A stretch of DNA of 64,000 bases from Tateyamaria sp. Alg231-49 (GTDB lineage Bacteria; Pseudomonadota; Alphaproteobacteria; Rhodobacterales; Rhodobacteraceae). Made by a program: the position numbers and the translations under genes. Of the stretch, positions 1 to 64,000 are shown piece after piece. The notes below the pieces were generated by a model. It saw nothing but the letters and a program-made list of their open reading frames with translations, was not told where the DNA came from and ran no database searches. The first letter of the stretch is position 1. Each line of letters opens with the position of its first letter. The stretch spans positions 124,001 to 188,000 of the forward strand of contig NZ_FRFA01000006.1 in assembly GCF_900143535.1 (NCBI RefSeq), in the 5' to 3' direction.

Positions 1-1334
1 GGTTCCGTTTCTCTCAGGACAAGGGGACAGGCGCGGCCGAAGCCAAGACGATCAAGTCGGCGGCTTTGCAGGCGCTTGCCCCTCATTTCCATCTGCGTGC
101 GGATCGTTTTTACAACGCCCCCGACACAGAGATCGATTTCACCGAGCAAGGTGGCCTGATGTGGGGTTCCTCTGCCGTGGGCAAGCTGGTGGCGGGGTCT
201 GACCCTCTGAAGCCACAGGTTGAAGTGTTTGTGGACGATGTTGCCGGTCCGGAGGTTGCACAGAAGGTGCAACGCCGCGCGCAGCATTTCATCGACCGCA
301 AGGTGGCCGCCCTGTTTGAGCCTCTGCTGAACATGGAGCGCGACGAGGCTTTGACCGGTTTGGCCAAAGGCTTTGCTTTTCGTTTGATCGAGGCGCTGGG
401 CGTGTTGCCCCGTGCCGCTGTGGCCGATGAGGTCAAAGCGCTGGATCAGGATGCGCGCGGCGCGCTGCGCAAGCATGGCATCCGCTTTGGGCAGTTCACG
501 ATCTTTATGCCGTTGTTGCTGAAACCTGCGCCGACCCGGTTGCGTCTGGTGCTTTGGTCGCTGTCCAAGGGATTGGGCGAGTTCCCCGAATCTCCGCCCC
601 CCGGTCTGGTCACGATACCAGCCATGACGGGTGCCGCCGACGGTGCGGACACGATGGCGGGCTACCGCAACGCGGGCGAGCGCGCGATCCGTATCGATAT
701 GCTGGAGCGTCTTGCTGACATGCTGCGCGCCGAGGATTCGCGCGGTGGTTTTGAGGCCAAGGCCGATATGCTGTCGATCACGGGCATGACCCTGGAGCAG
801 TTTGCTGGTCTGATGGCGGGCCTTGGGTACAAGGCCGAGAAGGGTGAGCGCGCGAAAGTGAAGCTGGCCGCCGCAGAGCCAAGCGACGCCGCAGCATCCG
901 ATGCAAAGGACGACACTCCGACGGCAGACGCCGACACTGCCGACGCCTCGGCTGAAGCACCGGCAGCAGAAGAAACCGAAGTCGCCGAACCCGCGCCTGT
1001 CGAGGTCGAAACGTCTGAAGCCGCGCAAAGCGACGCTGCGCCTGAGACAGAGCAGAGCGAAGATGCGCCGAGCGAGGACGCGCCTGAAGTTGAAGTGTTT
1101 TATACGTTCACTTGGGGGCGCGCGCCTGCGGCCAACCGGGGTCGCCCTGCGCAAGGGGGCAAACCCCGTGGCAAAGGTGGTCAGGGTGGCAAACCCAAAG
1201 GCAAGGGTAAGGGGCCGCGCAAGGATGGCGACAAGGGCCAGAATTTCTCTGCCCGTCCACCGCGCAAAGAAAAGCCCATCGACCCGGACAATCCGTTTGC
1301 AGCGGCCTTGATGGGTTTGAAGGACAACAAGTAA
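1..1334 (+). CDS. Helicase-related protein, C-terminal part (5' end outside window)
   Basis: The reading frame is already open at the window edge (frame from base 3) and ends at TAA 1332-1334, so only the last ~443 residues are visible. The first part matches the C-terminal region of the Suv3-like ATP-dependent helicases found in Roseobacter genomes directly before an S4 protein, ferredoxin and carD. The helicase motor itself lies upstream. From about base 880 the protein turns low-complexity: first an Ala/Glu/Asp-rich acidic stretch, then (about 1110-1290) a Gly/Lys/Arg-rich basic tail with GK and RG repeats, typical of RNA-binding tails. A role in RNA unwinding is inferred from family and context. 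The next gene starts immediately after the stop codon, so the two are cotranscribed. Confidence 0.75.
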   Translation, partial: FRFSQDKGTGAAEAKTIKSAALQALAPHFHLRADRFYNAPDTEIDFTEQGGLMWGSSAVGKLVAGSDPLKPQVEVFVDDVAGPEVAQKVQRRAQHFIDRKVAALFEPLLNMERDEALTGLAKGFAFRLIEALGVLPRAAVADEVKALDQDARGALRKHGIRFGQFTIFMPLLLKPAPTRLRLVLWSLSKGLGEFPESPPPGLVTIPAMTGAADGADTMAGYRNAGERAIRIDMLERLADMLRAEDSRGGFEAKADMLSITGMTLEQFAGLMAGLGYKAEKGERAKVKLAAAEPSDAAASDAKDDTPTADADTADASAEAPAAEETEVAEPAPVEVETSEAAQSDAAPETEQSEDAPSEDAPEVEVFYTFTWGRAPAANRGRPAQGGKPRGKGGQGGKPKGKGKGPRKDGDKGQNFSARPPRKEKPIDPDNPFAAALMGLKDNK

Positions 1335-1721
1335 TTGAGCGAAGCGGGCGACAAGCTGCGTCTGGACAAATGGCTGTGGTTTGCCCGCTTTTTCAAAACA
1401 CGCTCGTTGTCGGCGGCCCGAGTGGCGGCTGGGGATGTGCGCGTGAACGCAGAGCGGGTGACCAAGCGCGCCACGACAATCCAACCGGGCGATGTGTTGA
1501 CCTTTGCCATAGGTCGTGACGTACGCATTATCGAGGTCGTGGCCATCGGTACACGGCGCGGCCCGGCGCCTGAGGCGCAAACGCTCTACAACGATATGTC
1601 CCCCGAACCAGCCCCGCGCGAAACGCCTGTTCCCGAGAACCCGAGATTTGAAGGAAAAGGGCGTCCGACCAAACGCGTGCGGCGACAGGGTGATCTTTCC
1701 CGTGCTCGCCACCTTGAATGA
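1335..1721 (+). CDS. S4-domain RNA-binding protein (Hsp15-like)
   Basis: A 128-residue protein starting with TTG directly after the helicase stop codon, so translation is probably coupled. Residues ~8-65 form an S4 RNA-binding domain: the motif LRLDKWLWFARFFKTRS followed by a VRVNAERVTK segment is typical of the Hsp15/YrfH family, which in E. coli binds stalled 50S subunits carrying nascent chains. The tail after residue ~90 is basic and probably disordered. The start is supported by position and by the usual MxxxDKLRLDKWLW beginning of the family; no ATG exists upstream in frame. A role in ribosome rescue is inferred from family only. Confidence 0.85.
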   Translation: MSEAGDKLRLDKWLWFARFFKTRSLSAARVAAGDVRVNAERVTKRATTIQPGDVLTFAIGRDVRIIEVVAIGTRRGPAPEAQTLYNDMSPEPAPRETPVPENPRFEGKGRPTKRVRRQGDLSRARHLE

Positions 1722-1773
1722 TACGTCATGCTCATTTACCTAAGCCGCTGAACCGCATCACACGAGCCCCTGC

Positions 1774-2109
1774 ATGACCTATATCGTCAACGATTCCTGC
1801 ATCGCCTGCAAATACACCGACTGCGTCGAAGTATGCCCGGTCGATTGCTTTTACGAAGGCGAGAACATGCTGGTGATCCATCCCGATGAGTGCATCGATT
1901 GTGGCGTGTGCGAACCTGAATGCCCCGCCGATGCCATTCGCCCGGACACCGAGCCAGACATGGAAAAATGGGTCGAGTTCAATCGCAAGTATTCCGAGAT
2001 GTGGCCGGTCATCATCACCAAGAAAGACCCGCTGCCCGCTGCCGAAGAGATGGATGGCAAAGAGGGCAAGATGGAGCTGTTTTCCGAAGCGCCCGGCGAA
2101 GGCGGCTGA
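1774..2109 (+). CDS. fdxA: Seven-iron ferredoxin FdxA
   Basis: A 111-residue 7Fe ferredoxin (one [3Fe-4S] and one [4Fe-4S] cluster) acting as a low-potential electron carrier in the cytoplasm. Cysteines are at 9, 12, 17, 21, 25, 40, 43, 46 and 50. By the pattern known for Azotobacter FdI, Cys9/17/50 would hold the 3Fe cluster and Cys21/40/43/46 the 4Fe cluster, leaving Cys12 and Cys25 free. The length and the acidic C-terminal extension are normal for alphaproteobacterial FdxA. It follows the S4 gene by 52 bases on the same strand and precedes carD, the usual Roseobacter arrangement. Confidence 0.95.
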
Positions 2110-2414
2110 CGATTTCCGAATCAGTTTATCTGTTGGGTTTTCTGCATCTGCGGCATGAACTGCGCCCTCTAACGGGCTGAAAAAGCGCATCCTTGTCGCT
2201 GCTGCCCCAAGGGTAGCTTTCGAATCTGCGTTTTTTGTGTTATGATTTCACCACAACTGACAGACGGATACACCTTTGGGCCGGTCGATAACGACGCTGG
2301 CCCACCTGAAATCTCGACCTGAACCGCACCTTAGGCGTGGCATGATTGCCCCGGCTGATGCGGATTTGACTGTCGAAAATGGGCCATGTCCGGCACGTCT
2401 TATGAGGATACCGA
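2110..2414. other. fdxA-carD intergenic region
   Basis: A 305-base stretch with no convincing gene; the small frames across it are codon shadows. It should carry the carD promoter. A TATGAT box is present at 2241-2246 but without a good -35 partner, and a TTGACT box at 2366-2371 lacks a good -10, so no promoter is called. The start of carD is preceded by GAGGATACCGA, an acceptable ribosome binding site. Confidence 0.5.
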
Positions 2415-2927
2415 ATGACAAAATCTAAGAAACTCGACTTTCGCCCCAATGAATTTGTGGTTTACCCGGCACATGGTGTGGGCCAGATCATCTCGGTCGA
2501 AAGTCAGGAAGTGGCAGGGCTGACGCTTGAGCTGTTTGTGATCTCGTTCGAGAAGGACAAGATGACGCTGCGCGTGCCCACCAACAAAGCGACCGATATC
2601 GGTATGCGCGCGCTTAGCAGCCCAGACGTCATCGCACATGCGATGAAGACCCTGAAGGGCAAGGCCAAGGTCAAGCGCGCCATGTGGTCTCGTCGCGCGC
2701 AGGAATACGAGCAAAAGATCAATTCGGGCGATCTGATCGCCATTGCCGAAGTTGTCCGCGATCTGCATCGCACCGACGATCAGCGCGAACAAAGCTATTC
2801 TGAACGCCAGCTGTATGAGGCAGCCCTTGAGCGGTTGACCCGCGAAGTGGCGGCTGTGTCTGGTGGTGATGAAGTGGCCGCTGCCAAGGAAGTGGGCGAT
2901 GTGCTGACAAGTCGCGTCGCCGCCTGA
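2415..2927 (+). CDS. carD: CarD family transcriptional regulator
   Basis: A 170-residue CarD/CdnL-type protein. The N-terminal ~70 residues form the RNA-polymerase interaction (Tudor-like) domain, seen as FVVYPAHGVGQI followed by strands ending in TLRVPTN. The remaining helical half carries the DNA-contacting segment with KRAMWSRRAQEYEQKI, containing the conserved Trp used to stabilise the open promoter complex. In alphaproteobacteria the protein supports transcription from rRNA and other housekeeping promoters. It has its own long upstream region and a strong terminator 22 bases after its stop codon, so it is probably a single-gene transcript. Confidence 0.95.
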   Translation: MTKSKKLDFRPNEFVVYPAHGVGQIISVESQEVAGLTLELFVISFEKDKMTLRVPTNKATDIGMRALSSPDVIAHAMKTLKGKAKVKRAMWSRRAQEYEQKINSGDLIAIAEVVRDLHRTDDQREQSYSERQLYEAALERLTREVAAVSGGDEVAAAKEVGDVLTSRVAA

Positions 2928-2949
2928 TCCAAGGCCGTTTGAGAATTAG

Positions 2950-2980
2950 ACCGCGTCCCTGTTTTGGGGCGCGGTTTTTT
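2950..2980 (+). terminator. Rho-independent terminator of carD
   Basis: Stem ACCGCG (2950-2955) pairs with CGCGGT (2970-2975), extended by TCCC/GGGG with one wobble pair, loop TGTTTT, followed by TTTTTT at 2975-2980. It lies 22 bases after the carD stop codon. Confidence 0.92.
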
Positions 2981-3057
2981 GTTGTCTGGTTGGAATAGGG
3001 CTGTGTCCCTGCATCTGCGAGGCCCGCCAAGGCTCTTTGCCGGATCGGGGGGATCAA

Positions 3058-3822
3058 TCAGCCGAGCGTTGCAGCAAGTGTAATCAGGACGGTGATTTCC
3101 GTGCAGATTTGCGTCGCTCCTAGGATGTCGCCTGTTTGCCCGCCAATCTTGGCCTTTGCCAAGGCACCTATGCCAGCAGCCACAACGCCTGCGATGATCA
3201 GAGCAAGCAGGCCCGGTCCGCCGCTCAACACAATAGCGCAGGCGGCCGCGATGAGCATTCCGATGAGCATGGCCGGAGTTGAAGGACGCCCAACGCTATG
3301 AGACAGCCCGGCGTCGCGTGCATGGGGCAGGGCAAACATCAGCGGCGCCATCAGTGCGCGCGAGATTACCAGAGCTGTGATCAACCCGGCTATGGTGACT
3401 TCTGCCAGACCCACCCAGCGCAGTCCCATCGCAAGGATCAGCGCAAGGACGCCGTACGCGCCGATCCGACTGTCTTTCATGATCTCAAGGCGGCGTTTCG
3501 GGTCGTGCCCACCCCAGAGCCCGTCTGCGGTGTCGGCGAGGCCATCCTCGTGCATGGCCCCTGTCAGGATCACAAGAACCGCCAGTGTGAGCCCTGCACC
3601 CATGACCGCAGGTAACGAAAGGATACTGGTAAGCCACACCACACCGCTGGCAAACAGGCCAAGAATGAGGCCGACCACAGGATAGGCCCAGACAGCCCGC
3701 GCCCCATGATCAAACGCCTGATCGGGCAGGCGCGGTATCGGCAACCGTGTCAGCAGAACGAGCGCTGTGGGCAGGTCCCTCAAGCGCTCTTTCAGCGTGG
3801 TGTCGGTTTCATCGGGTTCCAT
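3058..3822 (-). CDS. cobS: Adenosylcobinamide-GDP ribazoletransferase (cobalamin synthase)
   Basis: A 254-residue integral membrane enzyme that joins adenosylcobinamide-GDP to alpha-ribazole(-phosphate) in the last steps of cobalamin assembly. The family signature GAMHEDGLADTADGLWGG lies near residue 90 and KIGGQTGDILGATQ near 225, with about six hydrophobic segments between and around them. The frame is open further upstream, but that would overlap cobT on the other strand; ATG at 3822 (MEPDETDTT) gives the family's normal length. It is divergent from cobT with 74 bases between the starts, so both probably share a control region. Confidence 0.93.
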   Translation of the reverse strand: MEPDETDTTLKERLRDLPTALVLLTRLPIPRLPDQAFDHGARAVWAYPVVGLILGLFASGVVWLTSILSLPAVMGAGLTLAVLVILTGAMHEDGLADTADGLWGGHDPKRRLEIMKDSRIGAYGVLALILAMGLRWVGLAEVTIAGLITALVISRALMAPLMFALPHARDAGLSHSVGRPSTPAMLIGMLIAAACAIVLSGGPGLLALIIAGVVAAGIGALAKAKIGGQTGDILGATQICTEITVLITLAATLG

Positions 3823-3896
3823 GTCCTGTCCTGACTTGCGGCGCGTGACGCTTTGGGTAAAGAGCGTGGGACGAACAGGCAAGGACAACACGCGAT

Positions 3897-4904
3897 ATGA
3901 GCTTTGATACACTCGACGAACTGCGCGCAATTTTGGCAGAGATGCCTGGCCCTGACGCGACTGCGCTAGAGGGGGCTGCCGCACGCAATGGTCAGTTGAC
4001 CAAACCGCCCGGTGCATTGGGACGGCTGGAGGATCTCGCGATCTGGTATGCTGGCTGGCGCGGCGACGCCCGCCCTGCCATCAGTACGCCGCAAGTGATT
4101 GTTTTTGCCGGAAACCATGGGGTCGCGGCGCGCGGCGTATCGGCGTTTCCGCCTGAAGTGACCGTTCAAATGGTCGCCAATTTTGAGCATGGTGGTGCTG
4201 CGATCAACCAGCTTGCGAAGGCCTTTGGGGCGCGCATGGATGTGGTCCCGTTGGACCTTGACGTGCCGACGGCTGATTTTACTGCGGGGCCTGCGATGAG
4301 CGAGGCCGACGTGGTCGCTGCGTTGCGTGCAGGCTGGGACGGTGTCGATCCGGCGGCGGACCTGTTGGTGGTCGGTGAAATGGGGATCGGCAACACCACG
4401 TCAGCAGCGGCGATTGCGGCGCATTTGTTTGGGGGCGACGCGGGGGCGTGGACCGGGCGTGGAACTGGGGTTGAAGGCGATGCTTTGGCCGCCAAGACTC
4501 AAGTTGTCGCGGATGGTTTGGCCATGCACGCAGATGCGGGGGATGGTCTGGACGTGTTGATGCGCCTTGGCGGGCGCGAATTGGCGGGTATGGCTGGGGC
4601 GATGGCGCGGGCGCGGTTTTTGTCCATTCCGGTGATTATGGATGGCTTTATCTGCACGGCGGCGGCGGCCTGTCTGGAACACACCGCCACAGGCGCTCTC
4701 GATCACGTTGTCGCGGGGCACCAGAGCGCGGAAGGGGCCCATGCGCGCATGCTTGAGGCTTTGGGCAAGACGCCGCTTTTGTCATTGGGATTGCGCCTTG
4801 GCGAAGGGTCTGGTGCGGCGCTGGCCATCGGCGTTCTGAAGGGGGCTGTTGCGTGCCATTCGGGCATGGCGACATTTGCTGAGGCGGGTGTCGCAGACGG
4901 GTGA
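3897..4904 (+). CDS. cobT: Nicotinate-nucleotide--dimethylbenzimidazole phosphoribosyltransferase
   Basis: A 335-residue enzyme that makes alpha-ribazole-phosphate from nicotinate mononucleotide and dimethylbenzimidazole, feeding the step catalysed by the divergent cobS product. The [10 protein letters not shown] segment near residue 40, a [15 protein letters not shown] phosphate-binding segment, and LGEGSGAA near the end with the presumed catalytic base Glu303 are all present. Length is normal. The gene ends 69 bases from the end of the convergent antiporter gene. Confidence 0.95.
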
Positions 4905-4922
4905 GGTCATCGCGCGGCTCTG

Positions 4923-4939
4923 TTTCGGCCTTGCCGAAA
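4923..4939. terminator. Hairpin between convergent cobT and antiporter genes
   Basis: Perfect 7-bp stem TTTCGGC (4923-4929) / GCCGAAA (4933-4939) with loop CTT in the 69-base gap between two converging genes. There is no clear T-run on either side, so termination is inferred from position. Confidence 0.4.
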
Positions 4940-4973
4940 GATGCCCGCCCGCCGACCCCGGGCATCGCGCAGT

Positions 4974-6857
4974 TTACGCCCGTTTCGGCTCTTCGCCGCG
5001 CGCCGAAAGTGACACTTCGAGGTCTTTTTCAAGCTCTCGGGCCAGTGCGACGTATTCATCGTTCTTCGAGGTCGGAACATTCGGATCGTAAAGTTCGGCC
5101 AGACGCCGCACCGCTACGCGGTCGTGGGCGTAGAACAGTTTTTCGGCCTCGGCGGCCTCGTATTCGCTAAGCCCCAGATTTTCGAGCGCGTAACGTCCGG
5201 CGCGCAACGAGGCATCAAACATTTCGCGCACGATGTCATCCGCACCTGCCTGATACAGGTTGTAGACATGCACCCGGTCGTAGGCGCGCGCGATGATGTG
5301 AATGTCTGGGCGGACTTTGCGCGCATAGGTCACGAGGTTGATCGCGGCCTTTGGGTCGTCCAGTGCCACCACGAGAATGCGGGCTGTGTCGATCCCTGCG
5401 GCATGCAGAATGTCGGGGCGGCTGGGATCGCCCAGAAAGCCCTTGAATCCGAACCGCCGCATCAGCGCGATGGTTTCCATGTCGTGATCCAGAACAACTG
5501 TATTGAACCCAGTGCCTTGCAGCAGGCGGTTCACGATTTGCCCGAAGCGCCCAATTCCTGCGATGATCACAGGCCCTTCGTCATCAATTTCGTCGGCTTC
5601 AACATCATCTTTGGACTCGGCCATGCGCCGCGAGATGACCTCGTAAAGGATGAACAAGAGCGGGCTGATCAGCATCGTCAATGCGATCACAAGCAGCAGT
5701 GTTTCGGCCACGTATATTGGGATCACCCCCTGACCAACCGAAAACGCGGCCAGCACAAAACCAAACTCGCCCGCTTGCGCCAAACCCAGCGTGAACAGCC
5801 AGCGATCCCGGCCTTTGATCCTGAACGCCACGGAGAGGCAGTAGAGCACCAGACCTTTGAGCAGGATCACCAATATCGCCATTGAGAGTAGAGCCGGCCA
5901 GCGATCAAACAGCATGATGAAGTTGATCCCTGCGCCGACGGTGATGAAGAACAGGCCCAAGAGCAGACCTTTGAACGGTTCGAGGTCGGTTTCCAGTTCG
6001 TGGCGGAATTCGGAACTTGCCAGAACCACTCCGGCGAGGAAGGCCCCGAGCGCAGGTGATAGCCCGACGAGCATCATCAGGAACGAGATCGACACCACGA
6101 TCAGAAGGGCCAGGGCGGTGTACATTTCGCGCAGGCGCGCGGCGTGGATAAAGCGAAAGACGGGCCGGGTCAGGAATATGCCTGCCAGAACAACGGCCGC
6201 CACGGCACCGATTGTTACGAGTGTCACGCCCCATCCGGGCAGCCCGTCCACAAGGCTGAGCGAAAATTCACCGTGCCCGCCGCCGTGCCCGTCACCGTTA
6301 TGGTCTCTTTCAATGGACCCGTCGGCCGTGATTTGAACCGGCACCGTCACGGCCAGCAGGGGCAGGAAGGCCAGGATCGGGATCACGGCAATGTCTTGTG
6401 TCAGCAACACGGAAAACACCGAGCGCCCACCGCCGGTCTTTATCAGCCCTTTCTCGGACAGCGTTTGCAAAACGATGGCCGTGGAGGACAGGGCCAGTGT
6501 CAATCCGATCGCAAGTGAGACGCTCCAGGATTGGTTGTAGGCCATTGCCACGCCCATCATCGCAAGAGTGGACAGCGCGATCTGTGCCCCGCCAAGCCCG
6601 AGCAGCTTGTGTCGCATATCCCAAAGTGCGCGCGGTTCCAGCTCTAGCCCGATGAGGAACAGCATCATGACGACGCCGAATTCGGCGAAATGCTGAAGGT
6701 CTTCGGTTTCGGCCCCAACGAGGCCTAGCACCGGACCGATCAGTATGCCCGCTGCCAGATATCCCAGAACAGACCCGAGCCCCAGACGCGCGGCAATTGG
6801 CACCGCAAGCACGGCGGCTGCGAGGTAGATGGAGGCTTGGTACAGGAAGCTTTCCAT
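4974..6857 (-). CDS. Kef-type monovalent cation:proton antiporter (CPA2)
   Basis: A 627-residue inner-membrane protein. Residues ~1-390 form the CPA2 exchanger with about 12 hydrophobic segments, including the LGYLAAGILIGP motif near residue 35 and GAFLAGVVLASSEF in the core. From about residue 410 an RCK/TrkA-N domain begins with VIIAGIGRFGQIVNRLL, a nucleotide-binding Rossmann motif that gates the channel. KefB/KefC homologues export K+ in exchange for H+ during electrophile stress. An insertion rich in His/Gly/Asp (HNGDGHGGGHGEF) lies in a loop about a third of the way in. The start at 6857 is chosen because it opens the exchanger fold; the open frame upstream (to 7160) overlaps the lrp gene and lacks family features. 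Confidence 0.9.
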   Translation of the reverse strand: MESFLYQASIYLAAAVLAVPIAARLGLGSVLGYLAAGILIGPVLGLVGAETEDLQHFAEFGVVMMLFLIGLELEPRALWDMRHKLLGLGGAQIALSTLAMMGVAMAYNQSWSVSLAIGLTLALSSTAIVLQTLSEKGLIKTGGGRSVFSVLLTQDIAVIPILAFLPLLAVTVPVQITADGSIERDHNGDGHGGGHGEFSLSLVDGLPGWGVTLVTIGAVAAVVLAGIFLTRPVFRFIHAARLREMYTALALLIVVSISFLMMLVGLSPALGAFLAGVVLASSEFRHELETDLEPFKGLLLGLFFITVGAGINFIMLFDRWPALLSMAILVILLKGLVLYCLSVAFRIKGRDRWLFTLGLAQAGEFGFVLAAFSVGQGVIPIYVAETLLLVIALTMLISPLLFILYEVISRRMAESKDDVEADEIDDEGPVIIAGIGRFGQIVNRLLQGTGFNTVVLDHDMETIALMRRFGFKGFLGDPSRPDILHAAGIDTARILVVALDDPKAAINLVTYARKVRPDIHIIARAYDRVHVYNLYQAGADDIVREMFDASLRAGRYALENLGLSEYEAAEAEKLFYAHDRVAVRRLAELYDPNVPTSKNDEYVALARELEKDLEVSLSARGEEPKRA

Positions 6858-6991
6858 GGCGATGCCTTTTGAGGGTGAGTGCAAGAATGTGGGGCTTTGG
6901 CCGCAAGCACAACCGGCAACATCATCAAAGTGGCACAAAGGGCGGAAATTCGGTGCCAGATGTTGGACTGGCGATCCCGTGGCATGGGGCC

Positions 6992-7447
6992 TCAGGTGGG
7001 TAGGGGGCCGTCCCGTTTGAGCTGATCCATGACGATTTGACTGTGCACGCGTGCGACCGAAGGGTGCGGCAGCAGGACGTCGTGTATCAACGCGTTTAGC
7101 GCCGCTAGATCCGCGCAGTAGACGCGCAGCAGATAGTCGGCGTCGCCCGTCATCGCCCATGCGCTTGTGATCTCGGGCGAGGTGTCCAGCAGGCGGGCAA
7201 AGCTGGCTGAGTGTTCCGGGCCGTGGGTGCCGAGGTGCACCTGAACAAAACCCTGCACACTGAGCCCAAGCCGCGCCGGATCAAGGCGCGCGACATAGCC
7301 TTGGATGTAGCCATCCGCTTCGAGCCGCTGACGGCGGCGTCCGATCTGACTGGCTGACAGGTTTAGCTTGTCGCTGAGGTGTTGTGCCGTGAGGTGCGCG
7401 TCTTGTTGAAGGGCAGCAAGCAGGCGGGTGTCGAGGGAATCTAGCAT
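6992..7447 (-). CDS. Lrp/AsnC family transcriptional regulator
   Basis: A 151-residue regulator. Residues ~1-50 are an AsnC-type winged helix-turn-helix (MLDSLDTRLLAALQQDA, then LSASQIGRRRQRLEADG), and ~65-140 form the RAM ligand-binding domain with MTGDADYLLRVYC. It is divergent from the 4-hydroxyphenylpyruvate dioxygenase gene across a 138-base spacer that holds an inverted repeat. Lrp-type proteins often control the gene next to them in response to an amino acid, so tyrosine or phenylalanine breakdown is a reasonable but unproven target. The antiporter gene follows 134 bases downstream on the same strand. Confidence 0.92.
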   Translation of the reverse strand: MLDSLDTRLLAALQQDAHLTAQHLSDKLNLSASQIGRRRQRLEADGYIQGYVARLDPARLGLSVQGFVQVHLGTHGPEHSASFARLLDTSPEITSAWAMTGDADYLLRVYCADLAALNALIHDVLLPHPSVARVHSQIVMDQLKRDGPLPT

Positions 7448-7489
7448 GTGCGGAATTCCTGCATAGAATTTTAATTATTTGCGTATGGT

Positions 7490-7527
7490 GCGCGTAAACT
7501 GTGAGAAAAACCATCACTTTTACGCGC
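7490..7527. promoter_or_regulatory. Inverted repeat, candidate Lrp operator
   Basis: GCGCGTAAA (7490-7498) is perfectly complementary to TTTACGCGC (7519-7527), centre to centre 29 bases. A third half-site-like AGCGTAAA lies at about 7554-7561, nearer the dioxygenase start. The position, between an Lrp-type regulator and its divergent neighbour and in an AT-rich spacer, fits an operator. Binding is inferred. Confidence 0.5.
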
Positions 7528-7585
7528 ATTTTGCGCGCGATGCGCTGTATTTCGAGCGTAAATCACCCTTACCAGGAGTTCCCCG

Positions 7586-8680
7586 ATGGGCCCTTTTCCC
7601 CACGACGCCCCGAAATCTGAGATCACCGAAGCCAACCCGATGGGCACGGACGGTTTTGAATTCGTCGAATTTGCCCATCCTGATCCAGAGGAACTGCGCG
7701 CGCTGTTCACGCGCATGGGGTATCAAAAGGTGGCCCGTCACCGGTCGAAACAGATCGAGTTGTGGCAGCAAGGCGATATCACATACGTTTTGAACGCCGA
7801 ACCAGACAGCTTTGGCGCGCGGTTTGTTGAAGAGCATGGACCCTGCGCGCCGTCCATGGGTTGGCGGATCGTTGATGCGCAGGCCGCTTTTGAGCGCGCG
7901 CTGTCATTGGGGGCTAAGCCCTATGAAAGCACGGACAAAGTTCTGGATGTGCCTGCCATCTACGGCATCGGCGGTAGTCTGATTTACTTTGTAGATCAGT
8001 ACTATGACACCTCACCCTACAATGATGAGTATGAGTGGCTGGAGCAGTCCAAACCGCGCGGTGTTGGTTTTTTCTACCTCGATCACCTGACGCACAATGT
8101 GCACAAGGGGAACATGGACACGTGGTTCCGATTTTACGGCGATCTGTTCAATTTCAAAGAAATCCGGTTTTTTGACATCGAGGGTAAGTTCACCGGACTG
8201 CTCAGCCGTGCGCTGACCTCGCCTTGCGGACGCATTCGTATCCCGATCAATGAGGATCGCGGCGAGACTGGGCAGATCGTGGCCTATCTCAAGAAGTACA
8301 AAGGCGAGGGCATTCAACACATCGCGGTCGGTTCGGATGACATCTATGACAGCACAGATGCGATTGCCGATAATGGGTTGAAGTTCATGCCCGGACCGCC
8401 GGACACTTACTATGATTTGAGCAAGACGCGCGTTGCGGGCCATGACGAGCCGCTGGAGCGGATGCGCAAGCATGGTATCCTGATCGATGGCGAAGGCGTC
8501 GTTGATGGGGGTGAAACCAAGATTCTTTTGCAGATCTTCTCAAAAACTGTGATTGGGCCGATCTTCTTTGAATTCATTCAGCGCAAAGGCGACGAAGGAT
8601 TTGGCGAAGGGAACTTTAAGGCTCTGTTTGAAAGCATCGAACAAGAACAGATCGACAGCGGAGAGCTGGCGGCTGGTTAA
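7586..8680 (+). CDS. hppD: 4-hydroxyphenylpyruvate dioxygenase
   Basis: A 364-residue Fe(II) dioxygenase converting 4-hydroxyphenylpyruvate to homogentisate in tyrosine degradation. It is built of two vicinal-oxygen-chelate halves. The iron ligands are His167 (LDHLTHNV), His245 (IQHIAVG) and Glu329 (FFEFIQR), close to the 161/240/322 spacing of the Pseudomonas enzyme. The motif QIFSKTVIGPIFFEFIQRKG is fully kept. The start at 7586 follows AGGAGTT with 7-base spacing. Other homogentisate pathway genes are not in this window. Confidence 0.96.
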   Translation: MGPFPHDAPKSEITEANPMGTDGFEFVEFAHPDPEELRALFTRMGYQKVARHRSKQIELWQQGDITYVLNAEPDSFGARFVEEHGPCAPSMGWRIVDAQAAFERALSLGAKPYESTDKVLDVPAIYGIGGSLIYFVDQYYDTSPYNDEYEWLEQSKPRGVGFFYLDHLTHNVHKGNMDTWFRFYGDLFNFKEIRFFDIEGKFTGLLSRALTSPCGRIRIPINEDRGETGQIVAYLKKYKGEGIQHIAVGSDDIYDSTDAIADNGLKFMPGPPDTYYDLSKTRVAGHDEPLERMRKHGILIDGEGVVDGGETKILLQIFSKTVIGPIFFEFIQRKGDEGFGEGNFKALFESIEQEQIDSGELAAG

Positions 8681-8710
8681 GGCGTCATTCCCAGAGATCA
8701 GAAAAGGAGG

Positions 8711-8731
8711 CGGAAACCGTGTTGGTTTCCG
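8711..8731. terminator. Hairpin between convergent hppD and 877-residue gene
   Basis: Perfect 8-bp stem CGGAAACC (8711-8718) / GGTTTCCG (8724-8731), loop GTGTT, directly against the stop codon of the minus-strand gene and 30 bases after hppD. The T-run is weak, so function as a shared terminator is inferred. Confidence 0.5.
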
Positions 8732-11365
8732 TTACCCTTTCGGCATCTTCAGCACCACGTTGCGACCGCTCTTTTGGTAGCGCAGTTCGGAATCGCCGAT
8801 CGCTGATATACGTCCGCCGTCAAAGCGGTCGCCCACTTCGACTTTTTGGTAGCGTCCATTGGCCAAGCGCACCAGCGCGCGCCGATTGGACGGCGTGCCG
8901 TAGACCCCAATCAGATTGACTCGGCGCAGGTTGATTGCGTTGCGCACGGTGGCCTCGCGCGTCACGGACGCCGAGGAAGGAATCTTGGGAGTAACGGTAC
9001 GAGGTGCAATGGAAACTGTGCGCTGTGGTTTCGGCGTTGCCTCTGCCTCTGCCTCGGGTGCTGGTGCAGGAGCAGGTGCTGGAGTGGCCCGCGCGACGGT
9101 GCGCGCGAAGTTACGCGGACGCGTTGCGGGGCGCAGGGACACAGCCGTCGCCAGTTCGGAAACGGGTGCGTTTTCTGCCGTTTCTTCTTGGTTCTGTTCT
9201 TCGATTTCTTGGGGCGCTTGCGGGCGCAGGCGAGGTCGCAAGGCGGCCAGTTCGGTGCGCGACAGCCCGCCAAGCGTGGCGCGTTCGTTCTGTTCGATCA
9301 AATCGGTTGGCCTTGCGCGTGGGCGAACTTGCACAATGGTCGTGGTGTTCGGGTTCGCATCTTCGCCGACCTCAAGCCGTGCGCGGGTGACTGGCGGAAC
9401 GATGGGTGGCCTGCCCAGATACACCGTGAACCCATCCGGGCTTAGCGCGCCTTCGACCGTGGGGATGATACGCCCTTGTGCGTCCCGGGCAAAGTTTGTG
9501 CCCGCTGCGGCGGGCGATGTAATCAGCGCCGGTCGTCGGTCGGTGTAAAAGGATGCCGAGCGCGGCAGGGCCACGGCGTCAAGCGCGGGGCTGACCGGGT
9601 CGATCCCGGTGACATAGAGGTCTTCGAGGTCCACAAGGCCCGTTGGGCTTGGAACATCCGGGGCTTTGGGCCAGATGCCGGTGACGGCATAGCGCGCGTC
9701 AAGGGCGGCTGCATCAAGCTCTTCGGGTGCCACTGGTTCAGGCAGGGGATCGCGCAATGCGTCCAGAACGGCGGCGTCCTCGGGGCTTAACCCGTCATCG
9801 GTGAGACTGTCGTTGAGCGCCGCGACGACAATGCCATCCGCTTCTGCTTCTGGGTCGGGTTCAAGAACGGTGGTGGCACCGACGTCTTCGACCAGCGCGG
9901 GGCTGGTGTCATCAGGCAAGGTGGACGCCAGCGTGCGTTCGCGCGGAGGAAACAGACGCGCCAGCCCATCGTCAAGAAAGATAGAGGCCCATGCCGCAAC
10001 ACCGGCCAGGAACACAATCAGCAGGGCCGTCAGGATCAGTCCCAGAAACCGTGGTTTGCCTCGCACCGTAACGTCACCACGGGCGCCGAACACAGTCATA
10101 CGCTCGGTTTCTATGGCCGGAGGCTCATGCGCCGGATTTTTGGCAGGCGCTGGAACGCGGGCTGTGGGTCGGTGCGCGTCGGCATCGGGCGCGACCGGCG
10201 CTTTGCGCCGTGAAAGGAACCCTCTGGGGCGCTCTTTTGCCGGCGCGACAAGGGGGGCAGGGCTTGTCTCGGTTGTCGCCACGACCGGTGGCTCGGTTGG
10301 GCGTAGGCTGTCTGCGGCAGATTTTGGCGGGGCCGTCAGGTTTACCTCGTCCTGATCGGGTGCCTCGGTCTGCGTCGGCGGCAGCGGTGATTTGGGGGGC
10401 ACTTTGGCACCGCGCAACACCCCGCCCAGACGCAGTGGAGGCGCATCAGAAGACGGATCTTGCCGACGTCTTGTGGCAAAGCCCAGCAGCGGTGGGGTGG
10501 TCTGTTCAGTATCGAGCGGAGTGTCGTCTGGGATGTCGATATCTTCGACGATCACGCCTGCATCCACGGCCAGTGTTTCTGCGACCACGGGATCCTTTGG
10601 CACAGCATCGGGCGTTGGGGCAGTGTCGGGCGTTGGCGCGTCGGCGATGCTTGGCGCTGTCTCTTCTGTTTGCTCGGGTGCTTCTGCTTCGGGCTCTGGT
10701 GCGTCCTGCGTCAGCATCGCAGGGCCATCCGCCTCGTCCTTGATCTGGTCAGGCTCTACCGGCTCTTGGGCTGGTTCTTCCACAACCGGGTCAACGATGG
10801 GCTGCTCTGGTTCTGCCAGTTTTTCTACGATGACCACACGCACGCCATCCGGTTCGACTTCGGTGCCGGGTGGGAGTGCGGTCTTGGCGTGGGAGGTCGG
10901 GCCAAAGAACGGCTCGCCTAGGAACTCCGCGCCGGTTCCGGCAGCCGCGAAGCTGACCGGGGCAAACCCGTGTTGGCGGGCAAAGTCTTCGGCCTCTTGC
11001 AGCGTTTCGCGGGCTACGGCGGCGATATGGGTTGTGTCTCCGTCCGGAGAAATGTCGAAGGCCAATGCATCGACCGCATAGGGGGTGGCGCCGTCAAGGG
11101 CGGCGCGCGCAGCGTCTTTGCGGGCAAGATCATCCTGCCCCGGCGTTTTGACGCTGAGATAGCGGATTTGTTCGTCCGGGATAATCAGCTTGGTATAGAG
11201 CGGGCCGCTGTCCGCGGCCTCGCCCGCGTTGCGCAGTGTTGCCAGCGCCCCTGCAAGGTCAGACTCCGAGATCGACACCTCGCCCAACAGGTACCACCCG
11301 CCCGCTGCGCGTTGCAGCAGGCGGATCCCGTCAAAGGACAAGGACATCGCAAAGTTCGGCTTCAT
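8732..11365 (-). CDS. Large single-pass protein with GspC/PilP-like C-terminal domain
   Basis: An 877-residue protein of unknown function. Residues 1-150 form a globular N-terminal part (MSLSFDGIRLLQRAAGGW, strands with IIPDEQIRYLSVKTPG) that reads like the actin-fold/GspL-PilM type of platform protein. Residues ~165-430 are Pro/Glu/Ala/Asp-rich and low in complexity. A single membrane helix lies at ~440-464 (LILTALLIVFLAGVAAWASI). A second Pro/Ala/Arg-rich linker leads to a compact C-terminal domain (~795-877; NLIGVYGTPSNRRALVRL and KVEVGDRFDGGRISAI) like the periplasmic homology region of GspC/PilP. Automatic pipelines often label relatives translation initiation factor 2, which nothing here supports. 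metY lies upstream on the same strand, 108 bases away. Confidence 0.7.
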   Translation of the reverse strand: MKPNFAMSLSFDGIRLLQRAAGGWYLLGEVSISESDLAGALATLRNAGEAADSGPLYTKLIIPDEQIRYLSVKTPGQDDLARKDAARAALDGATPYAVDALAFDISPDGDTTHIAAVARETLQEAEDFARQHGFAPVSFAAAGTGAEFLGEPFFGPTSHAKTALPPGTEVEPDGVRVVIVEKLAEPEQPIVDPVVEEPAQEPVEPDQIKDEADGPAMLTQDAPEPEAEAPEQTEETAPSIADAPTPDTAPTPDAVPKDPVVAETLAVDAGVIVEDIDIPDDTPLDTEQTTPPLLGFATRRRQDPSSDAPPLRLGGVLRGAKVPPKSPLPPTQTEAPDQDEVNLTAPPKSAADSLRPTEPPVVATTETSPAPLVAPAKERPRGFLSRRKAPVAPDADAHRPTARVPAPAKNPAHEPPAIETERMTVFGARGDVTVRGKPRFLGLILTALLIVFLAGVAAWASIFLDDGLARLFPPRERTLASTLPDDTSPALVEDVGATTVLEPDPEAEADGIVVAALNDSLTDDGLSPEDAAVLDALRDPLPEPVAPEELDAAALDARYAVTGIWPKAPDVPSPTGLVDLEDLYVTGIDPVSPALDAVALPRSASFYTDRRPALITSPAAAGTNFARDAQGRIIPTVEGALSPDGFTVYLGRPPIVPPVTRARLEVGEDANPNTTTIVQVRPRARPTDLIEQNERATLGGLSRTELAALRPRLRPQAPQEIEEQNQEETAENAPVSELATAVSLRPATRPRNFARTVARATPAPAPAPAPEAEAEATPKPQRTVSIAPRTVTPKIPSSASVTREATVRNAINLRRVNLIGVYGTPSNRRALVRLANGRYQKVEVGDRFDGGRISAIGDSELRYQKSGRNVVLKMPKG

Positions 11366-11473
11366 ACTAGGCCTTTAGCAAGTTGGGCGCGTGGATGGAA
11401 CGCACCTCTATATGCAACGTAGGATAAAGCAGGACTTTGCCCATGCAAAGTAAAAGCGGCGTGGGGACTGGTC

Positions 11474-12766
11474 CTAGCTTGCTGCCTTGGCCAGCGCCTG
11501 ATCCAAATCGGCGATAAGATCATCCACATCCTCGGTTCCGATGGAAACGCGCACCACTTCGGGCGCAGCCCCGGCCGCACGCTGCTGTTCGGCTGTGAGC
11601 TGGCGGTGCGTGGTTGAGGCGGAGTGGATGATGAGCGAGCGGGCATCGCCCAAGTTCGCCACGTGACTAAAGATTTCGAGCGCGTTGACCAGTTTAATGC
11701 ACGCATCGTACCCGCCCTTGACCGCAAAGGTGAACAAACCACCGGCCCCGCGCGGACAGATCTTGGCTACCCGTTTGTAATAGGGCGAGGATTCCAGGCC
11801 TGCGTAGGTCACGTATTCAACGCGTGGGTCGTTTTCGAGCCAGTTGGCGATCTTGACTGCGTTTTCGACATGCCGGTCCATACGCAATGACAAGGTTTCT
11901 GTGCCCATCAGCGTGTAGTGCGCGGCCTGTGGGTTCATTGTCATGCCCAGATCCCGCAAACCAATTGCGATCCCGTGGAAGGTGAAGGCGAGGGGGCCGA
12001 ACGTTTCGTGGAACTTGAGCCCATGATAGGCCTGTTCGGGTTGCGACAGCGCCGGGAATTTGTCGTTGGCTGACCAGTCAAACTTGCCGGAATCTACGAC
12101 GCAGCCTCCGGTGACTGTGCCGTTGCCGGTCAGGTATTTGGTTGTGGAATGCACAACCAGCGTCGCTCCGTGTTCGATGGGGCGGCACAGGTAGGGGGTG
12201 GCCGTTGTATTGTCTACGATCAGCGGAATTTCTGCACCGTCAGCAATTTCGGCAATCGCATCCAGATCGGTGATGTAGCCGCCCGGGTTGGCAATCGCTT
12301 CGCAGAACACGGCGCGGGTATTGTCATCGATGGCGGCCTTCACGGCGTCCAGATCGTCAAAGTCGACGAACGTTGCCTCCCATCCGAACCGTTTGATGGT
12401 GTGACTGAACTGGGTGACGGTGCCGCCATAGAGACGAGTGGAGACGACCACGTTTTTGCCCGGTGACATCAGCGGGTACAGCGCCATGATTTGCGCGGCG
12501 TGCCCTGATGAACAACATACTCCGCCTACACCTCCTTCGAGCGTCGCGATGCGTTCCTGCAGCACGGCGACGGTCGGGTTGGTCAGGCGGGAATAGATGT
12601 AGCCGACCTCTTGCAGGTTAAAGAGGGCAGCGGCGTGTTCTGCGTCACGAAACACATATGCCGTGGTTTGATAGATCGGTGTCTGGCGTGCACCCGTAGC
12701 GGGGTCAGGCCGTGCGCCTGCGTGAATTTGAAGGGTGTCAAAACCGTATTTCGGGCCGTCGGTCAT
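11474..12766 (-). CDS. metY: O-acetylhomoserine sulfhydrylase
   Basis: A 430-residue PLP enzyme of the Cys/Met metabolism family that forms homocysteine from O-acetylhomoserine and sulfide. The PLP lysine is Lys210 in VVHSTTKYLTGNGT. The N-terminal TLQIHAGARPDPATGARQ and YIYSRLTNPT motifs and the ~430-residue length favour MetY over the shorter cystathionine enzymes. The ribosome binding site AAAGGAA sits inside one arm of a perfect inverted repeat (12773-12822), which suggests translational control. Confidence 0.93.
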   Translation of the reverse strand: MTDGPKYGFDTLQIHAGARPDPATGARQTPIYQTTAYVFRDAEHAAALFNLQEVGYIYSRLTNPTVAVLQERIATLEGGVGGVCCSSGHAAQIMALYPLMSPGKNVVVSTRLYGGTVTQFSHTIKRFGWEATFVDFDDLDAVKAAIDDNTRAVFCEAIANPGGYITDLDAIAEIADGAEIPLIVDNTTATPYLCRPIEHGATLVVHSTTKYLTGNGTVTGGCVVDSGKFDWSANDKFPALSQPEQAYHGLKFHETFGPLAFTFHGIAIGLRDLGMTMNPQAAHYTLMGTETLSLRMDRHVENAVKIANWLENDPRVEYVTYAGLESSPYYKRVAKICPRGAGGLFTFAVKGGYDACIKLVNALEIFSHVANLGDARSLIIHSASTTHRQLTAEQQRAAGAAPEVVRVSIGTEDVDDLIADLDQALAKAAS

Positions 12767-12772
12767 TTTGAG

Positions 12773-12822
12773 GTTCCTTTGCCTTGAGGCGCTGTGGTTG
12801 CCTTATCGATAGGCAAAGGAAC
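12773..12822 (-). promoter_or_regulatory. metY: metY leader hairpin covering the ribosome binding site
   Basis: In the metY leader, GTTCCTTTGCCT (minus strand, 12822-12811) and AGGCAAAGGAAC (12784-12773) form a perfect 12-bp stem with a 26-base loop. The 3' arm contains the metY ribosome binding site, ending 6 bases before ATG at 12766. A competing short hairpin is possible, because TGCCT in the 5' arm can also pair with AGGCA in the loop (loop ATCGATA). Mutually exclusive stems of this kind are typical of riboswitch or attenuator platforms. No known SAM riboswitch consensus was recognised in the ~100 bases upstream. Confidence 0.55.
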
Positions 12823-12917
12823 GACTGCGGGCAAGACGATCCAGGTTTTTTAGGAACTTCGCAATCACGGCCTGACAGGGTTGGCCGCCCATTTGTCGTA
12901 GGAGCGCGTGACCGGGG

Positions 12918-13346
12918 TCAGGCGATCTTGGTCATGGAATAGCTGGCTGAAACTTCGGGAAACGCCTGTTCGATGTATTCAATCAATTCGATCTTGGGAG
13001 ACCGCGCCGCATCGTCATAACGCAGGACATAGTGCACTTGGCTTGTTTTCAGGCACGTTCCTTGCGCGTCCAGGTGATCCCATTCGACCCAAACGTTGCT
13101 GTATCCGTTGACAGGCAACCCATCGGCCAGAATGCGCGGCGTTATTTTGGTAATGCCGGCGTTAAGCGAGGCGTCGTGATACATTGTCAGCACTTCTTTG
13201 AAAGTGCACGGCGCACCAAAGACCTGCAGGGTGTCTCCGGCATAAAGTGGAATGGGGAAGACAAAGTTCTCAAGAACTGCGTCAATCCTTCCCTGCATTA
13301 AGTTTTCAACTATGCCGCTCAGGAATAAACAAGTCGCATCTGACAT
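12918..13346 (-). CDS. Hypothetical protein, possible NTF2/SnoaL-like fold
   Basis: A 142-residue soluble protein with no signal peptide. The order of predicted elements (an N-terminal helix with a central FPIPLYAG strand, a FKEVLTMYHDAS helix, then long strands VNGYSNVWVEWDHL and LKTSQVHYVLRYDD ending in a helix) resembles NTF2-like folds, but no catalytic motif was identified. The start at 13346 follows GAAGGGAGC on the minus strand. An upstream in-frame ATG at 13412 is less likely because it has no such site. It is 151 bases upstream of metY on the same strand. Confidence 0.6.
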   Translation of the reverse strand: MSDATCLFLSGIVENLMQGRIDAVLENFVFPIPLYAGDTLQVFGAPCTFKEVLTMYHDASLNAGITKITPRILADGLPVNGYSNVWVEWDHLDAQGTCLKTSQVHYVLRYDDAARSPKIELIEYIEQAFPEVSASYSMTKIA

Positions 13347-13463
13347 GTGCCTGCTCCCTTCGCTTGAAACTTGGCAAGTTGGGTGACGGTTATTCGGATG
13401 CGTCCAGTACATGGATGTACATCCGTTTTTTAGGGTGAGTGGCTGTTAATATAGCGCAAGAAG

Positions 13464-14474
13464 CTAGCGCATCCAGAAACCGTTGGATTTTATTCGATTT
13501 CGGATTGCCTGTTCCTTGCGGGGCAGGTCGTTTTGGTCAAAAAGTGCGCGCACTTTTTCGCCGCGCCCCTGAAAGACCATGCGCTTGATTGGGTCGTATC
13601 CTTTGAGGACCTTTTTGATCTTGTTTGGGCTGCACACGGCGTGAAGGGTGTCTATGACGGCCTGATTTTCCCGGGCATAAAGCATTGGGAGCAGGCGGTA
13701 GTGGCAACTCACCGGCCCGTCGAGATGTGCATGCACCGCGCTGTCGCGACCACCGCCCAAGGCGTGGATCACAAGGGGCAGGGCCACTTGGTCAAGCCAC
13801 GGATCCAATGACTGGCACACAAGTTCCGGTGGTGGAGTGTCACGAATGTGCAAAGTGTATGCGAGGAATTTTTCCCCGAACGCATGCGGGCATGATCCGA
13901 AAAAGTAGCCTGCGTTGAAGTAGAGATAGCGTTTCCAGTACTCGTCAGGCTCGTTCAGATCGAGGCTGCTTTCAAAGTCGAGATCAAACGCATCATAGAG
14001 CGACTTCCAGATGTCAGTGTAGCCGGGCCCGTAGAGTTCCAGTTGCGGCCATGTGTCGGTGCGCCGCATCGATGCGCTGGGATAGTCAAAGTCGAAGAGC
14101 ACGTCGTTGAGTTCACCCGTGATTAGGGTGTCACTGTCGAAAAACACAAACGGCTCGCCTTTGGGCAATGCCTGCAGCATCTCGATCTTGTTTCCGGGCG
14201 GGTAAGTATGGCCGAAATGCTTGGATTCAAAGGGGACTATTTCGGCGCCTAGATCAGCGAGGGCCGCCCGGACATCCCCGTTTCCGATCCGCGGATCTTT
14301 GGGCCATAGAGGGCCGGGCTGGGGTTCTGCGATCAGCACGCGGCCTTTGAAATTGGGGCTTTTGGCGCGCAGCGAGGCAACAAACAACAGGGCTTCGTAC
14401 TCCAGCCGCCCGGACTGCCCCACAAGGGCGATGTTAAAGAGTTGTTCCGCCTTTTTTGCGGGTTTGCGTGCCAT
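13464..14474 (-). CDS. Glycosyltransferase-like protein with DxD motif
   Basis: A 336-residue cytoplasmic protein. Its N-terminal half shows a GT-A-like pattern: LFNIALVGQSGRLEYEALLF, then a strand ending in FVFFDSDTLITGELN, where Asp113-x-Asp115 is the type of metal/nucleotide-sugar motif seen in GT8 and related families. Later YLYFNAGYFFGSC and LDPWLDQVALPL also fit such enzymes. Substrate unknown. The start at 14474 (MARKPAKKAEQLF) is preferred over 14507 because conservation should begin at the Rossmann-like strand. It stands alone between the 142-residue gene and the membrane redox cluster. Confidence 0.6.
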   Translation of the reverse strand: MARKPAKKAEQLFNIALVGQSGRLEYEALLFVASLRAKSPNFKGRVLIAEPQPGPLWPKDPRIGNGDVRAALADLGAEIVPFESKHFGHTYPPGNKIEMLQALPKGEPFVFFDSDTLITGELNDVLFDFDYPSASMRRTDTWPQLELYGPGYTDIWKSLYDAFDLDFESSLDLNEPDEYWKRYLYFNAGYFFGSCPHAFGEKFLAYTLHIRDTPPPELVCQSLDPWLDQVALPLVIHALGGGRDSAVHAHLDGPVSCHYRLLPMLYARENQAVIDTLHAVCSPNKIKKVLKGYDPIKRMVFQGRGEKVRALFDQNDLPRKEQAIRNRIKSNGFWMR

Positions 14475-14544
14475 TGTGCCTGCTTTGCATCTTTTTCCTT
14501 GGTACAACTATAGAAGGAAAATGGGTGCGATAAAGCATTGATCG

Positions 14545-14808
14545 TCACTCTGGCGGTGGGTTCAGCCGATCATAGAGTTTTTGCAAGACTGTAAGGATCA
14601 AAAACACACCAATTGCCCACATCAGCAGTTCGAATGGAGCAAAGTCCGTGCCGCGCACCCATTGACCCAAGAGGCTGCCTTGGGGGCGCAATTCTTCGAT
14701 CCCGAACAGACCGCTGCGCGGCCAGAGCGAGAGGGTCCAGAAGCGTGACAGATAAAACAAGATAGCTGCGACCAAAGCGACGACGACCAGCCAGACGATC
14801 CGCTTCAT
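14545..14808 (-). CDS. Small two-helix membrane protein of the Rieske cluster
   Basis: An 87-residue protein with an N-terminal membrane helix (IVWLVVVALVAAILFYLSRF) and a second one (FELLMWAIGVFLILTVLQ). Its ATG overlaps the stop codon of the preceding gene by 4 bases, so it is translated with it. It is the last gene of a four-gene set. No family was recognised; a structural role in a membrane complex is inferred from the context. Confidence 0.7.
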   Translation of the reverse strand: MKRIVWLVVVALVAAILFYLSRFWTLSLWPRSGLFGIEELRPQGSLLGQWVRGTDFAPFELLMWAIGVFLILTVLQKLYDRLNPPPE

Positions 14809-15575
14809 GGCGTCACCTCAATTGTGTCGACGTCAATTTCCCAGACCAGAAGGTCACCGCGTTTGGTGATCTCGCCCTCAGCTGTGATGAATTGGGCCAC
14901 GTGATCGTAGGCGGCGCGGGGCAGGCGGGTGCCATCAGGGCCGGTAACCAGAAGGAATTCTTCGCCCAGCACTGGCTGCGAAGAGACAAAGATGGGTGGC
15001 ACATCGCCCAGCAGGCACAGGTTGGCGCAGGCCTTGTGGGCAAGGCCGCGACCGGGGCGCATGGCGCCTGCGAGGCATTTGCCATCGCAAATCTCGCCCG
15101 TCAGTTGCCAGCGTCCATGAGGTTCGGCCGTCACCTGGGGTGCATCGCCTTCGGCCGCCTTCAAACCGTTGCGCCCGCCGCGCAGTTGCAACATGTAAAG
15201 GTCCCCACGTTCCAGCACGATGCCGGACACTTCGACCAATTGGCCGCTGAGCGGCATGGCGCGGCTGTCGACGCCGGATTTGCCCGCCGCCGTCATCAGG
15301 AAACTGTCGCCCGGTTTGATCCTGTCATTTCCTTCGGTCACATGGATCACCGGATAGGGGGTCATTTCCACGACGCCGGTCACGGTCTGTCGGCCATAAT
15401 CGAAACGGAACGCACCGGGGCCGGGGTCGTCCTGAGCGGTGCCCATGAAGTAGCCCGCCGCCGCCAAACCGCCCACGACAGCAAGGCAAACAGACAGCAA
15501 AAACACGCGCAGCGGGCCGGGCACGGGCAGATAGCCGACGAAGAAGGGACCACCTTTCTCAGAGTCGTCGCTCAT
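14805..15575 (-). CDS. Membrane-anchored protein with Cys/His motif, OB-like strands
   Basis: A 256-residue protein with one N-terminal membrane helix (residues ~22-45) and the rest outside the cytoplasm. It alternates short beta segments (TVTGVVEMTPYPVIHV, LVEVSGIVLERGDLYML, AEGEITKRGDLLVWEI), suggesting OB-like or all-beta modules. Between them sits a metal- or disulfide-type motif: Cys163, Cys167, His180, Cys183 and Cys187 (GEICDGKC ... AHKACANLC). It overlaps genes on both sides by 4 bases. Its partner upstream carries a Rieske centre, so a role in electron transfer or cofactor holding is a fair inference; the function is unknown. Confidence 0.6.
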   Translation of the reverse strand: MSDDSEKGGPFFVGYLPVPGPLRVFLLSVCLAVVGGLAAAGYFMGTAQDDPGPGAFRFDYGRQTVTGVVEMTPYPVIHVTEGNDRIKPGDSFLMTAAGKSGVDSRAMPLSGQLVEVSGIVLERGDLYMLQLRGGRNGLKAAEGDAPQVTAEPHGRWQLTGEICDGKCLAGAMRPGRGLAHKACANLCLLGDVPPIFVSSQPVLGEEFLLVTGPDGTRLPRAAYDHVAQFITAEGEITKRGDLLVWEIDVDTIEVTP

Positions 15576-16636
15576 GCCGGTTCTCCTTGGGGCAGTTGGA
15601 TTTCAGGCAGTGGTAGCGGATCGACATACGTGCCAGGAGGATTGGCATCCGGGTGCACCTCGACCATCCCGTTTTCTAGGCGCAATCGGTAGGTCGGCAC
15701 CTTTTCGGTGAAGGGCGCAGGCGAGCGGCCAGAGCGCACATCGTATTGAAACCCATGCCAAGGGCAGGTGACGAGGCAATCGATCACGCGTCCTTCTCCC
15801 AGCGGGCCATTTTGGTGGGCGCAGGCGTTGGAGATGGCCGACAGTTGTCCTTCCATCAGGTAGACCGCCACGCGATCCCCGTTGGGCAGGCGGGTGATTT
15901 TTGCGAACCCTTCCTTGAAGTCATCCGGCATGGCCACTTCGATCCATGCCCCATCCTTGTCCCCGGCGTCACTGCTCTCGAACCACCACGCGGCGAGATG
16001 CAACACGATGACCGCTCCGGCTCCGCCGATAAACAGTACCGTAAAGATGTGGTTTTGCTGGTCTTGCAGAATGCCAAGGCTGATGTGCGCCGCAACCGAA
16101 AAATAGGCAGCATAGATCAGGTAGTGGAGGCGTTTCCATACAGGTGGTGTCAGGAATTTGAGCCAGAAGTCATGGCTGGTGGTGGCAAGGATCAACAAGC
16201 AGAACAGCGCAAATATCCCAAAGACTTCAAAGGGAAAGCCAGCGATCTGCCCAAAGCTTGCATTCGCATAAAGGAGGCCAACATACTTGTCCGCACTGGA
16301 AAAGGCGAAGTACCAGTTCAGGATATAACCGGCATGTGTAAGGGCCACGAAGGCGGTCATGACGCCGAAATGGCGGCGGTTGTAGAGCAATGGCAGGAAC
16401 CGCTTGTCCAACCGTGCGGCAGGGCCAATACAAAGGATGATCGTGAGCATCACAAAGGCGCAGGCCCCAAAGGCGCGAGCGTTGTGGATCTGTGGGTTGA
16501 TGGCCCGTTCATGGGACAACACCTGCGGCGTGACATAGAGAAAGATCCACAGAAATGCGGCCACGCCGGCCAGCATCACGCCGTCATAAATCCATTTGTT
16601 TCGATTCCACTGAACGGGAGTGTATTTGACGCTCAT
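15572..16636 (-). CDS. Fusion of ferric-reductase-type membrane domain and Rieske [2Fe-2S] domain
   Basis: A 354-residue protein. Residues ~15-220 contain six to seven membrane helices with histidines suited to haem binding (His89 in RRHFG, His101 in LTHAGY, His171 in LHYLIYAAY, His184 in VAAHIS), the pattern of ferric reductase/MsrQ-like domains. Residues ~230-330 form a Rieske domain with the ligands Cys272-x-His274 (CAHQNGPLG) and Cys291-x2-His294 (CPWHGFQYD). No FAD/NAD(P)H domain is attached, so electrons probably pass between the Rieske centre and membrane haems. The gene overlaps its neighbours by 4 bases on both sides, forming one operon. Confidence 0.8.
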   Translation of the reverse strand: MSVKYTPVQWNRNKWIYDGVMLAGVAAFLWIFLYVTPQVLSHERAINPQIHNARAFGACAFVMLTIILCIGPAARLDKRFLPLLYNRRHFGVMTAFVALTHAGYILNWYFAFSSADKYVGLLYANASFGQIAGFPFEVFGIFALFCLLILATTSHDFWLKFLTPPVWKRLHYLIYAAYFSVAAHISLGILQDQQNHIFTVLFIGGAGAVIVLHLAAWWFESSDAGDKDGAWIEVAMPDDFKEGFAKITRLPNGDRVAVYLMEGQLSAISNACAHQNGPLGEGRVIDCLVTCPWHGFQYDVRSGRSPAPFTEKVPTYRLRLENGMVEVHPDANPPGTYVDPLPLPEIQLPQGEPA

Positions 16637-17004
16637 TGATCAACTCCAATGCTCAGTTGCACAGGCACAGCGTCTGCGGGCCAAGTCTGGCGCACCGAAA
16701 GCCCCATCGCGACAACAACAATGATCCCGACGCTCATGGCGATGACCGCGGCACCGTACCATCCGCGGACAGCTTGGTAACGGGCGGCCCATGGGGCGGT
16801 CTCGGCCTCGATCTGCCACCAGCGCCACAGCACAAGGGGCCAGATCAACATGACCCCGGGGATCAGCAGAGGGCGGAAAACGTAGGCGCCGCGCGCGTCT
16901 TCGTCGATGCGGTCCATGCCGATGGTCAGAAACACGGCTGCAACAATCGCGCCGATGATGCCCCATGTTTGCATCCCCATAACGAGGGCCTGTGCAATAT
17001 CCAT
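16633..17004 (-). CDS. Small membrane protein, first gene of the Rieske cluster
   Basis: A 123-residue protein with three hydrophobic segments (WGIIGAIVAAVFLTIG, LIPGVMLIWPLVLWRWW and AAVIAMSVGIIVVVAMGL). It begins the four-gene operon and its stop overlaps the start of the Rieske fusion gene. The start at 17004 (MDIAQALVMGMQ) is chosen because the extra upstream residues in the open frame are not protein-like. No family recognised beyond general similarity to small cytochrome-associated membrane subunits. Confidence 0.65.
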   Translation of the reverse strand: MDIAQALVMGMQTWGIIGAIVAAVFLTIGMDRIDEDARGAYVFRPLLIPGVMLIWPLVLWRWWQIEAETAPWAARYQAVRGWYGAAVIAMSVGIIVVVAMGLSVRQTWPADAVPVQLSIGVDQ

Positions 17005-17140
17005 GATGCGCCTTTTGTCCGTCCCGATGTTATTCGACCCTACAAAGGGGCTGGCGCAGACCCAAGGACAAAGTGCCCAATTTCCGTGACCGGGCGAAAT
17101 TGTGATCAAGAGCGGTGTTCGGCGACCGGAGCCGAATCCC

Positions 17141-18043
17141 TCAGGGATTCCATGTGGTCGGAATTCCCGAGAGAAGTTTGCGGTTTTTCAGTGCGTCGAT
17201 ATAGGCTTCCATATCGTGGTTCAGCCCGGCCTTTGGCCGTTTGTGACGCAGGATGCGGGTCTGGCCTACCCGGTGAAACGCGTTGGGCAAATAGCAGACG
17301 ATATCATCTTTTCGACAAATCGACAGCGACAGGTTGCTTAGCTCGACTGCACCTTGGGATTTGCGTGGGCGTGGAGCGGCAAAGCCGATCGCAGGGGCAG
17401 CCCATGTCTTTGACAAAATCTGTGCCGCTGCCGCCCCAAGAGAATGCCCGATAATCATTTCGGGCCAATCGTTGGCGTCTGGTCCAACCCATTCGTGGAT
17501 TTTCTTTGCGTGCGACAGAAATCCCTGATGCCAGAATGTGCGAGAAAACCCAAGTCGAGTTCCGGTCTCGACATCCTGTTTCTTGGCCTCTTCCCGGAAA
17601 CTCAGCCGTCGCCTGCCAACCCCCCAGAGGCGCAAATTGAAACGCAAGTAGTCGTTCAGCCCATTGCTGCCCGGTATCAACAGACAGTTGTTGCTCAGCA
17701 TGTATGCTTCGACGCCTTTTACTGTACACCGCTTGGTCACATAGACATTAAATTCGCTGTTCAGTTTCATATCCCCTGCTGTCGGTCTGAGGGGGTTGAG
17801 ATGGTAAGCCGTATCGATCATGTGTGCGGCCGTCATGATCGACATCCCCGCAGCAGCACTCGTGTCAAAAAGGGCGCGGTACGTCTTGTTGCCGACAATT
17901 CCGTCAGCGACTAGCCCGTACTTTCGCTGAAACGCGCGGACGGCCTCGATGGTTTTGCCGCCACGAACCCCATCAACGGGTCCAGGTGCAAATCCGCGCC
18001 TTTTCAGTTCACGCTGAATTTTCGCCCAGTTCTTTGTTGCCAC
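17141..18043 (-). CDS. Peptidoglycan-binding domain fused to class 3-type lipase
   Basis: A 300-residue protein with two domains. Residues ~5-60 are a PG_binding_1 module (IQRELKRRGFAPGPVDGV, TIEAVRAFQRKYGLVADG). Residues ~95-290 are an alpha/beta hydrolase of the fungal-lipase/class 3 kind, with nucleophile Ser201 in MIIGHSLGAAAAQ, probable acid Asp246 or Asp247 in RKDDIVCYLP, and probable base His276 in LNHDMEAY. No signal peptide is visible although the first domain should act on cell wall, so export would need another route. Translation starts with GTG at 18043 after a GAGG. No immunity-like neighbour is present; the next gene is divergent. Confidence 0.75.
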   Translation of the reverse strand: MATKNWAKIQRELKRRGFAPGPVDGVRGGKTIEAVRAFQRKYGLVADGIVGNKTYRALFDTSAAAGMSIMTAAHMIDTAYHLNPLRPTAGDMKLNSEFNVYVTKRCTVKGVEAYMLSNNCLLIPGSNGLNDYLRFNLRLWGVGRRRLSFREEAKKQDVETGTRLGFSRTFWHQGFLSHAKKIHEWVGPDANDWPEMIIGHSLGAAAAQILSKTWAAPAIGFAAPRPRKSQGAVELSNLSLSICRKDDIVCYLPNAFHRVGQTRILRHKRPKAGLNHDMEAYIDALKNRKLLSGIPTTWNP

Positions 18044-18259
18044 GTGAGATAGCCTCGGTTTGCAGATCGGATGTGGATCACACTAGGAAGGGTCCTCACG
18101 TAACGCAACGTATGGGTGCAGCGTCTTCTTTTGCAGAGGTTGTTGCTGATCTTCTCAAGTGGATGGAACCATCGCCTAAGAACTTGCGCCACATCGCAAA
18201 AATCGTCAGTCTACAACGTATTGATACAGCCAAACGCGCTTTGGCACCGGGGGTATGAA

Positions 18260-19939
18260 ATGCAACGCAGTCTGGCTGCCGTTCTTGTCGCGGATGTGGC
18301 AGGCTATTCTGAATTGATGGGTGATGATGCAGAGGCGACGCTGAATGCGCTCAAGCGTCTGCGGTCTGAAATTTTTCGCCCTGCTGTTGCCTCGCGCCAC
18401 GGCCGCGTTGTCAAAAGCATGGGCGATGGGTGGATCGTGTTGTTTTCGGCCGCTGCCGATGCTGCCACTTGCGCGTTGCAAATTCAGGATTTGCTGGCCA
18501 CCGATCCCACCCATGATGATCCCAAAATGCGCCTGCGCCTGGGTTTGCATGTGGGCGATGTGATTGAGGATGAGGAAGACGTGTTTGGCGACGGCGTGAA
18601 CGTCGCCGCCCGGCTCGAAGAATTTGCCCGGCCCGGCACGATCGCCATTTCTGATGCTGTGTTTGGAAGTCTGGATGGCACGTTGCGCCCGTCATTTGAT
18701 GACGCTGGCGAACGGATGCTCAAGAACATTTCCAAGCCCGTCCGGGTGTGGACGGGGGGGCAGGCGCCTGAGGCGTCTTTTGTCGTTCCAGCTTCTGTGG
18801 ATCGCCCGCATGTGGTGATCTTGCCGGTTCAGACATCGGACCCTCGCACCGATGTGATCGAGCTTGCAGATGCGATGACGGGTGATGTGCTGACCTATTT
18901 GGGGGCGACGCATTGGCTGTCTGTCACCAGTGGGGCGGTGCGCGGTCAGGCCTATACGCTCAACTCGCGCCTCCGGGCCAGCGGCTCACGCTTGCGCCTT
19001 GAGGTCCGCCTTGTCGGACCAACGGGCACTGAATTGTGGGCCGCAAAAATCGACGGCGATATGGATGATGCGTTTGATTGGCAGGATACGTCCACTGAAA
19101 CGCTGGTGAGTCATGTTCTGGCGGCAGTATTCGACGCCGAACGCCGTGTGCTGGACAAGCTGACGCTTGAGGAGATGAACGCCAACCAGTGTGAATTGCG
19201 TGGGCAACTGGCGTTGGATCGTCTGGATCCGAACGCCTTTGACGAAGCGTTGGCCTATTCCAGTGCGGCCATTGAAAAGGACCCACAGTCGCCCGAAGCG
19301 CTTGCCCTTGCGCTGGTCTCCTATTTGTCAGCGGCGGTTATGGGGTATCATGCCGTCACCGAACCCTACGCCCGGTCGGTCCCGAAATGGTGCGCTGCGG
19401 CGATGCCGCTTGCGCCTGATCACACTCATTTGCATCTCGTGCTGGGCGTGACCGCCTATGCTGAGGCCCGCGACCCTGTGACCTTGCGCAAGATCATCGA
19501 AAAGGCGTTGCGCCAGGCCTCTTCAGATTACCTGACCCTGACGTTGTCGGGATGGGCCTATGTCTGGATCGGTGATCATGGGGCAGGGGCCGAATGCCTG
19601 TCCAAGGCGTGGACGCTTGGCCGGCAAAGCCCGTGGGCTTTGGCGATCAAGGGTGGATTGGCCTTTGCTCTGCTTCAGACGGGTGATGATGCGGCGGCGA
19701 TTGCCCATGCCCGCGAAGGACTGGAGACAAGTGCGGACTATGCGACGTTGCATCGTATTCTGGCCGCGGCGCACGCGCATCTTGGGGACATGAGCGCGGC
19801 GAGTGAGGCATTGGCCGCTGCTCTGGCTGCTGATCCGCAGGATTCGATCCGTGTGATCCGCGCCCGTAATCTGTTTGCCGATCATGATCATGACAATCGG
19901 TATCTGGATGGGCTGCGGCTGGCAGGTATGCCCGAGTAG
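18260..19939 (+). CDS. Class III adenylate/guanylate cyclase with TPR-type repeats
   Basis: A 559-residue protein. Residues 1-165 are the cyclase homology domain, with metal-binding Asp12 (VADVAGYSELMG) and Asp56 (KSMGDGWIVLF) and the VFGDGVNVAARLEEFA segment. A beta-rich linker follows (HVVILPVQTS, like the TolB-N part common in this group), then from ~300 helical repeats of TPR type. It makes cAMP or cGMP; substrate residues were not resolved. No membrane helix is visible. The start at 18260 follows ACCGGGGG and begins right at the domain; the open frame to 18116 adds unrelated residues. Confidence 0.88.
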   Translation: MQRSLAAVLVADVAGYSELMGDDAEATLNALKRLRSEIFRPAVASRHGRVVKSMGDGWIVLFSAAADAATCALQIQDLLATDPTHDDPKMRLRLGLHVGDVIEDEEDVFGDGVNVAARLEEFARPGTIAISDAVFGSLDGTLRPSFDDAGERMLKNISKPVRVWTGGQAPEASFVVPASVDRPHVVILPVQTSDPRTDVIELADAMTGDVLTYLGATHWLSVTSGAVRGQAYTLNSRLRASGSRLRLEVRLVGPTGTELWAAKIDGDMDDAFDWQDTSTETLVSHVLAAVFDAERRVLDKLTLEEMNANQCELRGQLALDRLDPNAFDEALAYSSAAIEKDPQSPEALALALVSYLSAAVMGYHAVTEPYARSVPKWCAAAMPLAPDHTHLHLVLGVTAYAEARDPVTLRKIIEKALRQASSDYLTLTLSGWAYVWIGDHGAGAECLSKAWTLGRQSPWALAIKGGLAFALLQTGDDAAAIAHAREGLETSADYATLHRILAAAHAHLGDMSAASEALAAALAADPQDSIRVIRARNLFADHDHDNRYLDGLRLAGMPE

Positions 19940-19945
19940 GGTGGA

Positions 19946-21676
19946 TCAGTTGATATCGGGTTCGGGGACCGGCGCGCCAAATCCAGTTTCGAGATAGTCA
20001 AAGTCGCATCCCTTGTCCGCCTGCTGAATGTGGCGCGCAAACATCCACCCATAGCCACGCTGGTAGCGTGGTTCGGGCGCGACCCACGCCGCGCGGCGTT
20101 CAGCGAGCTCTGTGTCGGACAGTTGCACGTTGAGCGACCGGCCCGGCACATCCACTTCAATGATATCCCCGGTTTTGATCAGCGCGAGGGGGCCGCCCAC
20201 GTACGCCTCGGGTGCCACATGCAGGATGCACGCGCCGTAGGATGTGCCCGACATTCGCGCATCTGACAGGCGCACCATATCCCGCAGGCCCAGTTTCAAA
20301 AGTGCCTTGGGCATCGGGATCATTCCCCATTCTGGCATGCCCGGTCCCCCTTGGGGGCCTGCATTGCGCAACACCAGAACGCTGTCTGGCGTCATGGGGT
20401 AGTCTTCGTCGTTGATGATCTCTTTGAGTGCGTCGTAACTGTCGGCGACAATGGCGGGGCCTTTGTGCGTCTGGAACTTGGGGTCCATTGCCGCTGGTTT
20501 GATCACCGCTCCGTCGGGGGCAAGATTGCCGCGCAGCACGGCAAGGGACCCTTCGGAATAGACGGGGTTTGAGAGAGGGCGGATGACATCTGTGTTGAAG
20601 TTACGCGCGTTTGCGATGTCCTCGCCAAGCGTCTGGCCTGTCACCGTGGTTGCGCTCAAATCCAGTTTGTCTCCCAACTCCTGCATCAAGGCAGGCAGTC
20701 CGCCCGCATAGAAAAAGTCCTCCATCAGGTATTCGGTACCCGAGGGGCGGATATTGGCGATTACGGGTGTGGTACGTCCAACGGCATCGATGTCGTCGAG
20801 GTTCAGGTCAACGCCTGCGCGCCGGGCCATGGCGATAAGGTGGATGATCGCATTGGTGGAACAGCCCGTGGCCATCGCGACTGTTACCGCATTGCGGGTG
20901 GCGGCAGGGGTGATGATCTTGTTTGGGGTCAGGTCCTCCCATACCATATCGACAATGCGTCGCCCGCAGGCTGCCGCCATACGTTTGTGTCCGGCATCCG
21001 GGGCCGGGATCGACGAGGCCCCCGGCAGGCACAACCCAAATCCTTCGGCAATCGACATCATGGTCGAAGCGGTGCCCATGGTCATGCAAGTGCCATACGA
21101 GCGTGCGATGCCACCCTGTACGCCTTCCCATTCGGCGGCACCTATGTTGCCTGCCCGCCGCTCATCCCAGTATTTCCAGACATCCGTGCCCGAGCCGAGC
21201 TTTTGCCCCGCATAATTGCCGCGCAACATTGCCCCGGCTGGCATGAAGATCATCGGCAGGCCCATGGACACAGCGCCCATGACCAGCGCCGGGGTGGACT
21301 TGTCACAGCCGCCCATCAGGACGACGCCGTCGACGGGGTGGCTGCGCAGCGTTTCTTCGACCTCGATTGCACCGAGGTTGCGATAGAGCATTGAGGTCGG
21401 TTTCAGAAATTGTTCGGCAAAGTCATGCACAGGCAGTTCGGCGGGCGTGCCTCCGGCTTGCAGGATGCCGCGTTTCACCCATTCGGCGCGGTCGCGCAGA
21501 TGGTGGTGGCAGGGCGAAAGATCAGACCATGTGTTGATGATCGCGATCACGGGTTTGCCCTCCCAATCCTCGCCCGTCCAACCCATTTGGGCCGCTCGAC
21601 TGCGATGGCCCATCGAGCGTAAGTCGTCAGGCGCAAACCAGCGGGCGGAGCGAAGGTCTTTGGGGTCTTTGGTCAT
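19946..21676 (-). CDS. L-arabinonate dehydratase-like enzyme (IlvD/Edd family)
   Basis: A 576-residue dehydratase. The iron-sulfur cysteines are Cys56 (SPCHHHL), Cys124 (MGGCDKSTPA) and Cys197 (SYGTCMTMGTAST). Their spacing is that reported for the [2Fe-2S] L-arabinonate dehydratase of Rhizobium leguminosarum, offset by three residues, and the total length agrees. The enzyme would dehydrate a sugar acid to a 2-keto-3-deoxy acid, not act in branched-chain amino acid synthesis. The start at 21676 (MTKDPKDLRSARWF) is chosen over 21724 on family length. It converges with the cyclase gene (6 bases apart); dddL lies upstream on the same strand. Confidence 0.82.
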   Translation of the reverse strand: MTKDPKDLRSARWFAPDDLRSMGHRSRAAQMGWTGEDWEGKPVIAIINTWSDLSPCHHHLRDRAEWVKRGILQAGGTPAELPVHDFAEQFLKPTSMLYRNLGAIEVEETLRSHPVDGVVLMGGCDKSTPALVMGAVSMGLPMIFMPAGAMLRGNYAGQKLGSGTDVWKYWDERRAGNIGAAEWEGVQGGIARSYGTCMTMGTASTMMSIAEGFGLCLPGASSIPAPDAGHKRMAAACGRRIVDMVWEDLTPNKIITPAATRNAVTVAMATGCSTNAIIHLIAMARRAGVDLNLDDIDAVGRTTPVIANIRPSGTEYLMEDFFYAGGLPALMQELGDKLDLSATTVTGQTLGEDIANARNFNTDVIRPLSNPVYSEGSLAVLRGNLAPDGAVIKPAAMDPKFQTHKGPAIVADSYDALKEIINDEDYPMTPDSVLVLRNAGPQGGPGMPEWGMIPMPKALLKLGLRDMVRLSDARMSGTSYGACILHVAPEAYVGGPLALIKTGDIIEVDVPGRSLNVQLSDTELAERRAAWVAPEPRYQRGYGWMFARHIQQADKGCDFDYLETGFGAPVPEPDIN

Positions 21677-21754
21677 GCGAGGCTGGGTCCGGATTAGGGC
21701 AGAGGTTGAATCCGAGCCTAACACTGCAAACCAAACCGCACCACTGGTGCGTCC

Positions 21755-22447
21755 TCAGGCGTTGCGGCGCGCTTTCCGTGTCGCTGTCAGCTTCATGTTG
21801 GGAGAGGCAAGTCGGTCTTCTGGACCGCACCAGGCATAGGCCAGCAGGCACGGGTCGCGGTCGCCTGTTGTGATGCGGTGTTCATCCCCCGACCGGTTCA
21901 GAATGAGAGAACCGGGTGCAAAGACGGCTGCATTGTTCTCTGACCATGCGCCCGCGACCGAGATATAGCTTTCTTCGATGTCGAGGTGGGAGTGCTGGGG
22001 ATAGGTCGTGTTGGGGGCAAACAGCACGAAACCAAGGATCAGCGTGTCGCACCGCACCGGCCCTTTGGGTCCAAGCACTTCGCAATAAGCGTATTTCTGG
22101 GCCAGTGCTTTGGACAGTTTTTCGTAGCCGTATTCCCATGTCAGTTCATCGCGCACCTCGCGCAAGGCGCGCGCCATACCCTGCATCGCGCCCCGTTCGC
22201 CCAGATCAAGGGCGCGTGGAAAGTGGGCGATCACCGGTTTGCTGTCGCCGCCGGTTTGCAGGACGTCTGGGTTTTTAGCCATTGCAGCCGACAACCGGTC
22301 ACGCACGCGTTTGCGGTGGCCCCGAATGGCGGGGCTGCCCCCGGCAGAGCCATACCGGTACAGCGCGTCAAATTCTCGTAGCAGATAGAGCCAGTTGGGA
22401 GAGTCCATCAGGCGCGCTGTTGCCATGGGGGTGTTCATGTCAGTCAT
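21755..22447 (-). CDS. dddL: Dimethylsulfoniopropionate lyase DddL
   Basis: A 230-residue protein recognised as DddL, which cleaves the algal osmolyte DMSP to dimethyl sulfide and acrylate. The C-terminal half is a cupin: His152 and His154 in YPQHSHLDIEESYISV, Glu158/Glu159 and Tyr161, then PGSLILNRSGDEH with His190, the expected metal and catalytic residues of cupin DMSP lyases. The N-terminal helical part (ARLMDSPNWLYLLREFDALY) also fits DddL. The ribosome binding site GGGAGA precedes ATG 22447. No other DMSP gene (dmdA, dddD, acuI) is nearby; the next gene on the strand is the sugar-acid dehydratase, 78 bases on. Confidence 0.9.
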   Translation of the reverse strand: MTDMNTPMATARLMDSPNWLYLLREFDALYRYGSAGGSPAIRGHRKRVRDRLSAAMAKNPDVLQTGGDSKPVIAHFPRALDLGERGAMQGMARALREVRDELTWEYGYEKLSKALAQKYAYCEVLGPKGPVRCDTLILGFVLFAPNTTYPQHSHLDIEESYISVAGAWSENNAAVFAPGSLILNRSGDEHRITTGDRDPCLLAYAWCGPEDRLASPNMKLTATRKARRNA

Positions 22448-22602
22448 TGCGCGATCTCCCGCGGAAAGTCAGAAGCCTGTTGTTGACGGGTAGCTTGCGG
22501 GTTGGCGCCGCGCAATAGGATCATATCCTGCGGACCCGGCTGGCAAGGCAACCAACAGCGTTTGCCCATTTCCTTGCCACCAAAGATCAAGGCCTGTGCT
22601 GT

Positions 22603-25600
22603 TTATCCCTGAAGCGCCTTCACACTTATCTCACCCTGCGCTTGTTCGCGGATGGCCAATGCGGCAGCATAGGACCCGGCGGCTGTCGTGAAGTATGGGA
22701 TTTTGTCGTAAAGCGCGATGGAGCGGATGGATTTGGAATCCTCGACGGCCTGTGCCCCTTCAGTCGTGTTCAGAACCAGCTGAATGCGCCCATCCTTCAT
22801 CATGTCGGTGACGTCCGGGCGACCCTCGTAGACCTTGTTGACGGTGCCGCAGGGCACACCTTGGCCTTCGTACCACGCGGCGGTCCCGCGCGTTGCTACG
22901 AGGGTAAAGCCGAGACCGGTCAGGATCTGTGCTGCTTCCAGCATGTCAGGCGTTTTGTCCGCGTCTTTGATCGAGATAAAGGCACAGCCCGCGCCCGGCA
23001 GCACCATGCCTGCGCCCATCTGAGCCTTGAGGAAGGCGCGCGCAAAGGTGCGGTCCCAGCCCATGACTTCGCCGGTTGAGCGCATTTCGGGGCCCAAAAT
23101 CGTGTCCACGCCGGGGAAACGGGCGAAGGGCAGCACCGCCTCTTTGACCGAGAACCACGGCATGTCGGGGTTGGCCAGCGTCATCGGATCGCCCAGAGGC
23201 AGCACGGCTTCGTAGTTGGCGGAGGCGTCGTAGGGCGCGCGCAATGGGAAGTTGGACAGCGGCTCACCGGCCATGATCCGCGCAGCGATTGAGGCGATGG
23301 CAGAGTCCGTCGCCTTGGCCACAAATGGCACGGTGCGCGAGGCGCGCGGGTTCACTTCGATGAGGTAAATGTCATCGCCCTGAACAGCGAACTGAATGTT
23401 CATCAACCCGACCACATTGAGAGCGCGGGCAAGGGCGTGCGTTTGGACTTCGACCTCTGCGATCACATCTTTGGACAGAGAATAGGGTGGCAGGGAACAA
23501 GCGCTGTCACCCGAGTGCACACCTGCCTCTTCAATGTGCTGCATGATGCCTGCGACGTGGACGTCTGAGCCATCACAGAGCGCATCCACATCCAGTTCTA
23601 CAGCCCCGGCGAGGTAGCTGTCGAGAAGGACTGGGCTGTCACCCGAGACCACGACGGCCTCGGAGATATAGCGTTCAAGGCTGGCCTGATCCCGCACGAT
23701 TTCCATCGCGCGCCCGCCCAGCACGTAAGAGGGGCGAATGACCAGTGGAAACCCTATTTTAGCCGCGATTTCAATCGCTTCTTCGTCGGAATGTGCGATG
23801 CCGTTGTTGGGCTGTTTGAGGCCAAGGTCTTGCACAAGCTTTTGGAACCGCTCGCGGTCTTCGGCGAGATCAATGGCGTCTGGCGTGGTGCCGAGGATGG
23901 GAATGCCCGCCTCTTGCAGCGCATTGGCAAGCTTCAATGGCGTTTGACCGCCGAACTGCACGATGACGCCGTGCAGCGTTCCGGCCTCCTGCTCTTTGGC
24001 GAGGATTTCCATCACGTGTTCGAAGGTCAGTGGTTCGAAATAAAGCCGGTCAGAGGTGTCGTAATCCGTACTCACCGTCTCCGGGTTGCAGTTGATCATG
24101 ATCGTCTCGTAACCCGCATCGGTCAGTGCGAAGCAAGCGTGGCAGCAGCAGTAGTCGAACTCGATCCCTTGTCCGATCCGGTTTGGGCCACCGCCCAAGA
24201 TCACGACTTTCTTTTTGTCGGATGGCCGCGCCTCGCATTCCACCGTGCCAAAGACCGGGGTTTCGTAGGTGGAGTACATGTAGGGCGTTTGCGCCTCGAA
24301 CTCGGCAGCACAAGTGTCGATCCGTTTGAAGACAGCAGTGACACCTTGGTCATGGCGCAAGGCGCGGACCGCTTTTTCTGATGTGCCGGTTAGGTTGGCC
24401 AAGCGTGCATCGCTAAAGCCCATCATCTTGAGCGCGCGCAGACCTGCGGCGTCAGCGGGAAGCCCTTGTGCGCGGATGTCTGTTTCGCAATCAACGATTT
24501 CGCGAATGCGGGCAAGGAACCATGGGTCAAACATCGTGACACCATGGATGTCGTCGTCCGACAGCCCGTGGCGCATGGCCTGGGCAATCAGACGCAACCG
24601 GTCAGGTGTTTGCGTCGAGATGGCCTTGACGATGGCCGCATTGTCCGGAGCGCCGGGAATGTCGATGTCATCAAGGCCAGTGAGGCCGGATTCCATGGAC
24701 GCCATCGCCTTTTGCAAGCTCTCGTGGAACGTGCGGCCCACGGCCATGACTTCGCCCACCGATTTCATCGCGGTGGTCAGTGTCGCCTCGGAGCCTGGGA
24801 ATTTTTCGAAGGCGAATTTAGGGATCTTGGTGACGACATAGTCGATTGTCGGCTCAAAAGATGCAGGCGTTACCTTGGTGATGTCATTGTCGAGCTCATC
24901 AAGCGTGTAACCCACCGCAAGCTTGGCGGCGATCTTGGCAATGGGGAAGCCTGTTGCTTTGGACGCCAAAGCTGAGGACCGCGAGACGCGTGGGTTCATC
25001 TCAATCACGACCATGCGCCCGTCAACCGGGTTGATGGCCCACTGCACATTCGAGCCACCCGTTTCCACGCCAATCTCGCGCAGGACTGCGATCGAGTGGT
25101 TGCGCATGATCTGGTATTCTTTGTCGGTCAGCGTCAGAGCCGGCGCCACGGTGATGCTGTCGCCGGTGTGCACACCCATCGGGTCGACGTTTTCGATGGA
25201 GCAGACGATGATGGCGTTGTCTGCGGTGTCGCGCACCACCTCCATCTCGTATTCTTTCCAACCCAGCAGGCTTTCGTCCACAAGGATCTGGCCAACGGGC
25301 GAGGCATCCATGCCAGAGCGGCAGATGGCCATGTAGTCATCACGGTTATAAGCGACGCCACCGCCCGTCCCACCAAGGGTAAAGGCGGGGCGGATAATGG
25401 CAGGCAGCCCGATGTCTTCGAGCGTTTCCAGTGCAATGGAGACCCCTGCATCGAGGTCTTTCTTGCCATCTGGGTTTTTCGGGGCCGTTACGATGGTTGC
25501 GCGCGGGTTTTCGATGCCCAGACGGTCCATCGCCTCGCGGAACAGTTTGCGGTCTTCGGCCATCTCGATGGCGGCGCGCTTGGCCCCGATCATCTCGACG

Positions 25601-25935
25601 CCGTACTTGTCGAGCACCCCCATCTCTTCGAGCGCCAGTGATGTGTTCAGACCTGTTTGACCGCCCATCGTCGGGAGCAACGCATCGGGGCGCTCCTTTT
25701 CGATGATCTTGGCCACCACATCGGGGGTGATGGGTTCGATATAGGTGGCATCAGCCAGCCCGGGGTCGGTCATGATGGTGGCCGGGTTCGAATTCACCAG
25801 AATAACGCGATAGCCTTCTTCGCGTAGCGCCTTACAGGCCTGAGCTCCTGAGTAGTCGAACTCGCACGCCTGACCGATAACAATGGGACCCGCGCCGATG
25901 ATCATGATCGACTGTATGTCGGTACGCTTTGGCAT
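22603..25935 (-). CDS. carB: Carbamoyl-phosphate synthase large subunit
   Basis: A 1110-residue enzyme making carbamoyl phosphate from ammonia (delivered by CarA), bicarbonate and two ATP, for arginine and pyrimidines. It has two ATP-grasp halves, each opened by a pre-ATP-grasp strand ([20 protein letters not shown] near residue 10; [20 protein letters not shown] in the middle), an oligomerisation region between, and a C-terminal MGS-like regulatory domain ending [10 protein letters not shown]. The start at 25935 (MPKRTDIQS) is the family's normal start; the frame runs on upstream without family sequence. carA is not in the window. Confidence 0.97.
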
Positions 25936-26076
25936 CTGGGCCCCCCGGGTATGTGACATGCATTTTGCGCCAAGCTGCGCAGGCAAATTTGCTGCGTTAT
26001 AGGCATGGCTCAGGCAGGTGCAAGGGGGGACGGGCGCATTCACGCACTGCACGCCCTTATCAAGTCGCGCACACGC

Positions 26077-26099
26077 AAAAAGGGGGCCGTAGGGCCCCC
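26077..26099 (-). terminator. Rho-independent terminator of the 122-residue gene
   Basis: Stem GGGGGCC (26082-26088) / GGCCCCC (26093-26099) with loop GTAG. On the minus strand it is followed by TTTTT (complement of AAAAA 26077-26081). It lies 38 bases after the stop of the 26138-26506 gene and separates it from carB. Confidence 0.92.
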
Positions 26100-26137
26100 A
26101 GTGTTTCTGCCGTTGCTAAAGCGTGTCGATGATAAGC

Positions 26138-26506
26138 TTAGCGCCCGATCAGGCGGGACAAAAGTGAGCGTGATTTTTCCGGCTGTTGTGCGACGCTTGC
26201 CGCAACAGGTGCAGGTGCTGGAGCGGTTTCCACGGGCATCGGCTTGGGCTTGGCCGTGGTGACAGTTCCGCTCAGGTGTGGGGGGCGTTGTACGCCACCC
26301 TTTTTAGCGGCACATGCGGCTGTGACTGAACCCGGCATGGGGCGGGGCGGCATTGTGACCGCTTCGCTTGCAGTTTCGAAATTCGCAGCATCCAAAAGGT
26401 GCTCTTGTCCTTGCTCGGCAAGTATTTCACGGACCGAGCGCATCATGCGAGTCGTGCGCTCGCTGGCGTCTGCGCTTTGCAGTTCCTGGCGTTGACCGTA
26501 TTCCAT
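26138..26506 (-). CDS. Hypothetical protein, Pro/Ala-rich
   Basis: A 122-residue soluble protein. The N-terminal third is helical and charged (QRQELQSADASERTTRMMRS, then VREILAEQGQEHLLDAANF); the rest is Pro/Ala/Val-rich and probably disordered, ending in a basic helix SRSLLSRLIGR. The start follows GGAGG on the minus strand with 10-base spacing and a strong terminator closes the gene, so it is very likely real. No family recognised. Confidence 0.7.
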   Translation of the reverse strand: MEYGQRQELQSADASERTTRMMRSVREILAEQGQEHLLDAANFETASEAVTMPPRPMPGSVTAACAAKKGGVQRPPHLSGTVTTAKPKPMPVETAPAPAPVAASVAQQPEKSRSLLSRLIGR

Positions 26507-26632
26507 GTCTTATCAACCTCCGTTCTGGGTCGGTTTCGGAACAGGGCCGAACCGTTCTGATTACGTTGGCTGCGAAACAAGGCAATTCTGTGTTCAAATC
26601 GGGGTATCTGCGTGCCTCTTGCAAAGAAGGCG

Positions 26633-27880
26633 TCAGTTTTCGGCTATTTCCCGCTTAGGTAGTTTTGCTGTTGGTGCTGCCGTTTTGCCATAAAGGTAGT
26701 CGCGGGTCAGCGGTACAGCATCGCGCCTGTGCGCAAGTTGCAGGTGATACACAGCCTGCATCTGATGCTCGAAGGCGAGAATACAGACGGTCAGGTAGTA
26801 ATGAAACATGCGGATGAACCTTTCGTCATACATCTCTCTGATCTGCGGCAGGCTGGCGTCAAAGCGGTCGCGCCAGTGTCGGATGGTTTTGGCGTAGTGC
26901 AGGCGCCAGATTTCGATGTCCGTCTGCCACAGGCCCGAAGTTTCGAGCGCGGGGGCCAATTCGGACAGGGACGGGACGTAACCGCCGGGAAAGATATATT
27001 TGTTGATCCAGCTTGAGTGCGCCATCGGTGGGGCCGAGCGCCCGATGGTGTGGATCAGCGCCACGCCGTCCGGGTCCAGCAATTCGCCCACCTTTCCAAA
27101 ATAGGTGCCGAAATTGGGCACGCCCACATGCTCCAACATGCCCACAGACACGATGCGATCAAAGCTGCCGGTCGTATGACGGTAGTCTTGGAGCTTAAAG
27201 CGAATGCGTTTGGACAGGCCTTCGGTCTCGGCCCGCTGTTGAGCTGTCGCCAGTTGGTTTCCACTGAGGGTGATACCCGTGACTTCGCAGCCGTAATCGC
27301 GCGCAAGCGTCAGGGCCATGCCCCCCCAGCCACAGCCGATATCCAGCACCCGCATTCCCGGTTCCAGGCACAGCTTGCCTGCAATGTGCGCTTTCTTTGC
27401 GACTTGTGCCTGTTCCAATGTCATGGCGTCATCGCGGAAATAGGCGCAGGAATATTGCATGTCCTCGTCCAGAAACAGGCGATAGAGGTCATCCGATATA
27501 TCGTAGTGATGCGCCACATTGCGCCGCGCAGCACGTGGTGCATTGCGTTGGATAAAACGGCGAGCATGGAACCGCGCCCGGTTTGCCAGCAACAGCCAGG
27601 GCGGCAAGCGTCCTTTGAAACGGTTGCGGATGATCACTGTCAAAAGTTGGTCCAAGGTGCAGTTTCGAGGGGTGACCTGACCGTCCATGTACCCTTCACC
27701 CAAGCCGAGGTCGGGATTGAGGATGATGTTGCGAAGCGCGTTCGTGTCAGCAATCGCCAGATGCGCGAACTCACCCGTGTCCGGCCCATAGTCGCGCGTT
27801 GTGCCATCGGGGTAGGTGATCGACAGGCGATCTTCGACCATCATTCCGGTCAGGAACCGGTCCAGTAGTTTTTCCCACAT
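26633..27880 (-). CDS. Cyclopropane-fatty-acyl-phospholipid synthase-like methyltransferase
   Basis: A 415-residue SAM-dependent enzyme of the CFA synthase family, which adds a methylene bridge or methyl group to unsaturated chains of membrane phospholipids. The SAM-binding motif VLDIGCGWGGMALTLA lies near residue 180. NVAHHYDISDDLYRLFLDED and MQYSCAYF before it and SVGMLEHVGVPNFGTYF after it are family hallmarks. The N-terminal ~100 residues form the usual lipid-binding part. Alternatives are relatives that make furan or other modified fatty acids; the sequence does not decide this. It has its own start region with 66 bases to the next gene. Confidence 0.9.
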   Translation of the reverse strand: MWEKLLDRFLTGMMVEDRLSITYPDGTTRDYGPDTGEFAHLAIADTNALRNIILNPDLGLGEGYMDGQVTPRNCTLDQLLTVIIRNRFKGRLPPWLLLANRARFHARRFIQRNAPRAARRNVAHHYDISDDLYRLFLDEDMQYSCAYFRDDAMTLEQAQVAKKAHIAGKLCLEPGMRVLDIGCGWGGMALTLARDYGCEVTGITLSGNQLATAQQRAETEGLSKRIRFKLQDYRHTTGSFDRIVSVGMLEHVGVPNFGTYFGKVGELLDPDGVALIHTIGRSAPPMAHSSWINKYIFPGGYVPSLSELAPALETSGLWQTDIEIWRLHYAKTIRHWRDRFDASLPQIREMYDERFIRMFHYYLTVCILAFEHQMQAVYHLQLAHRRDAVPLTRDYLYGKTAAPTAKLPKREIAEN

Positions 27881-27946
27881 GACGCACCCCCTTTAACTTG
27901 GTCTTACCCAATAAAAGTGGAGTTTTAGGGGTGTTTACGTCAAGTC

Positions 27947-28711
27947 TCAGACAGTCTCGGCGTCCAGATAAGCCCTCACATTGGCTTCAAATGCCCGTGG
28001 ATTGTCCGCATGCAGCCAGTGCCCGGCACCTGGGATCTTGGCGAAACGTGCGTTGGGAAACAGTGTCTGGATGGTCGGGCGGTCACTGCGTTTGACATAA
28101 TCTGATGTCCCGCCGGACAGGAACAGGGTAGGGCCGGGGTATGTGCTGGACAGCGCCGGGAAGTCGATGATCGCCGCCATATTGTCCGCAAGGGCGTCGA
28201 GGTTCAGCCGCCAACGCTTTTCGCTGACATCTAAGGACTGGGTGAGAAAGCTGGTAAGAGAGCTGTCGACTCCGAGGGCTGCGAGTTGCGCGTTTGCTTC
28301 GGATCGGCGGGTGACCACAGACAGGTCCACAGCACGCATGGCGGTGATGTATTGCATTTGAGTATGGGTGTACCCGACCGGTGCGATATCGCCGATTACA
28401 AGTCGGCGCAGGGTGTCGGGGCGGGTGTGCGCCAGCATCATCGCAGCCTTCCCCCCCATGGAATGCCCCACGACATCCATTGGCCCACCCATGGTATCAA
28501 TCACCTGTGCAAGGTCACTTGCCAGTGCGGCATAGCTGTTATCATCGCTCCAAAAGCTGGACCCATGGTTGCGCATGTCGACTGCGATAACGGGGCGCGT
28601 GTCGGACAGGCGCTTGGCGATGACGCCCCAATTGCGCCCGGACCCGTAAAGGCCATGGGCGATCAATAGCGGCGTTCCGGGCCCGCTCCCGTGGGTGGTA
28701 TAGGCAAGCAT
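27947..28711 (-). CDS. Alpha/beta hydrolase (YbfF-like esterase)
   Basis: A 254-residue cytoplasmic hydrolase. HGLYGSGRNW gives the oxyanion-hole region, Ser84 in VVGHSMGGKAAM the nucleophile, and His231 in GAGHWLHADNP the catalytic base. MRNHGSS near residue 47 is typical of the YbfF/ABHD11 group, which hydrolyse acyl esters or acyl-CoA. The natural substrate cannot be told. The gene starts at 28711, divergent from the small gene at 28790. Confidence 0.9.
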   Translation of the reverse strand: MLAYTTHGSGPGTPLLIAHGLYGSGRNWGVIAKRLSDTRPVIAVDMRNHGSSFWSDDNSYAALASDLAQVIDTMGGPMDVVGHSMGGKAAMMLAHTRPDTLRRLVIGDIAPVGYTHTQMQYITAMRAVDLSVVTRRSEANAQLAALGVDSSLTSFLTQSLDVSEKRWRLNLDALADNMAAIIDFPALSSTYPGPTLFLSGGTSDYVKRSDRPTIQTLFPNARFAKIPGAGHWLHADNPRAFEANVRAYLDAETV

Positions 28712-28789
28712 GACGGGTGCTTAGCCCGGATTGAAGTGGTGAACCAGAGGGATTGAATTTGCTGCCCGCGCTGGGGTAAGGCGACGGCG

Positions 28790-29164
28790 ATGGAGACTGA
28801 AGCGACCATAAAAGAACGCAGCAAGCGCGTGAAAAGTGCCCTTGACGGTGCTTTTGGTGTGCGCGCCAAGACGCTGGACAAGGCGTTGCGCAAGACGGGG
28901 CGGCGGATGCCGAAGCGTCTGCATGCGCAGGCAAGGCTGATCGTGGATGCGCAAGGCCTTGGCGGCAATCCAAAGTTGATGCGCCGCATTGATGGTGCCG
29001 CAATTGCGCGGGCTGAAGAGGATGTGGTCAACTGGCTCGACACCGTGGACCGCGCTGACCGGCGGCGTGGGTTCTGGATTTGGGCGGGGTCGATGGTTGG
29101 GTTTAACCTGCTCATCGTTGTTGCCGGGGTGGTAACCTGGATGTGGTGGACCGGTCAGTTCTGA
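28790..29164 (+). CDS. Hypothetical protein with C-terminal membrane helix
   Basis: A 124-residue protein. Residues 1-90 are strongly charged and helical (KERSKRVKSALDGAFGVRAK, then RLHAQARLIVDAQGLGGN), and residues ~97-118 form a single membrane helix (WAGSMVGFNLLIVVAGVVTW). It would be anchored in the inner membrane by its tail with the charged part in the cytoplasm. Roseobacter genomes often carry such a protein next to housekeeping genes; no function is known to me. Confidence 0.7.
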   Translation: METEATIKERSKRVKSALDGAFGVRAKTLDKALRKTGRRMPKRLHAQARLIVDAQGLGGNPKLMRRIDGAAIARAEEDVVNWLDTVDRADRRRGFWIWAGSMVGFNLLIVVAGVVTWMWWTGQF

Positions 29165-30025
29165 CGGCACTACATGCGCAACGGTTTTGCGGGTCTTTTG
29201 GGCGTCAGGTTCGAATCAAGGCGCTAACATCATAGAACATGGATTTTGGGTGGTTCACCGTCTGGCGGGTTAACGCAGCAAGCGGCGTGTTTTGTGAACC
29301 ACATGTTACCGTCCCCGCAACCCGAGGTGCGCACAGAACAGACGCTCAGGTTTTGTAGAGTGGCTATGCGGCAGTGCAGCATCTGTGGGGCGCGTTGCAG
29401 GGTTGTGCCGTGATCCGGGTATCCTGCGTTTCTTTCTCGGCCCATGGCCGGACATATTTTTCACCACTCGAATTTATTACGCACGTTAAATAACGGGCTC
29501 AAATTTTAACGCATGTAGAGCCCTTTGACGAAGTCAGAAGCTGTAACCGTCGTTGACCGTGCGTTCCTGTGGGTTGGAATTTGTCGCAGCGAAACATGTG
29601 ATTCCTATGGTTACCCCCTTGTTTTGCTGCGTTGCAGCATAAAAAGCGGGCGATCCGCGAATGGGGCAGGGGTGTTCGGGCTATGTATGTGAGGCAGAGC
29701 CAGTGGCGTTGGGCTTTTGCATCAAGCGTGCCCCAAAAGTACACATATTGCGCAATTTTGCCGGTGCGCGACAGATTCGCGATGGCGACAGTCCGATCTT
29801 TGCGTGCGTGCAGTGGTGGGTGTGCTGTGTGTGGCCAATGGTGAAAAAATGATCGGAATCGCAGCGCTCAGGCCAAAGTCCTTCTTTGAAATCAAGAGCT
29901 CAGTCCGGTTTGGAGGCTGGGCGAGTACAACCCTCTGATGCACGCTTTTTAAGCGTTAAGAAAAAGTGTTGACGTAACGCGATCTATGGGCAATTGTTTC
30001 CGTGTGTAAAAAGGGGAGGACACTC
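29165..30025. other. 861-base region upstream of the polyol operon without a gene
   Basis: No convincing coding frame on either strand. It holds a long imperfect inverted repeat (29236-29307: AACATG and GTGGTTCAC on the left, GTGAACCAC and CATGTT on the right), a weaker stem GGGCTC/GAGCCC (29495-29500 / 29518-29523), several TTA-ACGCA-like short repeats, and the likely operon promoter at its end. It is AT-richer than the genes beside it. A small RNA or a long regulatory leader is possible but not shown. Confidence 0.5.
29969..29997 (+). promoter_or_regulatory. Candidate promoter of the polyol operon
   Basis: TTGACG (29969-29974) is a good -35 box; 17 bases later AATTGT (29992-29997) is a weak -10. 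It lies 29 bases before the first start codon. The preceding GCTTTTTAAGC element (29944-29954) may be part of an operator. Assignment is by pattern only. Confidence 0.35.
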
Positions 30026-31306
30026 ATGTCTATCAAACGCACTCTGATGAGTACGGTAGTCGGGCTTGGCCTGACAGCCGGTTTCGCATCCGCGGAATCA
30101 CTCACCATCGCGATCGTTAACAACGGTCACATGATCAACATGCAGAAAGTTGCAGAAGCTTACACCGCAGAAACCGGCGTTGAGCTGGAATGGGTTTCGC
30201 TGGAAGAAGGCGTTCTGCGCGAGCAGGTCACGTCGGACACAGCAACTGGTGGTGGTCAGTACGACGTCATCAACATCGGTATGCAAGAAGCGCCAATCTG
30301 GGGTGCTGCTGGCTGGATCGAGCCGCTTGAATTCGGCGCAGAGTATGACGCTGACGACATCCTGCCCGCAATCCGCGCTGGTCTGTCTCACGAAGGCACC
30401 ATGTATGCTGCACCATTCTACGGTGAAAGCTCGATGGTTATGTACCGCAAGGACCTGACCGACGCAGCTGGCGTATCCATTGCTGACAACGACAGCTGGG
30501 ACAACGTCAAAGCAGCCGCTGCTGCAATGCACGACCCCGACAACGGCGTATATGGCGCATGTCTGCGCGGTAAGCCGGGCTGGGGCGACAACATGGCGTT
30601 CGTCACAACAATGGTGAACTCGTTTGGTGGCGCTTGGTTCGACGCTGACTTCAAACCAACCATCGACTCCGATGAGTGGAAAGCTGCCATAAACTTCTAC
30701 GTTGACCTGCTGGGCAACTACGGCCCTCCCGGTTCTGAAGGCAACTCGTTCAACGAGATCCTCGCCCTCTATAACGAAGGCAAGTGCGGCATGTGGATCG
30801 ACGCGACAATCGCGGCATCGTTCCTCGAAGTAGACGGCGTTGCATACGCTCAGTCGCCAAACGCTGGTAACCCAGTTGGTGCGAACTGGCTGTGGGCATG
30901 GGCCATGGCTGTACCAGCAGGTACAGAGAATGCTGAAGGCGCAAAAGCGTTCATCGAGTGGGCAACGTCCAAAGCCTATGTTCAGGCCGTTGGTAACCAC
31001 CCCGATTTCGGTTGGGCCAAAGTTCCAACTGGTCAGCGCGCTTCGACTTACGCTCTGCCTGAGTTCCAGGCCGTTGCAGGTTTCGCCGCGGCTGAGATGG
31101 CTGCCATCGAATCTGCTGCTCCTGAAGCGACAGACCTGAAGCCATACGTTGGTGTTCAGTTTGCTGCGATCCCGGAATTCCCAGAAGTGGGTTCCGCTGT
31201 TGCACAGGAAATCGCCGCGGCTCTGTCCGGTGCGAAGTCTGTTGATGAAGCTCTGGCCGCATCCCAGGCTGCCGCCACGGCAATCATGGAAGAAGCAGGC
31301 TACTAA
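30026..31306 (+). CDS. smoE: Sorbitol/mannitol ABC transporter, substrate-binding protein
   Basis: A 426-residue periplasmic binding protein. The N-terminal ~23 residues (SIKRTLMSTVVGLGLTAGF, then AS) form a signal peptide cut before ESLTIAIVNNGHMINMQK. The rest has the family-1 extracellular solute-binding fold, close to SmoE of Rhodobacter. The start at 30026 follows the strong site GGGGAGGA; an upstream in-frame ATG at 30002 would break the signal peptide. It is the first gene of the operon and is followed by a stable hairpin that should keep its message in excess over the permeases. Confidence 0.93.
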   Translation: MSIKRTLMSTVVGLGLTAGFASAESLTIAIVNNGHMINMQKVAEAYTAETGVELEWVSLEEGVLREQVTSDTATGGGQYDVINIGMQEAPIWGAAGWIEPLEFGAEYDADDILPAIRAGLSHEGTMYAAPFYGESSMVMYRKDLTDAAGVSIADNDSWDNVKAAAAAMHDPDNGVYGACLRGKPGWGDNMAFVTTMVNSFGGAWFDADFKPTIDSDEWKAAINFYVDLLGNYGPPGSEGNSFNEILALYNEGKCGMWIDATIAASFLEVDGVAYAQSPNAGNPVGANWLWAWAMAVPAGTENAEGAKAFIEWATSKAYVQAVGNHPDFGWAKVPTGQRASTYALPEFQAVAGFAAAEMAAIESAAPEATDLKPYVGVQFAAIPEFPEVGSAVAQEIAAALSGAKSVDEALAASQAAATAIMEEAGY

Positions 31307-31326
31307 GCCAACGCTTCGGTAGTAAC

Positions 31327-31353
31327 GGAAGGCCCGATCCCAGCGGGCCTTCC
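31327..31353 (+). terminator. Intra-operon hairpin after smoE
   Basis: Perfect 10-bp stem GGAAGGCCCG (31327-31336) / CGGGCCTTCC (31344-31353), loop ATCCCAG, with no T-run. It lies 20 bases after the smoE stop and 128 before smoF. By comparison with other sugar ABC operons it probably acts as a partial terminator or mRNA 3'-end stabiliser. Confidence 0.65.
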
Positions 31354-31481
31354 ACCCCACTACTTAAATTTGCCAGATCGGCCGTTCCTAAAACGCCCAT
31401 TTGCCGACGGCTCCAACACCGACCATTCGTAATTCAATTAGAAACATTGCGAGCATTGCGCTTCGCAGGGGGTCTCTAGTC

Positions 31482-32420
31482 ATGTCTAATAGAACACTGC
31501 CTCGCTTGCTTCAGTCACCCGCAGTCTTGCTGCTGCTTGTCTGGATGCTGGTCCCGCTATCGATGACGCTTTACTTTTCGTTCATCCGATACGTCTTGAA
31601 TAACTTGCGCCGACCAGAGTGGACGACACCCGCCCTGAGCAACTGGCGCGGCTTTGGCAACTACGAGTTTGTTCTCAAGTCTAAAGATTTCCTTTTTGCC
31701 ATTCAGAACAGCCTGCTCATTGTTTGCAGCATTCTTTTCCTGACCGTGATCCTTGGCGTTCTGATCGCTGTGTTGATCAACAAGTCATTCCCGGGGCAGG
31801 GGATCGTTCGGGTTCTTCTGATCTCGCCCTTCTTCGTGATGCCGGCGGTGAATGCGGTTTTGTGGATCAACATGATCCTTGACCCGGTTTTGGGTCTGCA
31901 AGGTATCGCGGTCGCCGGTCTGAACGAGATGGTGGCCGGGTTGCGAGAGATGCCTGTACTTGGCGGGTTCTTCTCACTTTGGCCCGAATTCAATCCGATT
32001 TCTTTCCGAGCGACGCAAACCTCTGCCTATGCCGTGATCATCATGGTCACATGGCAATGGACACCCTTTGCAATCCTGATCTTTATGACGTCTTTGCAAT
32101 CAGAAGATCAGCAGCAGAAAGAGGCGGCGATCCTTGATGGCGCCAGTACCTGGTCGCAATTCCGGTTCCTGACGTTACCGCATCTGGGACGGCCCATTGC
32201 GATTGTGGTGATGATCCAGGCGATCTTTCACCTGTCGCTTTATGCCGAGATCGAGATTGTCAGCCGGGGCAACGGCAACAAGAACTTGCCTTACCTGATC
32301 GGTGAATTCGCAAACAACAACATCGGTGCCGCGAGTGCCACCGGTATCTTCGCAGTCATCCTTGCCAACATCGTAGCAATCTTTCTGCTGCGCATGATTG
32401 GCAAGACACTGATGGAATAG
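31482..32420 (+). CDS. smoF: Sorbitol/mannitol ABC transporter permease 1
   Basis: A 312-residue inner-membrane permease with six predicted helices, beginning with LLLLVWMLVPLSMTLYFSF. The ABC-permease EAA loop that docks the ATPase is present as KEAAILDGASTWSQFRFLTL near residue 232. The start at 31482 is chosen because AGGGGG lies 9 bases before it; the upstream part of the open frame is Thr/Pro/Arg-rich and not membrane-like. Forms the channel together with SmoG. Confidence 0.92.
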   Translation: MSNRTLPRLLQSPAVLLLLVWMLVPLSMTLYFSFIRYVLNNLRRPEWTTPALSNWRGFGNYEFVLKSKDFLFAIQNSLLIVCSILFLTVILGVLIAVLINKSFPGQGIVRVLLISPFFVMPAVNAVLWINMILDPVLGLQGIAVAGLNEMVAGLREMPVLGGFFSLWPEFNPISFRATQTSAYAVIIMVTWQWTPFAILIFMTSLQSEDQQQKEAAILDGASTWSQFRFLTLPHLGRPIAIVVMIQAIFHLSLYAEIEIVSRGNGNKNLPYLIGEFANNNIGAASATGIFAVILANIVAIFLLRMIGKTLME

Positions 32421-32432
32421 GAGGACCAACCA

Positions 32433-33266
32433 ATGGCAATTGTTGCTCAAAACTCAAAATACGGACAAACGGGCCGCACCATCCTGGCCTGGGCAGTTGG
32501 TCTCTTGTTCTTCTTCCCGATCTTCTGGCTCGTCCTGACCAGCTTTAAGACGGATGCAGACGCGGTGAAGCCGGAATTTCTGTTCTTCTTCACGCCGACG
32601 CTAGAGAACTACACCAACATGACCGAGAACTACGACTATTGGCGCTTTGCGACCAACTCGGTCATTACGTCGGTCTTTGCCACGATCTTTGCGCTCGCAG
32701 TTGGTATCCCATGTGCTTACGCCATGGCATTCAACCCAAGCCGGGCGACCAAGGACGTGCTGATGTGGATGCTGTCCACCAAGATGTTGCCTGCGGCGGC
32801 TGTTCTCTACCCGATGACCTTCCTGACAAAGAGCCTCGGCCTCTTTGACACCCACTTTATGGTCATTATTGTTCTGTGCCTAATCAACCTGCCGATCGTG
32901 GTCTGGATGCTCTTTACCTACTTCAAGGAAATCCCAAAAGAGATCATCGAGGCCGGTCAGATGGACGGTGTGAATACATGGGGTGAGATCAAGGAAATCC
33001 TTATTCCGCTTGCCTGGGGCGGCATCGCCTCAACCGCACTGCTTTGCTTTATCTTCTGCTGGAACGAGGCCTACTGGACTGTACGGCTGACCACCACTGA
33101 CGCCGCAACGCTCTCTAAGCTCATCGAAGGTAACCGTGCACCAGAAGGTTTGTTCTTCGGACGCCTCTCTGCTGTCTCGGCGGCCGCTGTTGGCCCGATC
33201 ATCGTTTTGGGCTGGTTCTGTCAAAAACAACTGGTCCAAGGCCTGTCCTTTGGCGCGGTCAAGTAA
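32433..33266 (+). CDS. smoG: Sorbitol/mannitol ABC transporter permease 2
   Basis: A 277-residue permease with six helices. The EAA loop is EIIEAGQMDGVNTWGEIKEI near residue 170. It lies 12 bases after smoF with the site TAGGAGG before its ATG. Second half of the channel; length and order are those of polyol transporters. Confidence 0.93.
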   Translation: MAIVAQNSKYGQTGRTILAWAVGLLFFFPIFWLVLTSFKTDADAVKPEFLFFFTPTLENYTNMTENYDYWRFATNSVITSVFATIFALAVGIPCAYAMAFNPSRATKDVLMWMLSTKMLPAAAVLYPMTFLTKSLGLFDTHFMVIIVLCLINLPIVVWMLFTYFKEIPKEIIEAGQMDGVNTWGEIKEILIPLAWGGIASTALLCFIFCWNEAYWTVRLTTTDAATLSKLIEGNRAPEGLFFGRLSAVSAAAVGPIIVLGWFCQKQLVQGLSFGAVK

Positions 33267-33286
33267 TTCAAGAATAGGAAAAAATC

Positions 33287-34291
33287 ATGGGACGTATTGT
33301 ACTTGAAAATGTGACCAAGAGTTTCGGCGAGACGCAAGTGATCCCGCCCTTGGATTTGACCATCGAAGACGGCGAGTTTGCCGTGTTTGTCGGCCCCTCC
33401 GGTTGCGGTAAGTCGACGTTGTTGCGGGTGATTGCAGGGTTGGAAGACTGCACATCGGGCAAGGTTTTCATCGACGGTGAGGACATGACCCAGATTTCGC
33501 CGTCCAAACGCGGGCTGGCAATGGTTTTCCAATCCTATGCGCTTTACCCGCATATGACCGTGCGCAAGAACATCGCCTTTCCGATGCGGATGGCGGGGAT
33601 GCCAGAGGATGAGCAGAACAAGCGTATCGAGGCTGCAGCTGCGTCATTGAACCTGACCGACTATCTGGATCGCAAGCCAGGCCAGTTGTCGGGTGGTCAG
33701 CGTCAGCGGGTCGCAATTGGCCGCGCTATTGTCCGTGATCCATCGGCGTTCCTGTTTGACGAACCTTTGTCGAACCTCGACGCCGCCTTGCGGGTTGGTA
33801 TGCGCCTTGAGATCACCGAGATGCACGAGCGCATGAAGACCACGATGATCTATGTGACCCACGATCAGGTCGAAGCCATGACAATGGCCAACAAGATTGT
33901 CGTTCTGCAAGCTGGTGTGATTGAACAGGTGGGCAGCCCGCTGGAATTATATCACAAGCCTCGCAACAAGTTTGTTGCCGGGTTCATCGGTAGCCCCAAG
34001 ATGAACCTCATCGAGGGCGCCGAGGCCGCCAAACATGACGCTCATACCATCGGTATTCGTCCTGAGCATATCGAGGTCTCCACCACCGAAGGGTTGTGGC
34101 AGGGCTCGGTCGGTGTGGCCGAACGTCTGGGGTCTGATACCTTCATCCACATCCACGGTGTTGATGGCTGTGATCCGATGACGGTGCGTGCCAGCGGTGA
34201 TGTCGAGGTGCGCCACGGCGACACCATCTACCTCACGCCTGATGCGACCCAGATCCACAAGTTTGGGGCAGACGGGTTGCGGATGGAATGA
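33287..34291 (+). CDS. smoK: Sorbitol/mannitol ABC transporter ATP-binding protein
   Basis: A 334-residue ATPase of the MalK/UgpC type. Walker A is GPSGCGKST (~36-44), Q-loop in [16 protein letters not shown] signature [14 protein letters not shown], Walker [14 protein letters not shown], then the switch His in [11 protein letters not shown]. Residues after ~235 form the OB-type regulatory domain. Its last codons overlap the start of the next gene by 4 bases. Confidence 0.95.
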
Positions 34292-35052
34292 AACCGCTGG
34301 ATGGAAAAGTTGCCATCGTAACAGGTGGAGCGCGCGGCATAGGCCGCGCGATCTGCGTTGCAATGGCAGAGGCGGGCGCGCAGGTCGCGGTCGCCGATTT
34401 GAGTCGTGCAGATGCTGGCGAGGTCGCTCAGGCCATCGGCGGCATTGCCGTTGAAATGGATGTGACTGACTTTTCCAATATCGCGGCGGGTGTGGCCGAA
34501 GTTGAGCGAACCCTTGGTGGTGTCGACATACTGGTGAACAATGCAGGCATCTTTAACATGGCTTCGATCGACAAGATCACGCCCGAAGACTATCGCCGTC
34601 AGTATGATGTGAATGTGGGTGGCACGCTCTTTGCCTGTCAGGCCGTGGTTGCCCCCATGATCCGGCGCGGTGGTGGGTCAATCATCAACTTTTCCTCGCA
34701 GGCGGGCCGTCGGGGCGAGCCGAACATCGCTGTTTATTGCTCGACCAAGGCCGCCGTCATATCCGTCACCCAGTCGCTTGCCCTTGAGTTGGCAAATGAC
34801 AACATTCGCGTGAACGCCATCGCACCGGGAGTGATCGACACGCCCATGTGGGATGTAGTGGACGCGCAATTTGCAACCTATGAAAACAAGCCGTTGGGCC
34901 AGAAGAAACGTGAAGTGGGGCAGGCTGTCCCGTTGGGTCGCATGGGCGATCCTCGGGATGTCGCCGATCCGGTTGTGTTTCTTGCCTCTGACGCGGCCCG
35001 GTATATCACCGCCCAGACGTTGAACGTCGATGGCGGCAATTGGATGAACTGA
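34288..35052 (+). CDS. smoS: Polyol (sorbitol) dehydrogenase, SDR family
   Basis: A 254-residue short-chain dehydrogenase. NAD binding: [10 protein letters not shown] at residues 12-21; NNAG at 84-87; catalytic Ser136/Ser137, Tyr150 and Lys154 (YCSTK). In Rhodobacter SmoS/PolS, the same position in the operon, the enzyme oxidises sorbitol to fructose and galactitol to tagatose. The 4-base overlaps on the left and the TGATG junction on the right imply tight co-translation with smoK and mtlK. Confidence 0.93.
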
Positions 35053-36533
35053 TGTTGGACGCTGTACTAAAACTCTCAAACGCGGCCCTGGGCGATCTGC
35101 CCGAAGGTGTAACCGGCCCCAGATATGACCGTAGTGCGATCCGTCCGGGTATTGTGCATATAGGTCTGGGCAATTTTCACCGCGCCCATCAGGCGTGGTA
35201 TTTGCATCGCCTTATGCAACAGGGTGACGCCATGGATTGGGGCATCATCGGTGCCGGCGTACGCGCCGGGGATGAGGCCCAACGCAAGCGTCTGGCTGCG
35301 CAGGATTATCTGACCACGCTGATCGAGTTGGATCCGGCGGGCCGCTCTGCCGAAGTGACCGGTGCGATGATCGGTTTTGTACCGGTTGAAGAGGACAACG
35401 CCGCCCTGATCGCGCAGATGGCTGACCCCGACATTCGCATCGTGGCGCTGACGGTGACGGAAGGGGGGTACTACATCGATCCGGTTACCAAGGCCTTTGA
35501 CGCAAACCATCCTGACATTGTTTATGATGCCGCCCACCCAGACGCGCCGCGCAGTGCCTTTGGCGCCATGATCGCGGCTTTGCGCTTGCGACGCGACGCA
35601 GGCACGGGACCTTTCACAGGCCAAAGCTGTGACAACCTGCAGGGCAATGGCGCGATTCTGCGCCAGACTGTTGTATCCCTTGCGCGCCTGTCCGACCCGG
35701 ACCTTGCCGACTGGATCGACGCAAATTGTACCTTCCCGGATGCGATGGTCGATTGCATCGTCCCGGCGACCGGGTCCAAAGAACTGGAGCTGGTTCAGAG
35801 CTTTGGCATTCAGGACGCTGCCCCTGTCACCCACGAAAATTTTCGCCAATGGGTGATTGAGGATAATTTTTGCGCCGGGCGTCCGGATTGGGACAAGGCA
35901 GGGGCGACGTTCACGGATAATGTCCACGGCTTTGAAGCGGTAAAGCTGCGTCTTCTGAATGGCGGCCACCAGTTGATTGCGGATGCGGGCGAGGTTTTGT
36001 CTGTGGAGTTCATTGCGGATTGCATGGCCCATCCGCTGATTGGCGAGTATTTCCGTAAAGTGGCCAAGTCCGAAGTTGCCCTACAAGTGCAACCCGTGCC
36101 GGGTATGGCGCCGCTAGAGTACGTCGATCTGGTTGACCGGCGGTTCTCCAACCCAGAGATCATCGACACGGTCCGCCGCGTGGCCTTTGATGGTTCATCC
36201 CGTCAGACCGGATTCGTCCTGCCGACACTGCGTGACGCGCTTGCCAAAGGCACACCCGTGGAGGGATTGGCCCTGTCTCAGGCGATTTGGGCGCGGATGT
36301 GCGAAGGCACGCGTCAGGATGGGTCGTCTATCGCCCCCAACGATCCGATCTGGGACAGTCTGAACGCTGCGGCCAATGCCGCCAAGGAAAGCCCCGAAGC
36401 ATGGCTGCACCAGCGTGATCTTTATGGAGATCTAGCAGGCAACGCCGTATTCAGGGACAGCTTTGTGCGCTGGCTGACTCTGATCTGGGATCAGGGTGTT
36501 GAGGTCGCGCTGAAGACTTATCTGGAAGGGTAG
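35052..36533 (+). CDS. mtlK: Mannitol 2-dehydrogenase
   Basis: A 493-residue long-chain polyol dehydrogenase oxidising mannitol (and related polyols) to fructose with NAD. The N-terminal Rossmann part has IVHIGLGNFHRAHQAWYL; the catalytic KLRLLNGGHQ lies near residue 300. The start is the ATG inside TGATG at 35050-35054, overlapping the SDR stop codon. The further ATG at 35040 would also work but overlaps more. It is the last operon gene; no terminator is visible before the capsid island that follows. Confidence 0.93.
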   Translation: MLDAVLKLSNAALGDLPEGVTGPRYDRSAIRPGIVHIGLGNFHRAHQAWYLHRLMQQGDAMDWGIIGAGVRAGDEAQRKRLAAQDYLTTLIELDPAGRSAEVTGAMIGFVPVEEDNAALIAQMADPDIRIVALTVTEGGYYIDPVTKAFDANHPDIVYDAAHPDAPRSAFGAMIAALRLRRDAGTGPFTGQSCDNLQGNGAILRQTVVSLARLSDPDLADWIDANCTFPDAMVDCIVPATGSKELELVQSFGIQDAAPVTHENFRQWVIEDNFCAGRPDWDKAGATFTDNVHGFEAVKLRLLNGGHQLIADAGEVLSVEFIADCMAHPLIGEYFRKVAKSEVALQVQPVPGMAPLEYVDLVDRRFSNPEIIDTVRRVAFDGSSRQTGFVLPTLRDALAKGTPVEGLALSQAIWARMCEGTRQDGSSIAPNDPIWDSLNAAANAAKESPEAWLHQRDLYGDLAGNAVFRDSFVRWLTLIWDQGVEVALKTYLEG

Positions 36534-36674
36534 GGACTGAGCGGCTGTTTACGGACCAGCATAAGCGTGTGATCGCGCCCAGTGGCCGTGTTCTGAGAAC
36601 AACCCAAAACGCGATGACATAAGTGGAATCCGACGATGCGCTAAAGCGTTGTTCCGGGCGGCACCTGTCCGTGC
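36534..36674. other. Left boundary of the phage-like island
   Basis: The 141 bases after the mannitol dehydrogenase stop hold no gene, terminator, or copy of the tRNA-Tyr 3' end. The change from metabolic to phage-like content happens within this stretch. Confidence 0.4.
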
Positions 36675-36932
36675 ATGTGCGCCACAGTTCCACCATGTAA
36701 TGCTAAACATGACCGTCGACGATGCGCGCATATTGCGGCTCTCGTTCCGTTTACTGGAGTAAAGGCGCAGCAACGTCTGGACGACAACGCCGACAGTCTT
36801 GAGGCAACGGGCCAGCTAGCGCTGTTGACCAGCAAGCTGCCGCAGGTCGGTTTCAAGACCAACCACCCGGACGTGCGCCCGATCCGGAACAAATACAACA
36901 ACCTCATGAACTCCGTAAGGAAGCAGCGATGA
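36675..36932 (+). CDS. Phage-like fragment, possibly 5'-truncated
   Basis: An 85-residue frame whose second half (ADSLEATGQLALLTSKLPQV, then NKYNNLMNSVRKQR) looks like real protein, while the first ~28 residues (Cys/Arg-rich) do not. It overlaps the start of the next gene by 4 bases (ATGA), as in a natural operon. I read it as the C-terminal remnant of a longer gene whose front was lost at the island edge. No family recognised. Confidence 0.4.
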   Translation: MCATVPPCNAKHDRRRCAHIAALVPFTGVKAQQRLDDNADSLEATGQLALLTSKLPQVGFKTNHPDVRPIRNKYNNLMNSVRKQR

Positions 36933-37168
36933 ACGCACAAAATCCCTTTGTGAAGCAGGCACCCGCCAAGCCCAAGCGGTCCGGAGTGTCCCAGAAAGAT
37001 ATGCAGACGATTGCCAAGGTGATCGCCAACAACGTCACCGAAAACGTGCGTCCACTGCATGAATGGATCAAGAAACTGGAACAGGCATTGGCGTACGCAC
37101 AAGCCGAAGCCGAAAAGCAACTCGGCGATGCCGCTGGTTCCTTCATCAGCCGCCGCAAAGGAGACTAA
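36929..37168 (+). CDS. Small coiled-coil protein upstream of capsid gene
   Basis: A 79-residue protein, mostly helical after residue 20 (KDMQTIAKVIANNVTENVRP then EWIKKLEQALAYAQAEAEKQ), suitable for a coiled coil. It ends two bases before the capsid start codon and contains the capsid ribosome binding site AAAGGAG in its last codons. Its position suggests a head-assembly helper, but no family was recognised. Confidence 0.6.
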   Translation: MNAQNPFVKQAPAKPKRSGVSQKDMQTIAKVIANNVTENVRPLHEWIKKLEQALAYAQAEAEKQLGDAAGSFISRRKGD

Positions 37169-37169
37169 C

Positions 37170-38567
37170 ATGTACAAGAACGGATCGCGGACACGGGACG
37201 AACAGGAACAGGACCGCTTTAACAAGACGGTGAGAGGAAGCCAGAGCGCCTTGATCTGGGATGCGGGCCACAAGGCCATTCAAGACGGCTTAAACCTTGA
37301 ACCCACTGTGGTTGAACAGGGTAAAGAGATCGCTGCACTCAAGAAGGAAATCGGTGCTCTCAAACGTCCACTAAATGTGATGTTGAAGCAGCCCGAAGAA
37401 CCCAAGGGTGGCACCAAACTTGGCACCGAAACCGATGTCTCTATGGCAGCATTCACGGCCGAGTTCCTGCGATACGCAAGCAAGGGTAAGATTTCGCACG
37501 ACGATGTTTTGAACGTAGTTTATCCAAAGGACGAAGGGCGTTTCCAACGTAAAGCAGCAAGACGCCAGATCGTTAAGAGCGCCACAAGTGAACACATGAC
37601 TACGGATGCCAACCTTGGTGCAACGCTTGTTGCAAGTGCAAGGGGGCTTTGGATTGACGAATTGGTGTCGAAAAGCGTGTTTGCGGCTATCATGTCACGC
37701 GGTGGTCGTCGGCTGCCGATGGACGGTGTGAACAGCCTCACCTATCCAAAACGGTCGGCACTTGGCATTGGTGATATGTCGCAGTCCTTCGTAGGCGAAG
37801 GTGCCACGATCCCAGTAAAGGACACCACACTCGCTTCAATGACATTCACCCGCAAGAAGATGGCGGTGATCACGGTGGCAACAAACGAGTTGCTTAAAGT
37901 GGCTATTGAAGACCTACACGCCTTGTTCTTGGAAATGATTACCGACGACACCGCCATGATGTTGGATGGTTATATCCTCGGCGAAGGCAACGGCAGCGTT
38001 ACAAATGTCCGCCCACCGTCGCCTTGGTTGAACGCACCAAGCACACCGAGTGTGGGCACCGATCTGGCCTCGATCATCACCGATATCTCCTATTTGTTGG
38101 GTGTCATTGATCGTCCAGCCAAACCGCTGCTGTTGATCGACACTGCACGTGAAGCACGTCTCCGGTCGTGGCGTGACAATGACGGGTGGGTCTTCAAGGA
38201 AGAAATGGCGCAAGGTACGATCTTGGGTACGCCTTACGTATCCAGCGTCAACGTGCCGACAGACCGCATTTACGTGATCGACGCCAACGACTTCGCGGCA
38301 TGGTTGCCCGCACCAGAGGTCGATATGTCCGCGTCGGCTACAGTGGTTATGACCGACGACGACGGCACCTCGCCGACAATGGCTGATACCAATGCCGTGT
38401 CCGTAGCAGGCTCCATCAAGGTCAGTGACGCGGCTGGTACCGTACCACCCGCCGAGGTGCATTCGGTATTCCAGATGGATAGCACCGCCATGCGCGTCGT
38501 GCAGCCCATCGAATTTGGCATGATGCGGGAAGACCGCACGGCACTGGTCACGGGGGTAACTTGGTGA
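37170..38567 (+). CDS. HK97-fold phage major capsid protein
   Basis: A 465-residue protein recognised as an HK97-type major capsid protein. Residues ~1-110 are helical and charged with a heptad-like stretch (VVEQGKEIAALKKEIGALKR, ~47-66), the place of the scaffolding delta domain. The fold itself follows: an N-arm, then FVGEGATIPVKDTT, MTFTRKKMAVITVATNELL, MLDGYILGEGNGS, and a C-terminal P-domain ending VQPIEFGMMREDRTALVTG. A Thr/Ala/Val-rich insertion (~385-430) near the end may be a surface loop. ATG 37170 follows AAAGGAG. The usual partners (terminase, portal, protease, tail genes) are absent here. Confidence 0.88.
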   Translation: MYKNGSRTRDEQEQDRFNKTVRGSQSALIWDAGHKAIQDGLNLEPTVVEQGKEIAALKKEIGALKRPLNVMLKQPEEPKGGTKLGTETDVSMAAFTAEFLRYASKGKISHDDVLNVVYPKDEGRFQRKAARRQIVKSATSEHMTTDANLGATLVASARGLWIDELVSKSVFAAIMSRGGRRLPMDGVNSLTYPKRSALGIGDMSQSFVGEGATIPVKDTTLASMTFTRKKMAVITVATNELLKVAIEDLHALFLEMITDDTAMMLDGYILGEGNGSVTNVRPPSPWLNAPSTPSVGTDLASIITDISYLLGVIDRPAKPLLLIDTAREARLRSWRDNDGWVFKEEMAQGTILGTPYVSSVNVPTDRIYVIDANDFAAWLPAPEVDMSASATVVMTDDDGTSPTMADTNAVSVAGSIKVSDAAGTVPPAEVHSVFQMDSTAMRVVQPIEFGMMREDRTALVTGVTW

Positions 38568-38779
38568 TGAAGCAGATCGGCGTCACCCACAGCCGCGACG
38601 GCATGGTCACGGTCACCAACGGCACCCTTGTGGTTGCACAGTTGCCCGACAGCACCGACCTCAACAGCACCTTGCGGAACTTAAATCTTGACCCTCGCCA
38701 GGTGGTGACGATCCAGCACGCCAACGGTGTTGACCGTAAACATACGATAGCCGAATTGGGGGTGAACCATGCCTTTTGA
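38567..38779 (+). CDS. Small protein coupled to the capsid gene
   Basis: A 70-residue protein whose ATG overlaps the capsid stop codon (TGATG at 38565-38569). It alternates beta-like segments (MVTVTNGTLVVAQL, RQVVTIQHANGV), which would suit a head decoration or connector protein. No family recognised; reality is supported by the coupled start. Confidence 0.6.
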   Translation: MKQIGVTHSRDGMVTVTNGTLVVAQLPDSTDLNSTLRNLNLDPRQVVTIQHANGVDRKHTIAELGVNHAF

Positions 38780-38921
38780 TATAGAACCTGAGGACAACCG
38801 CCCAGACCGGCCCACCGATCCCTTGATGATCGCAATTGCCGCAGCGTTGGGCCACTGGCCGACCGAGGACGAAATCACAGAATTAGAGCGGGCTTTGCGG
38901 CGGGAATTAGCGGATGAATAA
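38769..38921 (+). CDS. Very small acidic protein in the capsid operon
   Basis: A 50-residue protein starting at ATG 38769, 11 bases inside the previous gene, and ending TAA 38919-38921. It reads MPFDIEPEDNRPDRPTDPL, then a helix ending in ELERALRRELADE. It overlaps the next start by 8 bases. The chain of overlaps supports it as real; function unknown. Confidence 0.5.
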   Translation: MPFDIEPEDNRPDRPTDPLMIAIAAALGHWPTEDEITELERALRRELADE

Positions 38922-39153
38922 TGCGCAGTATCTTAACCTTGTTGCTGAGAGTGGTCTTGCGGTGTGTCGGTTGCGTCCTGAAGTCTGTGAACAGATGTTG
39001 ATCGAAACCTGCCGTATGCTGTTGGACGTATTGTGGGAGGGGAAGGAATATCCGCCGGACAGCCTGTTGCTTTCACAGTGCGCCGACTATGATATTCTAA
39101 ACCCGCAGCAGCTTGTGGTCGCGATGAAACAACTGCCCCGCTTCGTTAACTGA
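38914..39153 (+). CDS. Small Cys-containing protein, end of the capsid operon
   Basis: A 79-residue helical protein with four cysteines (AVCRLRPEVCEQMLIETCRM, and SQCADYDIL later). It starts within the last codons of the preceding gene, preceded by a weak GCGGGAATTAG site. No family recognised. After it the operon-like chain ends. Confidence 0.5.
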   Translation: MNNAQYLNLVAESGLAVCRLRPEVCEQMLIETCRMLLDVLWEGKEYPPDSLLLSQCADYDILNPQQLVVAMKQLPRFVN

Positions 39154-39488
39154 AACCCATGCCGGTTTTGAATTCGCTTGATGAGCCAAAGCGGACGTTG
39201 ATGTCGACTGCAGCGAATGACTGCTCTGAGCCCAAATCGTTCAATGTGATGAGCGCGGAAAACATACGGTTCACCGATTGGACCAAGCCGCTTGCGTCGG
39301 GGCTCGCATCTGAAGTAACCTAATTCGATGGCTGCATGTATGTGATGATACGAAACCTGTGACTGGTTGTTAGCAATGCAAAGGCATCAAGCTATTTCAA
39401 CGATGCGGGGGTAGAGGTGGCACCACCAATTGGCATTTTCACTTTTACAACTTAAACTCTGAGTATTTTTGAACGCGGACAAATTATT
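39154..39488. other. Gap between capsid operon and orphan gene
   Basis: 335 bases without a supported gene. The right-hand third becomes AT-rich (39430-39488) and probably holds the promoter of the next gene. The short string TGCAGCGAATG occurs here (about 39209) and again near 40376, flanking the orphan gene. Confidence 0.4.
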
Positions 39489-40274
39489 ATGCCCACTACC
39501 GAAAAAACAAATGACATAAAGATCATAAATCGAATTCAAAAATCCAATTGGGAAAAACTTAAGAAACATATCAAGCGCGCGTCGGCGAATATAAAGCCGG
39601 AAGCGGACTTAGGGACTATGTATGCTGGGAATTTTGTTGGCTGGGACATAATTCGCGACGTGGAAAAAATCCTGCCAGCAGGGGAGATGAACGACCTCAA
39701 CTTGCAACCACTTTATAAAGTTATCCAGCAGGCAAATAGACGGGAGATAAGAAGTACTGGTAAGTTGCGATTTGACACGATTGTCGATGTGCTTGAGGAC
39801 ATGCGTGCACCGGTGCTCATCTGCCCTGACTATCGTGAGAAGGTTAAATTCCGGCATCTCGCAGAATGTGCGTTTCAGGCAGGTAAGGTAGTTCCTGTAG
39901 GTACTAATAAGAAAGCTAGCGAAAACGGCGGCTTGAATGGACTTTTACCAACCAAACATGCGCGAATTTTGTGGGACTTTCTGTCGACAATCTACGTCGG
40001 CAATGCAGAGGGCGAAATCAAGATTTTGGAGGGTGTGTCTGATGATCATACGAAACTTGGCAGAGACAAAGTTATGATCCGGACAGAGCTGGAAAAGGCT
40101 CTGAAAAATTCCAAGCTGGATGAAAAAACCTTGCAAAAACTTCGATACATGGTCGAAAAATATGCAGATGCCTTAAGCAAGAAAACCGATCCTGCTACTA
40201 GGCGGCTCGAACAACTTCTGGTTTCAATGAAGAAACATGCAAAGCCGATTAAACGAGCGCCAAAGAGTTACTAG
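39489..40274 (+). CDS. Orphan protein of unknown function, AT-richer than neighbours
   Basis: A 261-residue Lys-rich soluble protein, helical for most of its length (NRIQKSNWEKLKKHIKRASA; KTLQKLRYMVEKYADALSKK). Its codons use A and T at third positions far more than the surrounding genes, a sign of recent arrival. No clear ribosome binding site precedes the ATG. No family, catalytic motif or membrane segment was recognised. The place beside a lone capsid gene and a tRNA suggests an accessory (for example defence or lysogenic conversion) gene, but this is only inference. Confidence 0.6.
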   Translation: MPTTEKTNDIKIINRIQKSNWEKLKKHIKRASANIKPEADLGTMYAGNFVGWDIIRDVEKILPAGEMNDLNLQPLYKVIQQANRREIRSTGKLRFDTIVDVLEDMRAPVLICPDYREKVKFRHLAECAFQAGKVVPVGTNKKASENGGLNGLLPTKHARILWDFLSTIYVGNAEGEIKILEGVSDDHTKLGRDKVMIRTELEKALKNSKLDEKTLQKLRYMVEKYADALSKKTDPATRRLEQLLVSMKKHAKPIKRAPKSY

Positions 40275-40643
40275 CGGACACTCCCAATTTGAATGTCTCC
40301 TCTGGGCGAACTACGGACGTTATTCAAGATTTACGGACGACGGAAAAGTCCGCAAGGCTGTCGTTCAGACTGCGTGCAGCGAATGTCGGCTAAGCCCGTT
40401 GACCGTAGTCGATCAATTTGACCAGTGAAGGTTCACAGATGTCGGGCTGTGCCACAGGCAACAAGTAGGAAAAACAATTGCGCCCAGATGATCGGCTAAC
40501 GCACATTGACCACCGAACAGGGCAACTTCGCACGAGCGTTTAAGCAAGGTTATGCTTCCCGCCGGTGTGTGGCCTGATCTAAGTCTTAGTGTGGGGTAAA
40601 GTGGTGCGTTCTACCCGTAACCCATTGAAGCGTAAGGTGTAAA
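40275..40643. other. Gap between orphan gene and tRNA-Tyr
   Basis: 369 bases without a supported gene; no integrase or recognisable integrase remnant. If the island entered at the tRNA, the attachment core should lie at the right end of this stretch, but no second copy of the tRNA end was found at the left end. Confidence 0.4.
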
Positions 40644-40727
40644 TGGTGGGCGACCCTGGAATCGAACCAGGCGTGCGTCTCCGCGAGGGAGTTACAGTCC
40701 CCTGCCACACCTTGCGGCCTGTCGCCC
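40644..40727 (-). tRNA. tRNA-Tyr (anticodon GTA)
   Basis: Reads on the minus strand. Acceptor arms GGGCGAC (5', 40727-40721) and GTCGCCC (3', 40654-40648), discriminator A at 40647 and CCA encoded at 40646-40644. Anticodon stem GGGGA/TCCCT encloses CTGTAAC, giving GTA. T-stem CCTGG/CCAGG encloses TTCGATT, and there is a long variable arm as in class II tRNAs such as tRNA-Tyr. Its 3' end faces the capsid island. Confidence 0.96.
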
Positions 40728-40848
40728 ACTGCGCCATTAGGGACAAAGCCCAAAGTAGCGTGAGCGCGTGAGTATCGCCCCCCAATTCAAGGGTCAAGCT
40801 AGAAAATTCGCGCAAACCCCACCTGCGCAAAACCAAGATGAGGACAGC

Positions 40849-41625
40849 ATGAAAAAACCCAAATGGGTTGTGCAGAAAGAGCAGGCGAAAAAGGCGGATG
40901 CGTCCGCCACGGTTTGGCTCTTTGGATTGCATGCGGTGCGCGATGCGTTGATGAACCCGGCGCGTACCAAGTTGAAACTGATCGTCACTCTGAACGCGCA
41001 AGGTAAACTGGCGGACGCCATCGAAGTATCTGGAATCACCGCGGACGTTGTCGATGCGCGCAAGTTCAATGCACCGCTTGATCCGGGCTCGGTCCATCAA
41101 GGGGCGGCACTGGAGGTCAAACCGCTCGAGTGGGGCAGTCTGGCAGATGTGGCCATCGGGGCTGCCACACCGCGCCTCATTCTACTGGATCGCGTCACCG
41201 ATCCGCATAACGTTGGTGCCATCCTGCGCTCCGCCGAGGTGCTCGGGGCATCTGCTGTGATCGGCATGCGCCATCACGCGGCCCCCGAGACAGGCGCATT
41301 GGCCAAGACCGCCTCGGGCGCGCTGGAACGTCAGCCTTATTTGCGCGTGCGTAATCTGGCGGATGCCATTATCGAATTGCAGGGCATGGGATATCTGGTG
41401 CTGGGGCTGGACGGAGAGGCCGAGCAAACCATCGAAGCCGCCCTTGCGGGACAAAAGGACCGGCCGGTTGCGCTGGTTCTTGGGGCCGAGGGGCCGGGGT
41501 TGCGTGAAAAGACGCGCCAGACCTGTGATATGTTGGTGCGGATTGACGCGGGCGGTGCTTTTGGGTCGCTCAACGTCTCAAATGCTGCGGCAATTGCCCT
41601 ATATGCATCAAAGGACCACAGCTAA
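40849..41625 (+). CDS. rlmB: 23S rRNA (guanosine-2'-O)-methyltransferase RlmB/SpoU type
   Basis: A 258-residue SPOUT methyltransferase. Residues ~15-90 form the SpoU substrate-binding domain (VWLFGLHAVRDALMNPARTK). The catalytic trefoil-knot domain follows with LLDRVTDPHNVGAILRSAEV, VLGAEGPGLREKTRQTCDML and GSLNVSNAAAIALY, the three motifs that bind SAM and the target ribose. RlmB modifies G2251 in the P loop of 23S rRNA. The start at 40849 follows GATGAGGA; the open frame to 40768 is not family-like. Confidence 0.92.
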   Translation: MKKPKWVVQKEQAKKADASATVWLFGLHAVRDALMNPARTKLKLIVTLNAQGKLADAIEVSGITADVVDARKFNAPLDPGSVHQGAALEVKPLEWGSLADVAIGAATPRLILLDRVTDPHNVGAILRSAEVLGASAVIGMRHHAAPETGALAKTASGALERQPYLRVRNLADAIIELQGMGYLVLGLDGEAEQTIEAALAGQKDRPVALVLGAEGPGLREKTRQTCDMLVRIDAGGAFGSLNVSNAAAIALYASKDHS

Positions 41626-41941
41626 GAGGCCAGCCATCGCCTATCCAACCAAAATTGCGACCTGCTGTTATTGCGGCACCCGTGCCGCTTTGGTGATGGC
41701 CCGGGATGGCCGTCACGAACTGGCCTGTTCCAACTGTGGTGCGCCACTGCATGATCTCAAGATGCTGCCGCGCGACACGCGTGGGGATCGCGAATTGGTG
41801 AAGCCGTCTGCCTTACGCCAAAAGGGGGCGAAAAAGACCAAATTGCCCAAACCTGCCAAGAAAAAGGCCAAGCGCAAAAAATCGCGTTGGGGCGATCTGT
41901 TTGAAGACGCCTTTGATATCATCGAAGACATTTTCGACTGA
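41603..41941 (+). CDS. Small zinc-ribbon protein with basic linker and acidic tail
   Basis: A 112-residue protein from ATG 41603, overlapping the end of rlmB; a later non-ATG start is possible. A zinc ribbon is seen as ATCCYCGTRAALVM with a second pair in ELACSNCGAPL. A Lys-rich stretch (TKLPKPAKKKAKRKKSRWGD) and an acidic tail (LFEDAFDIIEDIFD) follow. The combination suggests nucleic-acid or ribosome contact, which is inferred. It ends before a good terminator. Confidence 0.65.
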   Translation: MHQRTTAKRPAIAYPTKIATCCYCGTRAALVMARDGRHELACSNCGAPLHDLKMLPRDTRGDRELVKPSALRQKGAKKTKLPKPAKKKAKRKKSRWGDLFEDAFDIIEDIFD

Positions 41942-42096
41942 TTTATCGCGCGCGGATTCTTGCCGATCCGCATTATTGGTTCGTTCACAGATTTGAGAGA
42001 CACCTTTTACGCAAGCGAGAAGCTCTTATCTCGTGGTGTGAACTGCAGGGCTGGAACTCCTGCAGGTTTATCACTGTCCCTCGTTCCGCACCTGAG

Positions 42097-42130
42097 CGCC
42101 CCTTTCGCTTTGCGATCGGGGCGTTTTTTT
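42097..42130 (+). terminator. Rho-independent terminator after the zinc-ribbon gene
   Basis: Stem CGCCCC (42097-42102) / GGGGCG (42118-42123), with a smaller inner TCGC-GCGA stem, followed by seven T (42124-42130). Confidence 0.88.
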
Positions 42131-42162
42131 GTCAGGGTCACGGACGGGGCAGGAGGACGTTA

Positions 42163-42636
42163 ATGAGCGAGACCTATTCAGATCAGCATTTGCGCGACAT
42201 CCTGCGCGCCACAACTTCTGTGGCCGTGGTGGGCGTGTCAGCCAATCCGGTCCGCCCGAGCTATTTCGTGGCCCGCTATCTGAGCCTCAAGGGGTTCAAG
42301 GTTTACCCCGTAAACCCAGTTTATGATGGGCAGAAGTTGTTCGGCGCGCCCGTTGTGGCCAGCCTTGCCGACCTGCCGGTGCCCGTGGACATGGTCGACA
42401 TTTTTCGCCGTTCAGACGCTGCGGGTGAGGTAGTAGACGAGGCTCTAGAGGCCTTACCTGACCTCAAGACCATCTGGATGCAGATTGGCGTGACGCACCC
42501 TGAGGCCGCGGCAAAGGCCCGCGCGCGCGGTGTGACCGTGGTTCAGGATCGTTGTCCCAAGATTGAGTATCAACGTCTGTTTGGCGAGTTGCGCATGGGC
42601 GGATTTAACACCGGGATCATCTCGTCCAAGCTTTAG
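42163..42636 (+). CDS. CoA-binding protein (YccU-like)
   Basis: A 157-residue protein with a single CoA-binding Rossmann domain: SVAVVGVSANPVRPSYFVAR near residue 19, GFKVYPVNPVYDGQ near 44 and LKTIWMQIGVTHPEAAAKAR near 100. It is the free-standing form of the domain found in succinyl-CoA synthetase; the physiological role of these small proteins is not established. RBS GCAGGAGG precedes the ATG. Confidence 0.9.
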   Translation: MSETYSDQHLRDILRATTSVAVVGVSANPVRPSYFVARYLSLKGFKVYPVNPVYDGQKLFGAPVVASLADLPVPVDMVDIFRRSDAAGEVVDEALEALPDLKTIWMQIGVTHPEAAAKARARGVTVVQDRCPKIEYQRLFGELRMGGFNTGIISSKL

Positions 42637-42654
42637 ACAATTGTGGCAAATGAA

Positions 42655-42679
42655 AAACCCGCGCTGTGGACGCGGGTTT
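42655..42679. terminator. Bidirectional terminator between convergent genes
   Basis: Perfect 9-bp stem AAACCCGCG (42655-42663) / CGCGGGTTT (42671-42679), loop CTGTGGA. The A-run on the left (42653-42657) gives a T-run for the minus-strand DUF2147 gene. It also ends the plus-strand gene 19 bases earlier. Confidence 0.85.
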
Positions 42680-42703
42680 GGCCTTAAGTCTGGTCAGATA
42701 CGC

Positions 42704-43093
42704 TTAGTTCAAGCGTGTCCACGTGCCACCATCGCGGCAAATCCCCAACACGCAGCCAGACACGGACAGCTGGTTGCCGTTCAACTGCATTTTGGAATTG
42801 TAAGTCTTGTCCCGGTCCGGAGAGTAGACCTTGCCGCCCGAATAGGCGCCGCTTCCATCGGCTTCCATGTCCCAAATGATCTTACGGCCTGTGTTTTCCG
42901 TCTCCAGGATGGCTCCGCTCCCGTCAAAGGATTTGACCAGCGTGCCGCAGACTTTGCCACTGCAGTCTGTCACTTGGATGTGACCGTAATTGCCATTGTC
43001 GTCTGCTGTGGTTTTCCACGTGCCGTGCACGGGATCGGCCAGCGCCGGGCTGGCGAGCAGCAGAAGCGACGCGAGTGTCGACGTGAATTTCAT
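42704..43093 (-). CDS. Periplasmic DUF2147 family protein
   Basis: A 129-residue exported protein. Residues 1-19 are a signal peptide (KFTSTLASLLLLASPALA) cut before DPVHGTWKT. The mature part has the DUF2147 pattern: WKTTADDNGNYGHIQV, CSGKVCGTLV, a central KIIWDME and YNSKMQLNGNQLSVSGCVLG, likely a beta-barrel lipocalin-like fold. Start ATG 43093 follows AGGAGGACACC. Function unknown. Divergent from hisA. Confidence 0.88.
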   Translation of the reverse strand: MKFTSTLASLLLLASPALADPVHGTWKTTADDNGNYGHIQVTDCSGKVCGTLVKSFDGSGAILETENTGRKIIWDMEADGSGAYSGGKVYSPDRDKTYNSKMQLNGNQLSVSGCVLGICRDGGTWTRLN

Positions 43094-43227
43094 AATTGGT
43101 GTCCTCCCTAGGTATGAGCCGGACAGTGCTGCATTCCACCTTGTCCACGCAATACTGACGCAAGGTCGCGTTGCAATTTGTGACGCAAGGTGACAGATGC
43201 CGCACGACACTGAATGAGGCCCCTAAA

Positions 43228-43947
43228 ATGATCCTTTACCCCGCAATCGACCTCAAAGACGGACAGGCCGTGCGCCTTGTGCACGGAGATATGGACCGGG
43301 CCACCGTGTTTAACGATGACCCTGCCGCACAGGCGCGTGCCTTTGTCGACGCCGGCTGCAAGTGGTTGCATCTGGTTGACCTCAATGGGGCTTTTGCGGG
43401 CACACCTGTCAACGCCGCCCCGGTCGAAGCGATCCTCAAGGCCTGTCCTGTTCCGGCACAACTGGGCGGCGGCATCCGCGATATGGCTACGATCGAAATG
43501 TGGCTGAGCAAAGGGTTGGAGCGGGTGATCCTGGGGACGGTCGCTGTGGAGAACCCGGACCTCGTGCGTGAAGCCGCGCGCGCCTTTCCCGGCCATGTTG
43601 CGGTTGGCATCGACGCACGCGATGGCAAGGTGGCGACCAAGGGCTGGGCGACCGAGACGGATGTCGACGCCACAGACCTCGCCAAATCGTTTGAGGACGC
43701 AGGGGTGGCGGCGATCATCTACACCGACATCAACCGTGACGGCGCTATGGGCGGCCCAAACATCCCGGCCACAGAGGCGCTGGCGCAGGCCGTCTCGATC
43801 CCCGTGATTGCCTCGGGAGGCGTTTCATCGCTGGGCGACCTCACCGCCCTGAAGGACACGGGCGTAATCTCGGGCGCCATTTCGGGCCGTGCGCTTTATG
43901 ACGGGGCCATTGATCTGGCCGCCGCGCTTGCAATGCTCAAAGGCTAG
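43228..43947 (+). CDS. hisA: Phosphoribosylformimino-AICAR phosphate isomerase
   Basis: A 239-residue TIM-barrel enzyme isomerising ProFAR to PRFAR in histidine synthesis. Catalytic Asp in [20 protein letters not shown] (Asp8) and the second Asp in [12 protein letters not shown]. The phosphate loops AQLGGGIRD and IASGGVSS are intact. Start ATG 43228 gives the family's exact N-terminus; the frame is open upstream but that overlaps the divergent gene's control region. Confidence 0.96.
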
Positions 43948-43950
43948 ACC

Positions 43951-44406
43951 TTATTCGGCGGCTACTGTCCCAGTGAATTTGGCGAGCGCCCCGGTCATCA
44001 CTTTGAGGTAGGGTGCGTCCTCGGACACACCGCCCAGCGGCGATAACATCTCGGTCGGGTCCTGATAGGCGATCATGGTCTTGCCGGTCCCATCTTGATA
44101 GACCAGCACCTTGAGGGGCAAGTAGAGGCCCGACACCGGGTCGTCCTTGATCGCGGGGGTGCCGACTTTGGGGCTGCCAAAGATCAGCAGTTGCGACGCG
44201 CCCACATCCTCTCCCACCGATTCCGCTCCGGCACCGTGATCCACGCGGGCAAAGATGGTCAGGCCTGCGCCTTCCAGTGTCGCGACCAAAGCATCGACAG
44301 TTTCGGTTACGCCAGCTGTGGCCTCTTTGCGGACAATGCCGTTGTCACCGGCCATAGCGGCCCCCGCCATCGCGACAATCACTGCCGCTGTTGCCAAGAA
44401 TTTCAT
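43951..44406 (-). CDS. Periplasmic DUF302 family protein
   Basis: A 151-residue exported protein with a signal peptide (KFLATAAVIVAMAGAAMA, cleaved near GDNG). The DUF302 fold follows, with TVDALVATLEGAGLTIFARV, a LLIFGSPKVGTPAI segment and LPLKVLVYQDGTGKTMIAYQ. Start at 44406 is supported by AGGAGG upstream. It lies on the opposite strand between hisA and hisF and converges with hisA, 3 bases between the ends. Function unknown. Confidence 0.88.
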   Translation of the reverse strand: MKFLATAAVIVAMAGAAMAGDNGIVRKEATAGVTETVDALVATLEGAGLTIFARVDHGAGAESVGEDVGASQLLIFGSPKVGTPAIKDDPVSGLYLPLKVLVYQDGTGKTMIAYQDPTEMLSPLGGVSEDAPYLKVMTGALAKFTGTVAAE

Positions 44407-44577
44407 GCATCCATTCCTCCTGAAGTGCTTTGGATGATGGCGCATCCCGCGATCGGCACCAGAAAACTTCCCGTGATCGGTGGAACGGCGCCGATTGTGG
44501 GCATGTCCTCACTTTTCACAATGGCCCAAGCCAATCTTCTTCTCTGATTTAGAAAATCCCGGGGTGAGCCCGCAGGG

Positions 44578-44720
44578 CGAGGGGCAGCGCCCCTCATTTC
44601 GCTAGCCGCGCCTCCGGCACGAGGGGCAGCGCCCCTCATTTCCTTAACCGCGCCTCCGGCACGAGGGGCAGCGCCCCTCATTTCCTTAACCGCGCCTCCG
44701 GCACGAGGGGCAGAGCCCCT
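44578..44720. repeat. 42-bp tandem repeat with internal hairpins, before hisF
   Basis: Copies of CGAGGGGCAG start at 44578, 44620, 44662 and 44704, an exact 42-base period; the first and last copies diverge. Each unit contains GAGGGGC-AGC-GCCCCTC, a 7-bp stem with a 3-base loop, then CATTTC, TTAAC and CGCGCCTCCGGCA. 42 is a multiple of 3, so the minus strand reads as 14-residue repeats (MRGAAPRAGGA), but I regard this as non-coding. Confidence 0.85.
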
Positions 44721-44754
44721 TTCCTAAGCCCGAAAAGCGCACTATCAGGCGTGC

Positions 44755-45516
44755 ATGCTCAAGACCCGCATCATCCCCTGTCTGGACGTGGCCGATGGCC
44801 GCGTCGTTAAAGGCGTGAACTTTGTCGACCTGATAGATGCAGGCGATCCGGTCGCGGCGGCGCAAGCCTATGACGCGGCAGGCGCGGACGAGTTGTGCTT
44901 TCTCGACATTCACGCCACCCACGAAAACCGCGGTACCATGTTCGATCTGGTGCAACGCACGGCAGAGCAATGTTTCATACCTTTGACCGTCGGGGGCGGG
45001 GTGCGCACCGTGGCGGATGTACGCGCCCTTTTGCTGGCAGGCGCGGACAAGGTGTCGTTCAACTCTGCGGCAGTGGCGGACCCAGACGTTTTGGCGCGCG
45101 CCGCCGATCAGTTCGGCAGTCAGTGCATTGTGTGCGCCATTGATGCCAAGACTGTAGAACCGGGCCGTTGGGAAATTTTCACCCATGGTGGGCGCAAGCC
45201 AACGGGGATCGATGCAGTCGAATTCGCGCGCACGGCGGCGGCCAAAGGGGCAGGGGAAATATTGCTGACCTCTATGGATCGCGACGGAACGCGGGCAGGG
45301 TTCAACCTGCCTCTGACCCGCGCCATATCGGACGCAGTGTCGATCCCGGTCATCGCATCAGGCGGCGTGGGCACGCTGGACCATCTTGTGGATGGCGTGA
45401 CCGAGGGCGGCGCGTCCGCAGTGCTTGCCGCATCCATCTTTCACTTTGGTGACTACACGATTGCCGAGGCCAAGGCCCATATGGCCGCCGCAGGTATCCC
45501 GATGAGGCTGACATGA
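44755..45516 (+). CDS. hisF: Imidazole glycerol phosphate synthase, cyclase subunit
   Basis: A 253-residue TIM barrel that, with the HisH glutaminase, makes imidazole glycerol phosphate and AICAR. Catalytic Asp11 ([18 protein letters not shown]) and Asp130 region (VCAIDAKT), phosphate loops [10 protein letters not shown] and [12 protein letters not shown]. It overlaps hisE by 4 bases. hisH and hisB are not in the window. Confidence 0.97.
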
Positions 45517-45821
45517 CACTGGACGAGTTGTTTGCAACGATAGAGGCCCGCAAAGGCGCCGATCCTGATACGTCCTGGACGGCCAAATTGCTGTCCAAGG
45601 GGCCTGAGAAATGTGCGGAAAAGTTTGGCGAAGAGGCTGTTGAAGCCATCATTGAAGCTGTCAAAGGCGACAAAGTCGGCCTGACAAGCGAGGCTGCGGA
45701 TGTGATGTATCATCTGCTGGTGATGCTGGCTGCGCGGGATGTCCAATTGTGCGATGTTCTGGAAGAACTGGCGCGCAGGCAGGGCACCTCTGGCTTGGTG
45801 GAAAAGGCGGCGCGCAGCTAG
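45513..45821 (+). CDS. hisE: Phosphoribosyl-ATP pyrophosphatase
   Basis: A 102-residue all-alpha NTP-pyrophosphohydrolase hydrolysing phosphoribosyl-ATP in histidine synthesis. The metal-binding helices are [20 protein letters not shown] and [20 protein letters not shown], with the conserved E-E and E-x2-D residues. Free-standing (not fused to HisI). Start ATGA overlaps the end of hisF. Confidence 0.95.
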
Positions 45822-45849
45822 GCCGTACCGCCCGTTCGCCTCACAGCAA

Positions 45850-45867
45850 GGCGCATCCAGATGCGCC
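45850..45867. repeat. Short palindromic unit between hisE and pyc
   Basis: Perfect 7-bp stem GGCGCAT (45850-45856) / ATGCGCC (45861-45867), loop CCAG, followed by CTACCC. I recall similar GTAGGGCGCAT-type palindromes scattered between genes in Roseobacter genomes; here only one copy is present, so the repeat nature is inferred. It may also help end the his transcript. Confidence 0.45.
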
Positions 45868-45976
45868 CTACCCAGAACTACGTGTTGTTCACGTCACCCA
45901 AACGTCATATGAATTGCTGCAACTGCACAATGCAGCCCCCAAGGGCTGCCAAATGACTGCCCTGGGGGACCCTGAC

Positions 45977-48900
45977 ATGCCCGATTTCAAGAAAATCCTC
46001 ATCGCAAACCGCGGTGAGATCGCCATCCGCATCATGCGTGCGGCCAATGAAATGGGTAAAAAGACGGTCGCTGTCTTTGCCGAAGAAGACAAGCTGGGCC
46101 TGCACCGGTTCAAGGCGGACGAAGCCTACCGCATTGGTGAGGGCTTGGGGCCGGTGGCCGCGTACCTCTCGATCGAAGAGATGATCCGCGTCGCCCGGGA
46201 AAGTGGCGCAGACGCGATCCATCCCGGCTATGGCCTGCTGTCGGAAAACCCTGATTTCGTCGATGCCTGTGAGAAGAACGGCATCACCTTTATCGGTCCG
46301 CGTGCTGAAACGATGCGCGCCCTTGGCGACAAGGCGTCTGCCCGCCGCGTCGCGGTCGAGGCGGGCGTACCTGTCATCCCCGCAACCGAGGTACTGGGCG
46401 ATGACATGGCGGCGATCAAGAAAGAGGCCAAAGAAGTCGGCTATCCCTTGATGCTCAAAGCATCCTGGGGCGGAGGCGGTCGTGGCATGCGCCCGATCAT
46501 GTCCGAGGACGAAGTAGAGGAAAAAGTGCTGGAGGGGCGGCGCGAGGCCGAGGCTGCTTTTGGCAACGGTGAAGGTTATCTGGAAAAGATGATCCTCAAA
46601 GCCCGCCACGTCGAGGTGCAGATTCTTGGCGACAAGCATGGCGGCATGTACCACTTGTTTGAGCGCGATTGCTCTGTCCAGCGGCGTAACCAGAAAGTGG
46701 TGGAACGCGCGCCAGCGCCGTACCTGACTGAAGAACAGCGGGCCGAGATTTGCGAGCTTGGCTACAAGATTTGCAAGCACGTGAATTATGAATGTGCGGG
46801 CACTGTCGAATTCCTGATGGATATGGCCGATGGCAAATTCTACTTCATCGAAGTGAATCCGCGCGTACAGGTCGAACACACCGTGACCGAAGAGGTGACA
46901 GGCATCGACATCGTGCAGGCTCAAATCCTGATTGCCGAAGGCAAGACCATCGCTGAGGCCACCGGCAAGCCGTCTCAGGCCGACGTAGTGTTGACCGGCC
47001 ACGCCCTGCAAACCCGGATCACAACCGAAGATCCACAGAACAACTTCATTCCCGATTATGGCCGCATCTCCGCCTACCGCGAAGCCACCGGCATGGGTAT
47101 CCGTCTGGATGGCGGTACGGCCTACGCGGGTGGTGTGATCACCCGCTACTACGACAGCCTGCTCACCAAGGTGACGGCCAAGGCCCCGACGCCTGAGATG
47201 GCCATCGCACGTATGGACCGCGCCCTGCGCGAGTTCCGTATTCGCGGCGTGTCCACCAACATCGCCTTTGTCGAAAACCTGCTCAAGCACCCGACCTTCC
47301 TCGACAACACCTACCACACCAAGTTCATCGACGAGACGCCGGACCTGTTCACCTTCAAGAAGCGGCGTGACCGCGGCACCAAGGTTCTGACCTACATTGC
47401 CGATATCACGGTGAACGGGCACCCGGAGGTCAAGGACCGTCCAAAACCACGCGCGGACCTTAAGGCGCCCAAACCGCCAGCTTTGCAAGCTGACCCGACG
47501 CACCAGATGGGCACCCGCAACCTGCTGGAACAAAAGGGCCCCCAAGCGGTTGCTGACTGGATGAAGGCGCAGCAACAGTTGCTGATTACCGACACCACCA
47601 TGCGCGACGGGCACCAGTCTCTGCTTGCCACTCGGATGCGTAGCCATGACATGATCAATGTGGCCCCGGCCTATGCAGCCAACCTGCCACAGCTCTTCTC
47701 GGTTGAGTGTTGGGGTGGGGCAACCTTTGATGTTGCCTATCGTTTCTTGCAGGAGTGCCCCTGGCAGCGCCTGCGCGATCTGCGCGAGCGGATGCCGAAC
47801 CTGATGACCCAGATGCTGCTGCGCGGCGCCAACGGGGTCGGGTACACCAACTATCCTGACAACGTGGTGCAGGAGTTTGTCCGCGTTGCCGCCACCACAG
47901 GTGTCGATGTTTTCCGCGTTTTTGACAGCCTGAACTGGGTTGAGAACATGCGTGTAGCCATGGACGCGGTCATAGAGAACAACAAGATTTGTGAAGGCAC
48001 GGTCTGCTACACCGGTGACATCCTGAACCCGGATCGCGCCAAGTATGACCTGAAATACTATGTCGACATGGGCAACCAACTGAAGGACGCGGGCGCGCAT
48101 GTGCTCGGCTTGAAGGACATGGCGGGCCTGTTGAAACCCGCCGCCGCACGCGTGCTGGTTAAGGCGCTTAAGCAAGAGGTGGGCCTGCCCATCCACTTCC
48201 ACACCCATGACACCGCAGGCATCGCCTGTGCCACCATTCTGGCGGCGGCCGAAGCGGGCGTAGATGCGGTGGACTGTGCCATGGACGCCCTGTCGGGCAA
48301 CACGTCTCAGGCAACGTTGGGCACCGTCGTCGGCGCCTTGCAGCACACAGACCGTGACACGGGCCTGTCGGTCGATGCAATCCGCGACATCTCGGACTAC
48401 TGGGAATCCGTGCGCGATCACTACGCCGCGTTCGAGAGCGGGATGCAGGCTCCATCCTCCGAGGTTTACCTGCACGAGATGCCCGGCGGGCAGTTTACCA
48501 ACCTCAAGGCGCAGGCGCGCTCGCTGGGTCTGGAAGAACGCTGGCACGACGTGGCGCGGACATATGCAGACGTGAACCAAATGTTTGGCGATATCGTCAA
48601 GGTGACACCATCCTCCAAAGTTGTGGGGGACATGGCGCTGATGATGGTCAGCCAGAACCTCACCCGGGACGAGGTCGAGGACCCGGAAAAAGACGTCGCC
48701 TTTCCCGACAGTGTTGTGGACATGATGCGCGGCAATTTGGGCCAGCCTCCCGGAGGCTTCCCGCCTGAGATCCAGCTGAAAATCCTGAAGGGTGAAGCGC
48801 CCAATACACAACGCCCCGGTGCCGATGTTCCGGCAGTTGATCTGGACGACACGCGCGCGGACCTTACGAAACAGCTGGAGGGCAGGGAGGTCGATGACGA

Positions 48901-49423
48901 GGACCTGTCGGGCTACCTCATGTATCCCAAGGTGTTCCTTGATTACATGGGCCGCCATCGCACATACGGCCCCGTTCGGGTGCTGCCGACCAAGACCTTC
49001 TTTTACGGCATGCAGCCCGGTGAAGAAATCACGGCCGAGATCGACCCCGGCAAGACCCTCGAAATCCGCCTTCAAGCCGTGGGCGAGACCAACGAGGACG
49101 GCGAGGCCAAGGTGTTCTTTGAACTCAACGGCGCTCCGCGCGTCATTCGCGTTCCCAACCGTATGGTGAAATCAACCACCGTGCAGCGACCAAAGGCCGA
49201 GGCAGGCAATGCAGATCACATTGGTGCGCCGATGCCCGGCGTGGTCGCGTCCGTGGGCGTGCAGGCGGGCCAAAAAGTCAGCGAAGGCGATCTGCTGTTG
49301 ACCATCGAGGCGATGAAGATGGAAACCGGGATCCATGCTGAGCGCGATGCGACGGTCAAGGCTGTGCACGTTGGCCCCGGCGGGCAGATCGATGCCAAGG
49401 ACCTATTGGTTGAGTTGGAGTGA
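45977..49423 (+). CDS. pyc: Pyruvate carboxylase
   Basis: A 1148-residue multi-domain biotin enzyme making oxaloacetate from pyruvate and bicarbonate with ATP. In order: biotin carboxylase (~1-455, ILIANRGEIAIRIMRAA; ATP loop WGGGGRGMR), carboxyltransferase TIM barrel (~530-800, TDTTMRDGHQSLLATRMR), allosteric/PC-specific domain, and biotin carrier domain with Lys1114 in LTIEAMKMETGI. Start ATG 45977 (MPDFKKILIANRGE) follows GGGGGACC; the frame is open earlier but overlaps hisE. A long antisense open frame over it is a codon-bias artefact. Confidence 0.97.
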   Translation: MPDFKKILIANRGEIAIRIMRAANEMGKKTVAVFAEEDKLGLHRFKADEAYRIGEGLGPVAAYLSIEEMIRVARESGADAIHPGYGLLSENPDFVDACEKNGITFIGPRAETMRALGDKASARRVAVEAGVPVIPATEVLGDDMAAIKKEAKEVGYPLMLKASWGGGGRGMRPIMSEDEVEEKVLEGRREAEAAFGNGEGYLEKMILKARHVEVQILGDKHGGMYHLFERDCSVQRRNQKVVERAPAPYLTEEQRAEICELGYKICKHVNYECAGTVEFLMDMADGKFYFIEVNPRVQVEHTVTEEVTGIDIVQAQILIAEGKTIAEATGKPSQADVVLTGHALQTRITTEDPQNNFIPDYGRISAYREATGMGIRLDGGTAYAGGVITRYYDSLLTKVTAKAPTPEMAIARMDRALREFRIRGVSTNIAFVENLLKHPTFLDNTYHTKFIDETPDLFTFKKRRDRGTKVLTYIADITVNGHPEVKDRPKPRADLKAPKPPALQADPTHQMGTRNLLEQKGPQAVADWMKAQQQLLITDTTMRDGHQSLLATRMRSHDMINVAPAYAANLPQLFSVECWGGATFDVAYRFLQECPWQRLRDLRERMPNLMTQMLLRGANGVGYTNYPDNVVQEFVRVAATTGVDVFRVFDSLNWVENMRVAMDAVIENNKICEGTVCYTGDILNPDRAKYDLKYYVDMGNQLKDAGAHVLGLKDMAGLLKPAAARVLVKALKQEVGLPIHFHTHDTAGIACATILAAAEAGVDAVDCAMDALSGNTSQATLGTVVGALQHTDRDTGLSVDAIRDISDYWESVRDHYAAFESGMQAPSSEVYLHEMPGGQFTNLKAQARSLGLEERWHDVARTYADVNQMFGDIVKVTPSSKVVGDMALMMVSQNLTRDEVEDPEKDVAFPDSVVDMMRGNLGQPPGGFPPEIQLKILKGEAPNTQRPGADVPAVDLDDTRADLTKQLEGREVDDEDLSGYLMYPKVFLDYMGRHRTYGPVRVLPTKTFFYGMQPGEEITAEIDPGKTLEIRLQAVGETNEDGEAKVFFELNGAPRVIRVPNRMVKSTTVQRPKAEAGNADHIGAPMPGVVASVGVQAGQKVSEGDLLLTIEAMKMETGIHAERDATVKAVHVGPGGQIDAKDLLVELE

Positions 49424-49466
49424 GGCGAAGAGAGGCATGCGTGCAAGATGCGGCAAAGGTCTGGTT

Positions 49467-49487
49467 TTTGAGCACAAAACGCTCAAA
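49467..49487. other. Hairpin downstream of pyc
   Basis: Perfect 7-bp stem TTTGAGC (49467-49473) / GCTCAAA (49481-49487), loop ACAAAAC, 44 bases after the pyc stop and 109 before the amidinotransferase start. No T-run follows, so it could be a weak terminator or an operator of the next gene. Confidence 0.35.
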
Positions 49488-49595
49488 TGCGCGCGGCGCG
49501 CCGACAGCCCACTTTGAACCGTTTCTGCTGTTTCCGGAGACTTGTGAATTCTAGGCATTGATACTACGACGACAGCATCTGGCCTGAGGTGTAAA

Positions 49596-50717
49596 ATGCA
49601 GAAAACTGTCGTCAATAGTTGGAACGAATGGGACCCGCTCAAACACGTGATCGTGGGACGAGCGGATGATTGTCATATCCCGCCAAACGAACCAGCGCTT
49701 GAAGCAAAAGTTCCTGAAGATAGCGACATGCGTGGACAGTGGGGTCGCAGACCACAAGAAACGATTGACCGTGCCAACGAGCTTTTGGACAATTTCGCCA
49801 CGATGCTGGAAGGCCGTGGCATTCGCGTTGATCGCCCGACCTCAATAAATCACGCACTGCCCGCAGAGACGCCAGATTTCAAAACTGACAGTCAATTTGG
49901 GTGCATGCCGCCCCGCGACGTGTTGTTGACGGTCGGGTCCGAGATGCTTGAGGCAACGATGTCGTATCGCTGTCGTTGGTTTGAGTATCTGAACTATCGC
50001 CCACTAATGCAGCGGTATTTCGACGAAGATCCCAATTTCCGCCATGAAAGCGCACCCAAACCGCGCCTTACGGATGCGGATTACCACCCTGACTATCTGA
50101 GCGATAAGATCGGTGTTGAGCAGCGCCTTAAGTGGGCCGAAGAGAAATTCTTTGTCACGACTGAAGAAGAGCCGCTATTTGATGCGGCGGACGTGCTGCG
50201 ATTTGGGCGCGACTTGGTTGTGCAGCATGGGTTCACGACCAACGAAAAAGGCATTGAATGGTTGCGTCGTCACTTTCCTGATCATCGTGTGCATACGGTG
50301 AACTTTCCAGGTGATCCTTACCCGATCCACATTGATGCAACTTTTACACCCTTGCGCCCCGGCTTGATCCTGAACAACCCTCAGCGCCGTTTGCCTGAGG
50401 CACAGCGCAAAATGTATGCGGATAACGATTGGGAAATCGTCGATGCGGCCCAACCTGCGCACAATGCACCACCTCCGCTATGCTATTCGTCCACTTGGCT
50501 TTCGATGAACGTGTTGGTTCTTGACCCGAAAACAGTCTGTGTTGAAAAATCCGAGGTCTATCAGGCGGAACAGATGGACAAACTTGGCATGGAAGTCGTC
50601 GAGGTCGATTTGCGCGACGCATATGCATTTGGGGGTGGTTTGCATTGCTGTACTGCGGACGTGAACCGTGAAGGCACGTGCGAAGACTACTTCCCAAAAA
50701 TGCCGACACTCGCATAA
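49596..50717 (+). CDS. Glycine amidinotransferase family protein (AGAT-like)
   Basis: A 373-residue amidinotransferase of the AGAT/StrB1/CyrA family, which moves the amidino group of arginine to an amine such as glycine. The catalytic triad region is kept: Asp in FDAADVLRFGRD (196-206), His245 in HIDATFTPLRPG and Cys351 in GGGLHCCTADVNREG. The FPGDPYPIHIDATF and MYADNDWEIVDAAQP segments resemble vertebrate AGAT closely, favouring glycine as acceptor (guanidinoacetate product), but a specialised acceptor cannot be excluded. No methyltransferase or creatine gene lies beside it. The gene stands alone, between pyc and an MFS transporter. Confidence 0.85.
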   Translation: MQKTVVNSWNEWDPLKHVIVGRADDCHIPPNEPALEAKVPEDSDMRGQWGRRPQETIDRANELLDNFATMLEGRGIRVDRPTSINHALPAETPDFKTDSQFGCMPPRDVLLTVGSEMLEATMSYRCRWFEYLNYRPLMQRYFDEDPNFRHESAPKPRLTDADYHPDYLSDKIGVEQRLKWAEEKFFVTTEEEPLFDAADVLRFGRDLVVQHGFTTNEKGIEWLRRHFPDHRVHTVNFPGDPYPIHIDATFTPLRPGLILNNPQRRLPEAQRKMYADNDWEIVDAAQPAHNAPPPLCYSSTWLSMNVLVLDPKTVCVEKSEVYQAEQMDKLGMEVVEVDLRDAYAFGGGLHCCTADVNREGTCEDYFPKMPTLA

Positions 50718-51091
50718 GCCGCCTGTTTTGTTCAGTGGTAGCCTAAGGTGCGCAAAACACTTGCGGGCGCCAGCGAACACCAGCGCAGAAAAGTCTAACG
50801 GCGGCTTCGTCCGGCACGGCGAACGGTAGCGTTGTCACTGATGCCCGATCGCTGTCCGGCACATGTCTTGGATGTTGAGGCCTGTGAAGCGTGGCGCGGT
50901 TCTGGTCAGGATTAAGAAGGAGCGCCGTGCGCAGGCAATGCCACGCGGCGCGTCCGCTCAAGCACATCTGTTTGCAGTCTGAAACATGAGATCAAAGCGG
51001 TTTGAATTGCGCTTGTGTCTCCATGTTTCTTGGGCACAGGCTGGATCAGGGCGCGACTCTGCCCTGACTCACCATTGCTTGGGACGGGCAA
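50718..51091. other. Intergenic region before the MFS gene
   Basis: 374 bases without a supported gene. It contains a 7-bp hairpin TCAGGGC (51046-51052) / GCCCTGA (51061-51067), 24 bases before the MFS start codon. Small frames here lack protein-like sequence. Confidence 0.45.
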
Positions 51092-52234
51092 ATGAACACA
51101 CAGTCAAATCGCGCCACTTGGCTTGCCGTTTCCGCGATGTTCGTTCTGAACGGCGCGCTTTATGGTATTTGGGCGGCGCGTATCCCGGCGATGGCGACAC
51201 GTCATGACCTTGATGCGGGTGAATTGGGTCTGCTCTTGTTGTTGCTGGCGGGTGGGGCGATTGCAGCTTTTCCCCTTGCTGGACGCTTTGCCGACAAGTT
51301 GGGAGCCGCCTTCATCACGTTGTGGATCGCGGTGGCGTACACGGTGGCCCTCGCGCTCACAGCGCTTGCTCCGAACGTTGCCACCCTTGCAGTTGCGCTT
51401 GCCGTGTTTGGGGCGACGCATGGTGCGATGGATGTCGCAATGAACACATGGGCGGGAGAAGCCGAGCGCCATATCGCGCGCCCGGTGATGTCGTCCTTTC
51501 ACGCGATGTTCAGTCTCGGGGCTGGTTTGGGCGCGGCAAGCGGTTTTTTTGCAGAGCAATGGGGCGTCGATATCCCGGCACACTTCATAGTCACAGGTGT
51601 GGCAGTCGCCACGCTGACGTTGACGATCGCCCGTATCGGTTGGGTCTCGCCTACTCAGGACGGCGTGTCTGGCACGCCGTTGTTCCCATTGCCCACAGGT
51701 CCTCTGGTGGCTGTGGGCCTTATCGCGTTCTGCACCTCCATGGGCGAAGGCGCGATGGTCGATTGGAGTGCGCTGTTGCTCATCGAAACGACAGAAGTCA
51801 CGCCTGCGCAGGCGGCTTTGGGTTATACCGTGTTCTCGGTGGCCATGGTGGTCACGCGGTTGCTTGGAGATCAGGCGACGCGGGCCTTTGGGCCCACACC
51901 CACAGCACGGTTCGCCGGGGTAATCGCAACTGTTGGCGCCATCTGTGCCGTGTCCTCAACCAGTTACAGCGTGACACTGATCGCCTTTGCATTGATGGGA
52001 GTCGGGTATGCGGTGATCATGCCGCTGGCCTTTTCACGCGCCGCACGCGACCCGCATTTGCCGCCCGGCACGGCCATCGCCTCTGTGTCGACCCTTGGCT
52101 ATGGCGGGTTGCTTCTTGGCCCGCCGCTGATCGGGTTTGTGGCCTATGCCAGCACGTTGCGCACAGGCTTTGCCCTGCTGGCGGTTCTGGCGGCTCTGAT
52201 CATCGTTCTGGCGGGTGCGGTGCGCGCAAAGTAA
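51092..52234 (+). CDS. MFS transporter (YbjJ-like)
   Basis: A 380-residue major facilitator protein with about 12 membrane helices. WAARIPAMATRHDLDAGELG after helix 1 and GRFADKLGA between helices 2 and 3 are the usual MFS loop motifs; MDVAMNTWAGEAER in helix 4-5 and MGEGAMVDWSALLL in the second half match the YbjJ/FucP-like subgroup. Substrate unknown. ATG 51092 follows GGGACGGGC. It may be cotranscribed with the VOC gene 45 bases downstream. Confidence 0.88.
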   Translation: MNTQSNRATWLAVSAMFVLNGALYGIWAARIPAMATRHDLDAGELGLLLLLLAGGAIAAFPLAGRFADKLGAAFITLWIAVAYTVALALTALAPNVATLAVALAVFGATHGAMDVAMNTWAGEAERHIARPVMSSFHAMFSLGAGLGAASGFFAEQWGVDIPAHFIVTGVAVATLTLTIARIGWVSPTQDGVSGTPLFPLPTGPLVAVGLIAFCTSMGEGAMVDWSALLLIETTEVTPAQAALGYTVFSVAMVVTRLLGDQATRAFGPTPTARFAGVIATVGAICAVSSTSYSVTLIAFALMGVGYAVIMPLAFSRAARDPHLPPGTAIASVSTLGYGGLLLGPPLIGFVAYASTLRTGFALLAVLAALIIVLAGAVRAK

Positions 52235-52279
52235 GGCCGCCCCCTTGCAGGCCTGCACGGGCTGGGGCAGGGAAGTGTA

Positions 52280-52657
52280 ATGAAGCTGGCCTCTGTATCT
52301 CTGATCGTGCCCGACTATGACGAAGCGATTGCCTTTTATTGTGGGCAGATGGGCTTCGATCTGATCGCTGACATCGATCAGGGGCGCAAGCGCTGGGTCG
52401 AGGTGCGGCCTGGCCAAGGCGGTGCGTCCTTTGTGCTGGCTCGTGCCGACGGACCTTCCCAACAAGCAGCCATTGGGGCGCAGGGCGCGGGGCGGGTGTG
52501 GTTGTTCTTGCAAACGGACGATTTTGCGCGGGATCATGCGCTTTTGTTGGGCGCCGGTGTGACGTTCGAAGAAGAACCGCGCGTCGAACCCTATGGCACA
52601 GTCGCCGTGTTTCGCGACATCTTTGGCAACCGCTGGGACCTGATCGAGCGTCGTTAG
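52280..52657 (+). CDS. VOC-fold (glyoxalase/bleomycin-resistance-like) protein
   Basis: A 125-residue single vicinal-oxygen-chelate protein: MKLASVSLIVPDYDEAIAFY at the start, FEEEPRVEPYGTVAVFRDIF and GNRWDLIERR at the end. Such proteins dimerise to make one metal site. The first His of typical glyoxalases is replaced (SVSLIV), so substrate and metal use are unclear. It converges with the next gene, overlapping by 4 bases. Confidence 0.85.
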   Translation: MKLASVSLIVPDYDEAIAFYCGQMGFDLIADIDQGRKRWVEVRPGQGGASFVLARADGPSQQAAIGAQGAGRVWLFLQTDDFARDHALLLGAGVTFEEEPRVEPYGTVAVFRDIFGNRWDLIERR

Positions 52658-53037
52658 GGGGAAACCTCGATGTCTGTTTCGCCCAATGGCCCGAATATGA
52701 GCGTGAGGGTGAAGACCGACGGTACTCCATTGGCAAAAGTCAGGTACGTGCTGACCAAAGCGTCTTCGGCGAAGTTGACGTAGACAGGTGTGATGGCGGG
52801 GCTTGTGGCGCCGGGGGCCGACATGCGGGTCAGCACAATCGGACCGCCAAGGCCGGTCAACTCAATCGTGATGGCCAGTTGGTTGTTAATTTGTTCCGTG
52901 GAAAGGACCCGAGTAAGCACGTCGGGCCCGTGGGGCCCATCATGTGCGCCAAGCGAGGCGGGGGAGATAAGCACGGCGAGGGCAATCATCCCCCAAATGC
53001 GCGGCCATATCGCATGCCTCATGATCGATTTGCTCAT
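52654..53037 (-). CDS. Small exported hypothetical protein
   Basis: A 127-residue protein with a long N-terminal signal (IWGMIALAVLISPASLGAH, cut near residue 30) and a mature beta-rich part (QLAITIELTGLGGPIVL, ITPVYVNFAEDALVSTYLTF, VFTLTLIFGPLGE). The pattern suggests an immunoglobulin-like or copper-chaperone-like fold, but no metal-binding motif is evident beyond His residues right after the signal (GAHDGPHGPD). Start 53037 follows GGGGAA; ATG 53049 is an alternative. Confidence 0.6.
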   Translation of the reverse strand: MSKSIMRHAIWPRIWGMIALAVLISPASLGAHDGPHGPDVLTRVLSTEQINNQLAITIELTGLGGPIVLTRMSAPGATSPAITPVYVNFAEDALVSTYLTFANGVPSVFTLTLIFGPLGETDIEVSP

Positions 53038-53154
53038 CGGTTTCCCCATTTCGTGGTCGGCCCGGTTATATTGCCCAAAGATTTTTGCAGTGCGATGTGA
53101 TTTTCCACTTGCAGCGCAGGGCGGGGATAAGTATCTCACGCCTCACCCAAGGAA

Positions 53155-53229
53155 GCGGGCGTAGCTCAGGGGTAGAGCATAACCTTGCCAAGGTTAGGGT
53201 CGGGCGTTCGAATCGCCTCGCCCGCTCCA
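53155..53229 (+). tRNA. tRNA-Gly (anticodon GCC)
   Basis: Acceptor arms GCGGGCG (53155-53161) and CGCCCGC (53219-53225), discriminator T, CCA encoded at 53227-53229. Anticodon loop in ACCTTGCCAAGGT gives GCC. D-arm GCTCAGGGGTAGAGC and T-arm GGGCG-TTCGAAT-CGCCT (one wobble pair) are regular. Confidence 0.97.
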
Positions 53230-53258
53230 ATTTTCCAACATACCCAGTTGGTTAGACA

Positions 53259-53290
53259 GAACCGCCTTTCGGCGGTTCTTCTGTTTTTGG
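53259..53290 (+). terminator. Terminator of tRNA-Gly
   Basis: Perfect 8-bp stem GAACCGCC (53259-53266) / GGCGGTTC (53271-53278), loop TTTC, followed by a T-rich stretch TTCTGTTTTT. Confidence 0.85.
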
Positions 53291-53777
53291 GCGTTGGGCA
53301 GCTGCATGATCGGCGAATTTAGTAAATTTGAACGTCAGGTGTTCTCGATTTTTCGCGCGCGTTTCCGCTGTGAGCTGTCTGTGTGGGCCACTGATGTATG
53401 CTGACATGTCCTCGAAACCGATTGGGGATCGACCGGGAGGAGCGTCTTGCTCCCTGCAAGTCGAAAAACAATTTCTTTACCAATTCCCACTTGGTGAACA
53501 GTCTCAGCATTCCAAGATTCGCCCTCAGAGGGAGCATTCGCGAGTAGTTTTGATTTCGAAGGTCGAGGCGGGCAATGAACTCGGGCCGAGCGTCCTGCGA
53601 GACCAACAGCCATGTGGGGATCAGTCGCCGGAACAAAGCGTACAACACGCGTGATCGCGCCAGCCCAAATTTGGTGAGGAACAGCGTGATGAATTGCGCC
53701 GCTGGCCAAGAATCTCCTTCTGACTGGACCTATGCGCAGAGGAAAACCGTCGCTAAGCTTCCAAACAGGGAGACGAG
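53291..53777. other. Region without a supported gene before the SLC13 permease
   Basis: 487 bases. A minus-strand frame (53319-53648, 109 residues, with KFGLARSRV and WLLVSQDARPEFIARLDL) looks partly protein-like, but it has no good start site and no recognised family. It may be a gene fragment. The plus strand carries the upstream region of the permease gene, whose start is preceded by AGGGAGACGAG. Confidence 0.4.
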
Positions 53778-55667
53778 ATGGAAGCGACAATTCTGACGTT
53801 CGAGATGATGGTGGTTCTGGGACTGCTGGCATTTACGGTATTTCTGTTTGTTTCCGAGATCATTCGCATCGATTTGGCGGCAATCCTTGTCATGGTGATC
53901 CTGGGGGGGCTCAGCACGCTGCCCGGACTGGAAAGCCTTTCTAACCGTGCCGAGCTTTTTTCCGGGTTCTCATCAAACGCAGTCATTTCAATTATCGCTG
54001 TGATGATCATCGGGGCAGGGCTGGATAAGACAGGTCTGATGTCCAAAGTTGCGACGTTGATATTGAAACGGGGCGGCACGACCGAAGCGCGGATTATCCC
54101 GATCGTTTCGGGCACAGTGGGAGTTATCAGCTCTTTCATGCAGAACGTCGGAGCCGCCGCGCTTTTCCTGCCTGTCATCAGCCGAATATCTGCGCGAACC
54201 GAAATTCCTATGAGCCGTTTGGCGATGCCTATGGGGTTTTGCGCGATCCTTGGTGGGACGATCACGATGGTTGGCTCTTCGCCCTTGATCTTGCTGAATG
54301 ATCTTCTGACGTCTGCGAACCGAACATTGCCAGCCGACCAGCAGATGCAACCGTTTGGCCTGTTTTCGGTCACCCCAATCGGGTTGATGTTGGTCCTGAC
54401 CGGCGTTCTTTACTTTGTGCTTTTGGGACGTTGGGTCCTGCCCAGCCAACGGGGGCGGGGCGCGGATGCTGGTGCTGCACGGTCAATGCAGAACTATGTT
54501 GAAAACACCTATGGTCTCCGCGCAGATATGTTCGAGGTGCGTGTACCTGAAGGCTCACTTTTGATTGGTCAGAAACTGGCTGACATCATGGTTGCGCACC
54601 ATCTCTACATTCTGGGCACCTCTTACAGAGGCCACAAAGTCATTGCGCCCATGGCTGATACTGAAATTGAGGCGCCAGCGCGTCTGGCCGTTCTGGGCCT
54701 GCGGCGGGTGCTGCATGACGAATTTTCTGAGCCCTATGGTTTGGAAATACTGCCTGAGTTGGACGTTTTCGCCGATGACTTTGCGGCGACGGAGTCTGGC
54801 GTGGCCGAGGTTGTGATCCCGCCCGGTTCGTCTGTGATAGGCCAGTCACCGATGGAACTGCGCCTGCGCCAAACGCATGGGCTGTCAATTCTCTGTATTC
54901 ATCGCGGCGAAGAGACGATGAGCCACGTCGAAACCGAAGATCACGTTGCCACCCATATTGGCGTCGTGCCGCTACAGGCCGGCGATACTCTTGTTGTCCA
55001 CGTCCAATGGGAGCGGCTTACCCGGCTCAAATCTGATCAGGATTTTGTCGTTGTGACGTCGGATTTTCCGCAAGAGGAATTGCGCCCGCACAAAGTGAAC
55101 TGGGCGCTTGGCTTCTTTTTAATGACGCTGTGCCTGATTTTGTTCACTGACCTGCTCTTGTCACTGGCTTTGCTGGCCGGTGCTGTCGGGATGATCTTGT
55201 CGCGCGTCCTGTCGATAGATGAAGCTTATGAGGCCGTCAGTTGGAGCACGGTTTTTCTTTTGGCTTCGCTGATCCCAGTGGGAATGGCGGTACAGAACAC
55301 AGGCACAGCGGCATGGATCGCAGAGCAAATTTTGTCTTTGTTGGACGGTTGGCCACTTTGGTCGCTGCAGGCGGGTCTGGCCGTTTTGGCGACGATCTTT
55401 ACGCTCGTGATGTCGAATGTCGGAGCGACCGTTCTGCTGGTGCCATTGGCGATCTCCATAGCGATTTCAGCGGGCGGGGATCCGGCGGTCTTTGCGTTGA
55501 CGGTTGCGATTTCCACCTCAAACTCGTTCCTGATCCCAACGCATCAGGTCAATGCGCTGATCATGGGACCTGCAGGCTACCGGGTTGTGGATTTCCTCCG
55601 CTCTGGTGGGATCATGACTGTCTTGTTTCTGATCGTCTCTATGGTCGGGCTGACGCTCTTCATTTAG
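53778..55667 (+). CDS. SLC13-type permease with two TrkA-C domains
   Basis: A 629-residue inner-membrane transporter of the divalent anion:Na+ symporter group. Two membrane halves (~5-215 and ~445-629) flank two RCK_C/TrkA-C regulatory domains (~240-430; the first starts VRVPEGSLLIGQKLADI, the second EVVIPPGSSVIGQSPMEL). Substrate-site signatures of the family are present: ITMVGSSPLILLNDLL in the first half and AISTSNSFLIPTHQVNALIM in the second. Relatives move sulfate or other anions. It ends 4 bases into the convergent SRPBCC remnant. Confidence 0.88.
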   Translation: MEATILTFEMMVVLGLLAFTVFLFVSEIIRIDLAAILVMVILGGLSTLPGLESLSNRAELFSGFSSNAVISIIAVMIIGAGLDKTGLMSKVATLILKRGGTTEARIIPIVSGTVGVISSFMQNVGAAALFLPVISRISARTEIPMSRLAMPMGFCAILGGTITMVGSSPLILLNDLLTSANRTLPADQQMQPFGLFSVTPIGLMLVLTGVLYFVLLGRWVLPSQRGRGADAGAARSMQNYVENTYGLRADMFEVRVPEGSLLIGQKLADIMVAHHLYILGTSYRGHKVIAPMADTEIEAPARLAVLGLRRVLHDEFSEPYGLEILPELDVFADDFAATESGVAEVVIPPGSSVIGQSPMELRLRQTHGLSILCIHRGEETMSHVETEDHVATHIGVVPLQAGDTLVVHVQWERLTRLKSDQDFVVVTSDFPQEELRPHKVNWALGFFLMTLCLILFTDLLLSLALLAGAVGMILSRVLSIDEAYEAVSWSTVFLLASLIPVGMAVQNTGTAAWIAEQILSLLDGWPLWSLQAGLAVLATIFTLVMSNVGATVLLVPLAISIAISAGGDPAVFALTVAISTSNSFLIPTHQVNALIMGPAGYRVVDFLRSGGIMTVLFLIVSMVGLTLFI

Positions 55668-56203
55668 TACAGATACGAGCGTTTCGCGGCTGGACAGAGG
55701 CGACGAAAAAAGGCGGATGCATTCCAGAACCCGTCGTCGGACCTGCCACGCGAACCAAACAATGTTTGGCTCGCGTGCCCCTTGCCTTGCAACAAATATG
55801 GATATCCAAGTTTGCTGAAATGCACTTTGATCGCAGACAATGCCGTTTCGATTTCTTCGGCAATGAACTGCTCGGTCGCCGGGTCCTCGGATGAGAAACG
55901 TGCCGACCGCATGATCAAGGGCTCCTCGAAGGGCTCAATTGACAGGGTAGCTGTGAAGTTCTCAATCGGCAGGGGCGAGCGCGCGGTTTTATACGTGTAT
56001 GATATGCCAGCCTCTTTCGCGGTACGCTTGTGCACGGCTTCGTCGCCGTCTTTTGAGGTAACGAAACGGACAGGTGCGCCGTCGCTGACTTTGAGCGAGC
56101 AGGCTGACACGCTTGGGTGCCAATCCTCGATGTCGCAGAAATCTCCAATCAGGCTCCATAGGTCTTCAGCCGGTGCAGAAAGTTCAATTGAGCGACTGAT
56201 TTG
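55664..56203 (-). pseudogene. SRPBCC-family (polyketide cyclase-like) gene lacking a start codon
   Basis: The frame reads SRPBCC-type protein from about 56203: SIELSAPAEDLWSLIGDFCD, then IEDWHPSVSACSL, YTYKTARSPLPIENFTATLS and EEIETALSAIKVHFSK. No ATG, GTG or TTG exists in frame before GTG 56110, which would remove the first ~30 residues, including the first strand and helix. The frame closes at 56249-56251. After the fold the C-terminus runs on for ~40 atypical residues. The upstream side is cyclase-derived DNA in the opposite direction, so the real start was probably lost by recombination. It could survive with a non-standard start. Confidence 0.6.
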
Positions 56204-56217
56204 ATAGTCTTCAGGTG

Positions 56218-56506
56218 AACCTGAAAGCGCGTCAGCATCTGCTCGACTTCACGCCGGAGGGAAATGAAAAAGCGCGGCAGGCCAATCTTGCGGCAGTAGA
56301 AGCCGACCCCACACAGCTTTTTGGCTATGTCGGCCTGACCTTTGTTCACAACAATAAGTACCGTTGGGCTGGACCGACAGGGAACCCGTTGTAGAACTGA
56401 AAACTCGCTCGACGACGTTCTTCATAACTATGAAGGCAAATATACCAACAAGTCGGATCTCGAGCGCGTATTGAGCGATCTGCGTCAGGCAGGATTGCCA
56501 GACTAG
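56218..56506 (+). pseudogene. Two fragments of a TPR-type adenylate cyclase
   Basis: Plus-strand piece one (56218-56391) reads ARQHLLDFTPEGNEKARQAN and EADPTQLFGYVGLTFVHNNK, the pattern of TPR repeats found behind class III cyclase domains. It stops at TAG 56389-56391. Piece two, in another frame, reads LHNYEGKYTNKSDLERVLSD then LRQAGLPD and stop (56504-56506), the usual C-terminal end of such proteins. The cyclase domain and the middle repeats are missing. No intact gene can be formed, so this is a decayed remnant. Confidence 0.6.
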
Positions 56507-56612
56507 TTACGCGCCCGAGATGGGCACCCGGAACGCGCCTGTTTGAAAGTGTGGGAGATCTTGAACCGTTTGGCGCAGATCACTTTCACATTCAGGAACG
56601 CCGGGTCGCCTG

Positions 56613-57737
56613 TTACTTGAGCAATGCGCGTGCCGCGTCCACGGTCAGCGGTTCGGGGCGCTGACATGTGCTGGACAGTTTTATCACTTCCCCTTTCTCA
56701 CCCGCATCGAGCACCGCCGTCATTACGTCGACCGCATGCAACGCCAACTCAAGTGCGCAGCGATGTGGCCTGTCGTCTTGCATGGCTGCGGCCATATCGG
56801 CCAGTCCTGCAGTTCGGTAATTGGCTTTGGCTATTCCGTGGTTGTCCTGATTGGGGATACCGAACGGGTGTGTGTCCGTGTCGAGCATGGTGCTGTTGCC
56901 GGTCGCATCAACGACTTCGACTTCTCCGGAGAACCAGTTTGGGTCGGGCAGGAACATCGTACCTTTGGAGCCGTAAAGCTCCATATGCCCGTGGCGATGC
57001 GCCCAGACATCCCAGGACGTCGACAGGGTGATCGTCGCACCACTTTCGAAGTCGAGCAAAGCGTGAATGTTGGTTGGGGTCTTTACCGGTATCACCTCTC
57101 CGCGCCGGGGCTCGGACAGGATCTCGCGGGTTGTGGCGGGTGTGGATGTCAGCGCCGCAACCCGGGCAACGGGCCCGAGCAACTGTATCAGGTTGGTGAC
57201 GTAGTAGGGTCCAATGTCGAGCATTGGCCCGGCACCCGGCAGAAAGAAGAAGTCGGGGTTTGGGTGCCAATGCTCCATCCCGTGGTTCATGACATGGGCC
57301 GTACCGGCCACAACATCACCGATCTGCCCGGCATCGATTGCTGCGCGGGCGGCCTGATGCGCGCCCCCAAGGAAGGTGTCGGGCGCTGATCCGACGCGCA
57401 GCCCTTTCTCGGCCGCCAGTGCGCGCAGTGCTTCTCCCTGTTCCTGAGTGAGCACGATTGGCTTTTCTGAATAGGCGTGCTTGCCCGCTTGCAGAATGGC
57501 GCGTGTGACCTCGAAATGTGCGTCAGGAATGGTTAGGTTCACCACGATGTCGATGTCGTCTGCGGCCAACAGTTCTTCCACGCTGTGCGCGCGCACATCA
57601 AACGCTGATGCCTGTGCCCGCGCAGTGTCGAGGTTGAGATCGGCAACCGCACGCACTTCGAGCCCCTTGAACAGCGGCGCGAGCCGAAGATATGCGGTCG
57701 AAATATTGCCGCAACCGATGATCCCAATGCCGAGCAT
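56613..57737 (-). CDS. Gfo/Idh/MocA family oxidoreductase
   Basis: A 374-residue NAD(P)-dependent oxidoreductase. Residues 1-125 form the Rossmann domain (GIGIIGCGNISTAYLRLAP) with the conserved AYSEKPIVLT segment near residue 93. The larger C-terminal domain binds the sugar; DIGPYYVTNLIQLLGPVARV includes the family's D-x-G-x-x-x-x-x motif. It is the last gene of the mannoside operon, 11 bases after the isomerase gene, so it probably acts on a sugar or sugar acid released there. Confidence 0.9.
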   Translation of the reverse strand: MLGIGIIGCGNISTAYLRLAPLFKGLEVRAVADLNLDTARAQASAFDVRAHSVEELLAADDIDIVVNLTIPDAHFEVTRAILQAGKHAYSEKPIVLTQEQGEALRALAAEKGLRVGSAPDTFLGGAHQAARAAIDAGQIGDVVAGTAHVMNHGMEHWHPNPDFFFLPGAGPMLDIGPYYVTNLIQLLGPVARVAALTSTPATTREILSEPRRGEVIPVKTPTNIHALLDFESGATITLSTSWDVWAHRHGHMELYGSKGTMFLPDPNWFSGEVEVVDATGNSTMLDTDTHPFGIPNQDNHGIAKANYRTAGLADMAAAMQDDRPHRCALELALHAVDVMTAVLDAGEKGEVIKLSSTCQRPEPLTVDAARALLK

Positions 57738-57748
57738 GGGCGCCTCCT

Positions 57749-58504
57749 TTACAGTGTTTGAGCCGATGTAAATGCGCGTTGCGCAAATCGTTGGTGGTCG
57801 TTGGGTTTATCGTGTTCGGCGACGAAATAGCGGGTGCCTGCAGCTTTGAGCGCGGCCATCAACCCTGCCCAATCCATGGTGCCGTGGCCCATGTCTGCCC
57901 AACCGTCTTCGTCCATGGCTTCTCCTGCCGGGGCGATGTCCTTGAGATGTGCAATCTCAATGCGTGACCCATAACGTTCAATGGGTGCAAAAGGATCGGC
58001 GTCGGCGCGCACTGCCCATGCCACATCGTATTCGAAAAGGACGGAAGGGGCCTCAGCAAGGATCAGGTCGATTGGCAGCGTCCCGTCCGGCAACGCGGCG
58101 AACTCGAAATCGTGGTTGTGGTAGGCCAGTTTCAGCCCCGCTTTGCTGAGTGTCTCGGCAACGGCGGCCAACCGCCCGCCAAAACTGCGCCACCCGTCTG
58201 CGTCTGTGGGGCGGTCTGCCGGCATGATGAAAGGGATCACAATCGTCTCGATCCCGAAACGCTGTGCGATGGCGATGACGGCATCCGCGTCGCCCTCGCA
58301 CATGTCCAGCCCCACATGGCAGGTGGGCATGGTGAGGCCAGTGGCCTGAAGGCCCTGTTCCAGCGCATCCATGGCATCGCTGTCAGCGACAAGCGCGCCG
58401 TAGCCTTCCACATGCGTGTATCCGATTTCGGACAGCATTTTGAGCGTGTCTCCGAGCGGTGGATTCAGGCGGGAGCTGTAGAGCTGGTAGGACAAGTCAG
58501 TCAT
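57749..58504 (-). CDS. Sugar phosphate isomerase/epimerase-like protein (AP endonuclease family 2 fold)
   Basis: A 251-residue TIM barrel of the xylose-isomerase-like group. YQLYSSRLNPPLGDTLKMLS at the start, LAYHNHDFEFAALPDG in the middle and a late FVAEHDKPND carry the metal-binding Glu/Asp/His residues. Members isomerise or epimerise sugars and 3-keto sugars and often pair with a Gfo/Idh/MocA oxidoreductase, as here. ATG overlaps the stop of the mannosidase gene by 4 bases. Confidence 0.87.
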   Translation of the reverse strand: MTDLSYQLYSSRLNPPLGDTLKMLSEIGYTHVEGYGALVADSDAMDALEQGLQATGLTMPTCHVGLDMCEGDADAVIAIAQRFGIETIVIPFIMPADRPTDADGWRSFGGRLAAVAETLSKAGLKLAYHNHDFEFAALPDGTLPIDLILAEAPSVLFEYDVAWAVRADADPFAPIERYGSRIEIAHLKDIAPAGEAMDEDGWADMGHGTMDWAGLMAALKAAGTRYFVAEHDKPNDHQRFAQRAFTSAQTL

Positions 58505-60903
58505 GTGTGGGCCCTTTCAGGTGCGTGAGTGGCGGAATAGAGGTCTCTGAGTGTGAAATCTGGGGTGGAACCGGGCGTCTCGGGGTCAAACCGCACGGAG
58601 ACTGGGCGCCCTGGAACGAGGTGAAATCCATTGTCGCTCAGGCGGCCGGCGCGATTTGGCTCCAACGCAACAAAAAGCGCCAGACGCTCCGAGGTGAGCG
58701 TCAGCATGATGTGATCTGCGTGTTCTTTTGTGTCGATAACGATGCCGGCGTCGGCCAAGGGGTAGGACTTGTAGGGGCGTGGCGCAAAGTGATCGCTGTG
58801 CCGGTTCCCACCGACGTTCCAGTCGAATGTAAGGATTTCGTCGGACTGTACAGCGCCTGTTGGGATGACAAGACCATCGACCGCCTGATCGGCGGGCGCT
58901 TTAATGGTCGCTGTACCCAATGCGCGCGCAGCGCCTTCGGGTGAGATCGCAAAGGCGTCGATCTTGACCGCTGCGGCATCAATCTGGTCATTCACCACCC
59001 GCAACGTGATGCCGTCTGATGAGGGCACTGCGGTCACGATCACGGGCGCATAAAAATGGCGGGCGGCATGATGCAACAGCTTCCACCCCCCGCCATGATC
59101 AAGGCTGGACCAAGAACAGACCGGCCAAGTGTCGTTTAGCTGCCAATACAGCGTGCCCATGCAGTGCGGTTTGAGGCTACGCCATTGTGTGACAGCCGTT
59201 TTGATAGCGAGCGCCTGTTGGACCTGACTGAGGTAGACGAAATTCTCGAACCCTTCCGGAAAGCGGAAATAGCGGAAAATCGTTTCCGTGATCCGTGCGT
59301 TGCCACCTGCATTCTTCTGATGGCTTTCCATCACCGGTGAGGCGATGTTGCGGTCCGATGGTTCGGTGAAGCGGCGGATTACATCCATCGACGGGTAGGA
59401 TTGAAACCCGAATTCAGAGCAAAAGCGGGGTGAAACGTCGCGGTAATGGTCAAAGTCGCGCCCTTCGTGCCAGACGGACCAGAAATGCATGTCTCCGGAT
59501 CCGTCGTCATGCCATGCGTCACCAAAGTTCAGCGGGCCTGCTGATGGGCTGGAGGGCCACCAAATCGCCATCGGCGCGGTGTCTTTCAGCGCTGTTTCGA
59601 TTGTGCGGTTCAGGCGGTCATATGCAACGAGGTACCGGTCGCGGTCTTTGCGGCTTTCCTCATACCAATTCAGTGCGCCGACCAGTTCATTGTCGCCGCA
59701 CCACAGCGCAATGCAGGCGTGGTGGTTCAGACGGGCCACTTGCTCGCGCACTTCGCGGTCGACTTCGGTCAGGAATGCTTCTGTTGCAGGGTAGAGGTGG
59801 CAGGCGAACATGAAGTCGTGCCAGACCAGCAACCCCAATTCGTCGCACAGGTCATAGAACCAGTCCGGTTCGTACCGTCCGCCGCCCCAGACGCGGATCA
59901 TATTCATGTTGGCATCGACCGCCGATTGCAGCAGGTCGCGGCACATGTCGGGTGTGATCGCCCCGGCGAGGGCATCGGCGGGGATCCAATTGGCCCCTTT
60001 CATGAAGACAGGATGGCCGTTGACATGAATAGAAAATCCCGTTCCGGCATCGTCCGGTTCGCTCACAAGCCGAATGTCGCGTAGCCCGATGCGCCGGGTT
60101 GTTTGGCTTTCGCCCACGGTGATGGAAAGGTCTTGTAGTGCTTGTTTGCCGAGCCCGGTTGGCCACCACAGATCGGGCGCGTCGATGCGAAGTTGCAGAC
60201 GTGCGGTTTCGAATTCGATCTTTCCTTGCACCTCGACCCCGCACAGTGAGGCCAACAGAGTTTCTCCGTCCGGGTGACCTTCGGTGTGCACATCGATCGA
60301 AACCGTAACGCCCTGTGGGTCGTGGTTTTGAGCGACAATCACGTCTGCAATTCGGGGGCCGAGCGGTTCAAGATGGACATCGCCATAAAGCCCAAATGGC
60401 GCCAGCGCGATGTTCCAGTCCCAGCCAAAATCGCATTCCGGTTTGCGCAGCATATTTCCGTTTGGGATCGGACAGTTGTCTGCCTGAAAGGGCACAAAGT
60501 AAGGCTGTGCGTCGGCCAGGGATTTGGCCGCATCAGGAGCCGAGCGAAAATGCAGTGCGATGACGTTTTCGCCGGCTTGTAGCGCGTCTGACACATCTAC
60601 GCGATGGGTGCGAAACATGTTGTCGGCCTGCAAAATGGTCTGACCGTTCAGCGTCACATCGACGACGGTATCCAGCATGGACAGGACAAGGGCCATGTCT
60701 GTTCTGGACACGTGAAATGTCCGCGTCAGAACCCAGTCACGCTCTGCGATCCAACGCAGATCATATTCGTTTTGCCGCCAGTAGGGATCAGGGATAACGC
60801 CGGCATCACGCAATGCGCTGATGCTATCGCCGGGCAGTGACATCGGGGCCGTGTATTGCCCGGTGTCATCCGACAAATCCCAAGGTCCGGACAGGTCCAA
60901 CAT
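58501..60903 (-). CDS. Beta-mannosidase, glycoside hydrolase family 2
   Basis: An 800-residue exo-acting enzyme. N-terminal jelly-roll sugar-binding domain (~1-180), an immunoglobulin-like domain, TIM barrel (~290-600), C-terminal beta domains. Acid/base Glu406 lies in LWCGDNELVGALNW and nucleophile Glu497 in RFCSEFGFQSYPS, both typical of the GH2 mannosidase branch (WDWNIALAPFGLYGDV also fits). No signal peptide, so it acts on oligosaccharides after import by the adjacent transporter. Its final codons overlap the isomerase start; six bases separate it from the ATPase gene. Confidence 0.92.
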   Translation of the reverse strand: MLDLSGPWDLSDDTGQYTAPMSLPGDSISALRDAGVIPDPYWRQNEYDLRWIAERDWVLTRTFHVSRTDMALVLSMLDTVVDVTLNGQTILQADNMFRTHRVDVSDALQAGENVIALHFRSAPDAAKSLADAQPYFVPFQADNCPIPNGNMLRKPECDFGWDWNIALAPFGLYGDVHLEPLGPRIADVIVAQNHDPQGVTVSIDVHTEGHPDGETLLASLCGVEVQGKIEFETARLQLRIDAPDLWWPTGLGKQALQDLSITVGESQTTRRIGLRDIRLVSEPDDAGTGFSIHVNGHPVFMKGANWIPADALAGAITPDMCRDLLQSAVDANMNMIRVWGGGRYEPDWFYDLCDELGLLVWHDFMFACHLYPATEAFLTEVDREVREQVARLNHHACIALWCGDNELVGALNWYEESRKDRDRYLVAYDRLNRTIETALKDTAPMAIWWPSSPSAGPLNFGDAWHDDGSGDMHFWSVWHEGRDFDHYRDVSPRFCSEFGFQSYPSMDVIRRFTEPSDRNIASPVMESHQKNAGGNARITETIFRYFRFPEGFENFVYLSQVQQALAIKTAVTQWRSLKPHCMGTLYWQLNDTWPVCSWSSLDHGGGWKLLHHAARHFYAPVIVTAVPSSDGITLRVVNDQIDAAAVKIDAFAISPEGAARALGTATIKAPADQAVDGLVIPTGAVQSDEILTFDWNVGGNRHSDHFAPRPYKSYPLADAGIVIDTKEHADHIMLTLTSERLALFVALEPNRAGRLSDNGFHLVPGRPVSVRFDPETPGSTPDFTLRDLYSATHAPERAHT

Positions 60904-60909
60904 CTGGCT

Positions 60910-61983
60910 TCAGACCCTCTCCTCGCTCGTCTTGTCAAAGAGCGAGGCGCGTGATGGGTCAAAGCCGATATGGATTTCATCGCCGGAAGACACGGCCGCC
61001 TGTCCATCCATGCGGATGCGCAGGGGAACGCCAGCGAGGGTCGCCCAGGCAAGGGTGTCTGAGCCCATGGGTTCCACAATGTCGATTGTCACGCGGGCGG
61101 AGACGGGCAAGTCCTTGGCTGCATCGCCCGACACGATATGCTCGGGCCGAATGCCCAGCCATGCAGACCCTTCGTGGCCATTGTTCTGAAACTCATAACC
61201 TTCCAGCGAAAAGCGTTCCCCTGTGGTGGCAAAGACCCCATTTTCGATCCGGCCCTCGAAAAAGTTGATTTCGGGACTGCCGATGAAGCCAGCGACGTAC
61301 TTGTTGCGGGGGCGGTTGTAGATTTCTGTTGGTGAATCAAGCTGCTGGATGATGCCGCCTTTCATGATCGCGATTCGGTCGGCGAGGGTCATGGCCTCAA
61401 CCTGATCGTGGGTCACATAGATCATCGTGTTCTGCAGGTTGTGGTGCAGGCGCTTGATCTCGACCCGCAGGTCGGCGCGCAACTTGGCGTCGAGGTTCGA
61501 CAGCGGTTCGTCGAACAGGAACACATCCACATCGCGCACCAGCGCGCGCCCGATGGCGACACGCTGGCGCTGCCCGCCGGAGAGGGCGGCAGGCTTGCGG
61601 TGTAACAGTGGTTCGATTTGCAGAATTTCGGCGGCGCGGTCCACGCGCTCCTTGATTTCTGCCTTGGGCATACGCGCGTTCTTGAGGCCAAAGGACAGGT
61701 TCCCCTCGACTGTCATCTGCGGGTAAAGCGCGTAGGACTGGAACACCATTCCGATGCCGCGGCCCGACGGTTCTTCCCATGTCACATTGCGGTCGTTGAT
61801 GTGGATTTCACCATCAGTGGGGTCAAGCAGCCCCGCGATGCAGTTCAGCAGCGTGGATTTTCCACAGCCTGAGGCACCGAGCAGGACGAGAAACTCGCCC
61901 TCCGGAATGTCGATGTTCAGATTGTCGAGCACGGTTACCGCGCCGAATTTCAGGGTCAGGTCTTTGACAAGTACGGATGTCAT
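60910..61983 (-). CDS. Carbohydrate ABC transporter ATP-binding protein (MalK/UgpC type)
   Basis: A 357-residue ATPase: Walker A GASGCGKST (~36-44), Q-loop [13 protein letters not shown], signature [14 protein letters not shown], Walker [14 protein letters not shown], switch His [11 protein letters not shown], and a C-terminal regulatory OB domain with LGIRPEHIV. It energises the two permeases encoded directly upstream (3 bases apart). Sequence and operon place are those of oligosaccharide importers. Confidence 0.95.
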   Translation of the reverse strand: MTSVLVKDLTLKFGAVTVLDNLNIDIPEGEFLVLLGASGCGKSTLLNCIAGLLDPTDGEIHINDRNVTWEEPSGRGIGMVFQSYALYPQMTVEGNLSFGLKNARMPKAEIKERVDRAAEILQIEPLLHRKPAALSGGQRQRVAIGRALVRDVDVFLFDEPLSNLDAKLRADLRVEIKRLHHNLQNTMIYVTHDQVEAMTLADRIAIMKGGIIQQLDSPTEIYNRPRNKYVAGFIGSPEINFFEGRIENGVFATTGERFSLEGYEFQNNGHEGSAWLGIRPEHIVSGDAAKDLPVSARVTIDIVEPMGSDTLAWATLAGVPLRIRMDGQAAVSSGDEIHIGFDPSRASLFDKTSEERV

Positions 61984-61986
61984 GGA

Positions 61987-62877
61987 TCAGCCTTTCACAG
62001 CGCCAGCGGCGATGCCCCGGACAAACAGTTTTCCGGAAGCGAAGTAGATGATGAGAGGAACAAGTCCGGTCAGAAGCGTCGCGGCCATGTTGACGTTGTA
62101 TTCCTTAACGCCCTGCACCGAGTTTACGATGTTGTTGAGTTGCACCGTCATCGGATAGATTTCGGGCCGGGTGTAGATCACGCCAAACAGGAAGTCATTC
62201 CAGATGCCAGTGACTTGCAGGATCATCGCCACCACGAAGATCGGCAGGGACATCGGCAGCATGATGCGGAAATAGATGCCCCAGAACCCCGCACCATCGA
62301 CGCGGGCCGCCTTGAAAAGCTCCTCGGGGATTGCGGTAAAGTAGTTCCGGAAAAGTAGCGTCAGGATCGGCATGCCGAACACGGTGTGCACCAGCACAAG
62401 CCCCCAGAGCGAGCCATAAAGGCCCATTTCCCGCAAAATGATCACGATCGGATACAGCATGACCTGATACGGAATGAACGCGCCAAGGATCAGGATGGTA
62501 AAGAAAACATCGGCCCCTTTGAACCGCCAGTTGGCGAGCGCGTAGCCGTTGATCGAAGCGATGACGATGGACAGGAAGACGGACGGGATCAGGATCTGAA
62601 CCGAATTCCAGAAGCCCCGGCTTAGCCCATCGCAGTTGATGCCGGTGCAGGCCTCGGACCATGCCTTGACCCACGGCTGAAAGGTGATTTCTACGGGCGG
62701 CGAGAACACATTGCCCAGCCGAATTTCCGGCATGCCCTTGAGCGATGTAACGACCATCACATAAAGCGGCAGCGCGTAATACATGGCGACCACGATCAGC
62801 GTGCCATAGAGCATGATGTTGGCGCGGGACAGGCGACGGCGTGGTTTGGGGCCGCGCGGGGTTATTGCATTATCCAC
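61987..62877 (-). CDS. Carbohydrate ABC transporter permease 2
   Basis: A 296-residue permease with six membrane helices; EAA loop ELFKAARVDGAGFWGIYFRI near residue 190. A short periplasmic insertion (WSEACTGINCDGLSRGF) holds two cysteines, possibly a disulfide. Its ATG overlaps the preceding permease by 8 bases. Confidence 0.93.
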   Translation of the reverse strand: MDNAITPRGPKPRRRLSRANIMLYGTLIVVAMYYALPLYVMVVTSLKGMPEIRLGNVFSPPVEITFQPWVKAWSEACTGINCDGLSRGFWNSVQILIPSVFLSIVIASINGYALANWRFKGADVFFTILILGAFIPYQVMLYPIVIILREMGLYGSLWGLVLVHTVFGMPILTLLFRNYFTAIPEELFKAARVDGAGFWGIYFRIMLPMSLPIFVVAMILQVTGIWNDFLFGVIYTRPEIYPMTVQLNNIVNSVQGVKEYNVNMAATLLTGLVPLIIYFASGKLFVRGIAAGAVKG

Positions 62878-63781
62878 GTTTTTTGCCTCCGAATTCGAGG
62901 TAGGCCCATGGGATCAGAATGATAATCACGCTCACCAGCATCATTGTTGAGGCGGCAAAACCCTGAGCGAGGTTTTGAGAGGCAAACATCTTGTCGTAGA
63001 CGTATTTGGCGGGCACTTCGGACGCGATGCCGGGGCCACCTGAGGTCTGGGCCACCACAAGGTCATAAACCTTGACGATACCAGACGCGATCAGGACGAG
63101 GGCGGTGACAAACACGGGCCGCATCATCGGGATGATCACGACCACATAGGTCTTCCACGTTGGGATGCCGTCGACGCGGGCCGCCTTCCAGATATCTTCG
63201 TCAATGCCGCGCAGGCCGGCCAGCATGATGACCATGATCAGGCCAGACCCTTGCCAGATGCCTGCGATCAGGATGCCGAAAATGACGATGTCGGGGTTGT
63301 AGAGTGGGTCAAAAGTAAAGCTTTCCCATCCCCAGTCGCGCACCACTTGTTGGACGCCAAAGTCGGGGTTCAGGATCCATTGCCAGACCAAACCAGTAAC
63401 GATGAAGGACAGGGCAAACGGGTAAAGGAGGATGGTCCGGAATGTATTTTCAAACCTTACCTTGCGGTCGAGCAATGCGGCGAGGATGAAGCCGATCAAC
63501 AGCGTCAGAACCATGGAACACACGCCGTACCATGCGAGGTTTTCGATGGATACCAGCCAACGGCGTGTACCCCAAAGGCGGTCGTACTGCTCCCAACCGA
63601 CGAAATCGAGCTTCGGCAGCAGTTTGGAACTGGTGAACGAATGGACAACTGTCCACGTGGTGCAGCCGATGAACACAACCAGCGCCGTAGCGACCATGGG
63701 TATGGATGCAATCTTGGCGTTGAGGTTGCGCAGCAGGCGGACAGGCCGCTTGGCGCTGTCTGTCTTAGACGGAGCTGACAT
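62870..63781 (-). CDS. Carbohydrate ABC transporter permease 1
   Basis: A 303-residue permease with six helices and an N-terminal cytoplasmic stretch (SAPSKTDSAKRPVRLLRNLN). EAA loop DIWKAARVDGIPTWKTYVVV near residue 200. First permease after the binding protein, separated from it by 60 bases that hold a stable hairpin. Confidence 0.93.
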   Translation of the reverse strand: MSAPSKTDSAKRPVRLLRNLNAKIASIPMVATALVVFIGCTTWTVVHSFTSSKLLPKLDFVGWEQYDRLWGTRRWLVSIENLAWYGVCSMVLTLLIGFILAALLDRKVRFENTFRTILLYPFALSFIVTGLVWQWILNPDFGVQQVVRDWGWESFTFDPLYNPDIVIFGILIAGIWQGSGLIMVIMLAGLRGIDEDIWKAARVDGIPTWKTYVVVIIPMMRPVFVTALVLIASGIVKVYDLVVAQTSGGPGIASEVPAKYVYDKMFASQNLAQGFAASTMMLVSVIIILIPWAYLEFGGKKRG

Positions 63782-63799
63782 GAGATTTCCCCCGAAGGT

Positions 63800-63826
63800 C
63801 CAGCCCCGGTGTCAAACCGGGGCTGG
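63800..63826 (-). terminator. Intra-operon hairpin after the binding-protein gene
   Basis: Perfect 10-bp stem CCAGCCCCGG (63800-63809) / CCGGGGCTGG (63817-63826), loop TGTCAAA, with no T-run. It lies 15 bases after the binding-protein stop codon, the same position as the hairpin in the polyol operon; likely a partial terminator or mRNA stabiliser. Confidence 0.65.
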
Positions 63827-63841
63827 TGGCTTTAGAACGCT

Positions 63842-64000
63842 TTAGTCAGCGTCTGCGATGATCGCGGCATAAGCGGCCTGAGCATCAGCTGCCGAGTAGG
63901 ACGGATCGTTCCAGAACTCGACCATCAGGTCTTCGATCTGCCCTTGGGTGTCAGGGGACAGTGTCTGGTTGCCGTCTGGCAGGATTGCGCCGGATGCGAG
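63842..64000 (-). CDS. Carbohydrate ABC transporter substrate-binding protein, C-terminal end
   Basis: Only the last 52 residues are in the window (LASGAILPDGNQTLSPDTQG and VEFWNDPSYSAADAQAAYAA, then IIADAD and TAA at 63844-63842). The frame continues beyond base 64000. The ending and its position ahead of two sugar permeases identify a periplasmic binding protein of the carbohydrate-uptake type; the ligand is probably a manno-oligosaccharide or other mannoside. Confidence 0.8.
   Translation of the reverse strand, partial: LASGAILPDGNQTLSPDTQGQIEDLMVEFWNDPSYSAADAQAAYAAIIADAD

Follow-up and report, generated by a model that had tools for sequence, protein, structure and literature searches.

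A lone HK97-type capsid gene beside tRNA-Tyr in Tateyamaria sp. Alg231-49 as a probable remnant of a phage satellite

Organization of the capsid gene block

The block occupies positions 36534-40643 of a 64-kb stretch of the Tateyamaria sp. Alg231-49 genome (the window), between the end of the preceding ORF at 36533 and a tRNA-Tyr gene on the minus strand (40644-40727) whose 3' end is turned towards the block. The gene at 37170-38567 (+ strand) codes an intact HK97-type major capsid protein (MCP) of 465 aa that scores above cut-off against PF05065 (Phage_capsid, E 3e-8) and also hits the major head protein family PHROG 617 (E 8e-19). Its ATG at 37170 is preceded by a Shine-Dalgarno-like AAGGAG (37158-37163, + strand) and the gene is present as a single copy in the genome (E 0.001). 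None of the eight other block ORFs tested resembles a family of phage structural, packaging or integrase proteins (Pfam/PHROG, E up to 1), and HMMs for TerL, portal and protease give no match at 1e-3 across the whole window. Integrases and AlpA-type regulators are absent among the nine block ORFs, no integrase-cluster member is found at 33-44 kb, and neither a replication gene (primase, DUF5906) nor a P4-type immunity RNA was found in the block; seven loci searched at the gathering threshold likewise have no such RNA. The preliminary description of the locus had reported a full-length HK97 capsid ORF, intact and with a good ribosome binding site, in a block that adjoins the 3' end of tRNA-Tyr and is devoid of terminase, portal, protease, tail and integrase genes; the family searches, the AAGGAG motif and the coordinates substantiate this picture.

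The MCP gene belongs to a compact run of ORFs (36675-39153) that are short and in many cases overlap. It is preceded by two genes, termed A and B, that recur in related elements. The gene A fragment (36766-36932, + strand), identified by HMM and blastp, corresponds to the C-terminal ~55 codons of a family gene of ~180-200 aa: roughly the N-terminal two-thirds are missing, together with everything to their left. An HMM built from eight other elements matches the window at +36645-36929 (E 9.2e-12, sole match among 1230 six-frame segments), homology becoming clear near “KAQQRLDD”, and the fragment is similar to its counterpart in locus L059 (blastp E 8e-5). The left breakpoint is probably near 36765, at the end of the junction DNA (36534-36765) that connects the preceding ORF to the remnant and that has only weak matches of 17-27 bp elsewhere in the genome. 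Gene B (36929-37168, + strand), directly upstream of the MCP gene, codes a 79-aa product with “NPF” near its N-terminus, which by inspection is coiled-coil-like; it is the sole match in the window (E 3.2e-9) of an HMM made from nine other elements. The scaffold family PF06810 weakly matches the gene B products of L175 and L154, below cut-off, and does not match that of the window.

Three small ORFs follow the MCP gene on the + strand. The first (38561-38779, 72 aa) overlaps its stop codon and is positioned like small genes of other elements, its family profile test being negative. The second (38769-38921, 50 aa) has no significant match and shares by eye an “MPFD” start with small ORFs of L059 and L174. 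The third (38914-39153, 79 aa), the last of the compact run, has no relatives in the Pfam, PHROG and family searches. The gene D profile has no match in the window. Because these downstream ORFs have no significant family relatives, the right boundary of the remnant is provisional; the compact run is considered to finish at the stretch 39175-39244, which resembles ~11 short sequences dispersed over the genome. Beyond it, a low-GC orphan ORF of 261 aa (39489-40274, + strand), without relatives in any search made, may be cargo or a separate insertion.

Elements carrying related capsid genes

Alignment queries were required for finding relatives of the MCP: as a single sequence it retrieves nothing from IMG/VR, GTDB contigs or phages, five weak plasmid matches, and no convincing solved structure. 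Close relatives are encoded at 13 other loci, 12 of them in Rhodobacterales. The 14 proteins form one clade (support 100/100) apart from 75 phage-contig MCPs, and within it the window protein is sister (100/99) to that of L173, its closest relative (47% identical). It retains 23 of 23 family-invariant and 47 of 51 conserved sites. The dN/dS of five other pairs is 0.10-0.45; for the window MCP and L173, dS is 3.4 and thus saturated. Loci L056, L057 and L181 fall outside the clade, L056 and L181 on long branches; the same searches also retrieved L060 and L180, both of them full phages. No TerL- or portal-bearing row is found inside the clade. Among the IMG/VR relatives of the MCP, 78 of 80 are accompanied by a TerL and/or portal cluster member; the two exceptions are L063, which lies inside the clade, and a 4.9-kb fragment.

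Twelve of the 13 relative loci sit in larger, compact elements, whose hosts include cultured isolates of Phaeobacter marinintestinus and Pelagimonas varians. Direct repeats of 16-49 bp flank seven of them, sized 12.3-14.4 kb, and letter shuffles of five of these seven loci yield repeats of at most 12-16 bp. No convincing long flanking repeat was found for L157, L174, L175, L177 and L178; the 18-bp match of L175 occurs in three copies. An integrase is present in 11 of the 12 larger elements, identified by Pfam in L059, L154 and L155 and by homology in the others, none being recognised in L176. A primase/helicase is present in nine, by family in L059, L154-L157 and L173 and by homology in L174, L175 and L178. 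At the usual primase position L177 and L179 carry a large ORF of no recognised family, and their three large ORFs show no primase or integrase homology.

The HMMs for TerL, portal and protease that score in all three control phage loci (L058, L060, L180) find no match at 1e-3 in any of the 14 clade loci. Nor do TerL, portal, protease or tail families appear, among the best 25 of 48 PHROG and 25 of 28 Pfam matches, in 134 further ORFs of at least 85 aa from the 12 elements, a set that comprises the ORFs other than those already identified and the three large ones of L177 and L179, with the ends of L157, L174, L175 and L177 guessed. Among the matches listed are HTH_17 in four and AlpA in one of the 134 ORFs. 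A TerS-like gene, below the Pfam cut-off, is found in two element ORFs, and the only recognised tail gene is that of a tape-measure protein (TMP), present in six of the 14 loci. L154 carries a Shedu defence gene; such defence genes are common cargo of satellites.

Origin of the block

Very probably the block is what remains of an integrated phage satellite of the Gram-negative PICI (GN-PICI) type: its right-hand, “late” part, the left part having been lost. This reading builds on what is directly established, namely the relatives, their architecture, the MCP clade, the truncation of gene A and the intact MCP. Neither an att repeat nor a gene for an integrase or for replication is found in the block, so that satellite origin rests on the homology of the MCP and of genes A and B. 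The lost part would have held the integrase, an HTH/AlpA-type regulator, the primase/helicase and most of gene A, possibly removed in one deletion, so that gene B, the MCP gene and the short ORFs downstream of it would persist as a relic unable to move. An intact MCP is a mild surprise in such a dead relic. The larger relatives presumably rely on their integrase for insertion at the 3' end of a tRNA or other gene; on arrival of a helper phage the element would excise and replicate through its own primase/helicase, and the terminase and portal of the helper would package it. Together with gene B, the satellite MCP may replace the shell protein of the helper or co-assemble with it. The preliminary description had listed a capsid-carrying satellite among its options: the satellite kinship holds through the MCP and genes A and B, while the block is a broken remnant and not a whole element.

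The tRNA-Tyr gene is a candidate attachment site of the remnant, as yet unproven. DNA similarity to 20 relative loci starts at ~40630-40644, which coincides with the tRNA 3' end, and repeat searches found no second copy of this end, or att repeat, around the block. The position of the tRNA in the window, at the MCP-downstream end, is shared by L155, L173, L176 and L179 and, with a 14-bp match only, by L178. The pattern is only suggestive because L174 has its tRNA at the opposite end. In the 6 kb (2.6 kb for L037) that precede the tRNA-Tyr 3' end on its left side, 19 relatives carry no homologue of six satellite integrases, a check that covers such homologues and leaves room for other prophages.

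Decay of an ordinary tailed prophage down to its capsid region, which had also been proposed, would fit the truncation of the block on its left and the occurrence of more distant MCP relatives in normal phages. It is nevertheless unlikely: no member of the 14-protein clade is accompanied by TerL or portal, and the pair of genes A and B is seen again ahead of the MCP gene in elements without detected packaging genes, where the nearest relatives reside. A capsid kept for a host purpose, for instance as a compartment or a phage-interference factor, would account for the intact frame, the ribosome binding site and the retention of all family-invariant residues. This earlier suggestion found no positive support and is very improbable, given that none of 19 congeners carries the gene and that the three solved-structure matches of the MCP family profile (E up to 0.1) are all named phage capsid or head proteins, with no encapsulin among them; 9d9w (E 1.8e-8) and 6b0x (E 8e-6) are two of the capsid structures that this 14-row profile matches. 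That the block is a minimal satellite still mobile through an integrase supplied in trans, as its intact gene B and MCP gene and the adjoining tRNA 3' end might suggest, is hardly credible in view of the truncated gene A, the lack of any flanking repeat or replication gene found, and a genome without PF04860 portal or GTA_TIM.

The gene transfer agent (GTA) of Rhodobacterales was considered as helper. GTA_TIM is present in the six other clade genomes tested, and the satellite TMP profile also matches, at E 5e-25, a tail gene of L063 that is GTA-like; the window genome differs in having no GTA_TIM domain (PF13547, 0 matches). The GTA was rejected as obligate helper because two elements persist in genome G584, which has just a fragment of GTA_TIM and no PF04860 portal, and because the window host has neither of the two.

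Relation to known satellites and significance

GN-PICIs, which include the helper-embedded HE-PICIs, consist according to passages of PMC10111431 of Int+AlpA, Bro, replication and late zones and in many cases have an MCP. The relatives of the window block have in common with them an integrase, AlpA/HTH_17, primase/DUF5906, a size of 10-20 kb and a late zone. They differ in their Rhodobacterales hosts, in a separate MCP clade with genes A and B and in the TMP of six of the 14 loci; their integrases depart from the described layout, being oriented outward in L154 and L156 and placed at the other end in L173, L175 and L179. The window block itself displays the late zone with MCP and shows neither the integrase/AlpA and replication zones nor the 10-20 kb size and flanking repeats.

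According to the same passages, an MCP is found in 21 of 29 reference PICIs and is not required for transfer, and 11capE, although inserted inside the helper capsid gene, codes its own MCP (PMC10111431). The capsid-forming PICIs (cfPICIs) likewise encode a capsid protein, but passages of PMC10690885 attribute to them also protease, portal, connectors and TerL/TerS, of which TerL, portal and protease are found in none of the 14 clade loci. PICMI, P4-like elements and PLE are, in passages of PMC10803314 and PMC11389934, small helper-dependent islands too, the PICMIs being marine; those passages present PICMIs as devoid of capsid-remodelling and identifiable packaging genes and describe no MCP in P4-like elements or PLE. 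A lone MCP was already reported for GN-PICIs; what is new is the Rhodobacterales clade and the TMP as only recognised tail gene in six of 14 loci. Literature searches on Rhodobacterales gave no report of such satellites among the matches listed.

The odd lone capsid gene can now be assigned to one coherent Rhodobacterales lineage of satellite-like elements, and its case cautions against taking an intact capsid frame as proof that a prophage is functional. The puzzle is that a satellite keeps one shell protein, and sometimes one TMP, though the GN-PICI capsid gene is dispensable for transfer according to passages of PMC10111431. One tentative reading, which we regard as possible rather than likely, is that this lineage brings only the “ruler” proteins of the virion, namely the MCP (together with gene B) and, for six of the elements, the TMP, while the helper gives terminase, portal, protease and the rest; the window block would be a fossil of this lineage. 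If so, the satellite would set both the head size and the tail length of its particle.

The capsid block beside tRNA-Tyr

The block extends from the end of the preceding ORF at 36533 to tRNA-Tyr (40644–40727, minus strand), whose 3' end it adjoins as first described. The capsid ORF (37170–38567, 465 aa), preceded by AAGGAG at 37158–37163, is the only recognisable phage gene between these limits. It matches PF05065 above the cut-off (E 3e-8) and the major head protein families PHROG 617 and PHROG 10 (E 8e-19 and 1e-16), and this HK97-type major capsid protein (MCP) is single-copy in the window genome at E 0.001. The lone position of the capsid gene is confirmed: none of the eight ORFs around it matches a structural, packaging or integrase family of phages. 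A short sequence at 39175–39244 resembles about 11 stretches dispersed in the same genome.

DNA similarity to 20 relative loci starts at the tRNA-Tyr 3' end and continues through rlmB. To the left of the block stand two dehydrogenase-like ORFs that have no match in these loci, of which L037 and L045 reach only a short way left; the flanking host genes were named by inspection. In 19 relative loci the directions and lengths of ORFs beside the tRNA 3' end vary. No homologue of six satellite integrases was found up to 6 kb left of that end in the 19 loci. There is no match of at least 11 bp between the left part and the right end of the window block, and matches to the tRNA-Tyr 3' end reach at most 10 bp.

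The MCP was found in none of 60 relatives besides the window genome. In the proposed comparison across relatives, 0 of 19 congeners carry the MCP; close MCP relatives are present in 13 loci elsewhere. Two other genomes among 394 of the family match, one being a full phage, and seven others among 390 of the order match a seven-row profile, including G611 (a full phage) and G637 (outside the clade described below). The GTDB contigs hold five real relatives, in Rhodobacteraceae bacterium Alg231_30, uncultured Shimia (two), Pelagimonas varians and Phaeobacter marinintestinus, the last three taxa being Rhodobacterales according to NCBI, and one weak Selenomonadaceae match. IMG/VR provided 464 relatives, of which 80 were kept.

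A capsid clade and its missing packaging genes

In the MCP tree (92 rows) the window MCP and those of L154–L157, L059, L063 and L173–L179 form one clade (support 100/100) that includes no row from a terminase- or portal-bearing contig. The nearest to the window MCP is its sister L173 (support 100/99, 47% identity), followed by L174 and L154. The capsid frame, initially reported as intact with a ribosome binding site, keeps the 23 positions invariant in the other 13 MCPs and 47 of the 51 conserved at 80%. It scores 488 bits in a family range of 418–550, and the sequence does not appear decayed. The family looks constrained, with Nei-Gojobori dN/dS values of 0.10–0.45 in five pairs that exclude the window MCP, for which the estimate is saturated; the window copy may have been broken recently or may still be under constraint.

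HMMs of large terminase (TerL, 49 rows), portal (62 rows) and protease (19 rows) built from IMG/VR contigs match none of the 14 clade loci at 1e-3, while the control phage loci L058, L060 and L180 score for all three. Beside the window capsid gene no terminase, portal, protease, tail or integrase gene was detected, as first described. A TerL and/or portal cluster member is present in 78 of the 80 IMG/VR loci, the exceptions being L063 and one fragment of 4.9 kb. Outside the clade, L057 matches the protease HMM alone of the three, and L056 (Sinorhizobium) and L181 match none at 1e-3. Because these three MCPs fall elsewhere in the tree, lone or near-lone MCPs may have more than one origin, with caution for long branches. 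The L056 element (6026–16870, 10.8 kb) lies on a megaplasmid at tRNA-Lys with a 49-bp flanking repeat. Its lone MCP belongs to a different lineage and is accompanied by an integrase-cluster ORF and by Toprim and AAA_25 genes.

Larger elements and their truncated window copy

Larger elements hold 12 of the 13 related loci, all but L063. An integrase is present in 11 of them (PF00589 in L059, L154 and L155; the remainder by homology), none being recognised in L176. Nine have a primase/helicase, assigned by family in L059, L154, L155, L156, L157 and L173 and by homology in L174, L175 and L178. L177 and L179 carry at this place a large ORF without assigned family, and the one link of L176 to a Toprim protein comes from BLAST clustering. 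L176 (reverse strand) has two large ORFs of 486 and 614 aa, mutually similar at E 2e-5, the latter without family match.

Seven elements are bounded by direct repeats of 16–49 bp: L154 (13.5 kb, at the 3' end of a gene that by inspection looks rpsD-like), L156 (13.6 kb), L155 (12.3 kb, tRNA-Met), L059 (14.4 kb), L173 (14.3 kb, tRNA-Cys), L176 (13.3 kb, tRNA-Thr) and L179 (13.5 kb, tRNA-Cys). The longest repeats in shuffled L154, L155, L156, L059 and L173 are 12–16 bp; the 14-bp matches at tRNA ends in L174 and L178 are inside this chance range, and L157, L177 and L063 have no flanking repeat above 15 bp. Inside its repeats L154 carries a Shedu SduA-like defence gene as cargo (11624–12895, PADLOC E 2.8e-163). 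One genome, G544, has three lone-MCP elements (L177, L178, L179), two of whose MCPs are 97% identical.

Among the matches listed for 134 further ORFs of the 12 elements (25 of 48 PHROG and 25 of 28 Pfam families) there are no TerL, portal, protease or tail families. HNH and SieB are found there, as is a small-terminase family in two ORFs; both fall below the Pfam cut-off, and one of them also has a PHROG match (E 1.5e-9). A single weak match to a scaffold family comes from gene B of L175.

A tape-measure protein (TMP) of 535–596 aa is encoded downstream of the MCP in L173 (14029–15819), L174, L175, L177, L178 and L179. Family matches identify it in L173, L175 and L178 (PHROG E 1e-23 to 4e-25, the best, and 3e-17; PF09718 E 5e-9 in L178) and homology in the others. 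Further tail families are absent from the matches listed for these six elements. The TMP profile matches only L063 among other clade loci, at a GTA-like tail gene (E 5e-25), and also phage loci, L112 best (E 1e-49).

Genes A and B, which precede the MCP, were profiled from eight and nine other elements, respectively. Both profiles match the window (A fragment 36766–36932, E 9e-12; B 36929–37168, E 3e-9), as sole matches among its 1230 six-frame segments. Only the C-terminal part of gene A aligns clearly, from near 36765; no integration or replication genes were found to its left, and the profile of the gene following the MCP (seven elements) has no match in the window. Judged from these profiles, the window copy is a remnant, whose truncation would result from a deletion event. 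L063 breaks near the same place (9224–9762): only 20 bp separate the start of its gene B from a C-terminal piece of another capsid gene (PF05065 E 3e-23), which ends a GTA-like cluster (named by inspection) on the opposite strand to the lone-MCP module.

Relation to gene transfer agents and known satellites

The gene transfer agent (GTA) family GTA_TIM (PF13547) was not found in the window genome and is present in all eight other genomes tested (six of the clade, G611 and G637), the clade genome G584 holding a fragment only. PF04860 portals, the one portal family searched, occur in 7 of 9 genomes and were not found in the window genome or G584. The window genome thus lacks both, unlike most tested MCP-bearing relatives, and GTA loss is possible.

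The block is real and is best explained as a satellite relic. Of the stripped prophage, capsid-carrying satellite and host-retained capsid first offered as readings, the satellite is the most likely, in relic form, given the gene A and B matches, the clade in which no TerL, portal or protease was detected, and the truncation of gene A. The elements would be dependent on a helper, whose shell protein their MCP may replace or assemble with.

According to passages of PMC10111431, the late genes of Gram-negative PICIs (phage satellites) most often include an MCP (21 of 29 references), which is dispensable for helper-assisted transfer, and the helper capsid gene is the insertion site of one such PICI; the lone MCP is therefore already known. 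Passages of PMC10690885 attribute a full head and packaging gene set to capsid-forming PICIs. Among the matches listed in the literature searched, no description of such elements in Rhodobacterales was found. What is new, within the literature searched, is the Rhodobacterales clade and the TMP gene of six of its members.
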